This document shows, piece by piece, positions 1-64,000 of a DNA stretch of 64,000 nucleotides. The DNA comes from Clostridia bacterium (GTDB lineage Bacteria; Bacillota; Clostridia; Christensenellales; Borkfalkiaceae). The position numbers and the translations under genes are program-made. The stretch is taken from the NCBI GenBank assembly GCA_029055875.1, contig JAIDCJ010000010.1, positions 1 through 64,000 on the forward strand, in the 5' to 3' direction. The notes beneath the pieces were generated by a model, which saw only the letters and a program-made list of their open reading frames with translations, did no database searches and was not told the origin of the DNA. Within the stretch, counting starts at the first letter, position 1. Each line of letters opens with the position of its first letter.

Positions 1-215
1 AAATCCGAAGAAAAGCAGAGCTTTACCAATGAATTCGGCGGACAGTCTTTGTCTTTCAGCTCATATGTAGTTTTACCCTTTTCAATTATAGCGGTATTTC
101 TGCCGTACCTTTGGTCCATTTTGTAAACAAAGCAATTTTTACAGCCTGCGCTTACCTTTTTGCACCCGTGCCACGGATTCCACGGTATGGCTTTTCCAAT
201 TTCATTGTTTTGCAT
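1..215 (-). CDS. DUF5131 family protein (phage Gp37/Gp68-like), N-terminal part
   Basis: The gene starts with ATG at 213-215 and runs off the left edge, so only about 71 codons are visible. The N-terminus contains WNPWHGCKKVSAGCKNC followed by FVYKMDQRYGRN, which I recognise as the start of the DUF5131/Gp37-Gp68 family, whose members carry clustered cysteines. The biochemical role of this family is not established. A clean GGAGG-type site (complement of 221-227) precedes the start, and the stop codon of the MarR gene lies only two bases upstream, so the two genes form one transcript and the MarR protein probably controls it. The rest of the protein cannot be judged. Confidence 0.75.
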   Translation of the reverse strand, partial: MQNNEIGKAIPWNPWHGCKKVSAGCKNCFVYKMDQRYGRNTAIIEKGKTTYELKDKDCPPNSLVKLCFSSD

Positions 216-217
216 AA

Positions 218-646
218 TCACACCTCCGAACTATTAAATTTCATAATATTATTTGCTTTTTCCGCTAATTCAACCAAGGTGCTAAAATCATCTTGCCCAA
301 GCCCGTCTATCAACCAATCGAGTTTATGTGTTAAATCGGCTTTTGCTTTTTTAACAAGAGCTTGTGCTTTTTCAGTCGGCAGAATGTAGTAGGCCCGTTT
401 ATCCTGCGGCGACGGACTTTTGATAATATATCCTTTATTTTCAAGCGAAGTGATATGTGCCGTAATCATCGGTTTAGACACTTTCAACATTTCTGCAAGC
501 ATAACGGGCGTATGCGGACCTTCCGTTTCGGATATGATATTAAGTACGCCCATTTCACTTGGACGGATAGGGAGTCCTTTTTTCAAATCCATATAGTTTT
601 TACTAAAAACAGAAAGCACGGCATTTGCAAAAAAATACTTATCCAT
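218..646 (-). CDS. MarR family transcriptional regulator
   Basis: The product has 142 residues, normal for a MarR dimeric winged-helix repressor. The DNA-binding part is clear: a helix-turn-helix around residues 48-70 (LAEMLKVSKPMITAHITSLE) and a wing with the typical DKRAYYILPTEKA stretch near residues 82-95. The start is supported by a GGAGG-like site just upstream (complement of 650-655). The gene is the first of a two-gene minus-strand operon with the DUF5131 gene. A very good promoter lies upstream and its spacer contains an imperfect dyad, which suggests autoregulation. The ligand cannot be deduced. Confidence 0.93.
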   Translation of the reverse strand: MDKYFFANAVLSVFSKNYMDLKKGLPIRPSEMGVLNIISETEGPHTPVMLAEMLKVSKPMITAHITSLENKGYIIKSPSPQDKRAYYILPTEKAQALVKKAKADLTHKLDWLIDGLGQDDFSTLVELAEKANNIMKFNSSEV

Positions 647-682
647 ACTACCTCCGCAAACTAATTCATATAGGTTAACTAT

Positions 683-711
683 ATTTTAGTTTATCTACAT
701 TAACTTGTCAA
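683..711 (-). promoter_or_regulatory. Sigma-A promoter of the marR-DUF5131 operon
   Basis: Read on the minus strand, TTGACA (706-711) is followed after exactly 17 bases by TAAAAT (683-688). Transcription would start near 676, about 30 bases before the MarR start codon. Confidence 0.85.
688..705 (-). promoter_or_regulatory. Candidate MarR operator inside the promoter spacer
   Basis: The 18 bases AGTTAATGTAGATAAACT form an imperfect inverted repeat with 14 matching positions, placed exactly between the -35 and -10 elements. MarR proteins often bind such AT-rich dyads over their own promoters. The assignment to this MarR protein is inference. Confidence 0.45.
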
Positions 712-742
712 GCACATTTACGGAATATAATTTTTATGGCAT

Positions 743-769
743 AAAAAAGGGACGAGAGTATTCTCGTCC
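743..769 (-). terminator. Rho-independent terminator (minus strand)
   Basis: An 8-bp perfect stem (750-757 with 762-769, GGACGAGA and its complement) with a GTAT loop is followed on the minus strand by a run of six T (complement of 743-748). It lies downstream of the oxoamine synthase gene and upstream of the marR promoter, as a second stop after the terminator at 823-861. Confidence 0.75.
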
Positions 770-822
770 TGTCTCCTTTAAATTACTGTTTATCGTAATT
801 TCATTATATCAAGAATGTAATA

Positions 823-861
823 AAAAAGCAAGGACAGATGAAACACCCTTCCTTGCTTTTT
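823..861 (-). terminator. Terminator after the oxoamine synthase gene
   Basis: A 12-bp inverted repeat (823-834 with 850-861) with A runs on the left and T runs on the right can work in both directions. It lies 15 bases beyond the stop codon of the minus-strand oxoamine synthase gene. Confidence 0.75.
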
Positions 862-876
862 AATTTCCATAAAATA

Positions 877-2067
877 TTATTCCTGAATGTCTTTCACAAT
901 GTCGAGCACGGCTTTAATTTGAACGAGTGCGCGGTCCATTTGCTCCTCGGTATGCGTTGCCATGTAGCTCGTGCGGATAAGGCTCTGTCCCACGGGAGTG
1001 GCAGGGGAAACCACCGAGTTTACGTACACGCCTCTATCGAAGAGCAGCTTGCACGCCGTGAACGTTTTCACGTCGGTATAGGTGTAAATGGGAATGATGG
1101 GTGTCGTGCTGTCGATAATGTCGATTCCCTCGCGCTTCAAGTTCGCGCGCATATAATTGCTGATTTCGGCAAGCCGTTTCACGCGCTGCGGTTCGCGCTC
1201 CAAAATTTCAAGCGACTTCATGGCGCACGCCGCGTTTGCAGGCGTTAAGCTCGCGCTGAAAATAAACGGGCGGGAATTGTGGCGCACGTAATCGCAAACG
1301 TATTTCTTTGCTGCCATGTATCCGCCGATACTCGCAAGCGATTTCGAGAAGGTGCCCATGTAAATATCAACTTCGTCCTCTAAACCAAAGTGCTCCGCCG
1401 TGCCTCTGCCGTGCTCGCCCAAAACGCCGAGCCCGTGCGCGTCGTCCACCATCACGCGCGCGCCGTACTTCTTGGCAAGCGCTACGATTTCGGGGAGCTT
1501 CGCAATATCGCCGCCCATGCTGAATACGCCGTCCGTTACGATTAAAATACCCGAAACGCTCGTATCGATTGTTTTAAGCTTTTCCTCTAAGTCTTCCATA
1601 TCCGCATGGCGGTATCTAAGCATTCTCGCAAAGCTCAGTCGGCACGCGTCGTAAATGCTTGCGTGGTTTTCCCTGTCGCATAAAATCACGTCGTTGCGCC
1701 CCGTAATGCCCGCAATAATTCCGAGGTTAGACTGGAATCCCGTCGAGAAGGTGACTACGTCTTCCTTGTGCAGGAACGCGGCAAGCTTTTTCTCAAGCTC
1801 GATATGTAAATCGAGCGTGCCGTTTAAGAATCGGCTGCCCGAACAGCCCGAGCCGTATTTTTCAAGCGCCTTCACGCCCGCTTCAATCACTTCGGGGTGA
1901 GAAGTCAGTCCCAGATAGTTATTGGAACCGATCATAATCATGTCTTTCCCTTCCATTTTCACTTCGGGAGCCTGCTTGGAAGTGAGCATATGGAAGTAGG
2001 GATAAATATCTTTTTGCTTCAAGAAATCGAGTCTTTCGCGGTTTTCACATTTTTGAAATAAATCCAT
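877..2067 (-). CDS. Alpha-oxoamine synthase (serine palmitoyltransferase / BioF / Kbl family)
   Basis: This 396-residue PLP enzyme joins an amino acid to an acyl-CoA or acyl-ACP with loss of CO2. Family marks are visible: GSGCSGSRFLNGT near 72-84, FSTGFQSN near 107-114, His135 for ring stacking, DDAH at 208-211 and the PLP lysine Lys242 in GTFSKSLASIGGY. The N-terminal YPYF and the SGSRFLNGTLDLH stretch resemble bacterial serine palmitoyltransferases more than biotin-pathway BioF, but AONS or glycine C-acetyltransferase activity cannot be excluded. I chose the ATG at 2065-2067 because GGAGG precedes it and the predicted transcription start (near 2082) lies downstream of the other in-frame ATG at 2088. 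A dehydrogenase gene is transcribed divergently. No biotin genes are nearby. Confidence 0.85.
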   Translation of the reverse strand: MDLFQKCENRERLDFLKQKDIYPYFHMLTSKQAPEVKMEGKDMIMIGSNNYLGLTSHPEVIEAGVKALEKYGSGCSGSRFLNGTLDLHIELEKKLAAFLHKEDVVTFSTGFQSNLGIIAGITGRNDVILCDRENHASIYDACRLSFARMLRYRHADMEDLEEKLKTIDTSVSGILIVTDGVFSMGGDIAKLPEIVALAKKYGARVMVDDAHGLGVLGEHGRGTAEHFGLEDEVDIYMGTFSKSLASIGGYMAAKKYVCDYVRHNSRPFIFSASLTPANAACAMKSLEILEREPQRVKRLAEISNYMRANLKREGIDIIDSTTPIIPIYTYTDVKTFTACKLLFDRGVYVNSVVSPATPVGQSLIRTSYMATHTEEQMDRALVQIKAVLDIVKDIQE

Positions 2068-2088
2068 TTCTTTCCTCCGTCTTGTCAT

Positions 2089-2117
2089 ATTTTAGCATTA
2101 CAATTTGAATTTGTCAA
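2089..2117 (-). promoter_or_regulatory. Promoter of the oxoamine synthase gene
   Basis: On the minus strand TTGACA (2112-2117) and TAAAAT (2089-2094) are separated by 17 bases. The -35 element is only four bases away from the -35 of the divergent promoter, so the two polymerase sites overlap. Confidence 0.85.
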
Positions 2118-2121
2118 ATTA

Positions 2122-2150
2122 TTGACATACAAATTTTATTCGATTATAAT
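2122..2150 (+). promoter_or_regulatory. Promoter of the dehydrogenase-cysK operon
   Basis: A consensus TTGACA (2122-2127), a 17-base spacer and TATAAT (2145-2150). The expected transcription start is about 2156-2158, so the mRNA would begin within a few bases of the ATG at 2160 and carry no ribosome binding site. Confidence 0.88.
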
Positions 2151-2159
2151 AATGTCATT

Positions 2160-2927
2160 ATGGAAAAAGTTGCGGTAATTACGGGCGCGACGAGCGGAAT
2201 CGGTTTGGCTACGGCGCGGCTCTTTTTGAAAAAGGGATACAAGGTTTACGGCATTGCCAGAAAGCCCTTCGAGGGGGAATTTTTCTGCTATTCCGCGGAC
2301 GTGACCGACTACACGGCAATCGAAAAAATCTTTGAAGAGATTCACGAAAAGGAAGGGCACATTGACGTCCTTGTGAACAACGCGGGGTTCGGCATTGCGG
2401 GTGCCATAGAAGAGGCTTCGCCCGAACGCATTGCGCAAATCGTGGAAGTCAACCTCACCGCGCTGTGCGTGCTGTGCAGCAAAATCGTGCCGTACCTCAA
2501 AGAAACGCGCGGGCGCATTATCAACATTTCCTCGGTGGGGGGCATTATGCCGCTGCCCTATCAGGCAATGTATTCGGCAACCAAGGCGGGCGTCGAGGTC
2601 TTTTCGCGAGCCTTAGCAAACGAGTTAAAGCCCTACCGTGTCCGCGTGACGGCAATTCTCCCCGGCGATACCAAGACGGGTTTCACCTCTGCCCGCGTGT
2701 GCGAGGGCGAGAACGAGACGGCGAAGAAATCGGTTGCGAAAATGGCACGCGACGAACAGCACGGCAAGCCGCCCGAAAGCGTTGCAAAGCTCGTGTACCG
2801 TGCGGCGAAACAAAAGCACCCGCCCCTTCGGAAAACGGTCGGGTTCGTATCCAAAGCGGAAATCTTTTTATCAAGACTTCTGCCCGTGAGATTTGTAAAC
2901 TTTCTTATCAGAAAAATATACGGCTAA
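2160..2927 (+). CDS. Short-chain dehydrogenase/reductase (SDR)
   Basis: A classical SDR of 255 residues. It has the NAD(P)-binding motif TGATSGIG (8-15), NNAG (73-76), catalytic Ser125, Tyr138 and Lys142 (YSATK), and the C-terminal basic stretch FVNFLIRKIYG. The substrate cannot be read from sequence. Its divergent neighbour makes beta-ketoamine products, so reduction of such a ketone is an attractive but unproven role, as in sphingoid base synthesis, where a 3-ketosphinganine reductase of this superfamily follows serine palmitoyltransferase. Translation probably starts on a nearly leaderless transcript, since no Shine-Dalgarno sequence precedes the ATG. Cysteine synthase follows after 25 bases without a terminator. 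Confidence 0.9.
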   Translation: MEKVAVITGATSGIGLATARLFLKKGYKVYGIARKPFEGEFFCYSADVTDYTAIEKIFEEIHEKEGHIDVLVNNAGFGIAGAIEEASPERIAQIVEVNLTALCVLCSKIVPYLKETRGRIINISSVGGIMPLPYQAMYSATKAGVEVFSRALANELKPYRVRVTAILPGDTKTGFTSARVCEGENETAKKSVAKMARDEQHGKPPESVAKLVYRAAKQKHPPLRKTVGFVSKAEIFLSRLLPVRFVNFLIRKIYG

Positions 2928-2952
2928 AAAGCTCCGCGCATATACTGCAAGT

Positions 2953-3873
2953 ATGGCAGTATATGAAAGCATAACGGACGGTATCGGAAACACCCCGCTG
3001 TTGAAGCTTAGCAGGTATGCAAAGAAGCACGCCTTACAGGCAAGCATTTATGCGAAGCTCGAAGCCCTAAACCCTGCGGGTTCGGTGAAGGACAGAGTTG
3101 CGCGGGCAATGATCGAGGACGCGGAAAAATCGGGCAGGCTCGAAAAGCATTCCGTGATTATAGAGCCGACCTCGGGCAATACGGGCATCGGGCTGGCGGC
3201 GGTGGCGAGCGCAAAGGGGTATCGCGTGATACTCACCATGCCCGAAACGATGAGCGCGGAACGCAGGAAACTTTTGAAAGCATACGGTGCGGAAATCGTG
3301 CTCACCAAGGGCGGGATGCAGGGCGCAATCGATAAGGCGCACGAGCTTGCGAAAAAAACGAAAAACGCGTTTATTGCGGGGCAGTTTGAAAATCCCATAA
3401 ATCCCAAGACACATTTTGAGACGACAGGCCCCGAAATCTGGAAGGATATGCAGGGCAAGGTGGATATCTTTATTGCGTGCGTGGGTACGGGCGGTACGCT
3501 GACGGGCGTCGGCAAATTCTTAAAAGAGCAAAACCCGAACGTGAAAGTGGTTGCGGTGGAACCTGCGGGCTCGCCCGTGCTTTCGGGCGGCAGGGCAGGG
3601 CCGCATAAGATTCAGGGAATCGGCGCGGGGTTCGTGCCGGGCGTGTTAGATACCTCCGTGTACGACGAGGTGCTCACCGTGTCCGACGAAGCGGCAGAAG
3701 AGGCGGGCAGGGAAATCGGCAGGACGGAGGGCGTGCTTGTCGGCATTTCCTCGGGCGCGGCACTCGCCGCCGCTACGGTGCTTGCAAAGCGCAAAGAGAA
3801 CGCGGGCAAGAATATGGTGGTTATCTTCCCCGATTCGGGAGATCGGTATCTTTCCACCGAAACGTTTTCTTAA
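2953..3873 (+). CDS. cysK: Cysteine synthase (O-acetylserine sulfhydrylase)
   Basis: A PLP-dependent fold-type II enzyme of 306 residues that makes L-cysteine from O-acetylserine and sulfide in the cytoplasm. The PLP lysine is Lys46 in NPAGSVKDR, the substrate loop TSGNTG lies at 74-79, the phosphate-binding loop GTGGT at 179-183, and the C-terminal PDSGDRYLST at 293-302 is typical of CysK. The length is normal. It lies 25 bases behind the SDR gene, with only a weak ribosome binding site, so it is likely read from the same promoter. A strong terminator follows directly. No T-box leader or CymR-like site was recognised. Confidence 0.95.
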   Translation: MAVYESITDGIGNTPLLKLSRYAKKHALQASIYAKLEALNPAGSVKDRVARAMIEDAEKSGRLEKHSVIIEPTSGNTGIGLAAVASAKGYRVILTMPETMSAERRKLLKAYGAEIVLTKGGMQGAIDKAHELAKKTKNAFIAGQFENPINPKTHFETTGPEIWKDMQGKVDIFIACVGTGGTLTGVGKFLKEQNPNVKVVAVEPAGSPVLSGGRAGPHKIQGIGAGFVPGVLDTSVYDEVLTVSDEAAEEAGREIGRTEGVLVGISSGAALAAATVLAKRKENAGKNMVVIFPDSGDRYLSTETFS

Positions 3874-3877
3874 ATGC

Positions 3878-3914
3878 AAAGGGCGTCCGATTCTTGCAAT
3901 CGGACGCCCTTTAT
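3878..3914 (+). terminator. Terminator after cysK with a promoter embedded in it
   Basis: A perfect 15-bp stem (3878-3892 with 3898-3912) closes a five-base loop; the T tract is short. The loop and right arm also supply the -35 element of the following gene. Confidence 0.8.
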
Positions 3915-3922
3915 GGTATAAT
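3894..3922 (+). promoter_or_regulatory. Promoter of the monooxygenase-asparaginase group
   Basis: TTGCAA (3894-3899), a 17-base spacer and TATAAT (3917-3922). The -35 box overlaps the loop of the upstream terminator hairpin; transcription would begin near 3929, just before the AGGGGGA ribosome site. Confidence 0.7.
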
Positions 3923-3946
3923 ACGGAAAGCAAGGGGGAATACGGT

Positions 3947-4246
3947 ATGAGTATCACGGTCAACCTGTACTATACGGGCAAGGACGGCGCGGCAAGAAAA
4001 TTCGCCGAAGAGATGGTTGAAAGCGGAATCGTTGCGGCGGTGAGAGCGGAAGCGGGGAACGAACGGTACGAATACTTTTTCCCGATGGACGATCCCGAAA
4101 CCGTGCTCCTCATAGACCGTTGGAAAGACGAGGACGCGCTCGACTTTCATCACAAGTCGGAGCTGATGCCGAAGATTGCCGCCCTGCGCGAAAAATACCG
4201 TTTGAAATTAAAAGCGGAAAAGCTCACCGAGTATTCAGAGAAATAA
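3947..4246 (+). CDS. Antibiotic biosynthesis monooxygenase-fold (YgiN-like) protein
   Basis: A small cytoplasmic protein of 99 residues with the ABM dimeric alpha/beta barrel pattern: an N-terminal beta strand (SITVNLYYTG), the central YEYFFPMDDPETVLLIDRWKDEDALDFH block near 47-74 and the helix KSELMPKIAALREKY. Such proteins include quinol monooxygenases and heme-degrading enzymes, but many have no known substrate. The ATG at 3947 was chosen because AAGGGGGAA precedes it and it lies downstream of the predicted promoter; an upstream in-frame start would lie inside cysK. The next gene follows after 22 bases. Confidence 0.82.
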   Translation: MSITVNLYYTGKDGAARKFAEEMVESGIVAAVRAEAGNERYEYFFPMDDPETVLLIDRWKDEDALDFHHKSELMPKIAALREKYRLKLKAEKLTEYSEK

Positions 4247-4268
4247 AAGATACGAAAGAGGGGAAAAC

Positions 4269-4826
4269 TTGAAACAAAGCTTTGCGGCACTCAGGTTTAT
4301 CGAGGACGCGAATATTGCCGATAACGTTTACTGGTACTTGTGCGAATTTCCTATAAAGGCAGGGGAGCGGGTGCTTGCGCCCGTGGGAGCGCACAACCGT
4401 CTGCAATGCGCCCGCGTCGAGCGCACGCTCACGGCAGAGGAAAACGGCGCGCCCTACGACGTGCGCCTCATTAAAAAGGTTGCTGCAAAATACGGCGTCT
4501 GCGAACGCAATTTTGGCGGATATACCTGCCGCGATCTCGGCGGACGGCGGTACGATGCAAAGCGGTATACCCGCTTCGGGGAAGTGTACTACTGCGAAGA
4601 AGTGCCAAGCGAAGAACAGCTCTCCGCGCTTCACGCCTTAGGAATTGCGGTACTGCATACCCGTGAAGACGCGCTCAGCGCGGTTGCGCGGGCGAACGCT
4701 CCCGTGCTCATTTGCGGAGCGGGGGCGGCGGATACCGCGAAAAAGCTTTTTGCTCTCGTGTGCGGCGCGGAAGACGCGGGGCTTACTCCCGAAGAAATTA
4801 CGCTTTTGAAAAATAAACTGATTTGA
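4269..4826 (+). CDS. Unrecognised protein with a PriA N-terminal-like segment
   Basis: The product has 185 residues and starts at TTG (4269) after AGAGGGGAA; no ATG fits. The first 60 residues (VYWYLCEFPIKAGERVLAPVG and NRLQCARVERT) resemble the small beta-barrel domain at the N-terminus of PriA helicases, but the helicase part is absent. The middle has two cysteines (CERNFGGYTC), and the C-terminal half (LHTREDALSAVARANAPVLICGAG) could be a small Rossmann-like module. I do not recognise a characterised family. Its stop codon overlaps a TTG that could also start the asparaginase gene, so the two genes are coupled. Confidence 0.6.
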   Translation: MKQSFAALRFIEDANIADNVYWYLCEFPIKAGERVLAPVGAHNRLQCARVERTLTAEENGAPYDVRLIKKVAAKYGVCERNFGGYTCRDLGGRRYDAKRYTRFGEVYYCEEVPSEEQLSALHALGIAVLHTREDALSAVARANAPVLICGAGAADTAKKLFALVCGAEDAGLTPEEITLLKNKLI

Positions 4827-4834
4827 GTAAAAGT

Positions 4835-5821
4835 ATGAAAAACATTCTTATGATAGCAACGGGCGGCACGATCGCCTCAAAGAACAACGGTGCGGGGCTT
4901 ACGCCCGCGCTCACCTCGAAGGAGCTGTTATCCTGCGTGCCCGAGATTGCCGAGGTATGCCGCGTGAAGACCGTGCAACCCTTTAACCTCGACAGCACGA
5001 ATCTGAGCCCCGCGCATTGGCTGGAAATCGCGCGGCTCATCGAGGAAAACTATCAAAAATACGACGGCTTCGTCGTCACGCACGGCACGGACACCATGGC
5101 GTACACGGCGGCGGCGCTTTCCTATCTCGTGCAGAATTCGGGTAAGCCCGTGGTGCTTACGGGCTCTCAGAAATCGGCGTTCCTGCGCGATACGGACGCG
5201 CGGAAAAACTTAGCGGACGCGTTCGCGTACTGTGCGGACGACGGCGCATCAGGCGTGCATATCGTGTTCGACGGCAACGTGATTTTGGGTACGCGCGCCA
5301 AGAAAACGCACACGCACAGCTATAACGCATTTACGAGCGTAGACTATCCCAATACCGCCATCATGCGCGAGGGCAAGCCCTTTTACTACATTCCGCAACC
5401 GCACGGAGGAGAGCCGAAATTCTATCACGAGCTCAATACGAACGTGTTCGTCCTGAAAATGATTCCGGGGCTTCGGGCGGATATTTTCGATTATCTCGAA
5501 ACGCACGCAGAGGGGCTTATCATTGAATCGTTCGGTTCGGGCGGACTGCCCGACTACGGCGACGGCGAATTTTTCAAACGGCTGAAAGCGTTTCTTGCCA
5601 TGGGCAAGACGGTGGTGTTCACCACACAGGTGGAGCGCGAGGGCAGCTCGCTTTCTACCTACGAGGTAGGGCGCAGAATTTTAGAATGCGGCAGAGTGTT
5701 GGAAGCGCGCTGTATGACGCTGGAAGCAACCGTCGCAAAGCTCATGTGGATATTGTCCTTTGCAAAGGGCGAGGAAATAGAGCGGCTCTTCTATTCGCCC
5801 ATTGCCGCCGATATTTTCTGA
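4835..5821 (+). CDS. ansA: Type I L-asparaginase
   Basis: A cytoplasmic asparaginase of 328 residues that hydrolyses L-asparagine to aspartate and ammonia. The first catalytic threonine is Thr12 in ATGGTIAS, the second lies in THGTDTM (82-88), and TGSQKS follows near 109-114. There is no signal peptide, which fits the type I (low-affinity) group. I chose the ATG at 4835; a TTG at 4823 in the same frame overlaps the previous stop codon and cannot be excluded. It is the last gene of the group and is closed by a bidirectional terminator. Confidence 0.92.
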   Translation: MKNILMIATGGTIASKNNGAGLTPALTSKELLSCVPEIAEVCRVKTVQPFNLDSTNLSPAHWLEIARLIEENYQKYDGFVVTHGTDTMAYTAAALSYLVQNSGKPVVLTGSQKSAFLRDTDARKNLADAFAYCADDGASGVHIVFDGNVILGTRAKKTHTHSYNAFTSVDYPNTAIMREGKPFYYIPQPHGGEPKFYHELNTNVFVLKMIPGLRADIFDYLETHAEGLIIESFGSGGLPDYGDGEFFKRLKAFLAMGKTVVFTTQVEREGSSLSTYEVGRRILECGRVLEARCMTLEATVAKLMWILSFAKGEEIERLFYSPIAADIF

Positions 5822-5828
5822 AAAGAAT

Positions 5829-5865
5829 AAAAAAACACCGTGCTATTCAAGCACGGTGTTTTTTT
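5829..5865. terminator. Bidirectional terminator between convergent genes
   Basis: A perfect 16-bp inverted repeat (5829-5844 with 5850-5865) with an A run on the left and a T run on the right, placed between the end of ansA and the end of the zinc-ribbon gene, so it can stop both transcripts. Confidence 0.92.
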
Positions 5866-5875
5866 ATGGAATCAA

Positions 5876-7126
5876 TTATTTTTTCTTCTGTTTGCTTAAA
5901 CCCGCGTAGACGGCGGCAACCACAATGGAGAGTGCCGCAAACACGAACTCTACGATAATGTAAGCATAGTTGAATCCGTCGTCAATTCCGAGCTTATCCG
6001 CACTTACTGCGAGTGCCGATACGGCAAAGGCAAGGAAGACCGCCGAAACGATTGTAAGAGCAATCGCCGAGCCGAGTCCGCTCTTGGGCTTGTTCGTCAC
6101 AAGGTTCTTAACGCGATAGCCAATGACTGCCATTCCGAGAATTACTACGACGATCTGCATCAGCATTGCAAGAATCGAAAGTGCAAACGGTGTGCCCGCG
6201 CCGTAAATATATTCGGAATAAGCGGCAAGCGATCCCGCCCAGGCAAAGAAGCTTACTTTTCCTTCCGCATCCTCGCCCTTCATAACGCAAGCGGGTTTGG
6301 TTGCAAATGCGACCGCAATCGAGAGGAGTACGAGCGCGCCTGCCGTGAAAGCGAGCTGCATAATCGATTGCTTGGTTGCAAGCTGTTTTCCCTTCTGTGC
6401 GATTTTGCAGCCGATGCTGCCGGCAAGGAATATAATTCCCAAAATCGTTCCTGCCATACTAGCGTCATTCATTGAGAGGGCAACAGAATATTCGATCTCT
6501 GCGGATGCAGAGCTGATTGCTACGAGGAGTGCCGCGCCGCAGATAAACGAGAGTACCGCGTTAAGCGCGTGCTTGAAATAATCTTTCTGAGATTTTCCCG
6601 CCGTCTTTTGGCCGAAGCGTACCGCCGCGAGAATGGAGAACGTAAGAACCGAAATAATGGTACCGACGGAAACGAGAAGCCCGATGACCGCCATCATATA
6701 CATATCCGCCTGCAACATGGTCGAGGGGTCGTCAAGATTTTTGAGTTCCTTCCAAACGTCGCCGAAGAAATACCAAAGCTTCTGCGATTCGGAGTGAGAG
6801 AAATAGTCCGTAGAAACGGTCATTTTCACGCCCATGAGGAACGTGCACAAAAGCACGCAGAACACGGCAACCATTGCGCTGATGCCGCCCGCAAGCTCCA
6901 CCCATTTCTTCCAGCCGCCCGCAGTCTTTTGCTTGGCGGGTGCGCTGTTTACGGGCGCGCCGTCCTCCGCTACGATCCGCGCTCCGCACATCACGCAAAC
7001 TTTTGCGTCCTCGGGGTTTTCTTTCCCGCAAGAAGGGCAATAGATCTTTCCGTCTAACCGATTGCCGCAATTCTTGCAGTAAACGGCATCCTCTGGATTT
7101 TCCGTTTTACAAGATTTACAAATCAT
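5876..7126 (-). CDS. Double zinc-ribbon polytopic membrane protein
   Basis: Taken from the ATG at 7124-7126 (GGAGG at 7137-7141 on the complement), the product has 416 residues. Two zinc ribbons open it: Cys3-Cys6/Cys17-Cys20 and Cys30-Cys33/Cys44-Cys47, each with the NPEDA linker. After a short linker come about nine to ten hydrophobic segments, the first near residues 90-115 (AMVAVFCVLLCTFLMGV), and the protein ends in KQKKK. Proteins with zinc ribbons before transmembrane segments are common in Clostridia but mostly uncharacterised. An upstream in-frame ATG at 7321 would add a stretch across the promoter and is unlikely. The promoter contains a poly-G/C tract. Confidence 0.8.
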   Translation of the reverse strand: MICKSCKTENPEDAVYCKNCGNRLDGKIYCPSCGKENPEDAKVCVMCGARIVAEDGAPVNSAPAKQKTAGGWKKWVELAGGISAMVAVFCVLLCTFLMGVKMTVSTDYFSHSESQKLWYFFGDVWKELKNLDDPSTMLQADMYMMAVIGLLVSVGTIISVLTFSILAAVRFGQKTAGKSQKDYFKHALNAVLSFICGAALLVAISSASAEIEYSVALSMNDASMAGTILGIIFLAGSIGCKIAQKGKQLATKQSIMQLAFTAGALVLLSIAVAFATKPACVMKGEDAEGKVSFFAWAGSLAAYSEYIYGAGTPFALSILAMLMQIVVVILGMAVIGYRVKNLVTNKPKSGLGSAIALTIVSAVFLAFAVSALAVSADKLGIDDGFNYAYIIVEFVFAALSIVVAAVYAGLSKQKKK

Positions 7127-7148
7127 TTTTATAATACCTCCGTTTTTT

Positions 7149-7179
7149 ATTCTATCACATGGGGGGGGGTGCTTGTCAA
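7149..7179 (-). promoter_or_regulatory. Promoter with homopolymeric spacer
   Basis: On the minus strand TTGACA (7174-7179) and TAGAAT (7149-7154) are separated by 19 bases, of which nine are consecutive C. Nineteen is longer than the optimum of 17, and loss of two bases from the tract would give the optimal spacing. Confidence 0.6.
7161..7169. repeat. Tract of nine G (C on minus strand)
   Basis: A 9-base mononucleotide tract lies inside the spacer of the promoter for the zinc-ribbon membrane protein. Such tracts are prone to slipped-strand length changes. Confidence 0.9.
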
Positions 7180-7315
7180 TAGCATTCCTAAATTTCCCGT
7201 TAGAATTTTTGCGTGGATAATATTCATGCACTTTGCATATATTCACAAAAATACGCTTAAATACCGCATAATTATAAGGAAAAATTAGGAAAATTTCATT
7301 TTTGAGGGAAAAAAG

Positions 7316-7344
7316 TTGCAAACTTCATATAAATGTGGTAAGAT
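7316..7344 (+). promoter_or_regulatory. Promoter of the subtilisin-LRR gene
   Basis: TTGCAA (7316-7321), a 17-base spacer and TAAGAT (7339-7344). The resulting leader is about 65 bases and ends with AGAGG before the ATG at 7416. Confidence 0.65.
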
Positions 7345-7415
7345 AGTATCCATGTCTTTATCGGGTTTTGCCTGAAAAAAGACGGAATTTAAGAAAACTT
7401 TTTACAGAGGTTCTC

Positions 7416-10400
7416 ATGAAAATTCGTACGAGAAAAACGGCGATTCGCGTCTGTTCGGTGGCGTTTGCGGCAATGCTTGCATCGGGCTTTGCGCTTTTCG
7501 ACCGTCAATCTGCACAGAATTATATTTCTTCCGCACAGAGTGCGGGAGGGTTTACGGTTACCGACGTTTCGGGAAAATATTCCACGGCGGGAATCCGCTC
7601 GGAATATATGAACGGCGACGTCGTTTCCGCAAACGTTTCCGTCAAGAACGAAGAACGCTGGGTGGTAGTTGACCTCGGCGGCACTTCCCTTATGGACGAA
7701 TACGAAAAGACTTCCTATTCGGCGACCTTCCCCGACTTTGCGAATACCACGGCGGCGCAGAATCTGAAAGCGAAAATCGAGCGGAATAACGGCGCGTTTC
7801 TAAACCGTCTTTCCGCAAGCGGCGTCAAATACGAATATAAATATTCCTATTCCACGCTCTTAAACGGCGTGGCAATTAAAATCAAAAACGCGGACGTTGC
7901 CGCCGTAAAGGCAATGGGCGAGGTAAAGGACGTCTATTCTTCCGAATCCTATCTCGCGCCCACGGTTGCGGTTTCCAACGACGCGAACGTATACACCACG
8001 GGTATCTACAATACCACGGGAATCGAGCAGCAGGGGCAGGGCATGGTCGTTTCCATTCTCGATACGGGACTCGACTACACGCACCCCGCGTTCAACGAGA
8101 AGGCGCCTTCCGCTCCCGCAATGAAAAAAGAGGAGATGAATCTCGAAGGGCTTGAAATTCTCAAACGCGATAGCTCCCTCACGGTGGACGACGTCTATAT
8201 CAATTCCAAAGTTCCCTTCGCTTACGACTACGCGGACGACGATACCGACGTGTATCCTGCGTATTCCACGCACGGCACGCACGTTGCGGGTATCGTAGCG
8301 GGACAGGACAGTACGAAAATCGTAAACAACGAGACGAAGGAAAAATTCATCGGCGTTGCGCCCGAGGCGCAGCTCGTTATCTGCAAGGTGTTCACGGACG
8401 ACTTAGAGAGCAAGGCGCTCGGCGGTGCGAACAGCATCGATATTCTTGCTGCTATTTCGGACAGCGTTGCGCTCGGCGTAGACATTATTAACATGAGCCT
8501 CGGCCAGAGCGTGGGCTTCTCGGAAGAGGGCTATGCGACGGCGGGCGACTGGCTTTCCAAATGCTACGAAAGAGCGGAAGAGGCGGGCGTGAGCGTCGTT
8601 TGTGCGGCGAGCAACGATTACAGCTCGGCATACGGCGGCGCGTACGGTACCAACCTCACCTCCAACCCAGACAGCGGTACGGTCGGCTCGCCCTCGACGT
8701 TCGACGGCGCGCTCTCCGTTGCGGCAATCAGCGGTCAGGCGTCCAAGTATTTCGCCATCAACGGCGACGAAAACAAGGTTGCATTCATCACCGAATCCGC
8801 CGATGCGAACGGCAAAGCGTATAACTTCCTCGACGGCTTGTACGATAAACTGGGCGTAGATAAGAGCGAATCACTCACCTTGAACTACGTCGTCGTCGGC
8901 GGCGTAGGGCGTTCCAACAACTACACGCAGCAGGTTAAGAACGCGCTCAGAGACGGCAAGACGATTGCGGTTGTAAAGCGCGGCGAAATCTCGTTTGCAG
9001 ATAAAGTACAGTACGCACAGAATGCGGGCGCGGTCGGGTGCATCGTTTATAACAACCTGTCGGGCAATATCCGTATGTCGCTCGGCGAAGTGAACAATCC
9101 CATTCCCACCTGTTCCGTCAACATGGACGCAGGCAAGCTCCTTGTGGACAGCGCGAAGAGCAGCAGGGGAACGATTACCCTTTCTTACGACCGGTCGGCA
9201 GGGCCTTTCATGTCCGACTTCTCAAGCTGGGGCCCTACGCCCGACTTGAAGCTCAAGCCCGAAATCACCGCGCACGGCGGAGAAATCACGAGCAGCGTTC
9301 CCGGCGGCTACGCCGTCATGAGCGGTACGAGCATGGCGGCGCCCAATATGTCCGGCGCAACCACGCTTCTTCGCCAGTACGTGAAGGAAACGTATCCCGA
9401 ATTAAAGGGGAAAGAGCTCAACGACCGCGTGAACCAGCTCCTCATGAGCACGGCTACCATGGCGAAGAACGAAGAGGGCAACCCCTATTCTCCCCGTAAG
9501 CAGGGCGCGGGACTTGCAAGCATTCTCAATGCAATCAATACGAACGCCTATCTCACCGCAGAAAATAATTACCTCGGCGAGAACAGCACCAAAGACCCCA
9601 AACCCAAAATCGAGCTGGGCGACGATCCCAATAAGACGGGCGTGTACGAGTTCAGCTTTACCGTAAATAACGTTTCGGACCATGCAATCACCTACAACCC
9701 CGAAGTGTACGTTATGACGGAATCGCTCTCCACCGATTTAAGAACGGTTGCCGAAAAGGCGTATATGCTTACCGACAACTGCAATATTACCGTTCCTAAG
9801 AGCGTAACCGTACCCGCAAACGGCACGGTTACCGTTGAGGTGAAAATCGAGCTCAACAAAACCGCGAAGGACTATCTCGACAGAACCTTTGAAAACGGTA
9901 TGTTCGTAGAGGGCTACGTGCGCCTGAACAAGACGGACGAAAACGAAGTCAGCCTCGGCATTCCCTACCTTGCATTCTACGGCGACTGGATGAAGGCTCC
10001 GCTCTTCGATTATTCCATTTACGAAGTGGAAGCGAGCGATGCGGATAAGTCGCTCGAAGAGGACGAAAAACTCAAGGCAAGCTCCAACGCAAGCCGCCCG
10101 TACGGACTCTATTACGACCAGAGATATATTATCACGCTCGGCTCCTATCTTTACGATATGGCGCCCAACTATACGGACATTCTTCCCTCCGACGAGCGCG
10201 CCGCAATCTCCTGTTACGACGAGGAGGGCAAGAGAACGGTATACGAGCTCTTCTCCCTCAACGCGGGACTTTTGCGTTCGGCAAAGGAAATGGAAATCGT
10301 CATTTCCGACGCCGCCACGGGCGAAGTGGTTTACCGCCATACCGAAGAGAACGTACGCAAATCGTACTCGGCGGGCGGCTCTAACTTCGGCACGAACATC

Positions 10401-13400
10401 GGACTGAGAATCGATCCGCTTACCTGGAATTTAAGCAACAACAAAACGTATACGGCTACCTTCACGGGCAAGCTCGACTACGACGGCACGGGCAGTACCG
10501 ACCGCAGCTCCTATTCGTTTAATTTCACGATCGATACCGAGGCTCCCCAGCTTCTCGACGTGCGTCTGCGCTACGAGCCCTACGAGGAAAACGAAGTCAC
10601 CAAGTACAGAATTTATCTCGACGCGGACGTCTACGATAACCAGTACGCCATGACGCTGATGCCCTGCTATCTCGACGAAACCCGTTTCGATGAGAACGGC
10701 AACCCGCAGCTTGCGCTTTTGTCGGAGTTCCCCGTTCCCATCTATTCGCAGAAGGGCGGCATCACCACCGTCACCTACGAAGTGACCGACTGCTTCGAGG
10801 ACTATCTCGTAGGGGGAGAGAACGGCAGCAACTTCTATCTCAGTCTTCAGGACTACGCGCTCAACGAAATCACGTTGCAGATTACCTATACCGACGCAAC
10901 GAGATATCCCGATTCCCTTACGCTTCAAACGGACGAGAAGCTCGTAAGCGTATCTGCCGAGAGCAGCGACTATCCCGTCTATTCGCTTTCGCTGAACCGC
11001 TACGAATCGTACACGGTAGAGGCGGCAAGCGGACTTCCTTCGGGAACGGCTATCACGGCGCTCAACTTCGATGCGCAGAACGGCTACGTTGCGTGCAAGG
11101 AAAACCAGATTTTCGCGGCGGAAGCGGGTTCGGGTACCGTGCTTGTGCAAACAGTGCAATTTGTGCAAGACGGAGACAACCGTAAAGAAATCCGTACAAC
11201 GCTTGCGCAAATCAACGTAACCGTGAACGCGGGCAGCGCGTCTGCACCCATTATGGAACGCATTCTGCTCTCGCCCATGCTCGACGGCGACGGCTATCTG
11301 CAACCGTTCAAGGGTGAAATTCATTTGAAGCCCAACACGACGCGCCAGATTCAAGCAAACGTTCAACCCTGGTACAGCGCAATCGTTCATCAGCCCGAAT
11401 ACGAATACAAGAGCTCGGACGAAACGGTGCTCACCGTGAGCGATACCGGTTTGATTACGACCTACAAAAAGGGCTACGCCTCCGTGACGGTCAGCATCAA
11501 GGGCAATAACGTCGTACCGCCCAGTCAGGTAACCGTAACGGTAGACGAAGAGCTCAGCATTACCAACAACGTTCTCTACCACTACTACGGCGGAAAAATC
11601 TGTGAAATCCCCAACAACAAGAACGTGCTCAGCATCGATAAAGAGGCGTTCAGAAATAATAAACTGGTAGAAGAAATTTACCTTCCCATCTCGGTCACCT
11701 CGCTTCCCGAGGACTGCTTCCAGGACTGTGTGAATTTGAGAAAAATCGTCATTCCCGCGGAATGCACCGTCATTCACCAGAATGCGTTCAAGGGCTGCAC
11801 CGCGCTCGAAGAAATCGTATTCGTCGAGGCGGAGGATGAGATTACGAAACAGCCTTACCCCGGCACGATTACCATCGGCATGAGCGCCTTCGCGGGCTGC
11901 ACGAGCCTTACGAAAATTTCCAATCAAAAGCGCATTACCTCGGCTTACGACTACGCGTTCGCAGGCTGCACCGCGCTCGAAGAGATTGATATTTCGGGAC
12001 TGAGAACGGGCGGAGATCATATCTTCGACGGCTGCGAAAAACTTACGACCGTCACTATGAGCTCTCTTACGCACGTCGGCAAGTATATGTTCAGAGGCTG
12101 TGAGAAGCTTGAGGGTATCGAATATTATTCGGACGTCATTCCCGACTACGCGTTTGCGGGCTGCAAACTGCTCGACGAATTCACCTATTCGGGCGAAACG
12201 CTCCGCTACTTCGGCGCGTATGCGTTTGCGAATACGGCAATCGAAGAGTTCACGCTACCGGGCGGCACCTATACGGTAGGGGCGCACGCGTTTGACGGCA
12301 GCGGCTTAAAGAAGCTTACCTTCTCGCAGAACACGGACGTTTCCTTCGGCGCGTCGGTATTCGCGGGTTGCGATACGGTCAGCTTTGACGGCGCCAACGT
12401 GGTAGATGGAATGCTCGTAAAAGACGATACGCTCGTACTTGCCCCCGCGGCAAGCGGCGCGGTAACGCTTCCGAGCGGTATTAAAAAAATCGGCGCAGGC
12501 GCATTCGCAGGCACGGAAATTACTTCCATTGATTTAAGCGGCGTTACCGAAATCGGCGAATACGCATTTGCCGAGAGTATGCTTCAATCGGTATCGCTTG
12601 ATATTGCAAACATTCCGAAGGGTGCGTTCCAAGGCTGCACCTCTTTGAGAACGGTTACGTTCTCGAATGCGGTCGTTTCAATCGGCGACTACGCGTTTGC
12701 GAATTGCAGTGATTTAATGAATAATCTTTCCCTTCCCGCAGTGAAGAGCGTAGGCGCGTTCGCGTTCTACTGCACGCCTGTGGAAGGGCTCACGGCGAAC
12801 GCGCTGGAGAGCATCGGCGCATACGCTTTCTACGGACACAACTTCCAGTCGAACGTAAAAGACCGCGCGGTTATCGTGCTTCCCGCGCTTCACGAGGTCG
12901 GCAGCTTCGCATTCGCGAGAAACCTCGACTACAAGGGCTTTGAGAGCAACTACGGCAGCGCGCTTACCTCCGTCGAGCTCGGTGCGGTTACGAAGATGGG
13001 CGAACACGTCTTTGCGGACTGCCCGATCACCACGGCGAAGTTTGCCGAAGGCACAACCCAAATCGGCGCGTTTGCATTCGTCTCCTCGCAGGTAACGCGT
13101 GCAAGCATATACGTAGAATCGCCTTCCGCGAACACGCGTCTTACCAGCGTAACCCTTCCTAATACGGTGAAGACGATCGGCGACTATGCGTTCCTCAACG
13201 CAACTAATTTGAGATCGGCGAACCTCGATTTATCGGGCGTGGAATCTATCGGCACGGGCGCATTCTGGCTCTGCGCGGGCATTACCTCCCTCGACTTGTC
13301 GAACGTTCTCACGATCGGCGACTACGCATTCGACGGCAGCGGCATTACCGAAGCAAATCTTCAAAAGGCGACGAACATTGGCTCGTATGCGTTTGCGGAG

Positions 13401-14336
13401 TCCAAACTATCAACGCTGAATATGCCCGTTATGAAGCGGATCGGCCCCTACGCCTTTGCGGCTACGCTCCTCACGAGCGTTGAAATTCCCGCAACGCTTC
13501 CGCTCACCTACGAAGATAAATGGGGACAATTAGACGATTTCGGCGTTGTGAATCCGCGTGCGGGCAGATACTTCTACGCATTCGGCGAGAACGCGTTTGC
13601 GGCCGTTTCCGCACTCCGTACGATTACGGTTGCGGAGGGCAACGACGCTTACTTCGTAGACGAATACGGCGTGCTGTACGGAATTCTTTCGGGCACGAAG
13701 GAAGAGGGCGCTTACGTTCTGTTGCAATACCCCGTCGGAAAAGATTCGTATGAAGACGGTTACAGCTACGCTATCCTCAAAAACACCGTGAGAATCGGCG
13801 ACGGCGCATTCTACGGCGCGGTTGTGACAAGAGACGACGGCACGGTATTGTCCTCGCTCGATCTCAAAGAAATACGCATTCCCGCCACGGTAAAGTCAAT
13901 CGGCAGCTTCGCTTTCTATAACTGCGCCGCGGAAAAATATATCTTCGAGGGTACGACGGCTCCCATTCTGGAAGCGACTTACAGCGTTCCGGGCTACGGC
14001 AGCGATCAAGTCTTCAATCAGATTATCGATTTAATGGCTCGTTTCGGAATCTACTATTCCAACTTCTATAGCTACGTTGCATTCTCCGTCATCGGCGGAG
14101 CGGATTACGGATTGACGATCGAGTATCCCGAAAACGGCAAGGGCTACGACAACCTCATTTGGTCGGGCTTCTTCTCGAATCAGGTGCCCGTGAAGGCTCC
14201 GACGGACGACGATAAGCATTCGGGCAGCGGACTGAGCGCGGGCGCGATTGCGGGTATCTGCATCGGCTGTGCGGCGGCCCTTGGCGGGGCGGCTGCGGCG
14301 GCAATTATACTCGTCCGCAAACGCAAAAAGGCGTAA
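7416..14336 (+). CDS. Giant cell-surface subtilisin-like protease with leucine-rich repeats
   Basis: The product has 2306 residues. A signal or anchor segment (VCSVAFAAMLASGFALF) comes first, followed by an I9-like propeptide region and an S8 peptidase domain with Asp216 (ILDTGLDYTHP), His286 (STHGTHVAG) and Ser639 (SGTSMAAPNMSG). A PA-like insert (GKTIAVVKRGEISFADKV) lies between His and Ser. A C5a-peptidase-like Fn3 region follows, then a BIG2-like domain near 1325-1370 (SSDETVLTVSDTGLITTY), then roughly two dozen BspA-type leucine-rich repeats (about 1395-2185; IGxYAFAxC pattern). The C-terminus is one hydrophobic helix ending in RKRKKA, with no LPxTG motif. It is likely a surface protease with an adhesive or recognition arm, and the adjacent peptide importer could use its products. 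The start at 7416 follows AGAGG; an upstream in-frame TTG has no such site. Confidence 0.93.
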   Translation: MKIRTRKTAIRVCSVAFAAMLASGFALFDRQSAQNYISSAQSAGGFTVTDVSGKYSTAGIRSEYMNGDVVSANVSVKNEERWVVVDLGGTSLMDEYEKTSYSATFPDFANTTAAQNLKAKIERNNGAFLNRLSASGVKYEYKYSYSTLLNGVAIKIKNADVAAVKAMGEVKDVYSSESYLAPTVAVSNDANVYTTGIYNTTGIEQQGQGMVVSILDTGLDYTHPAFNEKAPSAPAMKKEEMNLEGLEILKRDSSLTVDDVYINSKVPFAYDYADDDTDVYPAYSTHGTHVAGIVAGQDSTKIVNNETKEKFIGVAPEAQLVICKVFTDDLESKALGGANSIDILAAISDSVALGVDIINMSLGQSVGFSEEGYATAGDWLSKCYERAEEAGVSVVCAASNDYSSAYGGAYGTNLTSNPDSGTVGSPSTFDGALSVAAISGQASKYFAINGDENKVAFITESADANGKAYNFLDGLYDKLGVDKSESLTLNYVVVGGVGRSNNYTQQVKNALRDGKTIAVVKRGEISFADKVQYAQNAGAVGCIVYNNLSGNIRMSLGEVNNPIPTCSVNMDAGKLLVDSAKSSRGTITLSYDRSAGPFMSDFSSWGPTPDLKLKPEITAHGGEITSSVPGGYAVMSGTSMAAPNMSGATTLLRQYVKETYPELKGKELNDRVNQLLMSTATMAKNEEGNPYSPRKQGAGLASILNAINTNAYLTAENNYLGENSTKDPKPKIELGDDPNKTGVYEFSFTVNNVSDHAITYNPEVYVMTESLSTDLRTVAEKAYMLTDNCNITVPKSVTVPANGTVTVEVKIELNKTAKDYLDRTFENGMFVEGYVRLNKTDENEVSLGIPYLAFYGDWMKAPLFDYSIYEVEASDADKSLEEDEKLKASSNASRPYGLYYDQRYIITLGSYLYDMAPNYTDILPSDERAAISCYDEEGKRTVYELFSLNAGLLRSAKEMEIVISDAATGEVVYRHTEENVRKSYSAGGSNFGTNIGLRIDPLTWNLSNNKTYTATFTGKLDYDGTGSTDRSSYSFNFTIDTEAPQLLDVRLRYEPYEENEVTKYRIYLDADVYDNQYAMTLMPCYLDETRFDENGNPQLALLSEFPVPIYSQKGGITTVTYEVTDCFEDYLVGGENGSNFYLSLQDYALNEITLQITYTDATRYPDSLTLQTDEKLVSVSAESSDYPVYSLSLNRYESYTVEAASGLPSGTAITALNFDAQNGYVACKENQIFAAEAGSGTVLVQTVQFVQDGDNRKEIRTTLAQINVTVNAGSASAPIMERILLSPMLDGDGYLQPFKGEIHLKPNTTRQIQANVQPWYSAIVHQPEYEYKSSDETVLTVSDTGLITTYKKGYASVTVSIKGNNVVPPSQVTVTVDEELSITNNVLYHYYGGKICEIPNNKNVLSIDKEAFRNNKLVEEIYLPISVTSLPEDCFQDCVNLRKIVIPAECTVIHQNAFKGCTALEEIVFVEAEDEITKQPYPGTITIGMSAFAGCTSLTKISNQKRITSAYDYAFAGCTALEEIDISGLRTGGDHIFDGCEKLTTVTMSSLTHVGKYMFRGCEKLEGIEYYSDVIPDYAFAGCKLLDEFTYSGETLRYFGAYAFANTAIEEFTLPGGTYTVGAHAFDGSGLKKLTFSQNTDVSFGASVFAGCDTVSFDGANVVDGMLVKDDTLVLAPAASGAVTLPSGIKKIGAGAFAGTEITSIDLSGVTEIGEYAFAESMLQSVSLDIANIPKGAFQGCTSLRTVTFSNAVVSIGDYAFANCSDLMNNLSLPAVKSVGAFAFYCTPVEGLTANALESIGAYAFYGHNFQSNVKDRAVIVLPALHEVGSFAFARNLDYKGFESNYGSALTSVELGAVTKMGEHVFADCPITTAKFAEGTTQIGAFAFVSSQVTRASIYVESPSANTRLTSVTLPNTVKTIGDYAFLNATNLRSANLDLSGVESIGTGAFWLCAGITSLDLSNVLTIGDYAFDGSGITEANLQKATNIGSYAFAESKLSTLNMPVMKRIGPYAFAATLLTSVEIPATLPLTYEDKWGQLDDFGVVNPRAGRYFYAFGENAFAAVSALRTITVAEGNDAYFVDEYGVLYGILSGTKEEGAYVLLQYPVGKDSYEDGYSYAILKNTVRIGDGAFYGAVVTRDDGTVLSSLDLKEIRIPATVKSIGSFAFYNCAAEKYIFEGTTAPILEATYSVPGYGSDQVFNQIIDLMARFGIYYSNFYSYVAFSVIGGADYGLTIEYPENGKGYDNLIWSGFFSNQVPVKAPTDDDKHSGSGLSAGAIAGICIGCAAALGGAAAAAIILVRKRKKA

Positions 14337-14359
14337 ACTGCGCCCGACCCCTAAATTAA

Positions 14360-14388
14360 TTGACAAAAACGGCGTATCGGTTTATAAT
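14360..14388 (+). promoter_or_regulatory. Promoter of the lipoprotein-opp operon
   Basis: Consensus TTGACA (14360-14365), a 17-base spacer and TATAAT (14383-14388), directly behind the giant protease gene. No terminator was seen between them. Confidence 0.88.
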
Positions 14389-14419
14389 GATACAAATTGA
14401 AAAGCGGAGAAAAATCACG

Positions 14420-15703
14420 GTGAAACACGTAAAGCTGAAAATTGCATTGCTTTCTGCGGCGGCGGTAACCTTCGGGTTGGCGCTCGTCGGCTGCGGGCCG
14501 AGCAATGCGAAATACGACTATAAAGTTACCTTCGATTACAATATTTCCGTTTGGCAATGTGAAGACGAGGAATGCGGCGAAGTATTCTTCGATATGGAAA
14601 AGCCCGAGGTCTGCCCCAAATGCGGGAGCGAAGAGGGCAAGGGCGTTACGCTCAAAGAAGATAACGTCGGCATTAAAAACAGCAATAAATATCTTCAATA
14701 CCTCGGTGCGTACGACAATTCGCTCGTTGTGAAATATCCCGACGACGTGAATCCGGATCAGCATCTTCCTCTTCAAACGATCGAGGGCTACGCGTTCGAC
14801 GGTTGGTATCTTCCGCAAACGGAAAACGGCGAAGTGGTCGTCGGCGAGGACGGCCGCGTCGTCACGGGCGAGAAGGTAGACTTTGCCACCTACCGCGTCA
14901 AGAGCGACGTCACGTTCTACGCGCGGTTTGCGAAGAAAAAGACGCTTACCGTTTTAGGCAGAACGGAGCAGGGTGAAGAGCTTACGCTGAGTAGAGAAAT
15001 CGTTTACAGCGGCGCCATGGGCGGCGTATTTAACGAGCCGTTAGAGGGCTTGGTGGCAGAGGTAGCGGGATACTCGCTTGTAGAATATTACAAGGACGAG
15101 TCGCTTACGGAAATCTTCCCCTTCCCCTACACCTTCGGCGAAGAGGACGAAACCGTTTACGCGAAGTTCTTAGAGGGCACCTGGGCGGCAGTCACTTCGC
15201 CTACCAACACGGCGGGCAGCTCCGAGGTCATCAACGGCTTCAACAACGCAATTCAAAGGAATATGAATATCTATTTGCGTGGGGATCTCGACTACGCGGG
15301 CGTTACCTGGCCGACGTCGAACTCGACGCGCAGCTATTCGGGAATTATTCGCGGAAACGGATATAAGATTTCAAATATCTCCGTTACGAGAACCGCAAGC
15401 AGAAACGACGAGTTTTCTATCTTCGGCGACATAGCCGACGGCTTCGAGGTGCACGATCTTTCGTTTGAAGACGTTTCGCTCAACGTTACGTTCGTGCTGG
15501 GAGGAATTTATCCGGTTTCCGGCTTTGCGAAGAGCATTTCCCCGAATGCGGTATTCGATAAGTTCAGCTATTCGTGCGTCGTCAATATCGAAAAAGAGGG
15601 GCGCGGGACGAGTGCAATCGTACAGACCTCCCCGATTTGTCCCGAGCCTCCCGAAACGCTCGACGAAAGTATGTTCAAAGTTACAATCAACGGAAACGAT
15701 TAA
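14420..15703 (+). CDS. Lipoprotein with InlB-type repeat and cysteine-pair segment
   Basis: Read from GTG at 14420 (GGAG ten bases upstream), the product has 427 residues and begins with a lipoprotein signal ending in LALVGC. Next comes a rubredoxin-like segment with two Cys pairs (WQCEDEECGEVF and VCPKCG), then an InlB/Listeria-Bacteroides-type repeat (GYAFDGWYLPQ, TFYARF), a second weaker one, and a C-terminal part with GLUG-like wording (YSGIIRGNGYKISNISV). The function is unknown. It stands first in the transcript that continues into the oligopeptide importer, 45 bases before the binding protein, so a role as accessory surface protein for peptide capture is possible. Confidence 0.8.
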   Translation: MKHVKLKIALLSAAAVTFGLALVGCGPSNAKYDYKVTFDYNISVWQCEDEECGEVFFDMEKPEVCPKCGSEEGKGVTLKEDNVGIKNSNKYLQYLGAYDNSLVVKYPDDVNPDQHLPLQTIEGYAFDGWYLPQTENGEVVVGEDGRVVTGEKVDFATYRVKSDVTFYARFAKKKTLTVLGRTEQGEELTLSREIVYSGAMGGVFNEPLEGLVAEVAGYSLVEYYKDESLTEIFPFPYTFGEEDETVYAKFLEGTWAAVTSPTNTAGSSEVINGFNNAIQRNMNIYLRGDLDYAGVTWPTSNSTRSYSGIIRGNGYKISNISVTRTASRNDEFSIFGDIADGFEVHDLSFEDVSLNVTFVLGGIYPVSGFAKSISPNAVFDKFSYSCVVNIEKEGRGTSAIVQTSPICPEPPETLDESMFKVTINGND

Positions 15704-15748
15704 TCAAATAAACCAATCAAGGTAAACAGCCTTAAAAGGAGTTAAATT

Positions 15749-18361
15749 ATGAGTAAATTCAAAAATGCGGTACGCGTCGGAATCGGCGCCCTGCTTGCAA
15801 CGTCTATCGCACTTACGGCGGTAGGCTGCGGCGACAAGGGCTATAATCCCGAAGTAAACGATCCCGAAACGCGCCCCTTGGTTCTTTCTACCAATAAGCC
15901 GGACGAGGTTTTCAATCCCTTCTTCGCGACTTCCGCGGTGGACTCCGACCTCGTTGCGCTTACGCAAATCGGACTTCTTTCCGCCGACAAGGAAGGGAAT
16001 ATCGTCTGCGGAGAAAACGAGCCCTCCGTTGCGCTCGACTATTCCGTGCGCGAAGTCAGCGGTCAGACGATTTATCAGTTCGTCATTAAGAACGGCATTA
16101 AGTTCTCGGACGGCGTAGACCTTACCATTGACGACGTACTCTTTAATCTCTACGTCTATCTCGATTACGCGTACACGGGCTCTGCAACCATATATTCCAC
16201 AAGAATCGTGGGGCTTAACGAGTACCGCACCAACGACCCCAATGCAACCGAAGACAGCGCTGCTGCATGGGATGAGCAATTCGAGGCGACTGCAGATCTG
16301 CACGTCAAAAATCTTATCAGCTACGTAAAACACTACGGACACACGTTGGGAGAAAAACCGGACGCGCCCGTGGGATACCAGAAGGAAGAGGCGGAAAAGG
16401 ACTTCAAGCGGGTAAGCGAAACCTTCCGCAAGGAACTCAGCGACGACTATAACTCTATTTTCGGTTCCATGGAATCGTATAAAGAAAACTACCAATACAC
16501 GGCGGCATGGCAGCCCTTCCTTGCACAGGAAGTCGGTTACGATTTCTATTTGAGAAGGACGGAGGGCGGAGCTCTTATCAAAGACGAGAACGGCAACCCT
16601 CAATACGATAAAGACAGCGCCAACGCACAGGACTGCGAAGAAAGACTTGCGGCTTATATCGAAGAGCATAAGGACGACGAGGGCTATAATTACGACGAAG
16701 CCGTAAAAGCATGGGCGGTCAGCGACGCATTCGACAGCTATATCGGCGAATCGATTGAGGAAACCTATGGCGATGATTTCGAGACCGTTTTAACTTACTT
16801 TGCTACTGCGAGCTCGATCCGCGACTATTTCAAGACGGTTGCGGCAAACCAGCAGTTCTCGGGCAACCGCGTCGTAAATTCCATTTCGGGTATCGAAGCG
16901 AAAAAAGCAAACGAGTTCGTTGCTTCGTCCGATAGCAATGCTGCTACCTATACGGATTCGTACGATATGCTCCAAATCAGAGTGAACGGCGTTGACCCCA
17001 AGGCAATTTACAACTTCTCCTTCATCGTTGCTCCCAGGCACTATTACGGTGACGAAGAGTACCGCAACGAGACAACGGGCATCGGCGTGAATGAGTTCGG
17101 CGTGGCTCCGGGCGATATCGAATTTATGGAGAAGGTTGTAAAGTCCCCCGAGAAGAATCCTACCCCCGTAGGTGCGGGCTCCTATATGGCGACCAATTCA
17201 AGCGGAGGCGATTTGTACAATCATGAAACGGGTGAAATCAAAGGCGGCTTCTTCTCCGGTAATATCGTGCACTACAAGCGGAACGGAAATTTTCACACGG
17301 TCGGTGCGGGACTTCAAGACGCAAAAATCAAATACCTCAACTATCAGGTAATTGAATCCGACAATATTATCACCTCCCTCAACAGCGGCAGCATCGACTT
17401 CGGCGAACCTAGCGCAACCCTTACCAACGAAAAGGCACTCAACAAGAATATTCAAGGCGAAACCGTTTGGACGAACGGTTACGGCTACGTAGGCGTCAAT
17501 GCGCGTTTCGTACCCAACATCAACGTGCGCCGCGCCATTATGAAGGCGATGGATACCAGCATTATCGTCAACGATTATTATCAGGGCGGCTATGCAGACA
17601 TCATTTACCGCTCTATGTCCAACCAGAACTGGGCTTATCCTACGGGCGCGAAGGTATATCAGTCGAAGGACGGCACCTCTTACGCATTCGACTCCACAGC
17701 CAAAGATATTCAGAAGCTCTTAGACAGCATTTTGGAGGAAAACGGCGGAAGCTACTATCCGAACGGGGACGGTATTTACACCAACGGAAGAGACACGCTC
17801 GACTACACCTTCACCATTGCAGGCGGCAGTAAGGACCACCCCGCTTACAAAATGTTCCTCAAGGCTGCGGAAATCCTCAACAGCTGCAAAGGCATTCACG
17901 TAAAGGTAGAAACCAGCCAGCAGGCTCTGAGCGAGTTGAACATGGGTAAGCTTACCGTTTGGGCGGCGGCTTGGATTTCCGCAATCGACCCCGATATGTA
18001 TCAGATTTACCATAAGGACTCTCAGGCGTCGAGCATTCTGAACTGGGGTTACGATTATATCATGAAAGATCAGACGACCTACGCATACGAGTGGCAGCTC
18101 GTTCAGGATTTGAGCAAGAAGATCGATCAGGCGCGCCGTACAACCGCGAAGCAAGCGCGGATAGATTACTATGCAGAAGCGCTCGATCTCGTTATGGAGC
18201 TTGCGGTAGAGCTTCCCACCTATCAGAGAAAGGACCTCTTCGCTTACAACAGAAATATTATCAATCCCGATACGTTACAGCCCCGCAAGGAGCTCTCTCC
18301 CACCAACGGACCTCTTTCCCGCATCTGGGAAGTGAACTACTATCTCGAAGGGGATATTTGA
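15749..18361 (+). CDS. Oligopeptide-binding lipoprotein (SBP family 5), enlarged
   Basis: An extracellular solute-binding protein of 870 residues, well above the usual 500-600 of the family. A lipobox (LTAVGC) follows the signal helix. Family 5 marks are IKNGIKFSDGVDLTIDDVLFN near 112-132 and the C-terminal hinge and QELxxxxELPTYQRKDLFAYNR-like end. An additional charged, low-hydrophobicity stretch lies between roughly residues 150 and 390. It would capture peptides at the membrane outer face and deliver them to the permease pair encoded next. AAAGGAG precedes the ATG at optimal distance. Confidence 0.92.
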   Translation: MSKFKNAVRVGIGALLATSIALTAVGCGDKGYNPEVNDPETRPLVLSTNKPDEVFNPFFATSAVDSDLVALTQIGLLSADKEGNIVCGENEPSVALDYSVREVSGQTIYQFVIKNGIKFSDGVDLTIDDVLFNLYVYLDYAYTGSATIYSTRIVGLNEYRTNDPNATEDSAAAWDEQFEATADLHVKNLISYVKHYGHTLGEKPDAPVGYQKEEAEKDFKRVSETFRKELSDDYNSIFGSMESYKENYQYTAAWQPFLAQEVGYDFYLRRTEGGALIKDENGNPQYDKDSANAQDCEERLAAYIEEHKDDEGYNYDEAVKAWAVSDAFDSYIGESIEETYGDDFETVLTYFATASSIRDYFKTVAANQQFSGNRVVNSISGIEAKKANEFVASSDSNAATYTDSYDMLQIRVNGVDPKAIYNFSFIVAPRHYYGDEEYRNETTGIGVNEFGVAPGDIEFMEKVVKSPEKNPTPVGAGSYMATNSSGGDLYNHETGEIKGGFFSGNIVHYKRNGNFHTVGAGLQDAKIKYLNYQVIESDNIITSLNSGSIDFGEPSATLTNEKALNKNIQGETVWTNGYGYVGVNARFVPNINVRRAIMKAMDTSIIVNDYYQGGYADIIYRSMSNQNWAYPTGAKVYQSKDGTSYAFDSTAKDIQKLLDSILEENGGSYYPNGDGIYTNGRDTLDYTFTIAGGSKDHPAYKMFLKAAEILNSCKGIHVKVETSQQALSELNMGKLTVWAAAWISAIDPDMYQIYHKDSQASSILNWGYDYIMKDQTTYAYEWQLVQDLSKKIDQARRTTAKQARIDYYAEALDLVMELAVELPTYQRKDLFAYNRNIINPDTLQPRKELSPTNGPLSRIWEVNYYLEGDI

Positions 18362-18443
18362 TTTCGGGATATCCGATCCCAAGAAAAAAAGCTGAAAACG
18401 GAAAGGCGGGCTTGCTCGTCTTTTCCGCATAAAGGCGGTGTAC

Positions 18444-19949
18444 ATGGATACATTAAAATACATAATCAAGCGCATCCTGTTGGCGCTCCTCATTTTGTTC
18501 GGCGTTTCAATCATCATCTTTGCGCTTTCCCGCATGATGCCCACCGACTACGTAGACAGTCAGTACGCAACGCAGGTCAACATGGGTAACATGAAGCAGG
18601 AGGACGTAGACCGTATCAAGAAAATTTACGGTCTGTATTCCCCTGACGCGTATCTTTCCGTGAAATTTGACGAAAGCCACGAATACGGCGGCAAGAAGTT
18701 CACCAAGGACACGAAGAAAAACACCTATGAGAGAGTGCAGGACGGCGTAGTCCCCTTGGCGGAATTTTATGCGGGCTCTTACGATTATAAAATTTACCGT
18801 ATTACCCTCAACACCAAAACCGAGTCGATCGGCGGCGTAAACACGCAGGTGCCCACTACCTACGAGCTCTTTGAAGTTCACGAAAACGGCTGGAGAACGG
18901 AGGAGGTCGGAGACGGCTCGGGTTCGGACGATGAGGACGATAACAAGCTAATCATGCTGAACGAGCAGAAGAAACCGCTCGAAGAGGGTATTTGGACGGT
19001 ATCCGAAGAAGAGGAAAACGGTGTGATTACGCGCGGCGTGAAGCTCACCGCCACCAAGGTTTACGAGTACGAAGGCGACAAGGCAACGGAAGTCGAAGTG
19101 AACAAAGAATACGGTCTTTCGGTGAAGTACCGCGTTGCGTCCTTCGGCGATAAGCTTGGCAACATTCTTGCAAACTATTTCACCTGGCTCGGCAACGTAT
19201 TAAAAGGCGATTTGGGTGTATCCTTCAAGTACAAAAAAGAAGTTGGTACCGTCATTGCCCAGAACATGGGTATTTCCTTCGGCATTGCCCTCGTTGCAAC
19301 CATTCTGCAATTCTTAATTGCAATCCCGCTCGGCATCAAGGCGGCAACCCATCAGTACGGCGTGGTGGACTACACCGTAACCGTACTCACCATGATCGGC
19401 ATCAGCCTTCCCACCTTCTTCCTTGCGGCTATTATGATTCGTATTTTCTCCGTGGGGCTCGGTATCTTCCCCGTAAACGGACTTCACGATCCGCACCTCG
19501 TGGGGGCGTCGGGCATTGCCGCGTTCGGCGATATGCTCTGGCACTTAGTGCTGCCCATGTTCGTGCTCGTCATTCTCTCCGTCGGTTCGCTCATGCGTTA
19601 CACGCGTACCAACACCCTCGAAGTGCTCAATGCGGATTATATCCGTACGGCGCGCGCAAAGGGGCTTAGCGAACGGTCGGTCGTTTACAAGCACGCGTTC
19701 CGCAATACCATGATTCCCATCGTCACGCTCCTTGCGGGCATTCTGCCTTCGCTGTTCAGCGGCGCAATGATTACGGAAACGGTATTCGCAATCCCCGGCA
19801 TCGGTCTATTAGCGTACGACGCGCTTCTCGTTGCCGACGTGCCCTTCATTATGGGCTATAATATGTTCCTTGCAATTTTAACGGTCCTTGGCACACTGCT
19901 AAGCGATATCATGTACGCGGTAGTCGATCCGCGCGTGAAACTCAAATAA
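18444..19949 (+). CDS. Oligopeptide ABC permease, OppB-like, with large extracellular insert
   Basis: A 501-residue inner permease; family members are usually about 310-340 residues. The N-terminal helix (IIKRILLALLILFGVSIIIFAL) is followed by an insert of about 190 residues, rich in charged residues and containing GDGSGSDDEDDNK, before the normal transmembrane core begins near residue 230. The EAA loop is visible (RTARAKGLSERSVVYKHAFRNTMIP), and it ends with PRVKLK. By topology the insert lies outside, next to the binding protein. The ATG at 18444 is preferred over GTG at 18438 because AAAGGCGG precedes it. Confidence 0.92.
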   Translation: MDTLKYIIKRILLALLILFGVSIIIFALSRMMPTDYVDSQYATQVNMGNMKQEDVDRIKKIYGLYSPDAYLSVKFDESHEYGGKKFTKDTKKNTYERVQDGVVPLAEFYAGSYDYKIYRITLNTKTESIGGVNTQVPTTYELFEVHENGWRTEEVGDGSGSDDEDDNKLIMLNEQKKPLEEGIWTVSEEEENGVITRGVKLTATKVYEYEGDKATEVEVNKEYGLSVKYRVASFGDKLGNILANYFTWLGNVLKGDLGVSFKYKKEVGTVIAQNMGISFGIALVATILQFLIAIPLGIKAATHQYGVVDYTVTVLTMIGISLPTFFLAAIMIRIFSVGLGIFPVNGLHDPHLVGASGIAAFGDMLWHLVLPMFVLVILSVGSLMRYTRTNTLEVLNADYIRTARAKGLSERSVVYKHAFRNTMIPIVTLLAGILPSLFSGAMITETVFAIPGIGLLAYDALLVADVPFIMGYNMFLAILTVLGTLLSDIMYAVVDPRVKLK

Positions 19950-19959
19950 GGAGTCAGGT

Positions 19960-21141
19960 ATGGGTAAAAAGAAGAATAACGATTTAGAAGTACAAACCGA
20001 AACCGAGCTCCAAGCCGAGAGCGTTTTAGAGAGCACCGAGCTTCAAACGAACGGCGCAGCGGCTGAATTGCCCGAAGCCGAAGCCGTGCTTGAAGAAGTG
20101 CCCGAAACGGAAGCGGAGGAGCTTGAGGACGAAACGGCGGAAGTAGAAGCGGCAACCATGCGCACGCTCAGCCCTGCCCGCCTCGTGTTAAAGCGGTTTT
20201 TCCGCTCCAAGCTTTCCATTACGGGACTCGTCATTTTAATCTTTTTGTTCGTGTTCTCGTTTTTGGGGCCTGTGTTCAAATTCTTCCCCTTCATTTGGGG
20301 AGAACAGCAAATGGACGAGGACAACCGCGTCGCACAGGAATACGTTTCCGTTCCCTACGAAGTGGAGGGAGAGGACGGCGAAACTTATACCGTTTACGTT
20401 ATCACCTATTCGGAGCCGGGCAGCTATTTAAGCCCCTCGGCAACGCACTGGTTGGGCACGGACGATTTAGGCTTCGACGTATTTTCGCGCCTCATGTACG
20501 GCGGCAGAATTTCGCTCACGGTGGGGTTCGTCGTCGTCATACTGGAAACGCTCGTCGGCGTGCTGTTCGGCGGACTTGCGGGGTATTTCGGCAAGTGGGT
20601 CGATCAGCTCATCATGCGTATCGTCGATATTTTCCAATGCGTGCCGACTATGCCAATGCTCATGATTACGGGCGTTGCCTTAGAGAGCAGCGGTATTGCA
20701 GGAATTTCCAAGCTATATATCCTCATGGCAATGCTAACCCTATTCGGCTGGGCAAGTACGGCAAGGCTGGTGAGGGGGCAGATTCTATCTCTTCGAGAGC
20801 AGGACTTCATGGTCTCTGCCGAAGCGAGCGGTCTGCCCGTATGGAGAAAAATATTCAAGCACTTAATTCCCAACGTCATGCCGCAGCTTATCGTTACCAT
20901 GACGCTGGGCCTTGGCAGTATCATCCTCACGGAAGCGACGCTCGGGTATCTCGGAATCGGGCTTCCCACGCAGTACGCTACCTGGGGAAACATGATCAAC
21001 TCGGCGGCGAACAATACCGTGCTTACGCTCTATCCTAATCTTTGGATCGCGCCCGGTATCTGTATCGTGCTTGCCGTATTGGGATTCAACTTTGTGGGCG
21101 ACGGCTTACGCGACGCGTTCGACCCGAAATCGAGGAGATAA
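19960..21141 (+). CDS. Oligopeptide ABC permease, OppC-like, with acidic N-terminus
   Basis: The second permease subunit, 393 residues. Residues 8-65 form an acidic, glutamate-rich extension before the usual OppC start (SPARLVLKRFFRSKLSITGLV). The family landmark THWLGTDDLGFDVFSRLMYGGR lies near 165-186 and the EAA loop (VSAEASGLPVWRKIFKHLIPN) near 285-305; the end is DGLRDAFDPKSRR. AAGGAG precedes the ATG. It lies ten bases behind oppB and pairs with it to form the channel. Confidence 0.93.
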   Translation: MGKKKNNDLEVQTETELQAESVLESTELQTNGAAAELPEAEAVLEEVPETEAEELEDETAEVEAATMRTLSPARLVLKRFFRSKLSITGLVILIFLFVFSFLGPVFKFFPFIWGEQQMDEDNRVAQEYVSVPYEVEGEDGETYTVYVITYSEPGSYLSPSATHWLGTDDLGFDVFSRLMYGGRISLTVGFVVVILETLVGVLFGGLAGYFGKWVDQLIMRIVDIFQCVPTMPMLMITGVALESSGIAGISKLYILMAMLTLFGWASTARLVRGQILSLREQDFMVSAEASGLPVWRKIFKHLIPNVMPQLIVTMTLGLGSIILTEATLGYLGIGLPTQYATWGNMINSAANNTVLTLYPNLWIAPGICIVLAVLGFNFVGDGLRDAFDPKSRR

Positions 21142-21143
21142 CG

Positions 21144-22499
21144 GTGAAGAAAGAAAAGAATGCCGAGTCGGCAAAGAAAACAAAAAACTATATCTCCGCG
21201 AAAGAATCCGCCCGTATCGCCAAAGAAAACCGCAAGCAAATTTCCGCGCTGCAAAAACAGCGTGCGTCGTTCAAGCGCGAGGACTATCTCACGCAAATGC
21301 GCGACGAGAAGAATATCGTAGAGTTTGAAGATTTACATACCTATTTCTTCACGGATAACGGCACGGTAAAGGCGGTAAACGGCGTATCGTTCGATATTCC
21401 GCAGGGCTCCACCGTGGGCGTCGTGGGCGAATCGGGCTGCGGGAAATCGGTCACGAGCTTATCGCTCATGCAGCTCGTGCAGGGGCCGAGCGGACAGATC
21501 GTGAGCGGGAGTATCCGTTTCAGAACGCTTGCCCGCACGAAAATCGGCACCGAGCCCGCTACGCAGGAGAAAAAGGACGAAAAGGGCAACGTCGTACGCG
21601 ACGAGGCGGGGGGTCCCGTCATGGAGCCCGTGCTCACCAAATGGGGCAGACCGCAAATGCGCAATATCTACGAGGAGCACGAGGAAGTGGTGGATATCGC
21701 CAAAATGCCCGTATCGGAAATGACGTCCATTCGCGGCAGGGAAATCGCCATGATTTTCCAAGAGCCCATGACCTCTTTGAACCCCGTGTTCACAATCGGC
21801 TATCAGCTCGACGAGGTTTCGCTTCTGCACATCAACGGTGCAAACAAGGAAACCGCGAAGGCAAGAAGTCTTGAAATGTTGGAGCTCGTCGGCATCGCTA
21901 TGCCCGAGCACGTCTATAAATCTTATCCGCACCAGCTTTCGGGCGGTATGCGTCAGCGCGTCATGATTGCAATGGCGCTTTGCTGCAACCCTCGGCTTAT
22001 CATAGCGGACGAACCGACCACCGCGCTCGACGTTACCATTCAGGCGCAGATTCTCGATTTGCTCCGCGATATCAAACAGAAAATCAGCGGCAGTATCATG
22101 CTCATCACGCACGACTTGGGCGTCATTGCCGAAATGGTTGACTACGTCGTCGTCATGTACGCGGGGCGTATCGTGGAAATGGGCACGGTGGACGAAATCT
22201 TCAAGAACCCTCTGCACCCTTACACGATAGGGCTTCAAAAGAGCAAACCCGTCGTGCGGCGCAAGGTCGACAGACTTTACAGCATTCCCGGCAACGTGCC
22301 CAACCCCATTAATATGCCTGCGGGCTGTTATTTCCGCAGCCGCTGCGAGAAGCGTTGCGAGAAGTGCAAGGCGGAGTATCCCGAAATGATTCAGGTTTCT
22401 CCCACGCACCGCGTTGCCTGCCACCTCGTGACGATGCCGGAGGAGCCCAAGGCTAAGGAGGAAGTATGTCCGAAAAAGAAATCGCGCAAGAAGAAGTAA
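21144..22499 (+). CDS. Oligopeptide ABC ATP-binding protein, OppD-like
   Basis: An ATPase of 451 residues that powers peptide import. Walker A GESGCGKS near 97-104, the Q loop IFQEPMTSLNPVF, signature LSGGMRQR, Walker B LIIADEPTTALD and the C-terminal oligopeptide-importer cysteine motif (CYFRSRCEKRCEKC) are present. A 70-residue lysine-rich N-terminal extension (KKNYISAKESARIAKENRK) precedes the ATPase domain, and about 40 extra residues lie between the signature-side strands after VSGSIRF. The GTG at 21144 was chosen: GAGGAGAT stands just upstream and the gene follows the oppC stop by two bases. The last 34 bases overlap oppF. Confidence 0.9.
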   Translation: MKKEKNAESAKKTKNYISAKESARIAKENRKQISALQKQRASFKREDYLTQMRDEKNIVEFEDLHTYFFTDNGTVKAVNGVSFDIPQGSTVGVVGESGCGKSVTSLSLMQLVQGPSGQIVSGSIRFRTLARTKIGTEPATQEKKDEKGNVVRDEAGGPVMEPVLTKWGRPQMRNIYEEHEEVVDIAKMPVSEMTSIRGREIAMIFQEPMTSLNPVFTIGYQLDEVSLLHINGANKETAKARSLEMLELVGIAMPEHVYKSYPHQLSGGMRQRVMIAMALCCNPRLIIADEPTTALDVTIQAQILDLLRDIKQKISGSIMLITHDLGVIAEMVDYVVVMYAGRIVEMGTVDEIFKNPLHPYTIGLQKSKPVVRRKVDRLYSIPGNVPNPINMPAGCYFRSRCEKRCEKCKAEYPEMIQVSPTHRVACHLVTMPEEPKAKEEVCPKKKSRKKK

Positions 22500-23509
22500 C
22501 CGTAGCGAATGAACCCGCGGAGGTTGCGGAAAACGCAAACGTGCCTCTTTTGCAGGTAAACCATCTAAAAAAGTACTTCCCCATCAAGAAGTCCTTCAAA
22601 AAAGAGAAGAACGTCTATCTCAAAGCGGTAGACGACGTATCCTTTCAGGTACAGCGCGGAAAGACGGTGGGTATCGTAGGCGAATCGGGCTGCGGTAAAA
22701 CCACCATGGGGCGTACCGTGCTTCGGCTCTACGACGTAACCGACGGCGAAATTCTCTTCGAGGGCAAGGACATTGCACACCTCAAAGGGGAGGCACTCCG
22801 TAAGATCCGTCCCAACTTCCAAATGATTTTCCAAGACCCCTACGCTTCCCTTTCGCCCCGTCTTACGGTAGGCGAGCTCATCGGCGAAGCGGTGCGGGTA
22901 CATAAAATCGTGCCCAAGAGCGAATACAAAGCGTATATTTTGGACGTCATGAAGAAGTGCGGTTTGCAAACGCATTACTTCGAGCGTTACCCGCACGAGT
23001 TCTCGGGCGGTCAGCGTCAGCGTATCTGCATTGCAAAGGCGCTCGCTTTAAGACCCAAGCTCGTTATCTGCGACGAGCCCGTATCCGCGCTCGACGTTTC
23101 CATTCAGGCGCAGGTCATCAATTTGTTCAAGGACTTGCAGGAGCAGGAAAACCTTGCCTATATTTTCATTTCGCACGACTTGTCCGTCGTGGAGCACATC
23201 TCCGACGAAGTCGGCGTAATGTACCTCGGCAGCATGGTGGAGTACGGCAAGAAAGAAGACTTGTTCGACAACCCCATGCACCCGTACACGCAGGCGTTGT
23301 TCTCGGCAGTGCCCGTGCCCGACCCCGACTATAAAATGAAGCGCATTATTCTCGAAGGGGATATCCCTTCACCCGCCAACCCGCCCAAGGGCTGTAAGTT
23401 CCACACCCGCTGCAACCGTTGCATGGACGTCTGCAAGGAAGTGACGCCCGTGTTCAAGGACTACGGAAACGGGCACTGCGTGGCTTGCCACCTCTACCCG
23501 CAGGACTGA
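22466..23509 (+). CDS. Oligopeptide ABC ATP-binding protein, OppF-like
   Basis: The second ATPase of the importer, 347 residues. It shows Walker A GESGCGKTTMGRT, Q loop IFQDPYASLSPRLTVGE, signature FSGGQRQR, Walker B LVICDEPVSALD and the C-terminal cysteine cluster (CKFHTRCNRCMDVC) typical of OppF/DppF. The ATG at 22466 overlaps the end of oppD by 34 bases and is served by AAGGAGG inside oppD, so translation is coupled. The N-terminal 25 residues are acidic and extend the normal start slightly. Confidence 0.93.
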   Translation: MSEKEIAQEEVTVANEPAEVAENANVPLLQVNHLKKYFPIKKSFKKEKNVYLKAVDDVSFQVQRGKTVGIVGESGCGKTTMGRTVLRLYDVTDGEILFEGKDIAHLKGEALRKIRPNFQMIFQDPYASLSPRLTVGELIGEAVRVHKIVPKSEYKAYILDVMKKCGLQTHYFERYPHEFSGGQRQRICIAKALALRPKLVICDEPVSALDVSIQAQVINLFKDLQEQENLAYIFISHDLSVVEHISDEVGVMYLGSMVEYGKKEDLFDNPMHPYTQALFSAVPVPDPDYKMKRIILEGDIPSPANPPKGCKFHTRCNRCMDVCKEVTPVFKDYGNGHCVACHLYPQD

Positions 23510-23510
23510 T

Positions 23511-23780
23511 ATGCGCAAGAAGAAAAAGAAGGAAGAGTGGGTTGACGACGGGCACACGATCGTGCCCATGACGGGGGAAGAGATTCCCACGTCGAGCCGC
23601 GCATTTTTTCAGGGGCGTGAGCGAAAGCGGAACGTAAAGCAAAGGGGCAAGAGCGATATCACGGGCAAGGAAACGCGCGCCATGATCCGCGCCTTCTTCG
23701 CGGTAATGTTCCCGCGCATTCTCATTATTCTTTGCAGTTTCGGACTTGTAGCTGCAATCATGTATTTCTGGCTTAGGTAA
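23511..23780 (+). CDS. Small basic single-pass membrane protein at the end of the opp operon
   Basis: An 89-residue protein with a lysine-rich N-terminus (MRKKKKKEEWVDDG), a basic middle and one C-terminal hydrophobic helix (FPRILIILCSFGLVAAIMYFWL). It begins one base after the oppF stop codon, so it is almost certainly translated with the importer genes. I recognise no family. A tail-anchored accessory of the peptide transporter is a reasonable guess from position only. Confidence 0.72.
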   Translation: MRKKKKKEEWVDDGHTIVPMTGEEIPTSSRAFFQGRERKRNVKQRGKSDITGKETRAMIRAFFAVMFPRILIILCSFGLVAAIMYFWLR

Positions 23781-23781
23781 C

Positions 23782-23837
23782 GCGTCAAGCGAGAGGGAAA
23801 ATTTCCCGCCCGTTCGGGCAGGTTCTCTCATTGACGC
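23782..23837 (+). terminator. Branched inverted repeat behind the opp operon
   Basis: Outer arms GCGTCAA-GCGAGAG (23782-23795) and CTCTCA-TTGACGC (23825-23837) enclose an inner GCCCG/CGGGC hairpin. No long T tract follows, so termination strength is uncertain. Its right arm holds the -35 box of the next promoter. Confidence 0.45.
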
Positions 23838-23860
23838 ATTTACATTATTCGTGGTATAAT
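23831..23860 (+). promoter_or_regulatory. Promoter of the membrane iron-sulfur/thioredoxin unit
   Basis: TTGACG (23831-23836), an 18-base spacer and TATAAT (23855-23860), followed by AAAGGAGGAAAG before the ATG at 23901. Confidence 0.75.
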
Positions 23861-23900
23861 TAATAAAAATATTCGCAATTTTGAAAAAAGGAGGAAAGAG

Positions 23901-24755
23901 ATGACGACTTCGCACCGTGTTCGTTTTTGGTACGGTATCTTTTTGAGCGTGTTCACCGTTGCCGTCGGGATACTCTTCCTTGCGACGGTTGCGGATATTT
24001 ATTTCGGAGTGCAGATTCCGGGCGCAGAAGAAGTCAAGTTCCCGTCCGAAATACTCCGCGCGAAATTTGGCTCCGCGCAGATTCTTGCACCGTTTATTCT
24101 TTGGATTGTTGCAGTCATAGTAGGGTTCGTGCTCTCGGTAGTGTTCCCGATTGCTCTAAATGAGAAGAGAAAGCCCGACGCGGTGAAATCGCTTTCGCGT
24201 ATGAGAAAGAGAATGCCGCAGGGTGCAGAGGGGCTTTCGGAAGAATTGCAGTCGGACTTTGCCCGCGTGAGAAAGTACGAGCTTGCCCGCATCATTCTTT
24301 GGTGCGTGAGCGCGGCGGTGTGCCTTGCAAGCGCGATTGCAACCTGCGTTTACGTGTTTAACAAAACGAATTTTGCAACCAAAGATTATAACGGACATAT
24401 GCTCGATATGGCGAGGTTCGTGCTGCCCTTCGTGGTGGTTTCTTTCGCGTGCTGTATCGCCGTAGCGATATATGAACTTGTAAGCGCAAAGAAAGAACTC
24501 CCGCTCGTGAAAAAAATAGTTGCGGCAATCATAGTCGGCGGAGAGAAACAAGAAGTTAAGAGCAAGATGCCCGCTTGGATTCAAAAATTCAAGGCGTTTT
24601 GTGAAAGACACGATAAATGGATTTTGCTCGGCGTAAGACTCGCCGTGCTGGTAGTTGCTATCGTATTTATTGCCGTCGGCATTGTAAACGGCGGCATGAA
24701 CGACGTATTTGTGAAGGCGATTCAAATTTGCAGAGAGTGTATCGGAATCGGTTGA
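23901..24755 (+). CDS. Polytopic membrane protein with C-terminal CxxC motif
   Basis: A 284-residue integral membrane protein with about five to six hydrophobic segments (first near 10-30; others around 55-80, 130-155, 170-190 and 250-268) and a cytoplasmic-like basic loop near 90-125. It ends in ICRECIGIG. A terminal Cys-x2-Cys of this form is, as far as I recall, found in clostridial proteins encoded next to NapH-like iron-sulfur proteins. The next gene starts one base after its stop codon and encodes exactly such a protein, so the pair probably forms a membrane redox complex. The exact reaction is unknown. Confidence 0.8.
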   Translation: MTTSHRVRFWYGIFLSVFTVAVGILFLATVADIYFGVQIPGAEEVKFPSEILRAKFGSAQILAPFILWIVAVIVGFVLSVVFPIALNEKRKPDAVKSLSRMRKRMPQGAEGLSEELQSDFARVRKYELARIILWCVSAAVCLASAIATCVYVFNKTNFATKDYNGHMLDMARFVLPFVVVSFACCIAVAIYELVSAKKELPLVKKIVAAIIVGGEKQEVKSKMPAWIQKFKAFCERHDKWILLGVRLAVLVVAIVFIAVGIVNGGMNDVFVKAIQICRECIGIG

Positions 24756-24756
24756 T

Positions 24757-26397
24757 ATGAAAAAGTTTTTTACCAAAATTAAAGACTGGTTCAAACGGCA
24801 TAAGCCGAGTAAGCGCAGACTCATTCAGATCTACGCTGCTTTGCTATACAATGCAAATATCAAAGGTTTCATCAAGGGCGAAATCTACACGGGGCCCGTC
24901 AAGAACGTATGCGTTCCGGGGTTCAACTGCTATTCTTGTCCCGGTGCGGGGGCGGCGTGTCCGTTGGGCGCTCTTCAAAACGCGCTTGCAAGCTCGGGCA
25001 CGAAGGCGCCCGTTTTCGTCCTCGGCATTATCCTGCTGTTCGGTCTGATTTTAGGCCGCACCATCTGCGGCTTCCTCTGCCCCGTGGGTTTAGGGCAGGA
25101 GCTGCTCTATAAAATCAAAACGCCCAAGCTGAAAAAGAGCAGATACACGAGAATCCTATCCTATTTCAAATACGTACTATTGCTCGTGCTCGTGATTGCG
25201 TTGCCGCTTGCATTCGGGCTGAACGGAAGCGCGGTTCCTACGTTCTGTAAATATATCTGCCCCGCAGGAACGTTCGGTGGCGGGTTGGGGCTCATTCTTC
25301 ACCCGAATAACAGTTTCTCGCTCGGCTCGCTCTTCACTTGGAAGTTCGGCGTCATGGTTGCCATGATCGTTGCGAGTATCTTTATCTTCCGTTTCTTCTG
25401 TCGTTTCTTCTGCCCGCTCGGCGCGTTGTACGGTTTCTTCAACCGCATTGCGCTCCTCGGCGTGAAGCTCGATAAAAACAAATGTACCGACTGCGGCTTG
25501 TGCGTAAACGCCTGCAAAATGGATATCAAGCGCGTCGGCGACCACGAGTGTATCAACTGCGGCGAATGTATTGCGGTCTGCCCCACCAAGGCAATCCGCT
25601 GGAAGGGTTCCAAGCTGTTCGTTCACGAGAACGCGGTGGAAGCGGTGCCCGCTCCCAGCGAGGAAAAACCGCTTGGCGCACTTCTCACTCAGGGCGTGAA
25701 AGAGCCCGAAGTAGTAGAAAATAACAGCGTAATCAGCGAACCCGTGGTAAATACGGAAGGCGGACGCGCCGAAGCGATTGCGATTGAGGCAAAGGAGAAC
25801 GCGGCTGTTTCCGAAGCTCCTGCAAAAGACGCGCGTGCGAGAGAGAAAAAGCGCAACTTCTGGCTGCAATTCGCGGCATGGGCGGCGGCGCTTGCGCTCC
25901 TCGTCGGTGCGCTCGTGTATTATAACTTTATCTACGACGCCTCGAATGTCGGCAAAGACGTGGGCGACGAATGTCCCGATTTCACGGTAGAGCTTTACGG
26001 CGAAGAGGGCGGTACGTTCACGCTTTCCGAGCATAAAGGACAGGTGACGGTCATCAACTTCTGGGCGACCTGGTGCGGCCCCTGTACGGAAGAGTTGCCC
26101 GATTTCAACCGTTTGAAGGTGAACTATCCCGAAGTGGAAATTATTGCCATTCACGGGGCAATCACGGAAGACGTGCCTGCGTACATTCAGAAATATTGGG
26201 CTGATTTTGTAATCACGTTTGCGCAGGACGATATGAAGGTAACGAACGGCGCGGTATATTCCACCCTCGTCAAGGGCTCGGGCGGAATCCCCGTCACGGT
26301 CGTCGTGGATAAGGAAGGCAAGATTGCGTACAACAGTAAAGACAGCATGAAGTACGACGCGCTCGAAAAAATCGTACTCCCTCTGTTGGAAAAATAA
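24757..26397 (+). CDS. NapH-like membrane 4Fe-4S protein fused to a TlpA-like thioredoxin
   Basis: A 546-residue fusion. The first part is a NapH/YccM-type membrane protein: a cysteine cluster at 52-68, CGFLCPVG at 104-111, further CxxxCP motifs, then two 4Fe-4S ferredoxin motifs (CTDCGLCVNAC and CINCGECIAVCP, near 246-285). A linker of about 85 residues leads to another transmembrane helix (about 368-392) and a redoxin domain with the active site WCGPC (439-443) and a cis-proline region GGIPVT. By topology the redoxin domain lies outside the cell. The protein could move electrons from cytoplasmic iron-sulfur clusters to an extracellular thiol partner. Fusing these two modules in one chain is noteworthy. 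Confidence 0.9.
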   Translation: MKKFFTKIKDWFKRHKPSKRRLIQIYAALLYNANIKGFIKGEIYTGPVKNVCVPGFNCYSCPGAGAACPLGALQNALASSGTKAPVFVLGIILLFGLILGRTICGFLCPVGLGQELLYKIKTPKLKKSRYTRILSYFKYVLLLVLVIALPLAFGLNGSAVPTFCKYICPAGTFGGGLGLILHPNNSFSLGSLFTWKFGVMVAMIVASIFIFRFFCRFFCPLGALYGFFNRIALLGVKLDKNKCTDCGLCVNACKMDIKRVGDHECINCGECIAVCPTKAIRWKGSKLFVHENAVEAVPAPSEEKPLGALLTQGVKEPEVVENNSVISEPVVNTEGGRAEAIAIEAKENAAVSEAPAKDARAREKKRNFWLQFAAWAAALALLVGALVYYNFIYDASNVGKDVGDECPDFTVELYGEEGGTFTLSEHKGQVTVINFWATWCGPCTEELPDFNRLKVNYPEVEIIAIHGAITEDVPAYIQKYWADFVITFAQDDMKVTNGAVYSTLVKGSGGIPVTVVVDKEGKIAYNSKDSMKYDALEKIVLPLLEK

Positions 26398-26441
26398 GTA
26401 AAAATTTGGCAAAAAGCCATAATATGAAAGGAGATATTATT

Positions 26442-26831
26442 ATGAAAAATTTCTGGAAAAAATTTGCGGTAATCGGGGCAGTTCTTTGCCTTATGGTAAC
26501 TTTTTGCGGAGTGTTCACCGCTTGCGGCGGTGATACAAACAACGGAACTTATAACGTTACCGTGGTAGATCCCGACGGCAACGGCGTACAGGGCGTTATG
26601 ATGAAGTTCTGCATTCTCGACGAAGAGGGCAAAGAATTGAATTGCGAATTGTTCACCACGGATGCAAACGGTAAGATCGAAGCCAAACTGACGACCGAAA
26701 ACTATCACGTTGCGATTATCGGCGGTATTCCCGCGGGCTATGCGGCGGCGGAATATATGAACGGCGTATCGCAGCTGTATACGAAAAACTTCAAAAACAA
26801 CAGTTATACCATTACGCTTACGGCGGAATAA
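26442..26831 (+). CDS. Small lipoprotein with Cna-B/carboxypeptidase-regulatory-like domain
   Basis: Read from ATG at 26442 (AAAGGAG upstream), the product has 129 residues. A lipoprotein signal ends in FTAC. The mature part (TYNVTVVDPDGNGVQGVMMK, then DANGKIEAKL and YTITLTAE) has the pattern of a single beta-sandwich of the carboxypeptidase regulatory/Cna-B kind. It lies behind the iron-sulfur/thioredoxin gene and just before a second lipoprotein with the same type of domain, so it may be a surface-exposed part or substrate of that redox unit. Function unknown. Confidence 0.78.
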   Translation: MKNFWKKFAVIGAVLCLMVTFCGVFTACGGDTNNGTYNVTVVDPDGNGVQGVMMKFCILDEEGKELNCELFTTDANGKIEAKLTTENYHVAIIGGIPAGYAAAEYMNGVSQLYTKNFKNNSYTITLTAE

Positions 26832-26846
26832 GAAAGAGAGTATTCT

Positions 26847-28730
26847 ATGAAAAAGACTTGGAAAAAAATTGCGGCAATCGTTGCCGCGGCTTGTCTTGCG
26901 CTTTGCGGGCTGATTTTGGCGGCGTGCGGGGACGGCGACAAGCAAGACGATTATAGCGTTACGCTCGCCTTCCAGAGCGGGAGAGTCGTGCCCGACGCCA
27001 AAGTAATTTTCACGCCCGAAGCCGAAGGCAAGGAAACGAAAACGGTAGAAGCCGTGACGGACGAAGAAGGCAAATGTACCGTTCGGCTCTATACGGATAT
27101 AGATTATTCGGTTGCGGCGGATAACCTGCCCGAAGACTTCATTCTGCAAACGAAGAAGATTCACACGACGAAGGGAGAGGAGATTCAGCTGAAAATCGTT
27201 CTTCCCGAAGAGTATTCGTTTGCAGTAACGGGCCCTGCGGGCGCGGATCTTTCAAACATTACGGTGTCCTACAGCGCAACCGTTGACGGCGAGAGAAAGC
27301 CGCTCGGGCAAACGGGCGAAGACGGCAAGCTCATTGCAAGAATGGAACCTGTGAACGGTTACGCGTTTATCACGCCGCCCGAAGGCTACGTCTATAACGA
27401 GTTCTACGGCTCGAATTCAAACTGCCCCTATAAGATGTCCTCGGTGAAACCGGAAAAAATTACGTTCGAGCTCATCTCGCATGAAAAGCTTACGCTGGAG
27501 AATGCGATCTCAAGCGAAGAAATCAATGCCTTCCAGCAAGCAACGGGGAACACGGTATTGGGGAATATGATGAAAAGCAGTATCCGCAAGGCGTATTCTT
27601 TCAGCAAGACGTCCGCCGAGGCGCATACGGTTTACTCTTTTGAGGCAAAGGAAGCGGGCGACTATTGGGTGTTCGTCAACTATAAGCACAAGGACGACGC
27701 GGAAGAAGGTGACGCAAACGAAGTCGCAACGGATAAGGTTGATTTTGTTTTTTCCGTATCGAATAGTCTGAATCTGGACCCGAAAAGCGCGCTCAATTCT
27801 ATCAGCGGTTCGTTCAGCCACTTTTCCGTTGTTTGCGAAGAGGGTGCAACCTATTACCTCAACGTAAATGCGGATACGACGGAGCAGGAGCTTCAATTTC
27901 TAATCGTTTCACCCGAGGAGAGAAATGAAACGCTCGTTACGGCGGAGGGCGACGTAACCCTTTCCGTTCTTGAAAATATTCCTGCGGAAATCAGATTCAC
28001 GCCGAGCGTTGCGGGCGAATACACGTTCACTACCGATAGCAACGTGAAAATCGAGGTCATCTCCAACGGCTACACGGGCGAAACTTCCGTAGACGGCACG
28101 ATTAAAATCGAAGTAACGTCGGGCCATCTCTATTACGGCGACGGAACGCCCAGCCACATTACGTGGTACTTGCGCTTTACGGCTTTGGGCGAGAACCCCG
28201 TTTATCCCTTGAACGTCACCGTGCACGTTACGAGAGAAAATATCATCGAGTACACGTTGCAGGTTCGGGTGGTAGAGGTAACCGAGACGCTCACGAAATA
28301 TGAAGACCAGACGGGCACGCTCACCGCAATCGGCGTAAACAACACGACCGGACAGGTCGTGAGGGGCGACGACGGATACTGGCATTACGGCGATAAAGAC
28401 GGCGCCGTGGTGGTCGTTCAGTTGAAGGGCAACATTCCCGTATTCTATCCCGAAACCAAATTCGAGGACGTTGACAAGGAAAGAGACTTTTTCAGATTCC
28501 TTGTCGGTACGGACGAGGAAAAGCACGTTTATCTCCACGACGACTATACGCAGCTCTTCCACACCTATACGGAATACGTCAACAAGGACGGTATGTATCG
28601 GCTCACCGACGAGCTTGCCGCGCTCTTAAAATTAGTAGCAAAGCAAAACGAGCCGTTCTTCAAAACCTGTGTAAGCAATTACACCGCGGATAGCTTATGG
28701 CTCTTCTCTGCATTCTACTATGCAGAATAA
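26847..28730 (+). CDS. Large lipoprotein with N-terminal Cna-B-like domains
   Basis: A 627-residue lipoprotein (lipobox ILAAC). The first 100 mature residues repeat the pattern of the preceding small lipoprotein (YSVTLAFQSGRVVPDAKVIF, DEEGKCTVRLYTD), followed by a second such domain near 130-200. The middle (about 240-500) consists of beta-rich modules with phrases such as TVYSFEAKEAGDYWVFV and PAEIRFTPSVAGEYTFTT, similar to pre-peptidase-type beta-sandwiches. No catalytic motif was seen. It starts 15 bases behind the small lipoprotein and is followed by a strong terminator, ending this operon. Confidence 0.8.
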   Translation: MKKTWKKIAAIVAAACLALCGLILAACGDGDKQDDYSVTLAFQSGRVVPDAKVIFTPEAEGKETKTVEAVTDEEGKCTVRLYTDIDYSVAADNLPEDFILQTKKIHTTKGEEIQLKIVLPEEYSFAVTGPAGADLSNITVSYSATVDGERKPLGQTGEDGKLIARMEPVNGYAFITPPEGYVYNEFYGSNSNCPYKMSSVKPEKITFELISHEKLTLENAISSEEINAFQQATGNTVLGNMMKSSIRKAYSFSKTSAEAHTVYSFEAKEAGDYWVFVNYKHKDDAEEGDANEVATDKVDFVFSVSNSLNLDPKSALNSISGSFSHFSVVCEEGATYYLNVNADTTEQELQFLIVSPEERNETLVTAEGDVTLSVLENIPAEIRFTPSVAGEYTFTTDSNVKIEVISNGYTGETSVDGTIKIEVTSGHLYYGDGTPSHITWYLRFTALGENPVYPLNVTVHVTRENIIEYTLQVRVVEVTETLTKYEDQTGTLTAIGVNNTTGQVVRGDDGYWHYGDKDGAVVVVQLKGNIPVFYPETKFEDVDKERDFFRFLVGTDEEKHVYLHDDYTQLFHTYTEYVNKDGMYRLTDELAALLKLVAKQNEPFFKTCVSNYTADSLWLFSAFYYAE

Positions 28731-28739
28731 TTGAAAACG

Positions 28740-28771
28740 AAAAAAGGCGGGACGCAAGTCCCGTCTTTTTT
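28740..28771 (+). terminator. Rho-independent terminator
   Basis: Eight-bp GC-rich stem (28746-28753 with 28758-28765) with a GCAA loop, six A before and six T after, right behind the large lipoprotein gene. Confidence 0.9.
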
Positions 28772-28786
28772 GTTAAAAGGGATAGG

Positions 28787-28816
28787 TTGACAAACGTGAT
28801 ACCGCGGTGCTATAAT
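28787..28816 (+). promoter_or_regulatory. Promoter of the malic enzyme gene
   Basis: TTGACA (28787-28792), an 18-base spacer and TATAAT (28811-28816). The leader is only about 20 bases. Confidence 0.82.
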
Positions 28817-28842
28817 TTTTCACGAGGGTTACGGCAAAGAAT

Positions 28843-30018
28843 ATGAATTATAAGGAATTATCGTTAAAAAAACACGGGGAATGGAAGGGCAAAATCGAAA
28901 CGGTTTGCCGCGTTCCCGTAGACAGTAGGGAGGCGCTCTCCGTTGCCTACACGCCGGGCGTTGCCGAGCCGTGCATGGCAATTCATAAAGACAAAGAAAA
29001 ATCGTTCGAGCTCACCCGCCGCTGGAATACCGTTCCCGTCATTACGGACGGTACGGCGGTGTTGGGCCTCGGTGATATCGGGCCTGAAGCGGGTATGCCC
29101 GTCATGGAAGGAAAGTGCGCTCTCTTTAAGGCGTTCGGGGGCGTAGACGCTTTCCCGCTCTGCATCGGCTCCAAGGATACCGAAGAAATTATTAAAACAA
29201 TCAAGCTGTTGGCGGGTTCGTTCGGCGGCATCAATTTAGAGGATATTTCCGCGCCACGCTGTTTCGAGATTGAAACGCGGCTAAAGGCAGAGCTCGATAT
29301 TCCCGTATTCCACGACGACCAGCACGGTACGGCAATCGTTGTGGCGGCGGCGCTTCTGAACGCGCTCAAGCTGACGAAAAAGAAAATCGATGAAATCAGG
29401 CTTGTCATAAACGGCGCGGGGGCGGCGGGAATCGCAATCACGAAATTCCTTTTGAAGCTCGGCGTAAAGGACGTAACGCTTTGCGACAAACAAGGCATTA
29501 TCTGCAAGGGGAGCGAGTGGCTCAATTCCGCGCAGAAAGAGGTTGCCGAAATCACCAATCTTAAACGTATGAAGGGAACGCTTGCGGACGCCGTGAAGGG
29601 CGCGGACGTATTTATCGGCGTTTCGGGGCCGCATTGCGTTACCAAGGACATGGTAAAATCGATGGCGGAAAAACCCGTTTTATTTACCTGTGCCAATCCC
29701 GTTCCCGAAATAGACCCTGCGGATGCAAAGGAAGCAGGCGCGTTTATCGTGGGCACGGGCTCTTCGGAAAATCTCAATCAAATTAACAACGTTTTGGTAT
29801 TCCCCGGTTTATTCCGCGGCGCGTTGGACGTAAGGGCGACGACGGTAAATACGGAAATGATGATTGCGGCGGCGCACGGAATCGCGGGGTGCGTATCCGA
29901 AAAAGAGCTTTCCGTCGATTACATTCTTCCTTACGCGTTTGACAAAAAAGCGCACGATGCGGTAGCGAAAGCGGTGGCTGGGGCGGCGGTTAAAACGGGC
30001 GTCTCTAAGCAATTTTAA
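28843..30018 (+). CDS. NAD(P)-dependent malic enzyme
   Basis: A 391-residue bacterial-type malic enzyme that decarboxylates malate to pyruvate. Visible landmarks are VAYTPGVAEPC (34-44), the catalytic Tyr/Lys region around GLGDIGPEAGMPVMEGK (76-92), the metal-binding HDDQHGTA (157-164), the dinucleotide-binding NGAGAAGIA (190-198) and the CANPVPEI motif. The length is that of the short single-domain bacterial form, without the phosphotransacetylase-like extension. It appears to be a single-gene transcript with its own promoter. The ribosome site (GAGGG) is rather far from the ATG. Confidence 0.95.
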   Translation: MNYKELSLKKHGEWKGKIETVCRVPVDSREALSVAYTPGVAEPCMAIHKDKEKSFELTRRWNTVPVITDGTAVLGLGDIGPEAGMPVMEGKCALFKAFGGVDAFPLCIGSKDTEEIIKTIKLLAGSFGGINLEDISAPRCFEIETRLKAELDIPVFHDDQHGTAIVVAAALLNALKLTKKKIDEIRLVINGAGAAGIAITKFLLKLGVKDVTLCDKQGIICKGSEWLNSAQKEVAEITNLKRMKGTLADAVKGADVFIGVSGPHCVTKDMVKSMAEKPVLFTCANPVPEIDPADAKEAGAFIVGTGSSENLNQINNVLVFPGLFRGALDVRATTVNTEMMIAAAHGIAGCVSEKELSVDYILPYAFDKKAHDAVAKAVAGAAVKTGVSKQF

Positions 30019-30050
30019 GTGCGTTTGAGAAATAAATTTTCCGTTACCTA

Positions 30051-30079
30051 TTGAAATATCGGAAATTTCGTAATATAAT
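30051..30079 (+). promoter_or_regulatory. Promoter of the mgtC-like gene
   Basis: TTGAAA (30051-30056), a 17-base spacer and TATAAT (30074-30079), followed by AAGGGGA before the ATG at 30101. Confidence 0.78.
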
Positions 30080-30100
30080 AGTATCAACGAAGGGGAAAAT

Positions 30101-30775
30101 ATGTGGAGACTGTTACCGGACAATCTAATAGAGCTTGAGTACTTTCTCAGAATGCTCATTGCTATCGTTTTGGGTTTTGCAATCGGCTTAGAGCGCAAAA
30201 TCCGTTTCAAGGAAGCGGGTATGCGTACGCATACCATCGTTGCCGCAGGTGCGTGCCTGTTTATGATTATATCCAAATACGGATTCGACGATATCGATAA
30301 GAATTTCGACGTTGCACGCGTTGCGGCGCAGGTCGTTTCGGGCGTCGGCTTCCTCGGCGCGGGTATGATCATGTACCGCAAGCAGGCGGTGCACGGACTC
30401 ACCACGGCCGCGGGCGTGTGGATCACGGCGGGCGTAGGCATGGCGGTTGGTGCGGGTATGTATATCGTTGCGGCGTGTTCTACCGTGCTCATTATTGCGG
30501 TGCAGTGCATCATGCACATCAATCACGGGCTTTTCAAAAATAAGCATTACGTTCAACTGAAAGTGGTGTTCATTTATAAGACGGACGAAAGCGAGACGGT
30601 GAGAAGCGTGTTTGCGGCGGATCGGTATTTGAAGCTCGAATCCGAGAAGAAGGGCGACGATATTATCTTTACGGTGGTTCTCCGCACGGATAAGGTGCCC
30701 GACGATAAGTTTATTTTAAGCACGTTGCAGGAATATCCCTTTATCCTCTCGATTGAACGAATCGACGACGAGTAA
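30101..30775 (+). CDS. MgtC/SapB family membrane protein
   Basis: A 224-residue protein with four hydrophobic segments in the first 145 residues and a C-terminal soluble domain (about 148-224) of ACT-like size. Family signatures are visible: GLERKIRFKEAGMRTHTIVAAGACLFM (28-54), DVARVAAQVVSGVGFLGAGMI (69-89) and GLTTAAGVWITAGVGMAVG (99-117). MgtC proteins are linked to survival at low magnesium and to inhibition of membrane ATPase in pathogens. The role in commensal Clostridia is not known. It is a monocistronic unit with its own promoter and terminator. Confidence 0.93.
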   Translation: MWRLLPDNLIELEYFLRMLIAIVLGFAIGLERKIRFKEAGMRTHTIVAAGACLFMIISKYGFDDIDKNFDVARVAAQVVSGVGFLGAGMIMYRKQAVHGLTTAAGVWITAGVGMAVGAGMYIVAACSTVLIIAVQCIMHINHGLFKNKHYVQLKVVFIYKTDESETVRSVFAADRYLKLESEKKGDDIIFTVVLRTDKVPDDKFILSTLQEYPFILSIERIDDE

Positions 30776-30801
30776 TAACATTTGAAAATACAATAAAGAT
30801 G

Positions 30802-30835
30802 GAAGCCGTCTCCTAATGGAGACGGCTTCGCTTTT
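30802..30835 (+). terminator. Rho-independent terminator
   Basis: A perfect 12-bp stem (30802-30813 with 30818-30829) with a TAAT loop and a short T run, 27 bases behind the mgtC-like gene. Confidence 0.85.
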
Positions 30836-30916
30836 GACTTATTTGGTGAATATAAACGTAATCAAATCGAACTTGTAGGGCGGGAAAAAATTCCAAAAAA
30901 ATTTTTGGAAAAAGTA

Positions 30917-30945
30917 TTGACAAATATCGAAACGCGTGCTATATT
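30917..30945 (+). promoter_or_regulatory. Promoter of the starch utilisation locus
   Basis: TTGACA (30917-30922), a 17-base spacer and TATATT (30940-30945). It gives a leader of about 185 bases before the first lipoprotein gene. Confidence 0.8.
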
Positions 30946-30978
30946 GTTAATAGTTATAAAAGTTTGATAGATTTTAAC

Positions 30979-31030
30979 ATTATCCTTTTTTCGCGCAGTT
31001 TTTCTAAAAACGTGCGAAGGAAAGGGTAAT
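30979..31030 (+). promoter_or_regulatory. Long hairpin in the starch-locus leader
   Basis: The arms ATTATCCTTT (30979-30988) and AAAGGGTAAT (31021-31030) pair with one G-U, and an inner TCGCGC/GTGCGA helix with an A/U-rich top extends the structure. It may stabilise the mRNA or regulate it. It does not match a riboswitch class I know. Confidence 0.45.
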
Positions 31031-31047
31031 TAAATTTTCAAATCTTA

Positions 31048-31059
31048 TTAAACGGTTAA
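31048..31059 (+). promoter_or_regulatory. LacI-type operator core, copy 1
   Basis: TTAAACGGTTAA with central CG, as in LacI-family operators. An identical 12-mer stands at 32545-32556. The lacI-type gene of this locus is the natural candidate regulator. It lies downstream of the promoter, where a bound protein could act as a roadblock. Confidence 0.5.
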
Positions 31060-31136
31060 CTAAGTTGTTCAATGGAAAGCGGAAAAATTCGTTTTTTCAT
31101 CAAACATAAAAAAATTATTTTTAGTGAGGAAAAATT

Positions 31137-32474
31137 ATGGGAAAGAAGAAAGCCATTTTGGCAACACTTACCGCGGCGACGCTTGCGCTCGGTTGCGGTG
31201 CATTCGTTGCGTGCGGAGGACATACTCACACGTATTCGGACAAATGGGACAGCAATGCAGAGGGCCACTGGCACTCCGCTACCTGCGACGATTTGAAAGC
31301 AGGCGACAAAGACTATCAGAATGGCTATGCCGCACACGTTTGGGGTGACGATAACGAATGCGACGTCTGCCATTACATAAAGACGGAGCAGGGCGGCGAG
31401 CACACCCACAGCTATACGGAATGGGGCAAGAGTGATACCGAGCACTGGAAATATTGCGCGGACGATAACGAAATCGATGAAAGCACGAGAGCCGCACACA
31501 ATTATGTGGAAGGCAAGTGCGAGTGCGGCCAGGAAGACCCCAACGCAGGCGGCGGCGAGGAAACCCAAGAATATACCATTACGCTGGAAGTTGGCGATGG
31601 CACGCTTCCTGCGGGCGCTGCATTGACTTATACGACGGTGGGCGGCAAGCTCAACGTAACTCTTCCCGAAGCTGAAATTGCTACCGCGCACTGGTCTTTT
31701 GACAACTGGTACGATGCGGAAGAGGGCGGCAACGCAATCGTTGAGGCTACCACGGTATTCACCGAGGACACCACGATTTATGCAAGATACGTGCGTGACA
31801 CCGGCTTGTGGGTAGGCGATACCTTCCTTCAAGCGTTAGAGGTAAATACCGGTTGCACCGACCACCTGCAATATTGGATCAATGGTCGTGCTATCGAATT
31901 GGAGAAGGACACCGTAGTATCTGCATACGTTGACGGCGAGCTTATGGAATACACCATATTCCAGAGCAGTAGCTGCATCGTAGTTCCTGAGTCTTCCGCA
32001 CGCGTTACCTCGGTTACCGTATCGGAAGATGCAAACTTTACCGCAATTTTCCTTAACAAATGGGGCGAAGGTAACTGGCAGATGGAATATACGGGCGCAC
32101 CTCTCCACGTTGAGGGAGCAGATGAAATTCCCGATGGCTGCGAGGCTATTACGCTCAAATTCTCCAACGGCGACGTAACCCTTTATATTATCAATAAGTC
32201 GGGTGAGGGTATCAATTCCACAAATGCTTCCACCATTCAAATCCATGCTTGGCAGCCCGAGAATGTCTATGGCGACTGGGCAAAGAATCCTACGTTGGAC
32301 GACGCCGACGCATTGGATTTGTCTGCAACGACTGCATTAAAGTCTGGCGTAACATTCATGTTCCATTGGAGCGGTGGACAGTCGGGCAATATCAGCAACA
32401 TTGAAGTTGGTAAGGCGTTTATCGTTGACTTGCGCGACGATTCCACCAAGTTATTCACGGGTAACGCGCAATAA
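31137..32474 (+). CDS. His/Cys-rich lipoprotein at the head of the starch locus
   Basis: A 445-residue lipoprotein (lipobox AFVAC). Residues 28-135 contain repeated His and Cys clusters (HTHTYSDKW, GHWHSATC, CDVCHYIK, HTHSYTEWG, EHWKYCAD, CECGQ) that look like small metal-binding knots and are often seen in clostridial surface proteins. An InlB-type repeat follows (WSFDNWYDAEEGG, TIYARY; about 185-225). The C-terminal 220 residues are beta-rich with aromatic residues (IQIHAWQPENVYGDW), which could bind carbohydrate. It is transcribed from the locus promoter and separated from the amylase gene by a hairpin, so it may be made in excess. A starch-binding role is inference. Confidence 0.75.
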   Translation: MGKKKAILATLTAATLALGCGAFVACGGHTHTYSDKWDSNAEGHWHSATCDDLKAGDKDYQNGYAAHVWGDDNECDVCHYIKTEQGGEHTHSYTEWGKSDTEHWKYCADDNEIDESTRAAHNYVEGKCECGQEDPNAGGGEETQEYTITLEVGDGTLPAGAALTYTTVGGKLNVTLPEAEIATAHWSFDNWYDAEEGGNAIVEATTVFTEDTTIYARYVRDTGLWVGDTFLQALEVNTGCTDHLQYWINGRAIELEKDTVVSAYVDGELMEYTIFQSSSCIVVPESSARVTSVTVSEDANFTAIFLNKWGEGNWQMEYTGAPLHVEGADEIPDGCEAITLKFSNGDVTLYIINKSGEGINSTNASTIQIHAWQPENVYGDWAKNPTLDDADALDLSATTALKSGVTFMFHWSGGQSGNISNIEVGKAFIVDLRDDSTKLFTGNAQ

Positions 32475-32500
32475 TTTTGCAACAAATTTATCGAAATGAA

Positions 32501-32543
32501 AACTTTACGGGCTATATTTTAGCCCGTAAAGTTAAACTTTTTT
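32501..32543 (+). terminator. Hairpin with T tract between lipoprotein and amylase genes
   Basis: A 14-bp perfect stem (32501-32514 with 32520-32533) is followed four bases later by six T. The downstream genes have no clear promoter of their own, so this may be a partial terminator or a processing and stability element that lowers expression of the rest. Confidence 0.7.
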
Positions 32544-32544
32544 G

Positions 32545-32556
32545 TTAAACGGTTAA
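32545..32556 (+). promoter_or_regulatory. LacI-type operator core, copy 2
   Basis: The same 12-mer TTAAACGGTTAA as at 31048-31059, here between the hairpin and the amylase start codon at 32577. Confidence 0.5.
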
Positions 32557-32576
32557 TAGAAAATTGGGAGGATCTT

Positions 32577-34958
32577 ATGAAAAGGAAAAGCATTCTTTGC
32601 GTTTTCGTTGCGCTTATTATGCTGCTGGGCTGTGTGCTTGCGGCGTGCGGAAGAACGCCGTACGTGCCCGATAGCGAAACGGCGCAGAAGTACGAAGAAA
32701 ATTTGAACTGGGGGAAAGCAGGACACTTATACGTGCACTACCTGCGCGGGAACCATTCCGAATCCGAGCAGGGGAGAGAGAATTCCTCGAAGGCTCCCGA
32801 TTATTCCGAGCAAATTAATTCCCGCGTCTACGGCGACTGGGGGCTTTGGGTTTGGGAATACTTCCCCACCAACAGCGAGGGCAGAGCCTTCTACCCCATG
32901 AAGATAGACGAATCGGGCGCGGTGTACGATATCGACCTCACCGCCACCTATAACGACGCGGGCTGGGACGAGGTAACGCGCAACAACAAAGGGCTTGAAA
33001 TTACCTACGGCAATGCACTCCGTTTGGGCATTCAGGTCTATTCGCAAAGCAGCCGTGTTAACGGCGAGGGCTTCTGGGTAAACGACGGCGGCGACGTGTA
33101 TATCGTTCTCGACGAAGCAAAGCGCGACAAAGGCGACTATCATTGGTTCGTCCGTCAGGGTGACGTGCAGGAGGGTTCGCCTGCCTTCTCGGGCGCAGAG
33201 GTTTACGACCCGTACGAGGGGCTCGAAGCCGGTTCGGCAATCACGAAGTACGACGTGGTTTCCAACAAGGGCAACAATAACGTTTACAAACAGCAAGCGG
33301 TTGCCGAGGGTTGGGAAGAAAACAGCGTAGGATATCAAATCTTCATTGCTTCGTTTGCAGACGGCAACGGCGACGGCATGGGCGATTTGCGCGGCGTTAT
33401 CAACAATCTCGACTATCTCGAAGAGCTCGGCGTAGATACGCTTTGGCTCACGCCGTTCCAGCACTCCAACTCCTATCACGGTTACGACATTATGGACTAC
33501 TTCACGGTAGACCCCCGCTTCGGAACCATTGAAGATTACCGCGAGCTTTTATACAAGGCGCACGCAAAGGGCATGAAGGTGGTTATGGACTTCGTTCTCA
33601 ACCATACCTCGCCTTCCAACCCTTGGTTCGTGAAATCGCAGAAGCTCGTAAAAGAAACGGTAACGCTTCCCGACGGCACCACGAAGGAAATCGATTACCG
33701 TAACTTCTACACCTGGCAGAACGAAGAATACGTTCAAAGCCTTAAAGACCCTATGGCGAAAGCGCAATGGTTTAAGGATGCGAACGGCTACTATTACTAT
33801 TCGAGCTTCGGCTCTTCCATGCCCGAGCTCAACTTCGATAATCAGGCAACGCGCGACGCAATCTTAGAGGTTGCGCTCTACTGGATGAGCTTCGGGTTAG
33901 ACGGCTTCCGTCTTGACGCGGTGAAGCACATTTATATGGCAAACGAGAGCCGCGACCGCTCCGACTGGGTGGTTTCGGATAGAGGCGCAACGGGCGATTA
34001 CTCCTTCGATATGAACAAGGACGCGCACTTCTTTATGGAGTTCAACGCGAAGCTCAAAGCAAGCTACCCGAACGCGATTCTCGTCGGCGAAAACTTCAAC
34101 GGCGATCCCAGCAAGCTTGCGGGCCTCTACGGCGGTATGGATTCGCAGTTTAACTTCAACTGGTATTACGATACGACCTCCCGCCTCAACGAGATCGCAA
34201 ACGGCGGCGAGGCGGCGGCGGGGATCCTCAATAAATACGCGGCGGCACAGGCAAGCTTCTCGGAGTTCCGCACCGATTATATCGACGGCGTATTCACTTC
34301 CAATCACGACGTACAGCGCGCCCGCGATAAGTTATACCTCACGGACGCAGGCGTTCCGCTCGATACGCAAAGCGGCAGTGCGGCGTGGAATCAGTCCGAA
34401 TACCTTGCAAAGCTTTGGGCGGGCATGAGCCTCACCATTCCCGGCATTACCTGGATCTATAACGGCGACGAAATCGGTATGTTCGGCACGAAGCGGGATA
34501 ACCCCGCAGCAGACGGCGCGGGACACGAGGACAGATGGTACCGTCAGCCCATGAAGTGGTCGAAAGAGCTTTTAGACAGCAGCAATAACTGCCGCTACGT
34601 TATGGGCTTCAACAACTACTATATGGAATGGGACGATCTGAACAAGCAGCTCGACGGCGTTCAAGAACAGCGCAATGATCCGAACTCGATTTTCAACGTT
34701 TATAAATCGATTATCAAAATCCGCAAAGAGAACCCCGTGCTTGCAAGGGGTAAGGTGGTTTCCCACACCGAAGGCGGCAACGTTGTTTGCTATTCGGTTA
34801 CGGACGGCACGAGCGAAATTCTCGTTTACGTGAATGCAGCAACGGAAGCCGCGGAGGCAACCTACGCGCTTCCCGCAGAGGCAACGCTTCTCTACGGCGC
34901 GGGATTAAGCGGAAAGTCGGTGCCTGCTACGTCTATTCAGATTTACAAGGTGAAATAA
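32577..34958 (+). CDS. Surface GH13 alpha-amylase/pullulanase-like lipoprotein
   Basis: A 793-residue lipoprotein (lipobox VLAAC). Residues about 50-210 form a pullulanase-type starch-binding module (LYVHYLRGN, YGDWGLWVWEYF, YHWFVRQGD). The GH13 barrel begins with VGYQIFIASFADGNGDGMGD (near 255). The catalytic residues are Asp447 (GFRLDAVKH), Glu505 (VGENFNG) and Asp578 (TSNHDVQR), with the conserved DFVLNHTS region before them. It would cut starch or related alpha-glucans at the cell surface and feed the importer encoded downstream. It is a paralogue of the amylase at 46315. GGAGG precedes the ATG. Confidence 0.94.
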   Translation: MKRKSILCVFVALIMLLGCVLAACGRTPYVPDSETAQKYEENLNWGKAGHLYVHYLRGNHSESEQGRENSSKAPDYSEQINSRVYGDWGLWVWEYFPTNSEGRAFYPMKIDESGAVYDIDLTATYNDAGWDEVTRNNKGLEITYGNALRLGIQVYSQSSRVNGEGFWVNDGGDVYIVLDEAKRDKGDYHWFVRQGDVQEGSPAFSGAEVYDPYEGLEAGSAITKYDVVSNKGNNNVYKQQAVAEGWEENSVGYQIFIASFADGNGDGMGDLRGVINNLDYLEELGVDTLWLTPFQHSNSYHGYDIMDYFTVDPRFGTIEDYRELLYKAHAKGMKVVMDFVLNHTSPSNPWFVKSQKLVKETVTLPDGTTKEIDYRNFYTWQNEEYVQSLKDPMAKAQWFKDANGYYYYSSFGSSMPELNFDNQATRDAILEVALYWMSFGLDGFRLDAVKHIYMANESRDRSDWVVSDRGATGDYSFDMNKDAHFFMEFNAKLKASYPNAILVGENFNGDPSKLAGLYGGMDSQFNFNWYYDTTSRLNEIANGGEAAAGILNKYAAAQASFSEFRTDYIDGVFTSNHDVQRARDKLYLTDAGVPLDTQSGSAAWNQSEYLAKLWAGMSLTIPGITWIYNGDEIGMFGTKRDNPAADGAGHEDRWYRQPMKWSKELLDSSNNCRYVMGFNNYYMEWDDLNKQLDGVQEQRNDPNSIFNVYKSIIKIRKENPVLARGKVVSHTEGGNVVCYSVTDGTSEILVYVNAATEAAEATYALPAEATLLYGAGLSGKSVPATSIQIYKVK

Positions 34959-34971
34959 GGAGGGGACGGAT

Positions 34972-35847
34972 ATGAAAAAGATTTTAACTCTCGCGCTTGC
35001 GGGCATTATGACGCTTGGCGGCGCGGCGGCACTTACGGCGTGCAATAAACCTACGACTTATACGCTCTATCTGGTTCCCGGTACCTACGTGCAGGAAGGC
35101 GCGCAGGTGGAAAATACGCTCAGCGACAAGAGTGCGAAAAAGCTCACCGAAGCCGAGTGCGAAGAGCTCCATCTCGATAACGTTTATCAATGCTCGCTTG
35201 CAAAGGGAAAAACGCTTCCCGTGCCCGCAAGCACAAGGACGGACGAGGACGGAAACGCCTATACCTTCAACGGCTGGTGGACGATCGTTGATGCAACCGT
35301 AACCTATTTTGAAACGATGCCCGTAGTCAACGAAACGACTTATCTCTACGCCGACTGGCGCGCGGATCTTTCGCAGCGCAAAGACCCCGTCATTCCCGAC
35401 GGCGGCGAAGAGGTGGAACCCAACCACTATATGCTCGTTCAGCGCGGCGGGGTAGGCGAGCCGGAGAGAATTACGCTCCGCAAAGCGTACACGGATATGA
35501 TGTCCGCAGAAATGCTCGGGTATCTCTATCCCGTGGAACTCGTTGCCGAGGGCTTCGAGCTCACCCCGGGCGATATTATCACCGTTTATACCACGGGCTT
35601 GACCGACGACGAGGATGCGGTGATTGCGCCGCTCCGTTCCCCCACGACCAACAGGGGCACCATTCAGCTTGAAAAAAGCGGCGAAAAACCGGTCGATACG
35701 GCGAACTACCTCTCGGCAGACGGCGGTTCAAGCAGAAGAACTCCTTCCATGACCTACATTGCGGAAGAGAGCGGTATCTATAACATCTACATTAAGTTCT
35801 TCTCCAAGGGAAATACGATGGCGGTGTATATGGAGCCGAAGGTGTAA
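34972..35847 (+). CDS. Small lipoprotein of the starch locus
   Basis: A 291-residue lipoprotein (lipobox ALTAC) that starts 13 bases behind the amylase gene with a good GGAGG site. The N-terminal half shows a degenerate InlB-type repeat (TFNGWWTIVDATVTYFE, TYLYADWRAD). The C-terminal half (about 150-290) is a beta-rich domain ending in SGIYNIYIKFFSKGNTMAVYME, which is reminiscent of CBM-like beta-sandwiches. A role in holding alpha-glucans at the cell surface is suggested by position only. I do not recognise a defined family. Confidence 0.72.
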   Translation: MKKILTLALAGIMTLGGAAALTACNKPTTYTLYLVPGTYVQEGAQVENTLSDKSAKKLTEAECEELHLDNVYQCSLAKGKTLPVPASTRTDEDGNAYTFNGWWTIVDATVTYFETMPVVNETTYLYADWRADLSQRKDPVIPDGGEEVEPNHYMLVQRGGVGEPERITLRKAYTDMMSAEMLGYLYPVELVAEGFELTPGDIITVYTTGLTDDEDAVIAPLRSPTTNRGTIQLEKSGEKPVDTANYLSADGGSSRRTPSMTYIAEESGIYNIYIKFFSKGNTMAVYMEPKV

Positions 35848-35886
35848 CGGTTGAAGCTCAAAAAAGTCAGTTATTTTCCTCCATTT

Positions 35887-35931
35887 GTTCGTGACGGCCT
35901 TCCTTCTTCGGGAGGAGGGCCCGAGCGAACG
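35887..35931 (+). other. Inverted repeat before the lacI-type gene
   Basis: An outer GTTCG/CGAAC pair encloses a GGCCTTCC...GGAGGGCC hairpin (35896-35921). No T tract follows. It may limit read-through into the regulator gene or act on RNA stability. The rest of 35848-35954 shows no clear promoter. Confidence 0.45.
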
Positions 35932-35954
35932 TAATTCAGTAAAAAACTTCGCTT

Positions 35955-36752
35955 ATGGAAAAAATCACAATAAAAGATATCGCGCGCATTGCGGGCGTAT
36001 CCGTTGCAACCGTTTCCTATATCATAAACGGAAAGCATGAAGACAGATACACGCAGGAAACGAAGCAAAAGGTTTTGCAAATCGTAAACCTGTATAACTT
36101 TCACCCTTCGCGGCTTGCGCAGTCGTTTGCGTTGAGCAAAAGCAGGAACGTAATCGTCCTCACGGGCAAGCATTCGTCCATTCTGCAAAAGGCGGAAAGC
36201 TACGACTTTTTAAGGCTGTTTTGTAAGACTTTCGAGCGAATCGGATATAATCTCATCATGCGCACGCATTTGGAAAATACCCGAATCGACTCGGCGGATG
36301 CAATCGTCTGCGTCGGCGTGGAAGAGGAAAAGTTCCGCAGAATCGCGCAGGAAAATTTCGTGCCGCTCATTTCCGTAGACGGAAAAATTAACGACGAACT
36401 GTTCTTCCAAATCTATCAGGATTTTAACCACGTTTTAGAGGAGGGCGAAAAGGCGTTCGGCAAGGACAATTTTTCTCTGGCGCTGGTGGACACGTACAAT
36501 CAGACGCTGAAGGACGAAATACAATCGTTATACGGAAATATCGTGTTCTTAGACGATAACGACGTGAGCAAATTGCCGAAAGGGAATATCGTAACGGTGC
36601 ATGGCTCTCTGAAAGATATCAAGGGAATTGACAATGAGAATATCCTCGTCGTTCCCGCCAACACGCAGGAGCGGGTGGACGCAATTTTAGAGTGCTTCAA
36701 TAAAGCAACCGAGCGCGTGCAGGTCAACTCGCACATCGTCAGGGTAAAATAG
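35955..36752 (+). CDS. LacI family transcriptional regulator, short form
   Basis: The product has 265 residues, while typical LacI/MalR proteins have 320-345. The DNA-binding head is intact (TIKDIARIAGVSVATVSYIINGK, residues 5-27, with the hinge-helix region HPSRLAQSFAL). The following effector domain is abbreviated and lacks the usual dimer-core wording; it has short segments (NVIVLTGKHS, IVCVGVEEEKF, NILVVPANTQERVD). It lies inside the starch locus and directly upstream of a cytoplasmic GH13 gene (three bases apart), so it probably controls this locus, perhaps through the TTAAACGGTTAA sites. A maltodextrin effector is likely but unproven. Confidence 0.85.
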   Translation: MEKITIKDIARIAGVSVATVSYIINGKHEDRYTQETKQKVLQIVNLYNFHPSRLAQSFALSKSRNVIVLTGKHSSILQKAESYDFLRLFCKTFERIGYNLIMRTHLENTRIDSADAIVCVGVEEEKFRRIAQENFVPLISVDGKINDELFFQIYQDFNHVLEEGEKAFGKDNFSLALVDTYNQTLKDEIQSLYGNIVFLDDNDVSKLPKGNIVTVHGSLKDIKGIDNENILVVPANTQERVDAILECFNKATERVQVNSHIVRVK

Positions 36753-36755
36753 CCT

Positions 36756-38465
36756 ATGAACAAATACGCCGTTTTTCACAGACCCGAAAGCAGCTATGCG
36801 TACGCGGTGCAAAGCGACCGTCTGAAAATCGTTCTGCGCCTTGCCGCAACCGACAAGATAGACGCGGTCGAGCTGCTCTACAATAATAAATACGATTTTA
36901 CGAAAAAGCGTTTTATCTCTCCCATGCGGCGGCAGGCTTCGGACGGAATCTTCGCCTATTACGCCTCGGAAATATCCTTGCCCGACGCGCGGTTCGCGTA
37001 TATCTTCAAAATTACCGAAGAGGGAAAAGTTTATTACTATTCCGAGGAAGGACTTTCGGAAAAGTATGAATTTGACCTTGCCTATTACACGTTCTTTCAG
37101 TTTCCGTTCATTAACGCCTCGGACGTGATGAGCGTAGTGGAATGGGCGCACGACGCGGTGTTCTATCAGATTTTTATTGATAGATTTGCCCGCGGAGACT
37201 ACGGGAAAGACGATTCGTATATCAACACGCCGTGGAACGGAGAAATTGACAGACACTCCTTCACGGGCGGCGATTTAGACGGAATTACAAGTAAGCTTTC
37301 ATACCTGAGTGATATGGGTGTTACGGCTCTGTATTTAACGCCGATATTCCTCTCGGAAACCAACCATAAATATAACGTAATCGATTATACGCAGGTCGAT
37401 CCGCATTTCGGGGACAGCGAAAAGCTGAAACGGCTTTTGGACTCGGCGCACGAGCGGAACATGAAGGTCGTAATCGATACGGTGTTCAACCATTGCGACG
37501 CGAAGCACACATTCTTCCGCGACGTGTCAAAGAGAGGAAGAGAATCCAAGTATTACGATTGGTTCTTCATAGACGGCGACCGTCCCGATCCCGCGCAGGG
37601 GAATTACGCGCGTTTTGCGGATTGCAAGTATATGCCCAAGTGGAATACCAATAACCCCGAAGTCAGGCGGTATTTAATCGATATCGCGCTCGGATATCTG
37701 CGGCTGGGGTTCGACGGACTTCGGCTCGACGTCGCCGACGAAATCTCCCACGAAATGTGGCGGCAGCTCCGCCGCGAGGTCAAGCGAGAATTTCCCAACG
37801 CGCTTCTTATCGGCGAGATATGGCACCTAAGCGAGCATTGGCTCAGAGGCGACCAGTTCGACGGCGTAATGAACTATAAACTGCAAAAAATCCTATGCGA
37901 TTATTTCGGCGCGGCTTTGATTAAAGCGGAGAGCGCGGCGGATAGAATGAATGCGCTGCTCTTTGCAAATACCTCTCAGGCAAATGCAATGGCGCTGAAC
38001 TTTTTGGACAATCACGATACGCCGAGGTTTTTAAGAGTTTCCGGCGGGAATACGGATAAGCTCGTATGTGCGCTTCTCGCCATGGTGATATTCCCGGGAA
38101 TGCCGTGCGTGTTCTACGGCACGGAGCTGCCGCTCGACGGCGCGGGCGATCCCGATTGCCGTAAACCCTTCGACTGGACGTTTCAAAATCAAAGCGAAGA
38201 ATATAAGCAGAATTTCAGGGCGATACTCGGCCTCAAAAAACAGGCGGCGCTCGCGGGCGTGAACGCGGAGATTTCGGCGGAAAAGGGGATTTTGAAAATT
38301 ATCCGCGAGGCGGACGGAGAGTGCTTGACGGCGTACTTTAATACGAGCGGGAAAGCGAAAACGGTAAATGCCGAAGGCGAAATACTCTTCGCGTTCAATT
38401 ATAAAAACAATACGGTTTTGAACAACGGCACGGTCGTTGTAAAAAATAAAAAAGGTAAAATTTAG
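36756..38465 (+). CDS. Cytoplasmic GH13 enzyme (neopullulanase/cyclomaltodextrinase-like)
   Basis: A 569-residue enzyme without signal peptide. The N-terminal 120 residues match a CBM34-like domain (VFHRPESSYAYAV, LRLAATDKIDAVELLY). The barrel starts at HDAVFYQIFIDRFARGD (near 132). The catalytic residues are Asp325 (FDGLRLDVADE), Glu354 (IGEIWH) and Asp421 (LDNHDTPR). This arrangement is typical of neopullulanase, maltogenic amylase and cyclomaltodextrinase, which degrade imported maltodextrins in the cytoplasm. It forms a tight pair with the regulator gene in front, and the binding protein follows 15 bases later. Confidence 0.93.
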   Translation: MNKYAVFHRPESSYAYAVQSDRLKIVLRLAATDKIDAVELLYNNKYDFTKKRFISPMRRQASDGIFAYYASEISLPDARFAYIFKITEEGKVYYYSEEGLSEKYEFDLAYYTFFQFPFINASDVMSVVEWAHDAVFYQIFIDRFARGDYGKDDSYINTPWNGEIDRHSFTGGDLDGITSKLSYLSDMGVTALYLTPIFLSETNHKYNVIDYTQVDPHFGDSEKLKRLLDSAHERNMKVVIDTVFNHCDAKHTFFRDVSKRGRESKYYDWFFIDGDRPDPAQGNYARFADCKYMPKWNTNNPEVRRYLIDIALGYLRLGFDGLRLDVADEISHEMWRQLRREVKREFPNALLIGEIWHLSEHWLRGDQFDGVMNYKLQKILCDYFGAALIKAESAADRMNALLFANTSQANAMALNFLDNHDTPRFLRVSGGNTDKLVCALLAMVIFPGMPCVFYGTELPLDGAGDPDCRKPFDWTFQNQSEEYKQNFRAILGLKKQAALAGVNAEISAEKGILKIIREADGECLTAYFNTSGKAKTVNAEGEILFAFNYKNNTVLNNGTVVVKNKKGKI

Positions 38466-38480
38466 GAGGGAAACAATATT

Positions 38481-39716
38481 ATGAAAAAACGGATCTTATC
38501 GTTACTTGCTTGCGGCGCACTTGCGGCAAGCGCAGTTGCAGGCTTTACGGCTTGCGGGTTTGACGGCATTACCGTCTGGGGCTCGGCGGCACAGCAGGAT
38601 ACGCTCAAAGAGATGGTGAAGGAATTCAAGAAAGCCAATCCCGACGTGAAGTGCGACATCAGAGTGGGTATCGGCGAAGAGGACATGGCGTACAGCAACG
38701 TCGGCAAAGACGTATCTGCGGCGGCGGACGTTTACGCGTATTCAAACGACCAGCTTATCAATCTTCTGCGCGTCGGCGGACTTGCAAAGGTTGGCGGACA
38801 GCTGCTTGAAACGGTAAAGGCGGACAACAGCGAGGATTCAGTGAAGTCCTGCGCAATCGGCTGGGGAACGGCACAAGAGGCGGTTTACGGCTATCCGTTC
38901 GCTTCGGATAACGGATACTTCATGTACTACAACAAGTCGGTTTTAGGGGAGAACGACGTCAAGTCGCTTGAAACGATTATCTCCAAATGCGAAACCGCAG
39001 GTAAGAAAATTGCTTGGGCGTTAGACGTCCCCTGGTACGTTGCGGGCTTCTTCTTCACGTTCGGCGGCGAATACGGTGTAGAGCACGACGCCAATTACAA
39101 CGAAAGCAACCTTTCCATTAACTTCAACGAGCCCGAGGTAGGCATTAAGGCTTCCAAGGCAATGGCAATGCTTGCAAACAGCTCCGCATATGCGGGAAAG
39201 GGAACGGACGACAGCACGATTATCACGGGCTTGAAAACGGGTACTACGGCGGTTGCCGTTTCCGGTACTTGGAACGCAAAGAGAATTCAAGACGACCTCG
39301 GTGAGAATTACGGCGTTTGCGAACTGCCCACCGTTACCATTGACGGCGACACGCAGCATCTTTCTTCCTTCAAGGGATATAAGCTCTTCGGCGTGAATCC
39401 CACCAGCAAATACTTGGTGGAATCGCACCGTCTTGCGGCGTTCCTTTCAAACGGAGAAATGCAGCAGCTGCGTTTTGAAAAGCATTTGATCGGCCCCACC
39501 AACGTTGCGGCATCGAATATCGACGCAATCAAAAACGATCCTACCTTTGCGGCTTTGAACGCACAAAACGCGCACGCAAAGGAGCAAACCACCGTACCTT
39601 CTAACTTCTGGGAACCGTTGAAGGCTTACGGACTGTATATCATCGACAAGATAATCAATGATACTACCTACCAAACCTATCTTGACAATATGGTTACGGG
39701 CATTCTGAAAAAATAA
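38481..39716 (+). CDS. Maltodextrin-type sugar-binding lipoprotein (SBP family 1)
   Basis: A 411-residue extracellular binding protein (lipobox GFTAC). It resembles MalE/MalX: ITVWGSAAQQDTLKEMVKEFKKANPDV near 30-56, YGYPFASDNGYFMYYNKSV near 135-153, and a C-terminal helix region FWEPLKAYGLYIIDK. It would bind the oligosaccharides released by the surface amylases. TAGGAGGG precedes the ATG. The two permease genes follow at once, as in standard maltodextrin importers. Confidence 0.94.
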   Translation: MKKRILSLLACGALAASAVAGFTACGFDGITVWGSAAQQDTLKEMVKEFKKANPDVKCDIRVGIGEEDMAYSNVGKDVSAAADVYAYSNDQLINLLRVGGLAKVGGQLLETVKADNSEDSVKSCAIGWGTAQEAVYGYPFASDNGYFMYYNKSVLGENDVKSLETIISKCETAGKKIAWALDVPWYVAGFFFTFGGEYGVEHDANYNESNLSINFNEPEVGIKASKAMAMLANSSAYAGKGTDDSTIITGLKTGTTAVAVSGTWNAKRIQDDLGENYGVCELPTVTIDGDTQHLSSFKGYKLFGVNPTSKYLVESHRLAAFLSNGEMQQLRFEKHLIGPTNVAASNIDAIKNDPTFAALNAQNAHAKEQTTVPSNFWEPLKAYGLYIIDKIINDTTYQTYLDNMVTGILKK

Positions 39717-39727
39717 ACGGTGAAAAC

Positions 39728-41242
39728 ATGAATTTAGAGTATCTGAAAATGTCGCCGTTTGAAAAGTTTTGGTATAATTTCAAAGCCTTCTTCAAGCGGC
39801 TGCCGCACAGGTTCGCGGCGTTCTTCAAGGCGATTCCTCAAAAGCTGAAAAAGCTTTGGCTTGCCTTTGCGGGAATTTTCGTGAACCTCGGCGAAGCGGC
39901 AACGAAAGGCGACTGGAAAACGCGCACCTCGTTTGCGGTAATGGGCTTCGGGCTTCTTTGCCGCAAACAGTATCTGCGCGGAATACTGTATCTCTTCTTC
40001 GAGGTACTGTTCATTCTGTACATGGTGTTTTTCGGCTGGAAATATCTCTCCAAAATGGGGAGCTTGGGCGAGCAGGCCGTCGTAAAGGGGATAGACCCGA
40101 TTACGGGACTTGAAACCTATACCTATTACGACAACAGCTTATTGATACTGCTCTATTCGCTTCTCACGATATTTATTATAGCGGCGTTCGTGTATATGTG
40201 GTATCACAGCGTAAAGGGGAGTTATCTTACGCAGCAGTTTGCGGAGGCGCGGTTGAAGCTTCCCACCACGAAGGACGATATCCATTCCTACGCGGATAAA
40301 AATTACCATAAAACGCTTTTGTCCATTCCCATGCTCGGGCTTGTAATCTTTACGATTCTGCCCATCTTCTTCATGATATTCATTGCGTTTACGAACTACG
40401 ATAAGGCGCATATGCCGCCCGCGCAGCTCTTTCAATGGACGGGGTTCGAGAACTTCGTAAACGTATTCGGCGGCGGCGTTTCGGCGAACAGCAAGGTGTT
40501 TGCGTTCACGTTTACGGAAGTGCTGTTGTGGACGGTCGTCTGGGCGTTTTTCGCAACGTTTACGAACTACGTGCTCGGCATGATCGTCGCCATTCTCATC
40601 AACAAGAAGGGCGTGAAATGCAAAAAGCTGTGGCGTACCATTCTCGTTATGACGATTGCCATTCCGCAGTTCGTATCCTTAATGTTCATGTCGCAGGTGC
40701 TTGCCGATCAGGGACTTCTCAATAACCTGCTGTTGAAATGGGGCTGGATCGATAAACCCGTTCCTTTTCTTACGGACGGCACGCTGGCAAGGGTAGTTAT
40801 CATTATCGTCAATATGTGGATCGGTATTCCGTACACGATGCTCATATGTACGGGAATCCTCATGAACATTCCCGCGGACTTGTACGAGTCGGCAAGAATG
40901 GACGGTGCAGGGCCCGTTCGGGCGTATATGAAAATAACGCTTCCGTATATGCTGCATGTTACTACGCCGTATCTTATTACGCAGTTTATCGGCAACCTCA
41001 ATAACTTCAACGTTATCTTCCTGCTTTCGGGCGGAAATCCGCCGCTCGATATGTCGGGTATCCCTACGGGCGCAGGCAAGACGGACTTGCTCATTACCTG
41101 GCTGTATAAGCTCACGGTAAGCGATAGCGAATACGGCATTGCTTCGGTCATCGGTATTATCACGTTCGTTATCGTTGCGGTGCTGTCGCTCCTTCTATAT
41201 AACCGTTCTAAGTCGGTGAAAAACGAGGAGGAATTCATGTGA
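39728..41242 (+). CDS. Maltodextrin ABC permease, MalF-like
   Basis: A 504-residue permease. The N-terminus is extended: a basic amphipathic stretch (FFKRLPHRFAAFFKAIPQKLKKL), two hydrophobic segments around 75-110 and 140-160, then the MalF-type core beginning at LSIPMLGLVIFTILPIFFMIF (near 198). The EAA loop is present (YESARMDGAGPVRAYMKITLPYM). A family trait is the GNPPLDMSG-containing loop near the end. It pairs with the MalG-like permease encoded next; the stop codon TGA overlaps that gene's start. Confidence 0.93.
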   Translation: MNLEYLKMSPFEKFWYNFKAFFKRLPHRFAAFFKAIPQKLKKLWLAFAGIFVNLGEAATKGDWKTRTSFAVMGFGLLCRKQYLRGILYLFFEVLFILYMVFFGWKYLSKMGSLGEQAVVKGIDPITGLETYTYYDNSLLILLYSLLTIFIIAAFVYMWYHSVKGSYLTQQFAEARLKLPTTKDDIHSYADKNYHKTLLSIPMLGLVIFTILPIFFMIFIAFTNYDKAHMPPAQLFQWTGFENFVNVFGGGVSANSKVFAFTFTEVLLWTVVWAFFATFTNYVLGMIVAILINKKGVKCKKLWRTILVMTIAIPQFVSLMFMSQVLADQGLLNNLLLKWGWIDKPVPFLTDGTLARVVIIIVNMWIGIPYTMLICTGILMNIPADLYESARMDGAGPVRAYMKITLPYMLHVTTPYLITQFIGNLNNFNVIFLLSGGNPPLDMSGIPTGAGKTDLLITWLYKLTVSDSEYGIASVIGIITFVIVAVLSLLLYNRSKSVKNEEEFM

Positions 41243-42105
41243 TGAAAACGAAATACAGAAGCAAGAAGGGCGCAGAGCGCGCGTCGCTCGTTGCGATTTA
41301 CGCAGTCCTTATCATTATTTCAATCATTTGGCTGATTCCCTTCCTCCTCTTAATTATTCTATCCTTCCGCGGGGAAACGGTAGGTATGTCAGCCGACTAT
41401 ATCTTCCCCAAGCAGTGGTCGTTTAACAACTACGTGAAGCTGTTTACCGAAACACAGTTTTTGCGGTGGTACGGCAATACGCTTCTCGTTTCGGTGGTGG
41501 TTACCATCGTTCAGACGATTATTATTCTTGCAACGAGCTACGCTCTATCGCGGCTTCGCTTCAAGCTGAGAAAACCGCTCATGAACTTAATGCTCGTACT
41601 CGGAATGTTCCCCGGCTTTTTGTCCATGACGGCGGTCTATTTCGTACTCAAAGAAATCAACCTCACGCAGAATTTATTCGGCTTGATACTCGTGTACACG
41701 GCAAGCTCGGCAATGCAGTACTATATCTGCAAAGGCTTCTTCGATACGATTCCCAAATCGCTCGACGAAGCGGCGCGGATAGACGGCGCAAGCAGGCACA
41801 CGGTATTCTTTAAGGTGATTCTGCCGCTTGCAAAGCCCATTATCATCTACACGGTTTTACAGGCGTTTATCGCGCCTTGGGGAGAGTATATGTTCTCGTC
41901 GTTCGTCATGCTCGGCGATCCCGATCACTTTACGGTGGCGGTGGGCATGAAGTCCTGGTTGGACAGCTCTCAGCTCATGGCAGAAGGATACTTTTCAATA
42001 TTCTGCGCGGCTGCCGTTATCGTTTCCATTCCGATTACAGCCCTGTTTATCTGGCTGCAACGGTACTACGTGGAAGGCATTACGGGCGGCTCGGTGAAAG
42101 GTTAA
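41242..42105 (+). CDS. Maltodextrin ABC permease, MalG-like
   Basis: A 287-residue permease with six hydrophobic segments, normal length for MalG. The EAA loop DEAARIDGASRHTVFFKVILPLAKP lies near 170-195, and the end is LQRYYVEGITGGSVKG, the usual MalG-type terminus. The ATG at 41242 overlaps the malF-like stop codon; a GTG one codon earlier (41239) is equally placed behind the AGGAGG site at 41226-41231. Translation is coupled to the upstream gene. Confidence 0.94.
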   Translation: MKTKYRSKKGAERASLVAIYAVLIIISIIWLIPFLLLIILSFRGETVGMSADYIFPKQWSFNNYVKLFTETQFLRWYGNTLLVSVVVTIVQTIIILATSYALSRLRFKLRKPLMNLMLVLGMFPGFLSMTAVYFVLKEINLTQNLFGLILVYTASSAMQYYICKGFFDTIPKSLDEAARIDGASRHTVFFKVILPLAKPIIIYTVLQAFIAPWGEYMFSSFVMLGDPDHFTVAVGMKSWLDSSQLMAEGYFSIFCAAAVIVSIPITALFIWLQRYYVEGITGGSVKG

Positions 42106-42115
42106 GGAGATTAAA

Positions 42116-44017
42116 ATGGCAGACGTAAGTTTAACACACATCTATAAAGTTTACCCGAACGGAACGAAAGCGGTAAACGATTTCAATATGCAGATACGCG
42201 ATAAGGAGTTTATCGTGTTCGTAGGCCCCTCGGGCTGCGGAAAATCGACGACGCTGCGCATGATTGCGGGACTTGAAGATATTTCCGCAGGCGAGCTGAA
42301 AATCGGCGATCTCATCGTAAACGACATGGAACCGAAGGACAGGGATATTGCAATGGTATTCCAAAACTACGCGCTCTATCCGCATATGACGGTCTACGAA
42401 AATATCGCGTTCGGACTTCGGCTTCGCAAGCTCCCCAAGGACGAAATTCATAGGAAGGTCTGCGAGGCGGCGGAGATTTTAGGCATTACCGAATACCTCA
42501 ACAAAAAGCCCAAGGAAATGTCCGGCGGACAGCGTCAGCGCGTTGCGCTCGGCCGCGCAATCGTGCGCGAGCCCAAAGTAATGCTTTTGGACGAACCGCT
42601 TTCCAACCTCGACGCAAAACTCAGAACGCAGATGAGAGCGGAAATCGGCAAGCTGCACGCCCGGCTCAAAACCACGTTCATTTACGTTACGCACGATCAG
42701 GTGGAAGCAATGACCATGGGAACGCGTATCGTCGTCATGAAGGACGGCTTCGTTCAGCAGATCGATACGCCCAAGAACTTGTACAACTATCCCGGCAATA
42801 AATTCGTTGCGGGCTTTATCGGCACTCCGCAAATGAATTTCTTCGAGGGCACGCTCTTGAAGAAAGGGGATAACGTACTTATCAAATTTGAATACACGGA
42901 TGCGCAAATTACCGTGCCGTATTCCCTGCTCTATAAGGCAAAGCCTTCCTATCTCGACGGGCAGAAGGTCGTCTATATCGGACTTCGTCCCGAAGATATT
43001 TCTCTTGCGCCCGAGGACGTGAAGAATAACAAGGCGGTCGTAAAGGTCGTCGTATCGCACAAGGAAGACCTCGGCAGCGAAACGCTCGTGTACGGCGATA
43101 TCAATCCGGACGGCGACGGCTACGTGGAGAGCTCGACGCGCATTATCATTAAGGATAACAGCGGGCGCGACTTGCAGGCGGGCGACGTTGTGGAGGCCGC
43201 TTTGAATATCGAACGCGTGCACCTGTTCGATAAAGAAACGGAGGAGTCCGTTCTGCCCCGTGTCCCCGAATACAACTATCTTGACTGCGAAGTGAAGAAG
43301 GGGAAACTGAAATTCCTCGGCGCGGAGGTGGAATTGCCCGAAGCCGTTCAAACGGACGATTTGAAGGGCGAGCTGCTTTTGCCTACGAACGCCGTAACGC
43401 TCGGCGGGAATTTACAGGCGGAGCTTGTTTCCTGCGAGGAAATAAACGGTGTCTATCTGCTTTCTTTGACGCTCGGCGGCAAGCGGTTGTATGCCGTTTC
43501 GCACGAAGCGGTTGAAAAGAAGTCGGTAGGTATCGGAATCGATTTCAAGAAAATTACGGTAACGGCAGACGGGGAAACGAAAATTTCGCCCATGCCCGAG
43601 CTCAACTGCTTCGATTGCAAATTCGTCAAGCAAAAAACCCGTGAAGAGGTTGAAGTCAAAGGAAAGCTCAAAAAGAAGAAGGTCGTGCGGTTCGGGTTTG
43701 CCGCTCACGATGCGTTCTTTGAAGCGAGCGACGAAATGTCGCAAAAAATATTTGCGGCGCTCGGCATTAAGGGCGCGCACACGACGGCGCTCAGAATGGA
43801 GTGCGATGCGTATCACCTTGCCGTTTCCGAAAACGGAATTGCGGCTGAGGCGCTGGAAACACTCGACTACGGCACGGAAAAATTCTTGAAGTGCAAGGTT
43901 GGTGAGAATACCGTCTACGTTAAGACGGATACGGATTACAGCGGCAATATCTGCCTGCTGCCCGACTTCGAGCATATCGGAATTGTGGAAATCGAACGGG
44001 AGATCAAAATTATTTAA
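42116..44017 (+). CDS. MsmX/UgpC-type sugar ABC ATPase with long C-terminal extension
   Basis: A 633-residue ATPase; the usual length is about 370. The nucleotide-binding domain is complete: Walker A GPSGCGKST (38-46), Q loop VFQNYALYPHMT, signature MSGGQRQR, Walker B VMLLDEPLSNLDAKLR and the H loop THDQ. A TOBE-type region follows (IGLRPEDISL near 300). About 260 extra residues (roughly 375-633) form further small beta-rich segments of TOBE-like appearance with a Lys-rich stretch (KGKLKKKKVVRFG). MsmX-type ATPases can serve several sugar importers. The extra part could be a regulatory sensor. It sits in the locus directly behind malG. Confidence 0.93.
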   Translation: MADVSLTHIYKVYPNGTKAVNDFNMQIRDKEFIVFVGPSGCGKSTTLRMIAGLEDISAGELKIGDLIVNDMEPKDRDIAMVFQNYALYPHMTVYENIAFGLRLRKLPKDEIHRKVCEAAEILGITEYLNKKPKEMSGGQRQRVALGRAIVREPKVMLLDEPLSNLDAKLRTQMRAEIGKLHARLKTTFIYVTHDQVEAMTMGTRIVVMKDGFVQQIDTPKNLYNYPGNKFVAGFIGTPQMNFFEGTLLKKGDNVLIKFEYTDAQITVPYSLLYKAKPSYLDGQKVVYIGLRPEDISLAPEDVKNNKAVVKVVVSHKEDLGSETLVYGDINPDGDGYVESSTRIIIKDNSGRDLQAGDVVEAALNIERVHLFDKETEESVLPRVPEYNYLDCEVKKGKLKFLGAEVELPEAVQTDDLKGELLLPTNAVTLGGNLQAELVSCEEINGVYLLSLTLGGKRLYAVSHEAVEKKSVGIGIDFKKITVTADGETKISPMPELNCFDCKFVKQKTREEVEVKGKLKKKKVVRFGFAAHDAFFEASDEMSQKIFAALGIKGAHTTALRMECDAYHLAVSENGIAAEALETLDYGTEKFLKCKVGENTVYVKTDTDYSGNICLLPDFEHIGIVEIEREIKII

Positions 44018-44022
44018 GGGCT

Positions 44023-46266
44023 ATGGATATCACGCAGTTTACGAAAAAATTGAAGGAGCTCGAAACGGAAGGGAAGAGCACGCAGGAGCTGTATAACGAG
44101 ATTTCCTCGCTTGCAATGAGCTTGGCTCTCAGTAAAGAGTCGAAGCCCGCCGAAAAAAATGCGTACTACCTTTCCATGGAGTTTTTAATAGGACGCAGTT
44201 TTTTCAACAACCTAATGGAACTCGGCGTTCTGGACGAAACGAGAGAGATCCTTGCCCGCAAGGGAATCGATATCAACGTATTTGAAGAAATAGAGGACGC
44301 CGCGCTCGGCAACGGCGGCTTAGGCAGACTTGCCGCTTGTTTTCTCGATTCTGCGGCGGGGCTCGGACTTCCGCTGCACGGCTACGGGATAAGGTATAAA
44401 TACGGACTTTTCAAGCAGGCGATAGAGAACGGTTTTCAGGTGGAGCTGCCCGATAATTGGCAGCGGTTCGGCGATCCTTGGAGCATTCGCAAAGAAAACG
44501 AAAAACGCATTATTAAATTTGCGGATATGACGGTTACGGCGGTGCCCTACGATATGCCCGTATTCGGTAAGCGCGTCAACGTGTTGCGGCTGTGGCAGGC
44601 GGAGGGTAGTGAAGAGGCGCAGAGAATCAGCGAATACCTCTACCCCGCGGACGACACCGAAGAGGGGAAGCTCCTGCGGCTTCGGCAGGAATATTTCTTC
44701 TCGGCGGCGGCAGTCGGCGAGCTTGTAGAAAAGCACGTGAAAAAGTACGGCAGGGAGTTCGAGCACTTTGCGGACTACAACGTGATTCAGCTCAACGATA
44801 CCCACCCCGTACTTGCAATCGTAGAGTTTATCCGCATTTTGAAGACGGACTATAAGGTCGGTTTTGCGGAAGCTCTCCGCATTGCAAAGAAAACCTTTGC
44901 TTATACCAATCACACCGTTTTGCCCGAGGCATTAGAGTGTTGGAACGCCGATCTCGTCAAGAAAATCTTACCCGATATTTACGCGCTCCTCATCAAATTG
45001 TACTTAACACAAAAAGACGAATTTGCGCTTCTGAAATGCTCGGCGGAAGAAGCCGCGGATATGGCAATCTATTCTTCGGATAGATTTTCCATGGCGAACC
45101 TTGCGGTATTCGTCGGCAAATCGGTCAACGGCGTTGCAAAGCTGCATACCGAAATTCTCAAAGACAGTCTTTTCAGAACGGCGTATAAATACTACCCCGA
45201 AAAGTTCCAGAACAAGACCAACGGCATTACCCAGCGCAGATGGCTGATGCTGTGCAACCGCGAGCTTTCCGAGCTTATCGATAAGGCAATCGGCAAGGAG
45301 TGGCGGACAGATATTTCTGAGCTTAGCCGTCTTGGCGGGCACGTTCCCGCTATCACGGACGAGTTTACCATGGTGAAAGCGGCGAAAAGAAAACAGCTTT
45401 TCGAGTATATCAGTCGGCACGAAGGAATAGAGATTCCCGAGCACTTTATCGTCTATTCGCAGGTAAAGCGGCTGCACGAGTATAAGCGGCAGCTCATGAC
45501 GGCGTTTGCGATTCTTGAAATTTACAAGGGCTTGAAGGACGGAACGATTAAGAACTTCCAGCCTTCCGTATTCCTGTTCGGCGCAAAGAGCGCACCGAGC
45601 TACAAGCGCGCAAAGGCAATCATTAAGTTTATCAACGAGATTGCGGCAAAGCTCAATTCGGACGAGGAAACGAACGGGCTTTTAAGAGTCGTGTTCGTGC
45701 AGAACTATAACGTATCCTACGCCGAAAAAATCGTGGCGGGAACGGACGTTTCGTTGCAGGTCTCCACGGCGGGCTTAGAGGCAAGCGGCACGGGCAACAT
45801 GAAGTTCATGATGAACGGTGCGGTGACCTGCGGAACGATGGACGGCGCGAATATCGAAATCGTGGAGCTTGCGGGCAAAGAGAATAACTATATTTTCGGC
45901 GCGGAGGTGGACGAGATCGAGCGGCTGAAAACGGAGGGCTACGAGCCCGAGAAACTGCTCAAAACGAACGCATTGCATAACTATGCCGTTTCCTCGTTGA
46001 TCGACGGAACTTTTTCGGACGACGGCACGGGTTGCTTCAAGGAGTTATACGACGCGTTGACGGCGGGGGCGAGCTGGCACAAGCCCGATAACTATTTCGT
46101 TCTGCACGATTTGCAGAGCTACGTGGAGGCCCTCCTGAAAATCAATGCGGACTATCAAGATAAAAAGTCCTTTGCGGTGAAGCAGCTCAAGAACACGGCC
46201 TTTTCCGCATTCTTCTCGTCGGACAGAACGATCAAGGAATACGCAAGAGATATTTGGAATATATGA
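44023..46266 (+). CDS. glgP: Glycogen/maltodextrin phosphorylase
   Basis: A 747-residue PLP enzyme that cleaves terminal glucose from alpha-1,4-glucans with phosphate to give glucose 1-phosphate. The conserved N-terminal block AYYLSMEFLIGR (near 48-59), GNGGLGRLAACFLDS (90-104), KTNGITQRRWL and the PLP-binding EASGTGNMKFMMNGA with Lys594 are present. It is somewhat shorter than many bacterial phosphorylases (about 790-850), mainly through short loops. It follows the ATPase gene by five bases with AAGGGC as ribosome site. It completes the import-and-degrade pathway in the cytoplasm. Confidence 0.96.
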   Translation: MDITQFTKKLKELETEGKSTQELYNEISSLAMSLALSKESKPAEKNAYYLSMEFLIGRSFFNNLMELGVLDETREILARKGIDINVFEEIEDAALGNGGLGRLAACFLDSAAGLGLPLHGYGIRYKYGLFKQAIENGFQVELPDNWQRFGDPWSIRKENEKRIIKFADMTVTAVPYDMPVFGKRVNVLRLWQAEGSEEAQRISEYLYPADDTEEGKLLRLRQEYFFSAAAVGELVEKHVKKYGREFEHFADYNVIQLNDTHPVLAIVEFIRILKTDYKVGFAEALRIAKKTFAYTNHTVLPEALECWNADLVKKILPDIYALLIKLYLTQKDEFALLKCSAEEAADMAIYSSDRFSMANLAVFVGKSVNGVAKLHTEILKDSLFRTAYKYYPEKFQNKTNGITQRRWLMLCNRELSELIDKAIGKEWRTDISELSRLGGHVPAITDEFTMVKAAKRKQLFEYISRHEGIEIPEHFIVYSQVKRLHEYKRQLMTAFAILEIYKGLKDGTIKNFQPSVFLFGAKSAPSYKRAKAIIKFINEIAAKLNSDEETNGLLRVVFVQNYNVSYAEKIVAGTDVSLQVSTAGLEASGTGNMKFMMNGAVTCGTMDGANIEIVELAGKENNYIFGAEVDEIERLKTEGYEPEKLLKTNALHNYAVSSLIDGTFSDDGTGCFKELYDALTAGASWHKPDNYFVLHDLQSYVEALLKINADYQDKKSFAVKQLKNTAFSAFFSSDRTIKEYARDIWNI

Positions 46267-46314
46267 CAAAAGGCGTGGTCAAATCTTAATGCATTAAAAT
46301 ATAGCGAGAATATT

Positions 46315-49026
46315 ATGAGAAAGTTTCAAAAGTGGTTCTCCGCATTAGCGGTAATGCTGAGTTTAATCCTGTTTACGTCCGCACTTACGGCGTGCGGGAG
46401 AACGGGCCCCTCTCATGAAAACGATGATTCGGACGACGACGCAGTGTACTGCGTCGTCACGTTTGTAACCGACTGCTCGGTGTCGCTTCCGCAGCAGACG
46501 ATTAAAATCGGCGGCAAAGTGAGCGAACCGAATATCACAAATCCCGGATACGAATTAAACGGTTGGTACACGCCAAGCGGCGCAAAATGGAATTTTGCGG
46601 ATATCGTAATGGGAGAAACGCTTACGCTTACCGCCCGTTGGACGAAGATAAAGACTGAGGTCAAAAAGGTTACGGTCACGTTTGTGACGGGCTGCTCCGC
46701 GACGGTAGCAGAGCAGACGGTTGACGTCGGCGGCAAAGTGAGCGAGCCGAGCATAAAAAATTCGGGCTACGTATTAGACGGTTGGTATACGGGCAGCGGC
46801 GCGAAATGGAATTTTAATACGGATACCGTAAGCGGAGAAACGCTTACGCTTACCGCCCGTTGGACGAAGATACAGGTTGAAGACAAAGACGTTACGGTCA
46901 CGTTCAACGTAGGGCGTGCGGCGCGTACGGCAGGCGTATATAACCCCGCGGCTGTTACGGTAAGGGCGGGGAACAAAATAACCGAACCGTCTGTCACTCG
47001 CTCTGGCTACACGGTAGAGGGCTGGTACGTGGAAGAGGGCAGTCGGAAATGGGACTTTGATACGGATATTCTGACGGAAAACACTACCCTCTTTGCCAAA
47101 TGGAAAAGCGGCGGCACGACCACTACGGAGTACACGCCCACCATGAAGGACGACAACACGCTGTACATTCACTATTTGCGCCTTGCGGGCGATTATGACG
47201 GCTGGACGGCGTGGGTATGGACGACCGGAAACGGTAAACGCTACACGAGCGTTGCCGTGGATCAGTCTGGCACGGTGATTGCAGTCAATCTTAGCGCGAT
47301 TGGTTCTTCTTCGACAATCAATTTCAAAATAGCGGTTATTTCGGATAGCGGCAATTGGGGCACGGCAGACGGCGGCGACGTTGCACTCAATCTTGCGGAT
47401 ACGCAAAAAGTAGGCGGCAGTTATCATTGGTACGTCACGCAGGGCGGTACCGCAAGCGGCAGTAACAAACTGAATTTGTCCACCCGCATCACCGAGCCCA
47501 AGCGCGCAAGTGTGAATAACGTAAACCGTCAGACCGCTAAAAATTTGCCGGTTAAAAACACGGTAAGCGGCTGGGACGATATGGGGGTAGGCTACCAGAT
47601 TTTCGTTGCGTCGTTCTGTGACAGCAACGGCGACGGTGTGGGCGACCTCAACGGAATTACGAGCAAGCTCGACTATCTGCAAAGCCTTAACGTAGACGTG
47701 CTGTGGCTCACGCCCGTTCAAAGCAGTGATTCGTATCACGGCTACGATTGCTACGATTATTACAGTATCGATAGAAAGTTCGGTACCAATGCCGACTACC
47801 GAAATCTTGTGAATGAAGTGCACGCGCGCGGCATGAAGATTATCATGGATTTGGTTGTGAACCACACCTCGCAACAAAACGAATGGTTCCAAAAATCCAA
47901 GGCGGGCGTCGTGGAAGAGGTCACGTATCAGGACGGCACAAAAGCTACCGTCAATTACCGTGACTTCTACCGTTGGAAGAATACGTCCGGCACGAGGTAT
48001 GAATCTGCGGGGGACGGCTGGTACTTCTATTCCTCTTTCGGCGACAGTATGCCCGAGCTCAACTACGACTATCAGCCGGTGCGCGACGCCATGGTAGACG
48101 TTGCCGCGTATTGGATGAATTACGGGTTGGACGGCTTCCGTATGGACGCAATCAAACACATATTCATGTGGGATGAAAGCGATAACGCGCAAGGCGACGT
48201 TGAGGGTGGCAGCAACGATAAACCGTATAACTACAATCTTACCAAGAACGTCGAGTTCTTCAAAGAGTTCAACTACAAGCTGAAAACCAAATTTCCGCAC
48301 TGCTATTTGTTGGGCGAGCAGTTAAACGGCGATCCCGCTCAGGTTGCGCCCTTCTACGCGGGAATGGATTCGCTGTTCGACTTTAACGCATATTACGACT
48401 TGCCGAAACGGCTTGACGGCGGTGCGTCCGCACAGGCGGCTGCGTTCAACAGCAACGCGGGGCTGTACGCAGGCAATAGAGTAAACGGCAGAGCTATCAA
48501 CTGCATGATAAGCTCTAACCACGACGTAGACAGACTCAACGCCCAAATAGGCGGCAGCACGGAGAAGGCGAAGCTGTACATGGCAGTCATGATGACGATG
48601 CCGGGACTCCCTTGGATCTATTACGGCGATGAAATAGGACTCGTCGGCGATAAGAGCGATAACAAGGGCGACAATGGCTTGCGCCAGTCTATGAAGTGGA
48701 CGAGCGGCTGGGCGAATAAGTGCACGGCGATTACCGATTACAGCCTAAACGCGAACACCAAGAGCGTTGCAGATCAGGAAAAGGAAAGCAGTTCATTGCT
48801 CAGCTATATCAAGCAGCTGACCAAATTCCGTAATGATAATCCTGCTTTGATCAGCGGCAATGCTTCTTGTTCGGAGCAAAACGGAATGTTGAAGATCGTT
48901 ATAACGGGCGGCGGCAAAACGTACACCGTTTACCATAACTTCTCAGGGGGCAGCAAGACCGTCAGCGGCAACGTTCTGTTCGGCAATAAGACTATCCCCG
49001 CATACGGTACAACGATTGTGGCATAA
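46315..49026 (+). CDS. Surface GH13 amylase lipoprotein with three InlB-type repeats
   Basis: A 903-residue lipoprotein (lipobox ALTAC). Three InlB/Listeria-Bacteroides repeats lie at about 45-110, 118-185 and 190-262, each with a GYxxxGWY core and LTARW or LFAKW end. A pullulanase-type starch-binding module follows (LYIHYLRLAGDYDGWTAWVW, about 280-390), then the GH13 barrel (VGYQIFVASFCDSNGDGVGD) with Asp611 (GFRMDAIKH), Glu668 (GEQLNGD) and Asp737 (SNHDVDR). It is a paralogue of the amylase at 32577, which lacks the repeats. The repeats would lift the enzyme away from the membrane. It is the last gene before the composition change. Confidence 0.94.
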   Translation: MRKFQKWFSALAVMLSLILFTSALTACGRTGPSHENDDSDDDAVYCVVTFVTDCSVSLPQQTIKIGGKVSEPNITNPGYELNGWYTPSGAKWNFADIVMGETLTLTARWTKIKTEVKKVTVTFVTGCSATVAEQTVDVGGKVSEPSIKNSGYVLDGWYTGSGAKWNFNTDTVSGETLTLTARWTKIQVEDKDVTVTFNVGRAARTAGVYNPAAVTVRAGNKITEPSVTRSGYTVEGWYVEEGSRKWDFDTDILTENTTLFAKWKSGGTTTTEYTPTMKDDNTLYIHYLRLAGDYDGWTAWVWTTGNGKRYTSVAVDQSGTVIAVNLSAIGSSSTINFKIAVISDSGNWGTADGGDVALNLADTQKVGGSYHWYVTQGGTASGSNKLNLSTRITEPKRASVNNVNRQTAKNLPVKNTVSGWDDMGVGYQIFVASFCDSNGDGVGDLNGITSKLDYLQSLNVDVLWLTPVQSSDSYHGYDCYDYYSIDRKFGTNADYRNLVNEVHARGMKIIMDLVVNHTSQQNEWFQKSKAGVVEEVTYQDGTKATVNYRDFYRWKNTSGTRYESAGDGWYFYSSFGDSMPELNYDYQPVRDAMVDVAAYWMNYGLDGFRMDAIKHIFMWDESDNAQGDVEGGSNDKPYNYNLTKNVEFFKEFNYKLKTKFPHCYLLGEQLNGDPAQVAPFYAGMDSLFDFNAYYDLPKRLDGGASAQAAAFNSNAGLYAGNRVNGRAINCMISSNHDVDRLNAQIGGSTEKAKLYMAVMMTMPGLPWIYYGDEIGLVGDKSDNKGDNGLRQSMKWTSGWANKCTAITDYSLNANTKSVADQEKESSSLLSYIKQLTKFRNDNPALISGNASCSEQNGMLKIVITGGGKTYTVYHNFSGGSKTVSGNVLFGNKTIPAYGTTIVA
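46612..46872 (+). repeat. Direct DNA repeat inside the InlB-type repeats
   Basis: An identical 39-base stretch occurs at 46612-46650 and 46834-46872, 222 bases (74 codons) apart, in the ends of the first and second InlB-type repeats. The identity at DNA level points to recent duplication or gene conversion. Confidence 0.85.
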
Positions 49027-49191
49027 TAAATAAGACTAATTTTGTACTGCACACGAAAAATCGGACAGTTTGAAAAAGACTGCAGAAAAAATAAACGAGA
49101 TTATTTTTCTCATTTTACTCCTTGTAAGACGGAAGCACGTCAGGTGTTTCCGTTCTTCTTTTTAATTGACTATGTTTCTTTATATAGAAAA

Positions 49192-49236
49192 AACTATCCG
49201 AATGCTTTGTAAACTCACAAAGGTGTTCGGATAGTT
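49192..49236 (-). terminator. Minus-strand terminator-like hairpin
   Basis: AACTATCCGAA...CTTTGT pairs with ACAAAG...TTCGGATAGTT around a six-base loop; on the minus strand six T follow the stem. A second helix CCAATC/GATTGG (49237-49282) adjoins it. Together they could end a short minus-strand RNA; no known RNA family was recognised. Confidence 0.5.
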
Positions 49237-49436
49237 CCAATCTGGTGAACTCTCTGAAACTCGCGTCGAGCCGAAAGATTGGAATATATGGTAGATACGG
49301 CACTTCATTTTAAAAAGATCGTTTAATTTGGTGCTTTAAATTCTTATAGTATTCAACTACGATTAATAAAGATAAAATTTACAATTTCGATGTGGAATGA
49401 TTTTTGCGACTTAAAATGTGTTCGTTAGCTAGGTAT

Positions 49437-49465
49437 TTGACTGATTTACAAAAATATGATATAGT
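49437..49465 (+). promoter_or_regulatory. Promoter of the LRR protein gene
   Basis: TTGACT (49437-49442), a 17-base spacer ending in ATGA and TATAGT (49460-49465). It shares the pattern TTGACTGA...ATGATATA with the promoter at 50998. Confidence 0.75.
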
Positions 49466-49500
49466 AATTTTAAATATAAGTGTTCTTTTGAGGATTAATT

Positions 49501-50919
49501 ATGTCAAATGCAAGCAAAGGAAATTTATTCGAGTTATTGAATACCGATGATTCTATAAAAGTGACAAAGGCGAACAGGTCGATTGAGGAGGCGATTATTC
49601 CCGATGGAGTGACTGTAATAGGCAAACGCGCATTTGCGATGTGTAAAAATTTAAAGCGTGTTGTTTTCCCTGCCACCGTTTCTGTTATAGAAAAAGAAGC
49701 ATTCCGTTTTTGTAGTGGGCTTCGCAGCGTTGTTTGCGAAAATGGCGCGGCAGTTAAAATTATGGATTTTGCTTTTGCGAGTTGTTCTAGCCTTGAAGAA
49801 ATAGACCTGATTAAAGTTAATGAAATTGGCAACTATGCTTTTTCGGGGTGTGCCAAGTTGCGGGGAGTAAACCTTTCCCAAAGCTTAGAAAAGATAAGTG
49901 ACGGTACATTCTACGGATGTGAGTCCATGGAATCGATTGCTTTTCCCGATTCTTTAAAGCAAATAGGTGAGTATGCTTTTTATAACTGCAAATGTCTTGT
50001 AGACTTAACGTTGCCGAGCGAATTGAATGAAGTCGGCACGAATGCGTTTCAATGCTGTTCGGCACTTAAAAAGATTAATATAAATGATATTTATCTTTGG
50101 TACGGAATCAGATTTAAAAATTATAATGCCAACCCTCTTTCTCTTGGCTGTGCACTGTTTGTCGGTGATGAACGGATTTGCGAATTGAAAATACCGAACG
50201 GTATCACTGAAATACTGCCGTATTCTTTTGCCGGATATAAAAATCTTCGTTCGGTGATTATGGGGGACGATGTTGTTTCAATCGGCGAGGAAGCGTTTTG
50301 CGGCTCGTCGTTAAACCGCATTGTTTTTTCAAAGAGGTTGATGTCATTGGGTGTGGGGGCATTCTGCCGTTGCGCGTCGCTGGAAAATGCGGAGCTTCCA
50401 GCAGGCGTAGTTGCGCTGCCTGAGCGGAGCTTTGCGTACTGCTCCAAACTGGAGAGTGTTGTCTTGTCCGAGGGCGTTCGGGAGATTTCAAAACACGCAT
50501 TCAGTTACTGCCCAGTTTTGAAAAAATTGAGCAGCATGGACGGATTAGTGCACTTTTGTTTTTCAAGTATTGAAGGATGCCACGCGCTGGAGACGCTTTC
50601 TTTTTCGGATAAGTTAAAACTACTCGACAATAAAGAACTGTCACACTGTTCCGTTAAATTTATCAATTATTCGGGAACCAAAGAAAATTGGACGAAATTA
50701 CGAAAAGGCATCTGTGATTATTATGATATTGATGCCGCGACCTATTATAAATTTATGGACATACCGCATGCGTCAATCATCGTTCATTGCAGTGACGGAG
50801 AGATTACCGAAAAATATTATTCACGGGAAGATGTCGAGGATGAGTACGAAGGAGATTGGGGGCATTATGTGGCGCCATGGCTGCCCGATCCAATTAAAAA
50901 AATGTGGAGCAAAGAGTAA
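49501..50919 (+). CDS. BspA-like leucine-rich repeat protein without signal peptide
   Basis: A 472-residue protein with about fifteen LRR_5/BspA-type repeats (IPDGVTVIGKRAFAMCKNLKR pattern) from residue 30 to about 390. A C-terminal part with INYSGTKENWTKL and IIVHCSDGEI, both common at the end of BspA-type proteins, is followed by an acidic tail. Unlike most members it has no signal peptide and no anchor, so it should stay in the cytoplasm unless exported by another route. It is the first gene after the composition shift and may be element cargo. TTGAGGA stands before the ATG. Its function is unknown; LRR proteins usually bind proteins. Confidence 0.88.
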   Translation: MSNASKGNLFELLNTDDSIKVTKANRSIEEAIIPDGVTVIGKRAFAMCKNLKRVVFPATVSVIEKEAFRFCSGLRSVVCENGAAVKIMDFAFASCSSLEEIDLIKVNEIGNYAFSGCAKLRGVNLSQSLEKISDGTFYGCESMESIAFPDSLKQIGEYAFYNCKCLVDLTLPSELNEVGTNAFQCCSALKKININDIYLWYGIRFKNYNANPLSLGCALFVGDERICELKIPNGITEILPYSFAGYKNLRSVIMGDDVVSIGEEAFCGSSLNRIVFSKRLMSLGVGAFCRCASLENAELPAGVVALPERSFAYCSKLESVVLSEGVREISKHAFSYCPVLKKLSSMDGLVHFCFSSIEGCHALETLSFSDKLKLLDNKELSHCSVKFINYSGTKENWTKLRKGICDYYDIDAATYYKFMDIPHASIIVHCSDGEITEKYYSREDVEDEYEGDWGHYVAPWLPDPIKKMWSKE

Positions 50920-50997
50920 GGAACGATAAGAAATATTAAAATTCACATTATTACGACTGAGTCGTTCTATGCGATGTCATTAATAAACCGCGTACTA

Positions 50998-51026
50998 TTG
51001 ACTGAGAGAGATTTAAATGATATAAT
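50998..51026 (+). promoter_or_regulatory. Promoter of the eight-gene operon
   Basis: TTGACT (50998-51003), a 17-base spacer and TATAAT (51021-51026), followed by AAAGGAGAAAA before the ATG at 51063. Confidence 0.85.
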
Positions 51027-51062
51027 ACATATTGAATTGTATACATAAAGGAGAAAATAAAA

Positions 51063-51749
51063 ATGGCAAAATTTACAGCGTCACAGGTAGCAGAAACAAT
51101 AGTAAAGTACTGCATTGAAAACGGAATAAAAATCATATATATTTCGGGTAACGGTGGTAGCGGCAAAACGACATTAAGCAAATTAATACAGCAAAGCGTG
51201 AACCCGTACGGCACTTGTAACGCAATTGAAATGGACGATTTCGTCGTTGACACAAAACTGCGTAACAGTGCAAATGCTGCTTGGATTGATGTTGATACTG
51301 GAGAGGAGAGAAATGGTAAGTATACGACTTCATTTGAAGCGTCGTATTTTCTTCAAAACATCAAGGCAATACTTTGCAATCTTATACGAGGGAACAACTA
51401 TTGGCATTGGCCCAAGAAAGGGAAGGTTCTCGAAGATTCCGCAGTCGAATATAAAGCAGACGCATTATTAACCGTTGTAGAAGGTATCAGTAGCGTGTTT
51501 TTACCTAAATTTGCGCCGACGCTGACTATTTTTATGGAGTGTTCTAAGGACGTGGAAATAGCAAGGCGCGTGCAAAGAGCTCGCTCCGAAAATGAAAAAG
51601 ATCTGGCAGCGGCAGAAAAGAGTTATGAGGTTCGTAACAGTCAATTTAAGGCTAATATTCTTCCGCATGCGAGTGAATTTGATATTGAATTGCATAGTGA
51701 CGAAGATTACGGGCTGGTAGTCAAAAAAGATACGATGAAAGTATTATGA
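51063..51749 (+). CDS. Uridine kinase-like P-loop kinase
   Basis: A 228-residue cytoplasmic P-loop protein of the uridine kinase/phosphoribulokinase type. Walker A is GNGGSGKTT (29-37). The substrate Asp pair IEMDDF follows near 55-60, then VVEGISSVF near 140-148 in place of the uridine kinase DEGIF-type strand, and RRVQRARSENEKD near 167-179 as lid. The length fits. The phosphate acceptor may be a nucleoside, sugar or pantothenate-like compound and cannot be told from sequence. It is the first gene of the operon; the next gene overlaps it by four bases (ATGA). Confidence 0.82.
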   Translation: MAKFTASQVAETIVKYCIENGIKIIYISGNGGSGKTTLSKLIQQSVNPYGTCNAIEMDDFVVDTKLRNSANAAWIDVDTGEERNGKYTTSFEASYFLQNIKAILCNLIRGNNYWHWPKKGKVLEDSAVEYKADALLTVVEGISSVFLPKFAPTLTIFMECSKDVEIARRVQRARSENEKDLAAAEKSYEVRNSQFKANILPHASEFDIELHSDEDYGLVVKKDTMKVL

Positions 51750-52420
51750 CGCATAAAGAGTTGTTGATATTTGATCTCGACGATACTCTTTTTGATTACG
51801 TTCAGACAGAGATCTTTGCGATAAAAGCAGCGTGTCTGGCACAAGATATCCCGTTTGATGAAAATACATATAAGGTATATAAGCGAGCCAATAATTTGGC
51901 AAAAAAGGAATTACCTTCGTATATTATGAATTTACCGCAATTCCGTATGCTGCGCGCCGATAAGTTTTTTGAACTTATGTCGTTAAATAGTAAGGATAAG
52001 GACAGGTTTATCGCTGATTATATGAATGCGTCACAAACGGGTGTATTGTTCGACGATGTGGAAGATGTATTAAGGCAACTCAATAAATTTCGAAAGGTAA
52101 TAGGGACGAATGGTTCCACTTTTCCGCGCTACCAAAAGTTGATAAATTCAAGCATACGCGATTGTTTCGACGGATTCTATTCTTCCGAAATGCTTGATGT
52201 AAGTAAGCCCGATAATCGTTTTTATGAGGCGATAATACAAAAGGAGACCGTTAGCAAAGAGCGGGTGCTCGTTATCGGGGATAATTTAGAAACAGATATA
52301 TACGGGGCAATTAACGCCGGCATAGAATGCTGTCTTATTGATAGAAAAGGTAAATATGATAATGTCGCTGATGCTATCGTTATTCATGAGTTCGGACAGC
52401 TCGCGAATATTCTGAAATAA
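51746..52420 (+). CDS. HAD superfamily hydrolase (YjjG-like)
   Basis: A 224-residue HAD phosphatase. Motif I is DLDDT (10-14) with the nucleophile Asp10, motif II is GTNGS near 117, and the DxxxD motif VIGDNLETDIYGA lies near 183. The cap is of the helical C1 type, as in YjjG nucleotidases and beta-phosphoglucomutase-like enzymes. It is coupled to the kinase gene by a four-base overlap, so phosphorylation and dephosphorylation steps may belong to one pathway. The substrate is unknown. Confidence 0.88.
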   Translation: MTHKELLIFDLDDTLFDYVQTEIFAIKAACLAQDIPFDENTYKVYKRANNLAKKELPSYIMNLPQFRMLRADKFFELMSLNSKDKDRFIADYMNASQTGVLFDDVEDVLRQLNKFRKVIGTNGSTFPRYQKLINSSIRDCFDGFYSSEMLDVSKPDNRFYEAIIQKETVSKERVLVIGDNLETDIYGAINAGIECCLIDRKGKYDNVADAIVIHEFGQLANILK

Positions 52421-52458
52421 GTCAGGTGTTTATTATATACGAAGGATTACGCATAACT

Positions 52459-53220
52459 ATGTTTAATATAGAACGATATAGAACAATCAGATTTAATAGA
52501 GTGAATTATGATTACGCAGGTAATTTAGAGTATTTGTGTAACAGTATCGTACCTACGGACGATGACTTTCGTGTCGCTAAAGAGATAATGAAAAACGGTT
52601 GTTCTCCTGATGGCTATAAAGGTTTTGCTGAAAGCATTTTAAGGAATACTGTTCAAAAGAAGGGTACGGTGTTTGCAATAGCAGGCAACATAGGTAGCGG
52701 AAAAAGTACGTTTATTCACGCATTGCTTGAAAATAATATGCTTGGCAGTGACGTTATGCCCGTGCTCGAAGACGTGTATAAGACGGTCTTTTTTGATGGT
52801 GTTGACAATATGAAAGTTGCTTACGGCTACGCCAAGTCGTTCGTAAAGAAAAAAATACTTGATTATTGCAGTTCAGGTAAAAATTTTATTTATGAGTTTG
52901 TGCCGTCTAATGATGAAAAAATGGAAATTTTAGACGCGCTTAAAAGTATAGGTTATCGCGTAGTTGTGTTATTCATTATGACTGATGACATAAACATTAA
53001 TGTGAACAGGGTAAAAAACCGCGTGGCGAGTGGCGCGGACTTTGTTTCCGAAGACAAGGTGCGTAGCCGAGAATTCTTGACTAACGGCAATTTGAATAGG
53101 CTTTTGCATTGTAGCGATGAATTTTATCGTTATTATTCAAAGGACGGTTCGTTCATACTGCGCTCGTATAAAGTCGGAGGAGAAGAAATGCTGACGGTAA
53201 GTGAGGAAATGCCTATATGA
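52459..53220 (+). CDS. Zeta-toxin-like P-loop kinase
   Basis: From ATG at 52459 the product has 253 residues. Walker A GNIGSGKST lies at 76-84. The C-terminal half with VLFIMTDDININVNRVKNR and ASGADFVSEDKVRSREF resembles the lid and substrate region of zeta-toxin/UDP-sugar kinase-like proteins. There is no epsilon-type antitoxin gene beside it, and it lies in a biosynthesis-like operon, so a metabolic kinase is more likely than a toxin. The start is uncertain: AAGGA stands twelve bases before this ATG, while a GTG at 52426 in the same frame has no ribosome site. The last four bases overlap the next gene. Confidence 0.7.
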   Translation: MFNIERYRTIRFNRVNYDYAGNLEYLCNSIVPTDDDFRVAKEIMKNGCSPDGYKGFAESILRNTVQKKGTVFAIAGNIGSGKSTFIHALLENNMLGSDVMPVLEDVYKTVFFDGVDNMKVAYGYAKSFVKKKILDYCSSGKNFIYEFVPSNDEKMEILDALKSIGYRVVVLFIMTDDININVNRVKNRVASGADFVSEDKVRSREFLTNGNLNRLLHCSDEFYRYYSKDGSFILRSYKVGGEEMLTVSEEMPI

Positions 53221-53984
53221 AAGGTATCAACTTTGAATACGGATACAAATCTCTTTATTCCGAAAGAGCTTCGATGATTAAGCGCGCTGGGTTTGATTCC
53301 GTGTTGCTCAGTTACGACGAATTTGTTGAAGATGCAATGCTTTCCATTCGGAATGCCGGACTTAATATAGATGCACTACATTTGCCGTACCGTAAGATGG
53401 TAAACAATATTTGGCTGAGTGGCGACGTGTCTGAGCCGTATTTGCAGCTGTTATCAGGTTGCATTGCGTATGCAGATAAAATGGGGATAAGAAGGGTTGT
53501 TGCGCATATTACGAGCACCGATAGCCCGCCACCAAAGAATATCAGGGGCGTAGAATTTATAAACAAACTACTCGCCGTGTGCGAGAAGTATAACGTTTAT
53601 CTCTGTTTGGAGAATTTGCGCAGGCTCGATTATCTGGAATATATTTTTGAAGAATGCGGAAGTCGGCTTCTCGGGTTTTGTTTTGATAGCGGTCATGCTT
53701 CGGCGTTTACCCACAACCCAACTTCGTTTCCTTGGGAAAAGTTCGGTGAAAAACTAACGTGCGTACACTTGCATGATAATAACGGGGTAGACGACGAGCA
53801 CTTGTTGCCGTTCGATGGGTCACTGCCTTGGGAAGTTATTGCACCTAAAATTGGGCACTATTGCAAGACGGGAGCCGTTTCACTTGAACTTCACGACGGT
53901 GCAAGAGCAAGATATAACGGTTCCGAAGAAGAATTTTTAAATATGGCGTATCAACGGATTTCCAAAATTTATAATCTTATGTGA
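53217..53984 (+). CDS. Sugar phosphate isomerase/epimerase-like TIM barrel
   Basis: A 255-residue protein of the xylose isomerase-like TIM barrel (AP endonuclease 2) superfamily. Metal-binding signatures are visible: IDALHLPYR near 51-59, RRVVAHITSTDS near 92-103, YLCLENLRRLDYLEYIF near 122-138, GFCFDSGHASAF near 146-157, and LTCVHLHDNNGVDDEHLLPFDGSLPW near 180-205, with AVSLELHDGAR at the end. Members isomerise or epimerise sugars, inositols or hydroxy acids using divalent metal. It starts within the end of the previous gene (ATGA overlap), so translation is coupled. Confidence 0.87.
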   Translation: MKGINFEYGYKSLYSERASMIKRAGFDSVLLSYDEFVEDAMLSIRNAGLNIDALHLPYRKMVNNIWLSGDVSEPYLQLLSGCIAYADKMGIRRVVAHITSTDSPPPKNIRGVEFINKLLAVCEKYNVYLCLENLRRLDYLEYIFEECGSRLLGFCFDSGHASAFTHNPTSFPWEKFGEKLTCVHLHDNNGVDDEHLLPFDGSLPWEVIAPKIGHYCKTGAVSLELHDGARARYNGSEEEFLNMAYQRISKIYNLM

Positions 53985-53993
53985 GATGGATAA

Positions 53994-55295
53994 ATGAAAA
54001 TAGAAGAATACGAAAGAGATAGTATAGCTGCTTATATAAAGGCTGAACGCTACGTTAATGACGGTTCACCCAGCAGGTTTTCCCAAAATACCACCAAGAT
54101 AGGCGCACCGACGTCTGCAATCGGTGGGTTTGACGTCGTTTTGGCTGAGTTGCCCAAGGATATCTTTTGCCGTGACGTCGGCGACGAGCAATGCGGATTA
54201 CCGAAAGGAACGATGTTAATACATCCCGATATGATGGATAATCCTATTTTGCGTGATGTCGGCATCAAACAATGCGGCAAAGAGTTCGTATATCCGACCG
54301 CGAGCGGAAGAACGGTATTTGACGCTGACGATAAGCGGTTTTATAAACTTGCATATCTGAATTATTTGGGTCGCATAATACGGCACATGGAATATAATCG
54401 TCTCATGTCCGCAAAAGAGGCGACGGATTTGCTGGTGCGTGTTGCGACAGATAACAGAGCGAACAAGAGATTTAGTTTGCTTAAAGAAGATTGCGGTCGT
54501 GTTGCGTTTTTGCCGATAGATCCCAAGACGGTCGACCCTTCCTTAAAAATTCCCCAACAGTGTATTGATTCTGGGCTTTACGAGTGGGGCGTTTTGTTCC
54601 GCGAGTTCAATCCGTATCCTTACGTAAAAGAGAAGGAGTATCTCGTTCCGTTCTTTTCTCTTTTCGGCGGAGAATACAAGCCTGAAACTAACGAGTTTTC
54701 TAAGGATCACGAGATATTTATTTCGCAGATTTTTAAAAAGCAAAGTAAATCGTTAGAGAGATTTTTGCTTGATGAATTGCTGTTTCCTCTCTATAATACA
54801 TATTTTGATTGCTTATTGCTCGGCGGTGTGGAGTTGGAAGCACACGCACAAAATATGCTGGTAACGCTGAATAAGGACTATCAGATTAAACGAATCGTAT
54901 GTCGCGATCTTGAATCGGCGGGCAGGGATATGGATTTGATAAAGTATCTGAATATAGATTATGCGACGACCATCACAGATTATAAGTGTAATTACAGAAA
55001 GCCCAAAGACCCTGATCAGAAATACGATAAGTATACTATTACGCATAGTTTTATGTTTGATTTTAAGTTGGGTGAATATATAGTTACGCCGATGTTGGAG
55101 AAGTTGAAGCAAATATACCCCAGTATGAATATTGCGCAAATAACAGAGGAGTTAAAGGACTTCAACAGACAGTTTATTAAGCTGTTGCCACTGGGATTTT
55201 TCCCTCCCGATTGGTGCCACTATGAAAATATCAATTTCGAAGAAACAGGCAAACCTCGCGTATACATTTGGCAGGATAATCCCAAATACAGATAA
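53994..55295 (+). CDS. IucA/IucC-like (NIS) synthetase
   Basis: A 433-residue protein that shows the landmarks of the NRPS-independent siderophore (IucA/IucC) synthetases: LIHPDM at 75-80 in place of the usual HPWQ region, PTASGRTVF at 101-109, a helix with YKLAYLNYLGRIIR, and the core GGVELEAHAQNMLV (278-290) followed by RDLESAG (304-310). Full-length NIS enzymes have about 580-620 residues, so this one is compact; the ferric reductase-like C-terminal FhuF domain is missing. NIS enzymes join a carboxylate such as citrate to an amine or alcohol with ATP. The actual substrates are unknown and the relationship is remote. Confidence 0.68.
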   Translation: MKIEEYERDSIAAYIKAERYVNDGSPSRFSQNTTKIGAPTSAIGGFDVVLAELPKDIFCRDVGDEQCGLPKGTMLIHPDMMDNPILRDVGIKQCGKEFVYPTASGRTVFDADDKRFYKLAYLNYLGRIIRHMEYNRLMSAKEATDLLVRVATDNRANKRFSLLKEDCGRVAFLPIDPKTVDPSLKIPQQCIDSGLYEWGVLFREFNPYPYVKEKEYLVPFFSLFGGEYKPETNEFSKDHEIFISQIFKKQSKSLERFLLDELLFPLYNTYFDCLLLGGVELEAHAQNMLVTLNKDYQIKRIVCRDLESAGRDMDLIKYLNIDYATTITDYKCNYRKPKDPDQKYDKYTITHSFMFDFKLGEYIVTPMLEKLKQIYPSMNIAQITEELKDFNRQFIKLLPLGFFPPDWCHYENINFEETGKPRVYIWQDNPKYR

Positions 55296-55313
55296 ATTAT
55301 TTTAGGAGTGATT

Positions 55314-56279
55314 ATGAACAAATCGCAATTTGACACAATCGTTAACGAATATCTTATCCGTACGGATAAGGACGGTAACAGACTTAAAATGGATAGCATT
55401 ATAATTTCAGATTCCGACGGTAATTATTTTAAGCATTGTTTCTCGGGTAATGACGGGCTACACGCAGTAAGGTCGGTATGCAAATCGGTCGTATCTATGT
55501 GTCTTGGAATCGTTATGAGTGATAAGGATCATCGTTATACCGATACTGAACTGACTTTTGATACGAAAGTCTGGCCTATTATTAAGGACAAGGTCAATCT
55601 TACAAATGTGGATAATCTTGCACGACTTGAAAAGTTGACGATGTTTAACCTGTTTACGCATAGTATAGGATTTAATGTTAAGTTGTTAAAGAGTAAAGAC
55701 GTAAAAGGCATAGATCCTACGACGTATCTTGACCTTGTTTGTAATACGCCGCTTGTGTACGAACCTGGCGAATCTTTCCTTTATTCCAACGCCGCGCCGT
55801 TTTTGCTTGCCGTTGTATTTCAGGAGATAACGGGTATCAATCTGGCGGATTTTGCTAACGAGCACATATTCAAAAAAATCGGTATCAACTCGTATGCTTG
55901 GCGTAATTACGGCAAGTATTGCGCAGGTTCGACGGGACTTGAATTGCAAAGTGATGACCTCCATAAAATAGCGCAATTAATTGCTAATGACGGGAAATAC
56001 AACGGACGGCAAATTATTCCTGCCGAATGGATAATTAAGATGCGTACGCCGCAGGTACTCACTCCGTCTATGTATGACGAACAGAGGGTTTTCCCCAAGT
56101 ATGCTTACGGATTATTGATGTGGGTATGCGGTAACGAGGTGGACAGCAACTATTTTATTGATGGCAGCAACGGACAATATATAATAATAATTCCGAAGAA
56201 AAAGCTGGTTATTACCACTTTGGCCGATCAATCGGATATGAAACCGATAACTGTGTGCCTGCGCAGTTTGATTTCATGA
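55314..56279 (+). CDS. Serine beta-lactamase-fold (class C/DD-peptidase-like) protein, cytoplasmic
   Basis: A 321-residue protein of the beta-lactamase/penicillin-binding protein family. The nucleophile motif is Ser54-Val-Cys-Lys57, the second motif Tyr157-Ser-Asn159, and a DGSNGQ stretch near 280 stands where KTG or HTG would be. There is no signal peptide or transmembrane helix, unlike true beta-lactamases and cell-wall enzymes. It may therefore be a cytoplasmic esterase, acyltransferase or amidase acting in the pathway. AGGAG precedes the ATG at 55314; a GTG two codons earlier is possible. The next gene starts ten bases behind its stop. Confidence 0.87.
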   Translation: MNKSQFDTIVNEYLIRTDKDGNRLKMDSIIISDSDGNYFKHCFSGNDGLHAVRSVCKSVVSMCLGIVMSDKDHRYTDTELTFDTKVWPIIKDKVNLTNVDNLARLEKLTMFNLFTHSIGFNVKLLKSKDVKGIDPTTYLDLVCNTPLVYEPGESFLYSNAAPFLLAVVFQEITGINLADFANEHIFKKIGINSYAWRNYGKYCAGSTGLELQSDDLHKIAQLIANDGKYNGRQIIPAEWIIKMRTPQVLTPSMYDEQRVFPKYAYGLLMWVCGNEVDSNYFIDGSNGQYIIIIPKKKLVITTLADQSDMKPITVCLRSLIS

Positions 56280-56289
56280 GGTAAAAGTT

Positions 56290-59001
56290 ATGGTGGATAA
56301 CAGCTATATAGAAATATATTTCAGAATTGCCGTGATTCTTAACGAGTCCGGCTTATTAAGGAACAATTACAGTAATATTATTCCAAACTTAGATATGCTC
56401 ATGAATTCGGCGAACGACGCCGGAAGTAAGATCAGAAAGCGATATCTTTTTACTGGATTTACCCGTTCGAATTTGTCGGATATGTTCAATGTGGAAAACG
56501 ACAATTACATAAATAACTTTGATGCATTGTTTATATCCACAAACGCAACCAACGATAATGAAGTAAAATCGAAACTTACCGCAAATACCGAAGTATTGGC
56601 TGAGTTTTTAAATTCGGGTAGGGGTTTGTTCATCGGCTCGCAGAAGAAGCTGAGTGACAAGCCCGACACGATTTCGTTTTTGCCCGACACGATTTCATAC
56701 AGCTACGTCAAGCGTCCGGAGATTAAATCGTCAGAGGGCGAGATAAGTATAGTAAACGAAAAATCTCCGATAGTGGCGGGTTGTGACGGCAATGAGATAA
56801 CGAACAAATGTCACAATAACAAATTTAAAGACCACGTTTACAGATCCTGGCTGCAACTCAATTATTCCGAGCTGTTTGAACCGATATTGGTTGATAAAAA
56901 AGAAAACAGTCGCGTTTTGCTCGTTCGCGCGAAAAATCAAAAGATAGTTTATACTACTATTTCCGCAGATTACGAAGAGCAGAATGAGCTTCTACATAAC
57001 ATTATAATTTATATAACTGAGGGTATATCTTCAATAGGCTTTTTCGGCAATGTAAATAATATGCATTTCGAGGCCTCTAAGTTTAGCGATCTTTTTTTGA
57101 GTGCTAAAATCAACAAAATGACTTTTGATATTTATGGTTCGCTTGATATTACTCCTGATGTTTTAAGCAAAAAAATATACGTAATATCACCTGAATTCGA
57201 TTTTGAGGAAGTCAAAGAGTTTTGGCGGGGTTTGCTCAGCAAGAGTAAAGATCTTAAAAAGATTCTATATATACACGACAGTAATAAGTGCGATAATGCA
57301 ATAACCGAATACAGAAATTACAGCAATACGGATTTACGGTTACAGCAGGTCATACAATGGGTTGAAAAAACTCTCGATAAAAAGACTCGAGATAAGGAAG
57401 AAAAAAGCCGTCGCGAAGAAGAGGAAAAGAAAAAACGCGAGAGCGTTTCAGCCACCGATGCGGCGAGAGAACATGGCTCGAAGAAAGCTCCTCGTACCGT
57501 CGTTCATTGGGGTGCCGATTTTTGGACGACTTATGATACTATGACCTTCTTTTACGAGCTATCGCAGACTTATGGTGAGCAGTATGCCGACATAATTGCG
57601 AGCTATGCGCCGTCAGTCCTTGATTCGTGGGAATCTCATTACCGTTTACCAGATAAAAACGATAGCGCAAGCAGCGATAACGACGAAATCGGCAGCTATG
57701 ACGGTATGTTGAATTGCTCGTGTGCTATGCTTGAAATGTTTTATCTGTTTCATCTTGACGAGTTAAAGGCAAACGGAAAATTTAAAGGCAGATCGTTTCA
57801 AAAGTATCGTACGGAAAGCACGCTGGAATATATCAAGCAATGTCTCAATAAGGTTGCGGGCGCAAGCTATTTGCTCGATATGGAATCCTCGATAATTTCA
57901 TTTTATAATCTAAAACGAATTGCGGGAGATGATCCTATCGTCAAAACGCTGTTCGAGCCTGAAAAAGATGGGACAAGTTATGTACAAAAATTGCTTAAAA
58001 AAGTAGTTAAGGATAGGATACTCGAAAAGTTTAAGGGTGTTATTCATAAACCTGCAAACAGTGGGCAAGTCAGTAAGTATTATGCGCATCAAACGGATAC
58101 GCAGGAACTTTGTAAAGATATTGAAATTATTGGCCTTGCCCTTTCCGATGAGGACAACATTTTCGAGAGTGACGAGCAGTTGGATGCTATAAAACGCTGT
58201 CTGTTCCATCATATCGTGCAGCTTAAATCAAAGCAGGTTAATGGGTGTTGGATAAATCTCAATCGTACTGCGGCAATTTTTAAATCGCTTATTCGTGCGA
58301 AGTATTTGTACGACGATATAGAAACAGAATGCTCGTTTGAGCTTAACAGCGTATTGTCGCAGCTTATAGGCGTAACGCTCAACTATATTAACAAGACTGT
58401 GAGTGGTCAAGATAAAAAATTCGATCGCAGTAGCGCCTGGATGAGCGATCTGATGGCAACCGTTACCACCGCATATTCTCTTTGCGTATACAACCGTTCG
58501 AATAAGAGCCTTGCGTACGAAATAGAGCATTCGATATTAAATAGCGTTGACAGCATTATCGGCGCCGCCTCGGTAGAGATGGCGGCAATAGAAATGACGC
58601 GAATGAGAAACCGAATAACTGATATTTTGCAGGAGAAAAGTGCTTGTGAACGCGAGCTCGAAACCTTGAAGAGCAATTATAAAAAAGAGGAAGCGGACAA
58701 TAAATACCGCCATTTAAAATTACGGAATACTATGGTATTGGCTATCGTGTTTTTGTTCGTCATAGCCGTAGAACAGTTTATAGTTATTGCGCAATACGGT
58801 ATGTTCAACAAATTCTTGACTTGGTTGTTCTCTCTCTTAGGAACTATTGTCGCGTTTGGCGTGTCAATTCTACTTAAAAACCTGATAGAAAAGAAGATGT
58901 TTATGACTGATGACGATTTAAAAGAAGCCAGCATGAAAAAACAAGCCCGTAAAGAAAAAAAACAGGAGAAAAAGCGCAAAAAAGCGGAGAAGAGTGAGTA
59001 A
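56290..59001 (+). CDS. Large membrane protein with GATase-like N-terminus; unrecognised
   Basis: A 903-residue protein I do not recognise as a whole. Residues about 1-245 have the pattern of a class I glutamine amidotransferase-like (ThuA/DUF4350-type) domain without a catalytic Cys-His pair that I can assign (FDALFISTNA, LAEFLNSGRGLFIGS). A charged coiled coil lies near 355-395. The region about 405-790 is helical with Trp/Gly-containing turns (GCWINLNRTAAIFKSLI, SSAWMSDLMATVTTAYSLC), which could be an alpha/alpha toroid. A second coiled coil (about 775-812), two hydrophobic helices (about 816-838 and 843-863) and a very basic tail (KKQARKEKKQEKKRKKAEK) follow. The bulk should lie in the cytoplasm, anchored near its C-terminus. 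Confidence 0.72.
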   Translation: MVDNSYIEIYFRIAVILNESGLLRNNYSNIIPNLDMLMNSANDAGSKIRKRYLFTGFTRSNLSDMFNVENDNYINNFDALFISTNATNDNEVKSKLTANTEVLAEFLNSGRGLFIGSQKKLSDKPDTISFLPDTISYSYVKRPEIKSSEGEISIVNEKSPIVAGCDGNEITNKCHNNKFKDHVYRSWLQLNYSELFEPILVDKKENSRVLLVRAKNQKIVYTTISADYEEQNELLHNIIIYITEGISSIGFFGNVNNMHFEASKFSDLFLSAKINKMTFDIYGSLDITPDVLSKKIYVISPEFDFEEVKEFWRGLLSKSKDLKKILYIHDSNKCDNAITEYRNYSNTDLRLQQVIQWVEKTLDKKTRDKEEKSRREEEEKKKRESVSATDAAREHGSKKAPRTVVHWGADFWTTYDTMTFFYELSQTYGEQYADIIASYAPSVLDSWESHYRLPDKNDSASSDNDEIGSYDGMLNCSCAMLEMFYLFHLDELKANGKFKGRSFQKYRTESTLEYIKQCLNKVAGASYLLDMESSIISFYNLKRIAGDDPIVKTLFEPEKDGTSYVQKLLKKVVKDRILEKFKGVIHKPANSGQVSKYYAHQTDTQELCKDIEIIGLALSDEDNIFESDEQLDAIKRCLFHHIVQLKSKQVNGCWINLNRTAAIFKSLIRAKYLYDDIETECSFELNSVLSQLIGVTLNYINKTVSGQDKKFDRSSAWMSDLMATVTTAYSLCVYNRSNKSLAYEIEHSILNSVDSIIGAASVEMAAIEMTRMRNRITDILQEKSACERELETLKSNYKKEEADNKYRHLKLRNTMVLAIVFLFVIAVEQFIVIAQYGMFNKFLTWLFSLLGTIVAFGVSILLKNLIEKKMFMTDDDLKEASMKKQARKEKKQEKKRKKAEKSE

Positions 59002-59015
59002 CGTAACGCATTATT

Positions 59016-59606
59016 ATGTTTATATATCTTGTAAGACATGGAGAAACCGAATCAATCCGTAGGTCTGGCTGGGGCGATAATCGTTTGACACCTTATGGTT
59101 GTCAACAAGCCTATAATTTACGCGAATTAGTATTGAATAGGAAAAATGAGCTTGATATAGGAAAAATTTATTCAAGCGATTTGCAGCGTTCAATTGAAAC
59201 CGCATTACCGACAGCAGAAGCTCTGCATCTAAATATTACACGTTGTCCTGACTTCCGTGCTCCCGATAATGGAGTTTTGGCTAATATGCCGTCTGAAGAA
59301 GCAGATATTAAATTTCCAGGCTTGCATTATTACAGCTTGGATTTTGATCAAAAATATCCTGGTGGAGAAAGCCCGCATGAATTTTATGACAGAGTAATCG
59401 TCGCCTGGAAAAAATTTGTAAAGATGGTTTTACCAGATCGCCAAAATGCAATTTTGTTTTCGCACAGTAGCGTTATTAGAGTCGTGTATTGTTTTGTTGA
59501 AAATCTCCCATATAATAATAAAGATAATGGCAAAATACCGGAGGCGGAGCTATTAGCTATAGATTTATTTGATGAAGATAATTTAAGATGTTTATTTAAA
59601 TTATGA
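59016..59606 (+). CDS. Histidine phosphatase (phosphoglycerate mutase-like)
   Basis: A 196-residue histidine phosphatase. The catalytic RHGE motif is at 7-10 (LVRHGET), Arg in SSDLQRSIETA near 53-63 and the second His in LFSHSSVIR near 148-156 are present. Members remove phosphate from sugars, nucleotides, lipids or proteins. It is the last gene of the operon, 14 bases behind the large membrane protein gene, with a poor ribosome site. Together with the HAD enzyme it gives the operon two phosphatases against two kinases. No strong terminator follows; a 7-bp hairpin at 59628-59647 lacks a T tract. Confidence 0.88.
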   Translation: MFIYLVRHGETESIRRSGWGDNRLTPYGCQQAYNLRELVLNRKNELDIGKIYSSDLQRSIETALPTAEALHLNITRCPDFRAPDNGVLANMPSEEADIKFPGLHYYSLDFDQKYPGGESPHEFYDRVIVAWKKFVKMVLPDRQNAILFSHSSVIRVVYCFVENLPYNNKDNGKIPEAELLAIDLFDEDNLRCLFKL

Positions 59607-59741
59607 CCATTGTTCTAAGTAATCTGTAATAGAATTATTGTTCTATTGGATGAGTTTCGATTGCAGATTAGTGTTTTTCATAGTAAGACAATGGGGATAC
59701 GCCTTTTTGTATATTGGTCGTTCCCTGTATTCTTTTTTCGA

Positions 59742-59747
59742 TATAAT
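59742..59747 (+). promoter_or_regulatory. Possible -10 element of the degenerate element gene
   Basis: TATAAT six bases before the ATG at 59753. No convincing -35 box lies at the right distance, so this is weak. If real, the transcript would be leaderless. Confidence 0.3.
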
Positions 59748-59752
59748 ACCTT

Positions 59753-62305
59753 ATGCAAAACGGTTATCGAATAATTTCCGTTGAGACAGCGGATATATAT
59801 AAGAACGAACAAGAAGACGGCGTTGCTGTCAGGTACAAGTTGCCCGACGTGAAGAGCGACGCCCATTTTTGGTTGTTTAAAAACAAATTAGATTATTCGT
59901 TAGATAGTATTGAGCTTGAAAAAGCGTACACTCGAATTTGCCGCAAAAAGTTCTCCTTTGTGGATGAACATAATAATCACTATACTATTGCCGTTATCAA
60001 TGTGAAGTTTAATTTTACATATAAGATGGAGGGCGGTAGGTCCCTAAAAGTCAAACAACTGCGAGAATACTTTTATGCCAACGGTTTTAATGTGAGCGGT
60101 ATTCACTACGTTAGATATAAACGCAGCGCTGGAAGTTCACTCGAAGGCACTTGTTTATTCATAGACGAGCGGTTATAAAGTACATGACAAAATGGAGCGA
60201 GTGTGGACTGAAACCGAAGAACGATCTTGCCTCGTGGGAATCGTATCGAGCGTTATCGCTAAGCAGCATAAAAGGCACGATTAAAATACCGCTTGACGGA
60301 ATTCTATTTGTTCCGGATTATAAAAGCACGTTTACTGACGAAGTTGTTTCCGTAGAAATGCAAGACGGTAAATTGACTGCTTAAACTAAACAAACTCAAA
60401 TCACCAATGACATTTGGGACGGAGAAAGTCTTTTAGATGCAAGCTTGTTTGTAGGTGAATATGCGGATAAGCATATGCTACTTCTGCGCAACAAGTTTTT
60501 CAAGTCGTGCGCATTTAAGACGAAACTGCAAAAATGGATTAAAGACAAAAGCATTACGCTTGATGACTTGAAAGCTCGCGGCTTTATTACGCTTGCGAAA
60601 GATATAAGCCAAATCGTAATGGTAACAACGCCCAATAGCTTGAAATATCTCAAATTTGCTGGTGCATTGAACGACAAGAATATTCGTCAATGGACAGAAA
60701 ACGTAAACAGTACCTTGGGCGTAGTCAAATGGGATAAACGTACAAAGTATTTCGGCGGTAAATTAGTTCAAAGCAGTTATCAATTTTTGAACACGCTTGG
60801 GCTTACCGAACAAGAGGTCAACGAATTATTACAGTCGAGCTTTAAATATATTTCCTATGTTCGCAAAGATATAGACTTTATGCGTTTCCACTTCGCCGTC
60901 GCTTATGTAAAAGAAAGCGACGGCGAAGTGGAAACGCCGGATGGTCTTGCTGACCGCGCCGACGTAATTTTCAAACTTCTATATGACAGCCCGTTTTTCG
61001 ATCAGACGGCACTATATTCCAATTTCAAAAATGACGTTGTAAGCAGTTTGAAAGAAAAATTATGGAAAGGACATATTCTTTTGAATGGCACAAACGCTAC
61101 ATTGTTCGGTAACGGTGCGGAGCTATTAAAATATGTTGCTGGAGAAGAAGTAACAAGCGAACTAAAGAACGGTCAAATTCGTTGTGAAAGATTTGAGAAT
61201 GGTGCAAAGTTGCTCTGCGCTCGCTCACCGCATATAACTATGGCTAATCTTTATCTTGTGGAAAACAAGCTCGGCAGCAAATATGGGATTACTTTGATTT
61301 AGGCGATAACATTGTTTGCGTAAACGCTATCAATGAAAATATACAGCAACGCCTGAACGGTTGCGATTACGATTTCGATACAATGCTTATAACGGATGAC
61401 AAGTTATTGGTAGAGTCTGCGGAGAAAAACAACAGCCTTTTCAAAGTTCCCGTTTGCAGTATAATGTCGGGCGGGAATGCGAGCAATGCTCTTTCCGAGC
61501 TCGACCACAAGACAAGCGAAAACAAAATCGGTGAAATTGTTAATCTGTCGCAAAAACTTAACAGCCTTATTTGGGACAAGCTCAATAGCGGCGCAAGCAC
61601 GACAGATATACTTCCTATTTATAAGGACGTTTGTAAACTCGCCGTTCTTTCGGGATTGGAAATAGATAAAGCAAAACGCGCCTATGACAATGTAAACGTC
61701 GGCGCAGAACTTACGGCTCTGCGCAAGAAATACAATGCTCCTGCGCCAATATTCTTTCAAGAGATAGATGAAGCATATAGAAACGGAGAGAAGCAATACA
61801 CCTTTTATAACACAACGATGGATTATATCTATAAGGCTGTAAAGTTGTTCCACTTCCGCAAAGGTAAAGCGAAAGTTAAAGACTATGAGCCTATCTCGCG
61901 AATATTCGGCAATAAAACGACTTCGGACAATGCAACCAATTATCGTCACCGCGACAAAATTATAGAAATCTGCGACGAATATAAGGCACGACTAAGCAAG
62001 TTATATATGGCGCTTCGCTCGGCAGACGAAAAAGAACGCGAAGTTATATACGAAAGAATACAGGATGAAAAAGTCGAAAGAGACCATAAGGTTTCGAGGT
62101 GGCTTACGAGCATAAACGTGATGCTTTTTGTAATACGGCATTATGAGAAGAACAGTCCGTCAGATTGGCGCATTTATGCGCCACTTATAAACACGCCGCT
62201 GTTTCAAAAAGAAATGCTTGCTTACCCAGTGCCGGAGTTTTTATCGTAGAAGATCCCGACGGAGAGTATTGTTTGTACGGCAGAAATTTTACAAAAACAA
62301 TGTAA
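59753..62305 (+). pseudogene. Decayed large mobile-element protein with DxDxD motif
   Basis: Pieces in three frames join into one protein of about 850 residues. The first piece (59753-60178) contains YVRYKRSAGSSLEG and CLFIDERL; a one-base deletion near 60177 moves the frame. The second piece is cut by an in-frame TAA at 60382-60384 and continues with TNDIWDGESLLDASLFVGEY up to 61302, including RSPHITMANLYLVE. A second one-base deletion near 61286 leads to DYFDLGDNIVCVNAINEN and NGCDYDFDTMLITDD. A third deletion in a T run near 62240 leads to EDPDGEYCLYGRNF and the stop at 62303. I recall homologues as uncharacterised proteins of clostridial integrative elements. The D-x-D-x-D motif resembles two-barrel RNA polymerase active sites, which is only a suggestion. 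Confidence 0.75.
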
Positions 62306-62637
62306 AAAGTGAAAGAGCCTAAAAGGTCAATAAGTTTTGTGTGAGGCATTATCAAACCCAATCGGGCTTAAACTACTATTTTCGACACTATTTTGTGACA
62401 AAAACTGCTTAATGAAAGCACCATAATAAAATTAAGTAATCGGCGTAATAGGACGCGCACGAACAGAGCGCGAACATAGCTCGACTGTGGACAACAGTCG
62501 GGCTTTTTATATTGCTGGACAAAGCATGTATCAAATACATTTTCAAGGAGGAAAAAGCAAACAAAAAAAACAAGGCGTAGCTGTCAGCCTCAAAAACGAC
62601 GGTAACGGTATATTTAATATTAGGGGTGATAACTGAG
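62306..62637. other. Intergenic stretch of the mobile element
   Basis: About 330 bases without a supportable gene. It contains short near-repeats (GCGCACGAACA and GCGCGAACA, near 62453-62475) and a terminator at 62478-62508. A short in-frame stretch ending KNDGNGIFNIRGDN (stop near 62635) lies behind AGGAGG but has no ATG. Confidence 0.55.
62478..62508 (+). terminator. Rho-independent terminator
   Basis: A 10-bp stem with one G-U pair (62478-62487 with 62495-62504), a seven-base loop and five T. It lies about 170 bases behind the decayed gene. Confidence 0.85.
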
Positions 62638-62720
62638 CCTGTCGGTAATAGCGAGGAACGTATTTGGCTTGCCAAATACCGCCGACAGGTCGGCGTCCTC
62701 GTTAGGGAGTACCCTAAGAC
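62638..62720 (+). other. Nested inverted repeats, candidate oriT
   Basis: CCTGTCGG (62638-62645) pairs with CCGACAGG (62682-62689), and inside GTATTTGGC (62660-62668) pairs with GCCAAATAC (62671-62679). A third repeat TTAGGG/CCCTAA stands near 62702-62717. The block lies just before mobC, the usual place of a transfer origin in mobilizable elements. Regulation of mobC is an alternative. Confidence 0.5.
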
Positions 62721-62748
62721 CCCGATAAAACGGAATGAACAAGGAGGA

Positions 62749-63084
62749 ATGATTATAGGTAACAGAACAAGACCGTTCGCTTATACATTCAGAGCGACGG
62801 ATAATGAAAGACAAATCATTGATGAGAAAATCAAGCAAAGCGGACTTACAATGACCGAGTTTGTAATAAGAGCGATTAAGGACAATCCTATCACTGTTGT
62901 CGAAAATGTCGGTGAAATTTTGACCGAACTAAAACGGCAAGACAATAATCTGAATCAGGCGGTGCGCAATTACTACTGCGACAACAATACAAGAGCGGAG
63001 CTATTATCTTGTGTGCAAGCATTAAGGCAAACATACAAAAGCATAGTTGTCGCTATGGGCGGAATGAGCAATGCCGCTACTTAA
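62749..63084 (+). CDS. MobC-like mobilization (relaxosome) protein
   Basis: A protein of 111 residues if read from ATG at 62749. The pattern RPFAYTFRATDNERQIIDEKIKQSGLTMTEFVIRAIKDNP is that of MobC ribbon-helix-helix accessory proteins, and LKRQDNNLNQAVRNYY matches the conserved NNLNQ motif. It would bind oriT and help the relaxase, whose gene is not in the window. The AAGGAGG site is only one base from this ATG. A five-codon reading frame (ATG at 62734) ends in TGA overlapping it, so translational coupling may be used; an upstream in-frame ATG at 62626 would place the inverted repeats inside the coding region. Confidence 0.8.
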   Translation: MIIGNRTRPFAYTFRATDNERQIIDEKIKQSGLTMTEFVIRAIKDNPITVVENVGEILTELKRQDNNLNQAVRNYYCDNNTRAELLSCVQALRQTYKSIVVAMGGMSNAAT

Positions 63085-63237
63085 ATGCAGCGCGGGAAAA
63101 GCGAAACCGCAAGCGGCAATTTTCAAACTATGATTCCGCGCGAACTATTTGACGAAATAACTGCGCTTCTTCATGAATGCAATATGACTAAGGTAGAATT
63201 TATAAAGAAAGCCTACGAAATACTTAAAAATCAATAA
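63085..63237 (+). CDS. Small ribbon-helix-helix-like protein
   Basis: A 50-residue frame beginning directly after the mobC stop codon (TAA then ATG). The sequence NFQTMIPRELFDEITALLHE followed by CNMTKVEFIKKAYEIL has the beta-strand, helix, helix order of Arc/MetJ-type DNA-binding proteins. The position suggests a partner of MobC or a transcription regulator of the element. It has no own ribosome site and would be translated by coupling. Confidence 0.55.
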   Translation: MQRGKSETASGNFQTMIPRELFDEITALLHECNMTKVEFIKKAYEILKNQ

Positions 63238-63247
63238 TACGAGTATG

Positions 63248-63275
63248 GCCCGACGAAACGAACAGTGAGTCGGGC
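63248..63275 (+). terminator. Weak terminator-like hairpin
   Basis: GCCCGAC (63248-63254) pairs with GTCGGGC (63269-63275), without a clear T tract. It resembles the lower part of the stem at 62478. Confidence 0.45.
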
Positions 63276-63318
63276 TATACTATATTTTAAAAAAATATAA
63301 GGAGGTAATACGCTATAA

Positions 63319-63668
63319 ATGATGAGAGAACATAGTAGTTATATGGAGAAAGAACATTATATCCGTTCGGCAAAGAGAACATTGTATGCCGTAGCGCAAA
63401 CAATAATTCAAGGTGAAATAATCAGCAAAGAAGTGATTACGTAAAGAAGAAATTAAGTGCATATACAGGCAGCCCCAAGTCTTTAGTTAATTCAGAGAAT
63501 ATCGCAGACGATACGATATTGTGCGATATGCAAACGGGTGAAGTCAAATCGGGAACGCTACATTACAGCGATGAGTTTATAGTAAGCTGTGCACAAAGCC
63601 TTGCCTACTATCTACTTGACAATCCCGATATCGTAAAACAAATGGAGAATGATTATGGACTCAAATGA
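63319..63668 (+). pseudogene. Broken small element gene
   Basis: A good GGAGG (63301-63305) precedes ATG at 63319, which opens MMREHSSYMEKEHYIRSAK and ends at TAA (63442-63444) after 41 codons. From about 63432 the next frame continues as SDYVKKKLSAYTGSPKSL to a stop at 63666-63668 that overlaps the recombinase start. A single A lost from a run near 63430 explains the break, giving an ancestral protein of about 115 residues. I do not recognise its function. The overlap with the recombinase gene suggests it once was translated together with it. Confidence 0.55.
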
Positions 63669-64000
63669 AAATAGAACAGTAATTTATGCTCGGTATAGTT
63701 GCGAAAAGCAAACCGAGCAAAGCATTGAGGGACAGCTTCGTGTATGTCACGAATTTGCTAAGCGCAACGGTTATATCATCGTGCATGAGTATATTGACAG
63801 AGCGGTTTTGGGAAAAACTGACAAGCGCGAACAGTTTCAGCAAATGTTAAAAGACAGCGCGAAGCAGGAATTTAATTATGTGCTTGTGTATAAGCTCGAC
63901 AGGTTTGCTCGAAATAGATATGATAGTGCAATCAATAAAGCGACGCTCAAAAAGAACGGCGTAAAGGTATTGTCGGCTTGCGAACAGATTACAGATTCGC
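63655..64000 (+). CDS. Serine recombinase (resolvase/invertase family), N-terminal part
   Basis: The first 115 codons are present and the gene runs off the right edge. The resolvase catalytic domain is clear: VIYARYSCEKQTEQSIEGQLR (residues 9-29, with the serine in ARYS), GYIIVHEYIDRAVLGKTDKREQF and VLVYKLDRFARNRYDSA. This is the pattern of large serine recombinases that integrate and excise clostridial mobile elements, although the large C-terminal domain lies outside the window. No upstream GGAGG is seen close to the ATG; AATGGAG precedes it by a few bases. Confidence 0.88.
   Translation, partial: MDSNENRTVIYARYSCEKQTEQSIEGQLRVCHEFAKRNGYIIVHEYIDRAVLGKTDKREQFQQMLKDSAKQEFNYVLVYKLDRFARNRYDSAINKATLKKNGVKVLSACEQITDS

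Follow-up and report, generated by a model that had tools for sequence, protein, structure and literature searches.

The window analysed here, a 64-kb stretch of DNA, carries at positions 51063 to 59606 eight ORFs (g1 to g8), all on the plus strand and every one of them open, and ahead of these a promoter-like site:

50998-51026, plus strand: promoter-like site TTGACT-17-TATAAT (11/12) with a TG before the second hexamer (extended -10)
51063-51749, plus strand: g1, P-loop kinase of the phosphoribulokinase/uridine-kinase type, 228 aa (PF00485, E 5.4e-10)
51746-52420, plus strand: g2, YjjG-like HAD phosphatase, 224 aa (PF00702, E 6.8e-19)
52426-53220, plus strand: g3, zeta-toxin-type P-loop kinase, 264 aa (PF06414, E 2.9e-9)
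53217-53984, plus strand: g4, xylose-isomerase-like TIM barrel (AP_endonuc_2), 255 aa (PF01261, E 8.1e-19)
53994-55295, plus strand: g5, short NIS (IucA/IucC-type) synthetase, 433 aa (PF04183)
55308-56279, plus strand: g6, beta-lactamase-fold serine enzyme, predicted hydrolase or acyl transferase, 323 aa (PF00144, E 6.6e-15)
56290-59001, plus strand: g7, protein of 903 residues, two hydrophobic stretches close to the C-terminus (hydropathy)
59016-59606, plus strand: g8, histidine phosphatase, 196 aa (PF00300, E 1.1e-29)

The genes g1/g2 and g3/g4 overlap by 4 bases, and the remaining neighbours are separated by 5 (g2/g3), 9 (g4/g5), 12 (g5/g6), 10 (g6/g7) and 14 (g7/g8) bases; g3 and g6 start with GTG. 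A preliminary description of this DNA had claimed eight intact, tightly packed genes behind one strong promoter. The first two claims hold, with gaps of at most 14 bases being closer than the approximately 40 bases given there, and a good promoter-like site is present. The site at 50998-51026 ends 36 bases before g1 and has the top score among 30 promoter-like matches on both strands of positions 50800 to 60400, but the number of matches equals the shuffle expectation (29.0, sd 5.2), so that only the score and place of this site count. The genes of the operon have a G+C content of 36-43%, compared with 48.6% for the window.

The P-loops of the 2 kinases are present (GNGGSGKT in g1 and GNIGSGKS in g3, the latter protein having approximately 75 additional N-terminal residues), as is the RHG motif of g8. 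The DxD of g2 is kept in the relatives encoded by six other genomes (see below), as are the E, D and H residues of LEN, FDSGH and HLHD in g4; identities to the six relatives are 39-59% for g1 and 39-42% for g4. More generally, the active-site motifs of g1 to g6 are kept, in exact or similar form, across the aligned relatives. Among the NCBIfam matches listed, g1 to g8 reached no equivalog cut-off, with g2 scoring 112.4 bits against the YjjG model TIGR02254 (cut-off 159.9), and two general HAD subfamily models were reached. A cobamide reading of g4 and g8 was discarded, the scores against CbiR (39.5 bits, cut-off 105) and CobC (74.3 bits, cut-off 162.9) being far below the cut-offs.

The assignment of g5 rests on a PF04183 match of 26.5 bits (cut-off 25, E 5.8e-6) and on a profile-profile comparison (hhalign) with five longer NIS-like proteins, which gave 98.2% and an E value of 2.9e-14 over 195 columns. 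Both expected motifs, SGRT at residue 104 and HAQN at residue 284, are present, and SxRT and HxQN are invariant in eight aligned ligase rows. With 433 residues, g5 is shorter than the longer NIS-like proteins (578-616 residues); its match to a FhuF-like C-terminus stays below the cut-off (19.3 vs 25.2 bits) and its length falls short of approximately 600 residues. In a study of the NIS enzyme AcsD (PMC3323832), R305 is termed crucial for adenylate formation and H444 is named as previously mutated; the histidine of HAQN and a following arginine in g5 may be the counterparts of H444 and R305, respectively. No convincing relative of g5 was found in PDB.

The serine enzyme g6 carries SVCK at residue 56 and YSN at residue 159, and SxxK and YxN are kept in the six relatives. 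Its closest solved chain is 6-aminohexanoate-dimer hydrolase (E 1e-14) and its top NCBIfam match is 3-succinylated cholic acid synthase (E 1.8e-29; 102.6 bits against a cut-off of 800). In g7, the hydropathy peaks lie at residues 809-827 and 843-861, and no Pfam family was matched above the cut-off (best, 7tm_7, 21.7 vs 26.6 bits). A relative of g7, identical to it at 27% of 697 aligned positions (E 3.6e-41), is the first gene of a locus (L022) in Ruminococcus flavefaciens, where it is followed by relatives of g6 and g5; both proteins have their two hydrophobic stretches at the C-terminal end.

A scan of 84,980 species, one genome per species, with the C-terminal part of g5 as query identified 13 loci with a relative of the ligase. 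In 6 of the 13, blastp revealed all six enzymes in the order g3-g1-g2-g4-g5-g6. The corresponding cassettes belong to three Clostridia MAGs (L013, L014 and L015), Carboxylicivirga (L016), Tannerella (L017) and Saprospiraceae (L018), and thus span two phyla. The TIM barrel and the ligase form a single ORF in L014 and L015, and no extra ORF of at least 70 aa lies inside the six cassettes. Upstream of g3, each of the six genomes encodes a membrane protein of approximately 510-620 residues, as read across a contig break in L016 (which has the end of g3 only, the start following the membrane protein on contig L075) and in L018 (where the start of the membrane protein is on a second contig, L076). 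In all six, the two hydrophobic stretches are at the N-terminus of the membrane protein, and no convincing PDB relative was found for this protein or for g7. Genomes G531 to G540 encode one ligase each, that of G539 in two pieces.

As the six enzymes recur in fixed order in six other genomes, the association stands above chance, and it is nearly certain that they constitute a real conserved module. The claim that the genes form one functional unit is supported by the recurrence, the gene order and the gene fusion. The unit is not one of eight genes, as had been supposed, but of six enzymes and one variable membrane protein, with g8 being absent from the six related cassettes. By its gene content, the operon of the window is a variant of this set, in which g3 is the third rather than the first enzyme, the usual membrane protein is absent, and g7 and g8 follow g6.

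Looser and decayed relatives were found as well. The host genome carries on contig C4 (L005) a second, decayed relative. It encodes an APH-type kinase, a fusion of a membrane protein with an HAD domain, a relative of g6 that is shortened, and a ligase interrupted by an in-frame stop; the membrane segment of the fusion is of the same family as the membrane protein of the six cassettes (E 2.6e-12). The arrangements in L022 and L005 indicate that the membrane protein may change while the ligase and the serine enzyme remain paired. In L019, the ligase is fused to an HD-CE domain (PF24391, E 1.9e-20). In L038, the ligase is accompanied by a histidine phosphatase, an S66 peptidase and a membrane protein. 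L023 (Nocardiopsis) encodes two ligases together with a cytidylyltransferase that has a PfkB match barely below the cut-off, a two-helix protein, a protein whose 2'-5' RNA ligase match is below the cut-off, a histidine phosphatase and an S66 peptidase; in both loci, the histidine phosphatase adjoins a ligase. The theme of ligase, phosphatase, serine enzyme and membrane protein thus recurs with altered parts. By eye, an ORF of L021 starts like the L019 fusion, the ligase lying in two frames, and L024 and L025 resemble ordinary siderophore clusters, with petrobactin-like ORFs in L024; L020 runs off the contig end. A further match was seen in genome G274 (E 2.6e-4), and one in G068 (E 8.9e-4) was dropped, as no NIS-like gene was visible by eye among its ORFs.

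The operon family is rare. Of the 391 genomes of the class screened for IucA/IucC and the 101 genomes screened for g7, the only one with a match was in each case the host's own; a profile of the g5 family matched 2 of 295 genomes in the order of L017, seed included, and a broader g5 profile 1 of 245 and 1 of 246 genomes in two further orders, each being the seed. The preliminary description placed the operon on a mobile element, which is supported by the genes shortly downstream, including a Mob_Pre relaxase and the following two features:

62626-63084, plus strand: NikA-like mobilisation protein of the carrying element (PF21983, E 1.5e-15)
63649-64000, plus strand: serine recombinase, continuing past the window end to 65253 (PF00239, E 5e-29; full gene in L042)

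The relaxase family is also represented after the L014 cassette, and recombinase or Mob genes are located near the window operon, L014 and L021, as well as, by eye, L022. A search for an empty site with the upstream gene, run on 60 other genomes of the genus, yielded no close match, the highest identity listed being 53%. The distances calculated for the six proteins are correlated (r 0.72-0.94). The concatenated tree separates the window operon, L017 and L018 from the others with a support of 0.974, and the others mix phyla; single-gene trees conflict, the window operon grouping with L013 for g1 and g2 and with L017 for g6. With seven tips, all these trees are rough. Movement between phyla, perhaps not always as one block, is likely. 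Scans of viral sequences revealed no relative of g5 (alone or as a family), g1, g4, g7, the membrane protein or the HD-CE fusion. A phage scan with g5 recovered one record, apparently a stretch of a Staphylococcus genome, and one with g7 no match. The plasmid scan with g5 recovered three Methylocystis records with distant ligases, two of which have chromate and MFS genes next to the ligase; plasmid scans for g7, the second L023 ligase, the L019 fusion and the membrane protein recovered none.

Several of the loci lie next to defence genes. In three, the adjacency is direct and on the same strand: AbiEi (4.9e-48) and AbiEii (1.6e-88) are approximately 50 bases upstream of the membrane protein in L017, GajA (2.3e-256) and GajB (5e-217) of Gabija approximately 90 bases downstream of the ligase in L022, and Argonaute (1.3e-232) approximately 115 bases upstream of the membrane protein in L018/L076, provided that these two contigs are contiguous, as inferred from the split membrane-protein gene. 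A type I restriction enzyme is also encoded in L018/L076. The neighbours further include DruD, DruE and DruB of Druantia and PDC-S01 in L015, Hhe/PDC-S37 and PDC-S31 in L014, an NB-ARC protein, which has no PADLOC match, in L013 and, downstream of the window (approximately 65.3-76.9 kb of contig C2), Avs2-like (1.4e-64), GmrSD and PDC-S73 proteins. Some of the proteins flanking L016 and L019 to L021 were read one by one, and no defence neighbour was found among them.

For a systematic assessment, 84 flanking ORFs of at least 120 aa, located outside the cassettes of 10 loci and excluding rows with more than 5 X as well as L076 (Argonaute) and L042 (Avs2), were compared with PADLOC-DB; at least 10 of the 84, from at least 4 of the 10 loci, passed 1e-20. 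The control, to which the same cut-off was applied, consisted of 171 ORFs from 19 regions of the same ten genomes, a 20th region (L057) having no usable ORF. The matches listed cover 25 of 71 families for the flanks and 25 of 51 for the control. The control regions were rich in matches too (Cas9, Cas1, Csn2, HEC-01, Dol, SoFic, PDC and mad3), and a rough Fisher test on one half, with 10 versus an estimated 5 proteins of 84, gave a p value of 0.28, although 18 of the 20 control regions start at a contig end, a bias that favours mobile genes. The comparison is thus not decisive, and the neighbourhood alone does not prove a defence role. The control is silent on the direct same-strand adjacency in three loci and on the HD-CE fusion. 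Within PADLOC-DB 2.0.0, g2, g4, g5, g7 and g8 matched no family at an E value of 0.1, and the matches of g1 and g3 (best 9.9e-5, VakA) and of g6 (Cas6, 0.031) were weak.

A small-molecule pathway, as had been proposed, fits the enzyme families and their intact motifs. The kinases and the isomerase-like barrel beside the ligase suggest that a phosphorylated, rearranged block is joined to a carboxylate: the g1 and g3 kinases and the g4 barrel would make the building block, the g2 HAD phosphatase would take off a phosphate, and g5 would activate a carboxylate with ATP and couple it to the block as an amide or ester. Since the serine enzyme is a steady member of the set, the bond may be cut as well, or a second bond may be made. 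Judging from its family, g6 may do either; it could, together with g8, cleave or reset the conjugate, or it could be a second acyl-joining enzyme, and because its top NCBIfam match, albeit far below the cut-off, is an acyl-joining enzyme, the erasing role is uncertain. In two of the looser loci, an S66 peptidase has a similar position. No transporter family was recognised by Pfam among the eight proteins, and the lack of a recognised exporter suggests intracellular action. The conjugate would thus act within the producing cell and be sensed by a two-helix membrane protein, which is g7 in this operon and belongs to another family in other loci; this protein would then damage the membrane or halt growth upon infection. 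The membrane protein is constant yet changeable, which suggests an effector or sensor, and its two helices are no more than compatible with an effector. We infer every reaction of this pathway, the order of the reactions, the link between ligand and effector, and the trigger.

A role of the module in defence appears somewhat favoured. Of the 2 possibilities raised in the preliminary description, a natural product and a defence module, we prefer the latter over a secreted product because defence genes adjoin the relatives and no exporter was recognised, even though the control from the same genomes is not clean. The whole reading, namely that the operon belongs to a type of conflict module that has not been described before, moves horizontally, is most likely directed against phages and makes a conjugate sensed by the membrane protein, is finely balanced and offered tentatively. 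The mechanism of a signal coupled to a membrane effector is possible but doubtful, and the same reserve applies to the more specific idea that a carboxylate conjugate made by NIS chemistry might serve as an immune signal or poison, with the serine enzyme and the phosphatases erasing it and interchangeable two-helix effectors acting as its sensors.

The presence of defence genes in the control regions as well leaves room for a metabolic or repair islet, for instance for the salvage of a phosphorylated sugar, nucleoside or cobamide fragment, which would owe its defence neighbours only to shared hot spots. The weak similarities of g4 to CbiR and of g8 to CobC, both far below the cut-offs, point in the same direction, but a function of this kind sits poorly with the rarity of the operon family, its distribution across phyla near recombinases, the fusion of HD-CE to the ligase in L019 and the differences in membrane proteins between loci, and we regard it as rather unlikely. 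A toxic conjugate directed against competitors, namely a microcin C-like antibiotic or bacteriocin to which the serine enzyme or S66 peptidase would confer self-immunity, is likewise unlikely. MccF, the immunity protein for microcin C, is itself an S66 peptidase, the NIS-like ligase is paired with an S66 peptidase in L038 and L023, and the distribution is patchy and mobile. However, no exporter was recognised in the operon, the six cassettes hold no extra ORF, and two hydrophobic stretches are few for a transporter. Compared with microcin C/MccF, the operon shares a ligase and a serine enzyme perhaps cutting amides, with S66 beside the ligases of L038 and L023, but its serine enzyme has the beta-lactamase fold instead of being an S66 peptidase. 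The NIS superfamily ligase and the combination of NIS enzymes with a TIM barrel in petrobactin-type clusters would point to a siderophore or metallophore cluster whose tailoring set is unusual. Such a cluster is improbable, because the single short ligase is accompanied among the eight proteins by no family of transporters, receptors, hydroxylases, carrier proteins or AMP ligases, and the two kinases and two phosphatases would be left unexplained.

The operon has partial counterparts among known systems. The NIS synthetases of siderophore pathways include IucA/IucC and AcsD, with which g5 shares the above-threshold PF04183 match, the two motifs and the profile match, but they are longer, and g5 is set among kinases and phosphatases, with no siderophore transport or partner genes recognised. 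Petrobactin (asb) clusters also combine an NIS ligase with an AP_endonuc_2-type TIM barrel; the operon lacks their second NIS enzyme, AMP ligase and carrier protein and adds kinases, an HAD phosphatase, a serine enzyme and a membrane protein. CBASS, Pycsar and Thoeris are defence systems that couple a signal to a separate effector, often one with membrane helices, and the operon resembles them in its enzyme set with a predicted two-helix membrane protein, its defence neighbours and its mobility, but no cyclase, TIR or other known signal maker is present among g1 to g8, and its chemistry would be carboxylate ligation. The fold and the SxxK/YxN motifs of g6 are common to 6-aminohexanoate-dimer hydrolase and 3-succinylated cholic acid synthase, from which g6 differs in its size of 323 residues and its place in this operon. 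The assertion that no described system has this gene set was not contradicted by the literature searched or by PADLOC-DB 2.0.0; among the matches listed, no paper joined NIS-type ligases with phage defence or conflict systems, in a search that covered preprints and subscription journals poorly.

If the defence reading is true, siderophore-type ligation chemistry would serve bacterial immunity, in what would be the first defence pathway built on NIS chemistry, and a new class of signal or toxin would stand beside nucleotide- and NAD-based defence. The compact set, with intact motifs in six further genomes, makes both the product and its role directly testable. Even if the role is not defence, this predicted seven-gene, cross-phylum pathway would be a concrete target for metabolite discovery.

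The operon adjoins a defence island, as indicated by the genes lying directly beyond the window (L042, the region of the same contig that reaches past the window end):

65261-76897 (window-equivalent positions), genes of the Avs2-like, GmrSD and PDC-S73 types, accompanied by recombinase genes and one for a relaxase

Within the window, the operon is adjoined by a series of ORF fragments (59753-62249), for which no family match above the cut-off was found among those scanned and which are perhaps the remnants of a single larger gene.

The same genome carries, on a different contig (locus L005), a decayed second relative of the operon (850-5840), in which a HAD domain is fused to the membrane protein, followed by an ORF without a Pfam match:

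6528-8330 (L005), ORF of 600 residues with two N-terminal hydrophobic stretches

The related cassette of a Clostridia MAG (L013) is preceded by a gene whose product had no match among the PADLOC models:

971-3574 (L013), NB-ARC protein of 867 residues, upstream of the cassette

Searches with the NIS-like ligase g5 also returned OR844989.1, labelled as a Staphylococcus phage, which contains three NIS-like ORFs and, judged by eye, iron transport genes, and looks like a piece of bacterial chromosome. On 2 Methylocystis plasmids (L007 and L008), chromate efflux, DUF1259 and MFS genes adjoin short NIS ligases, surroundings that constitute a further unexplained context for this type of ligase.
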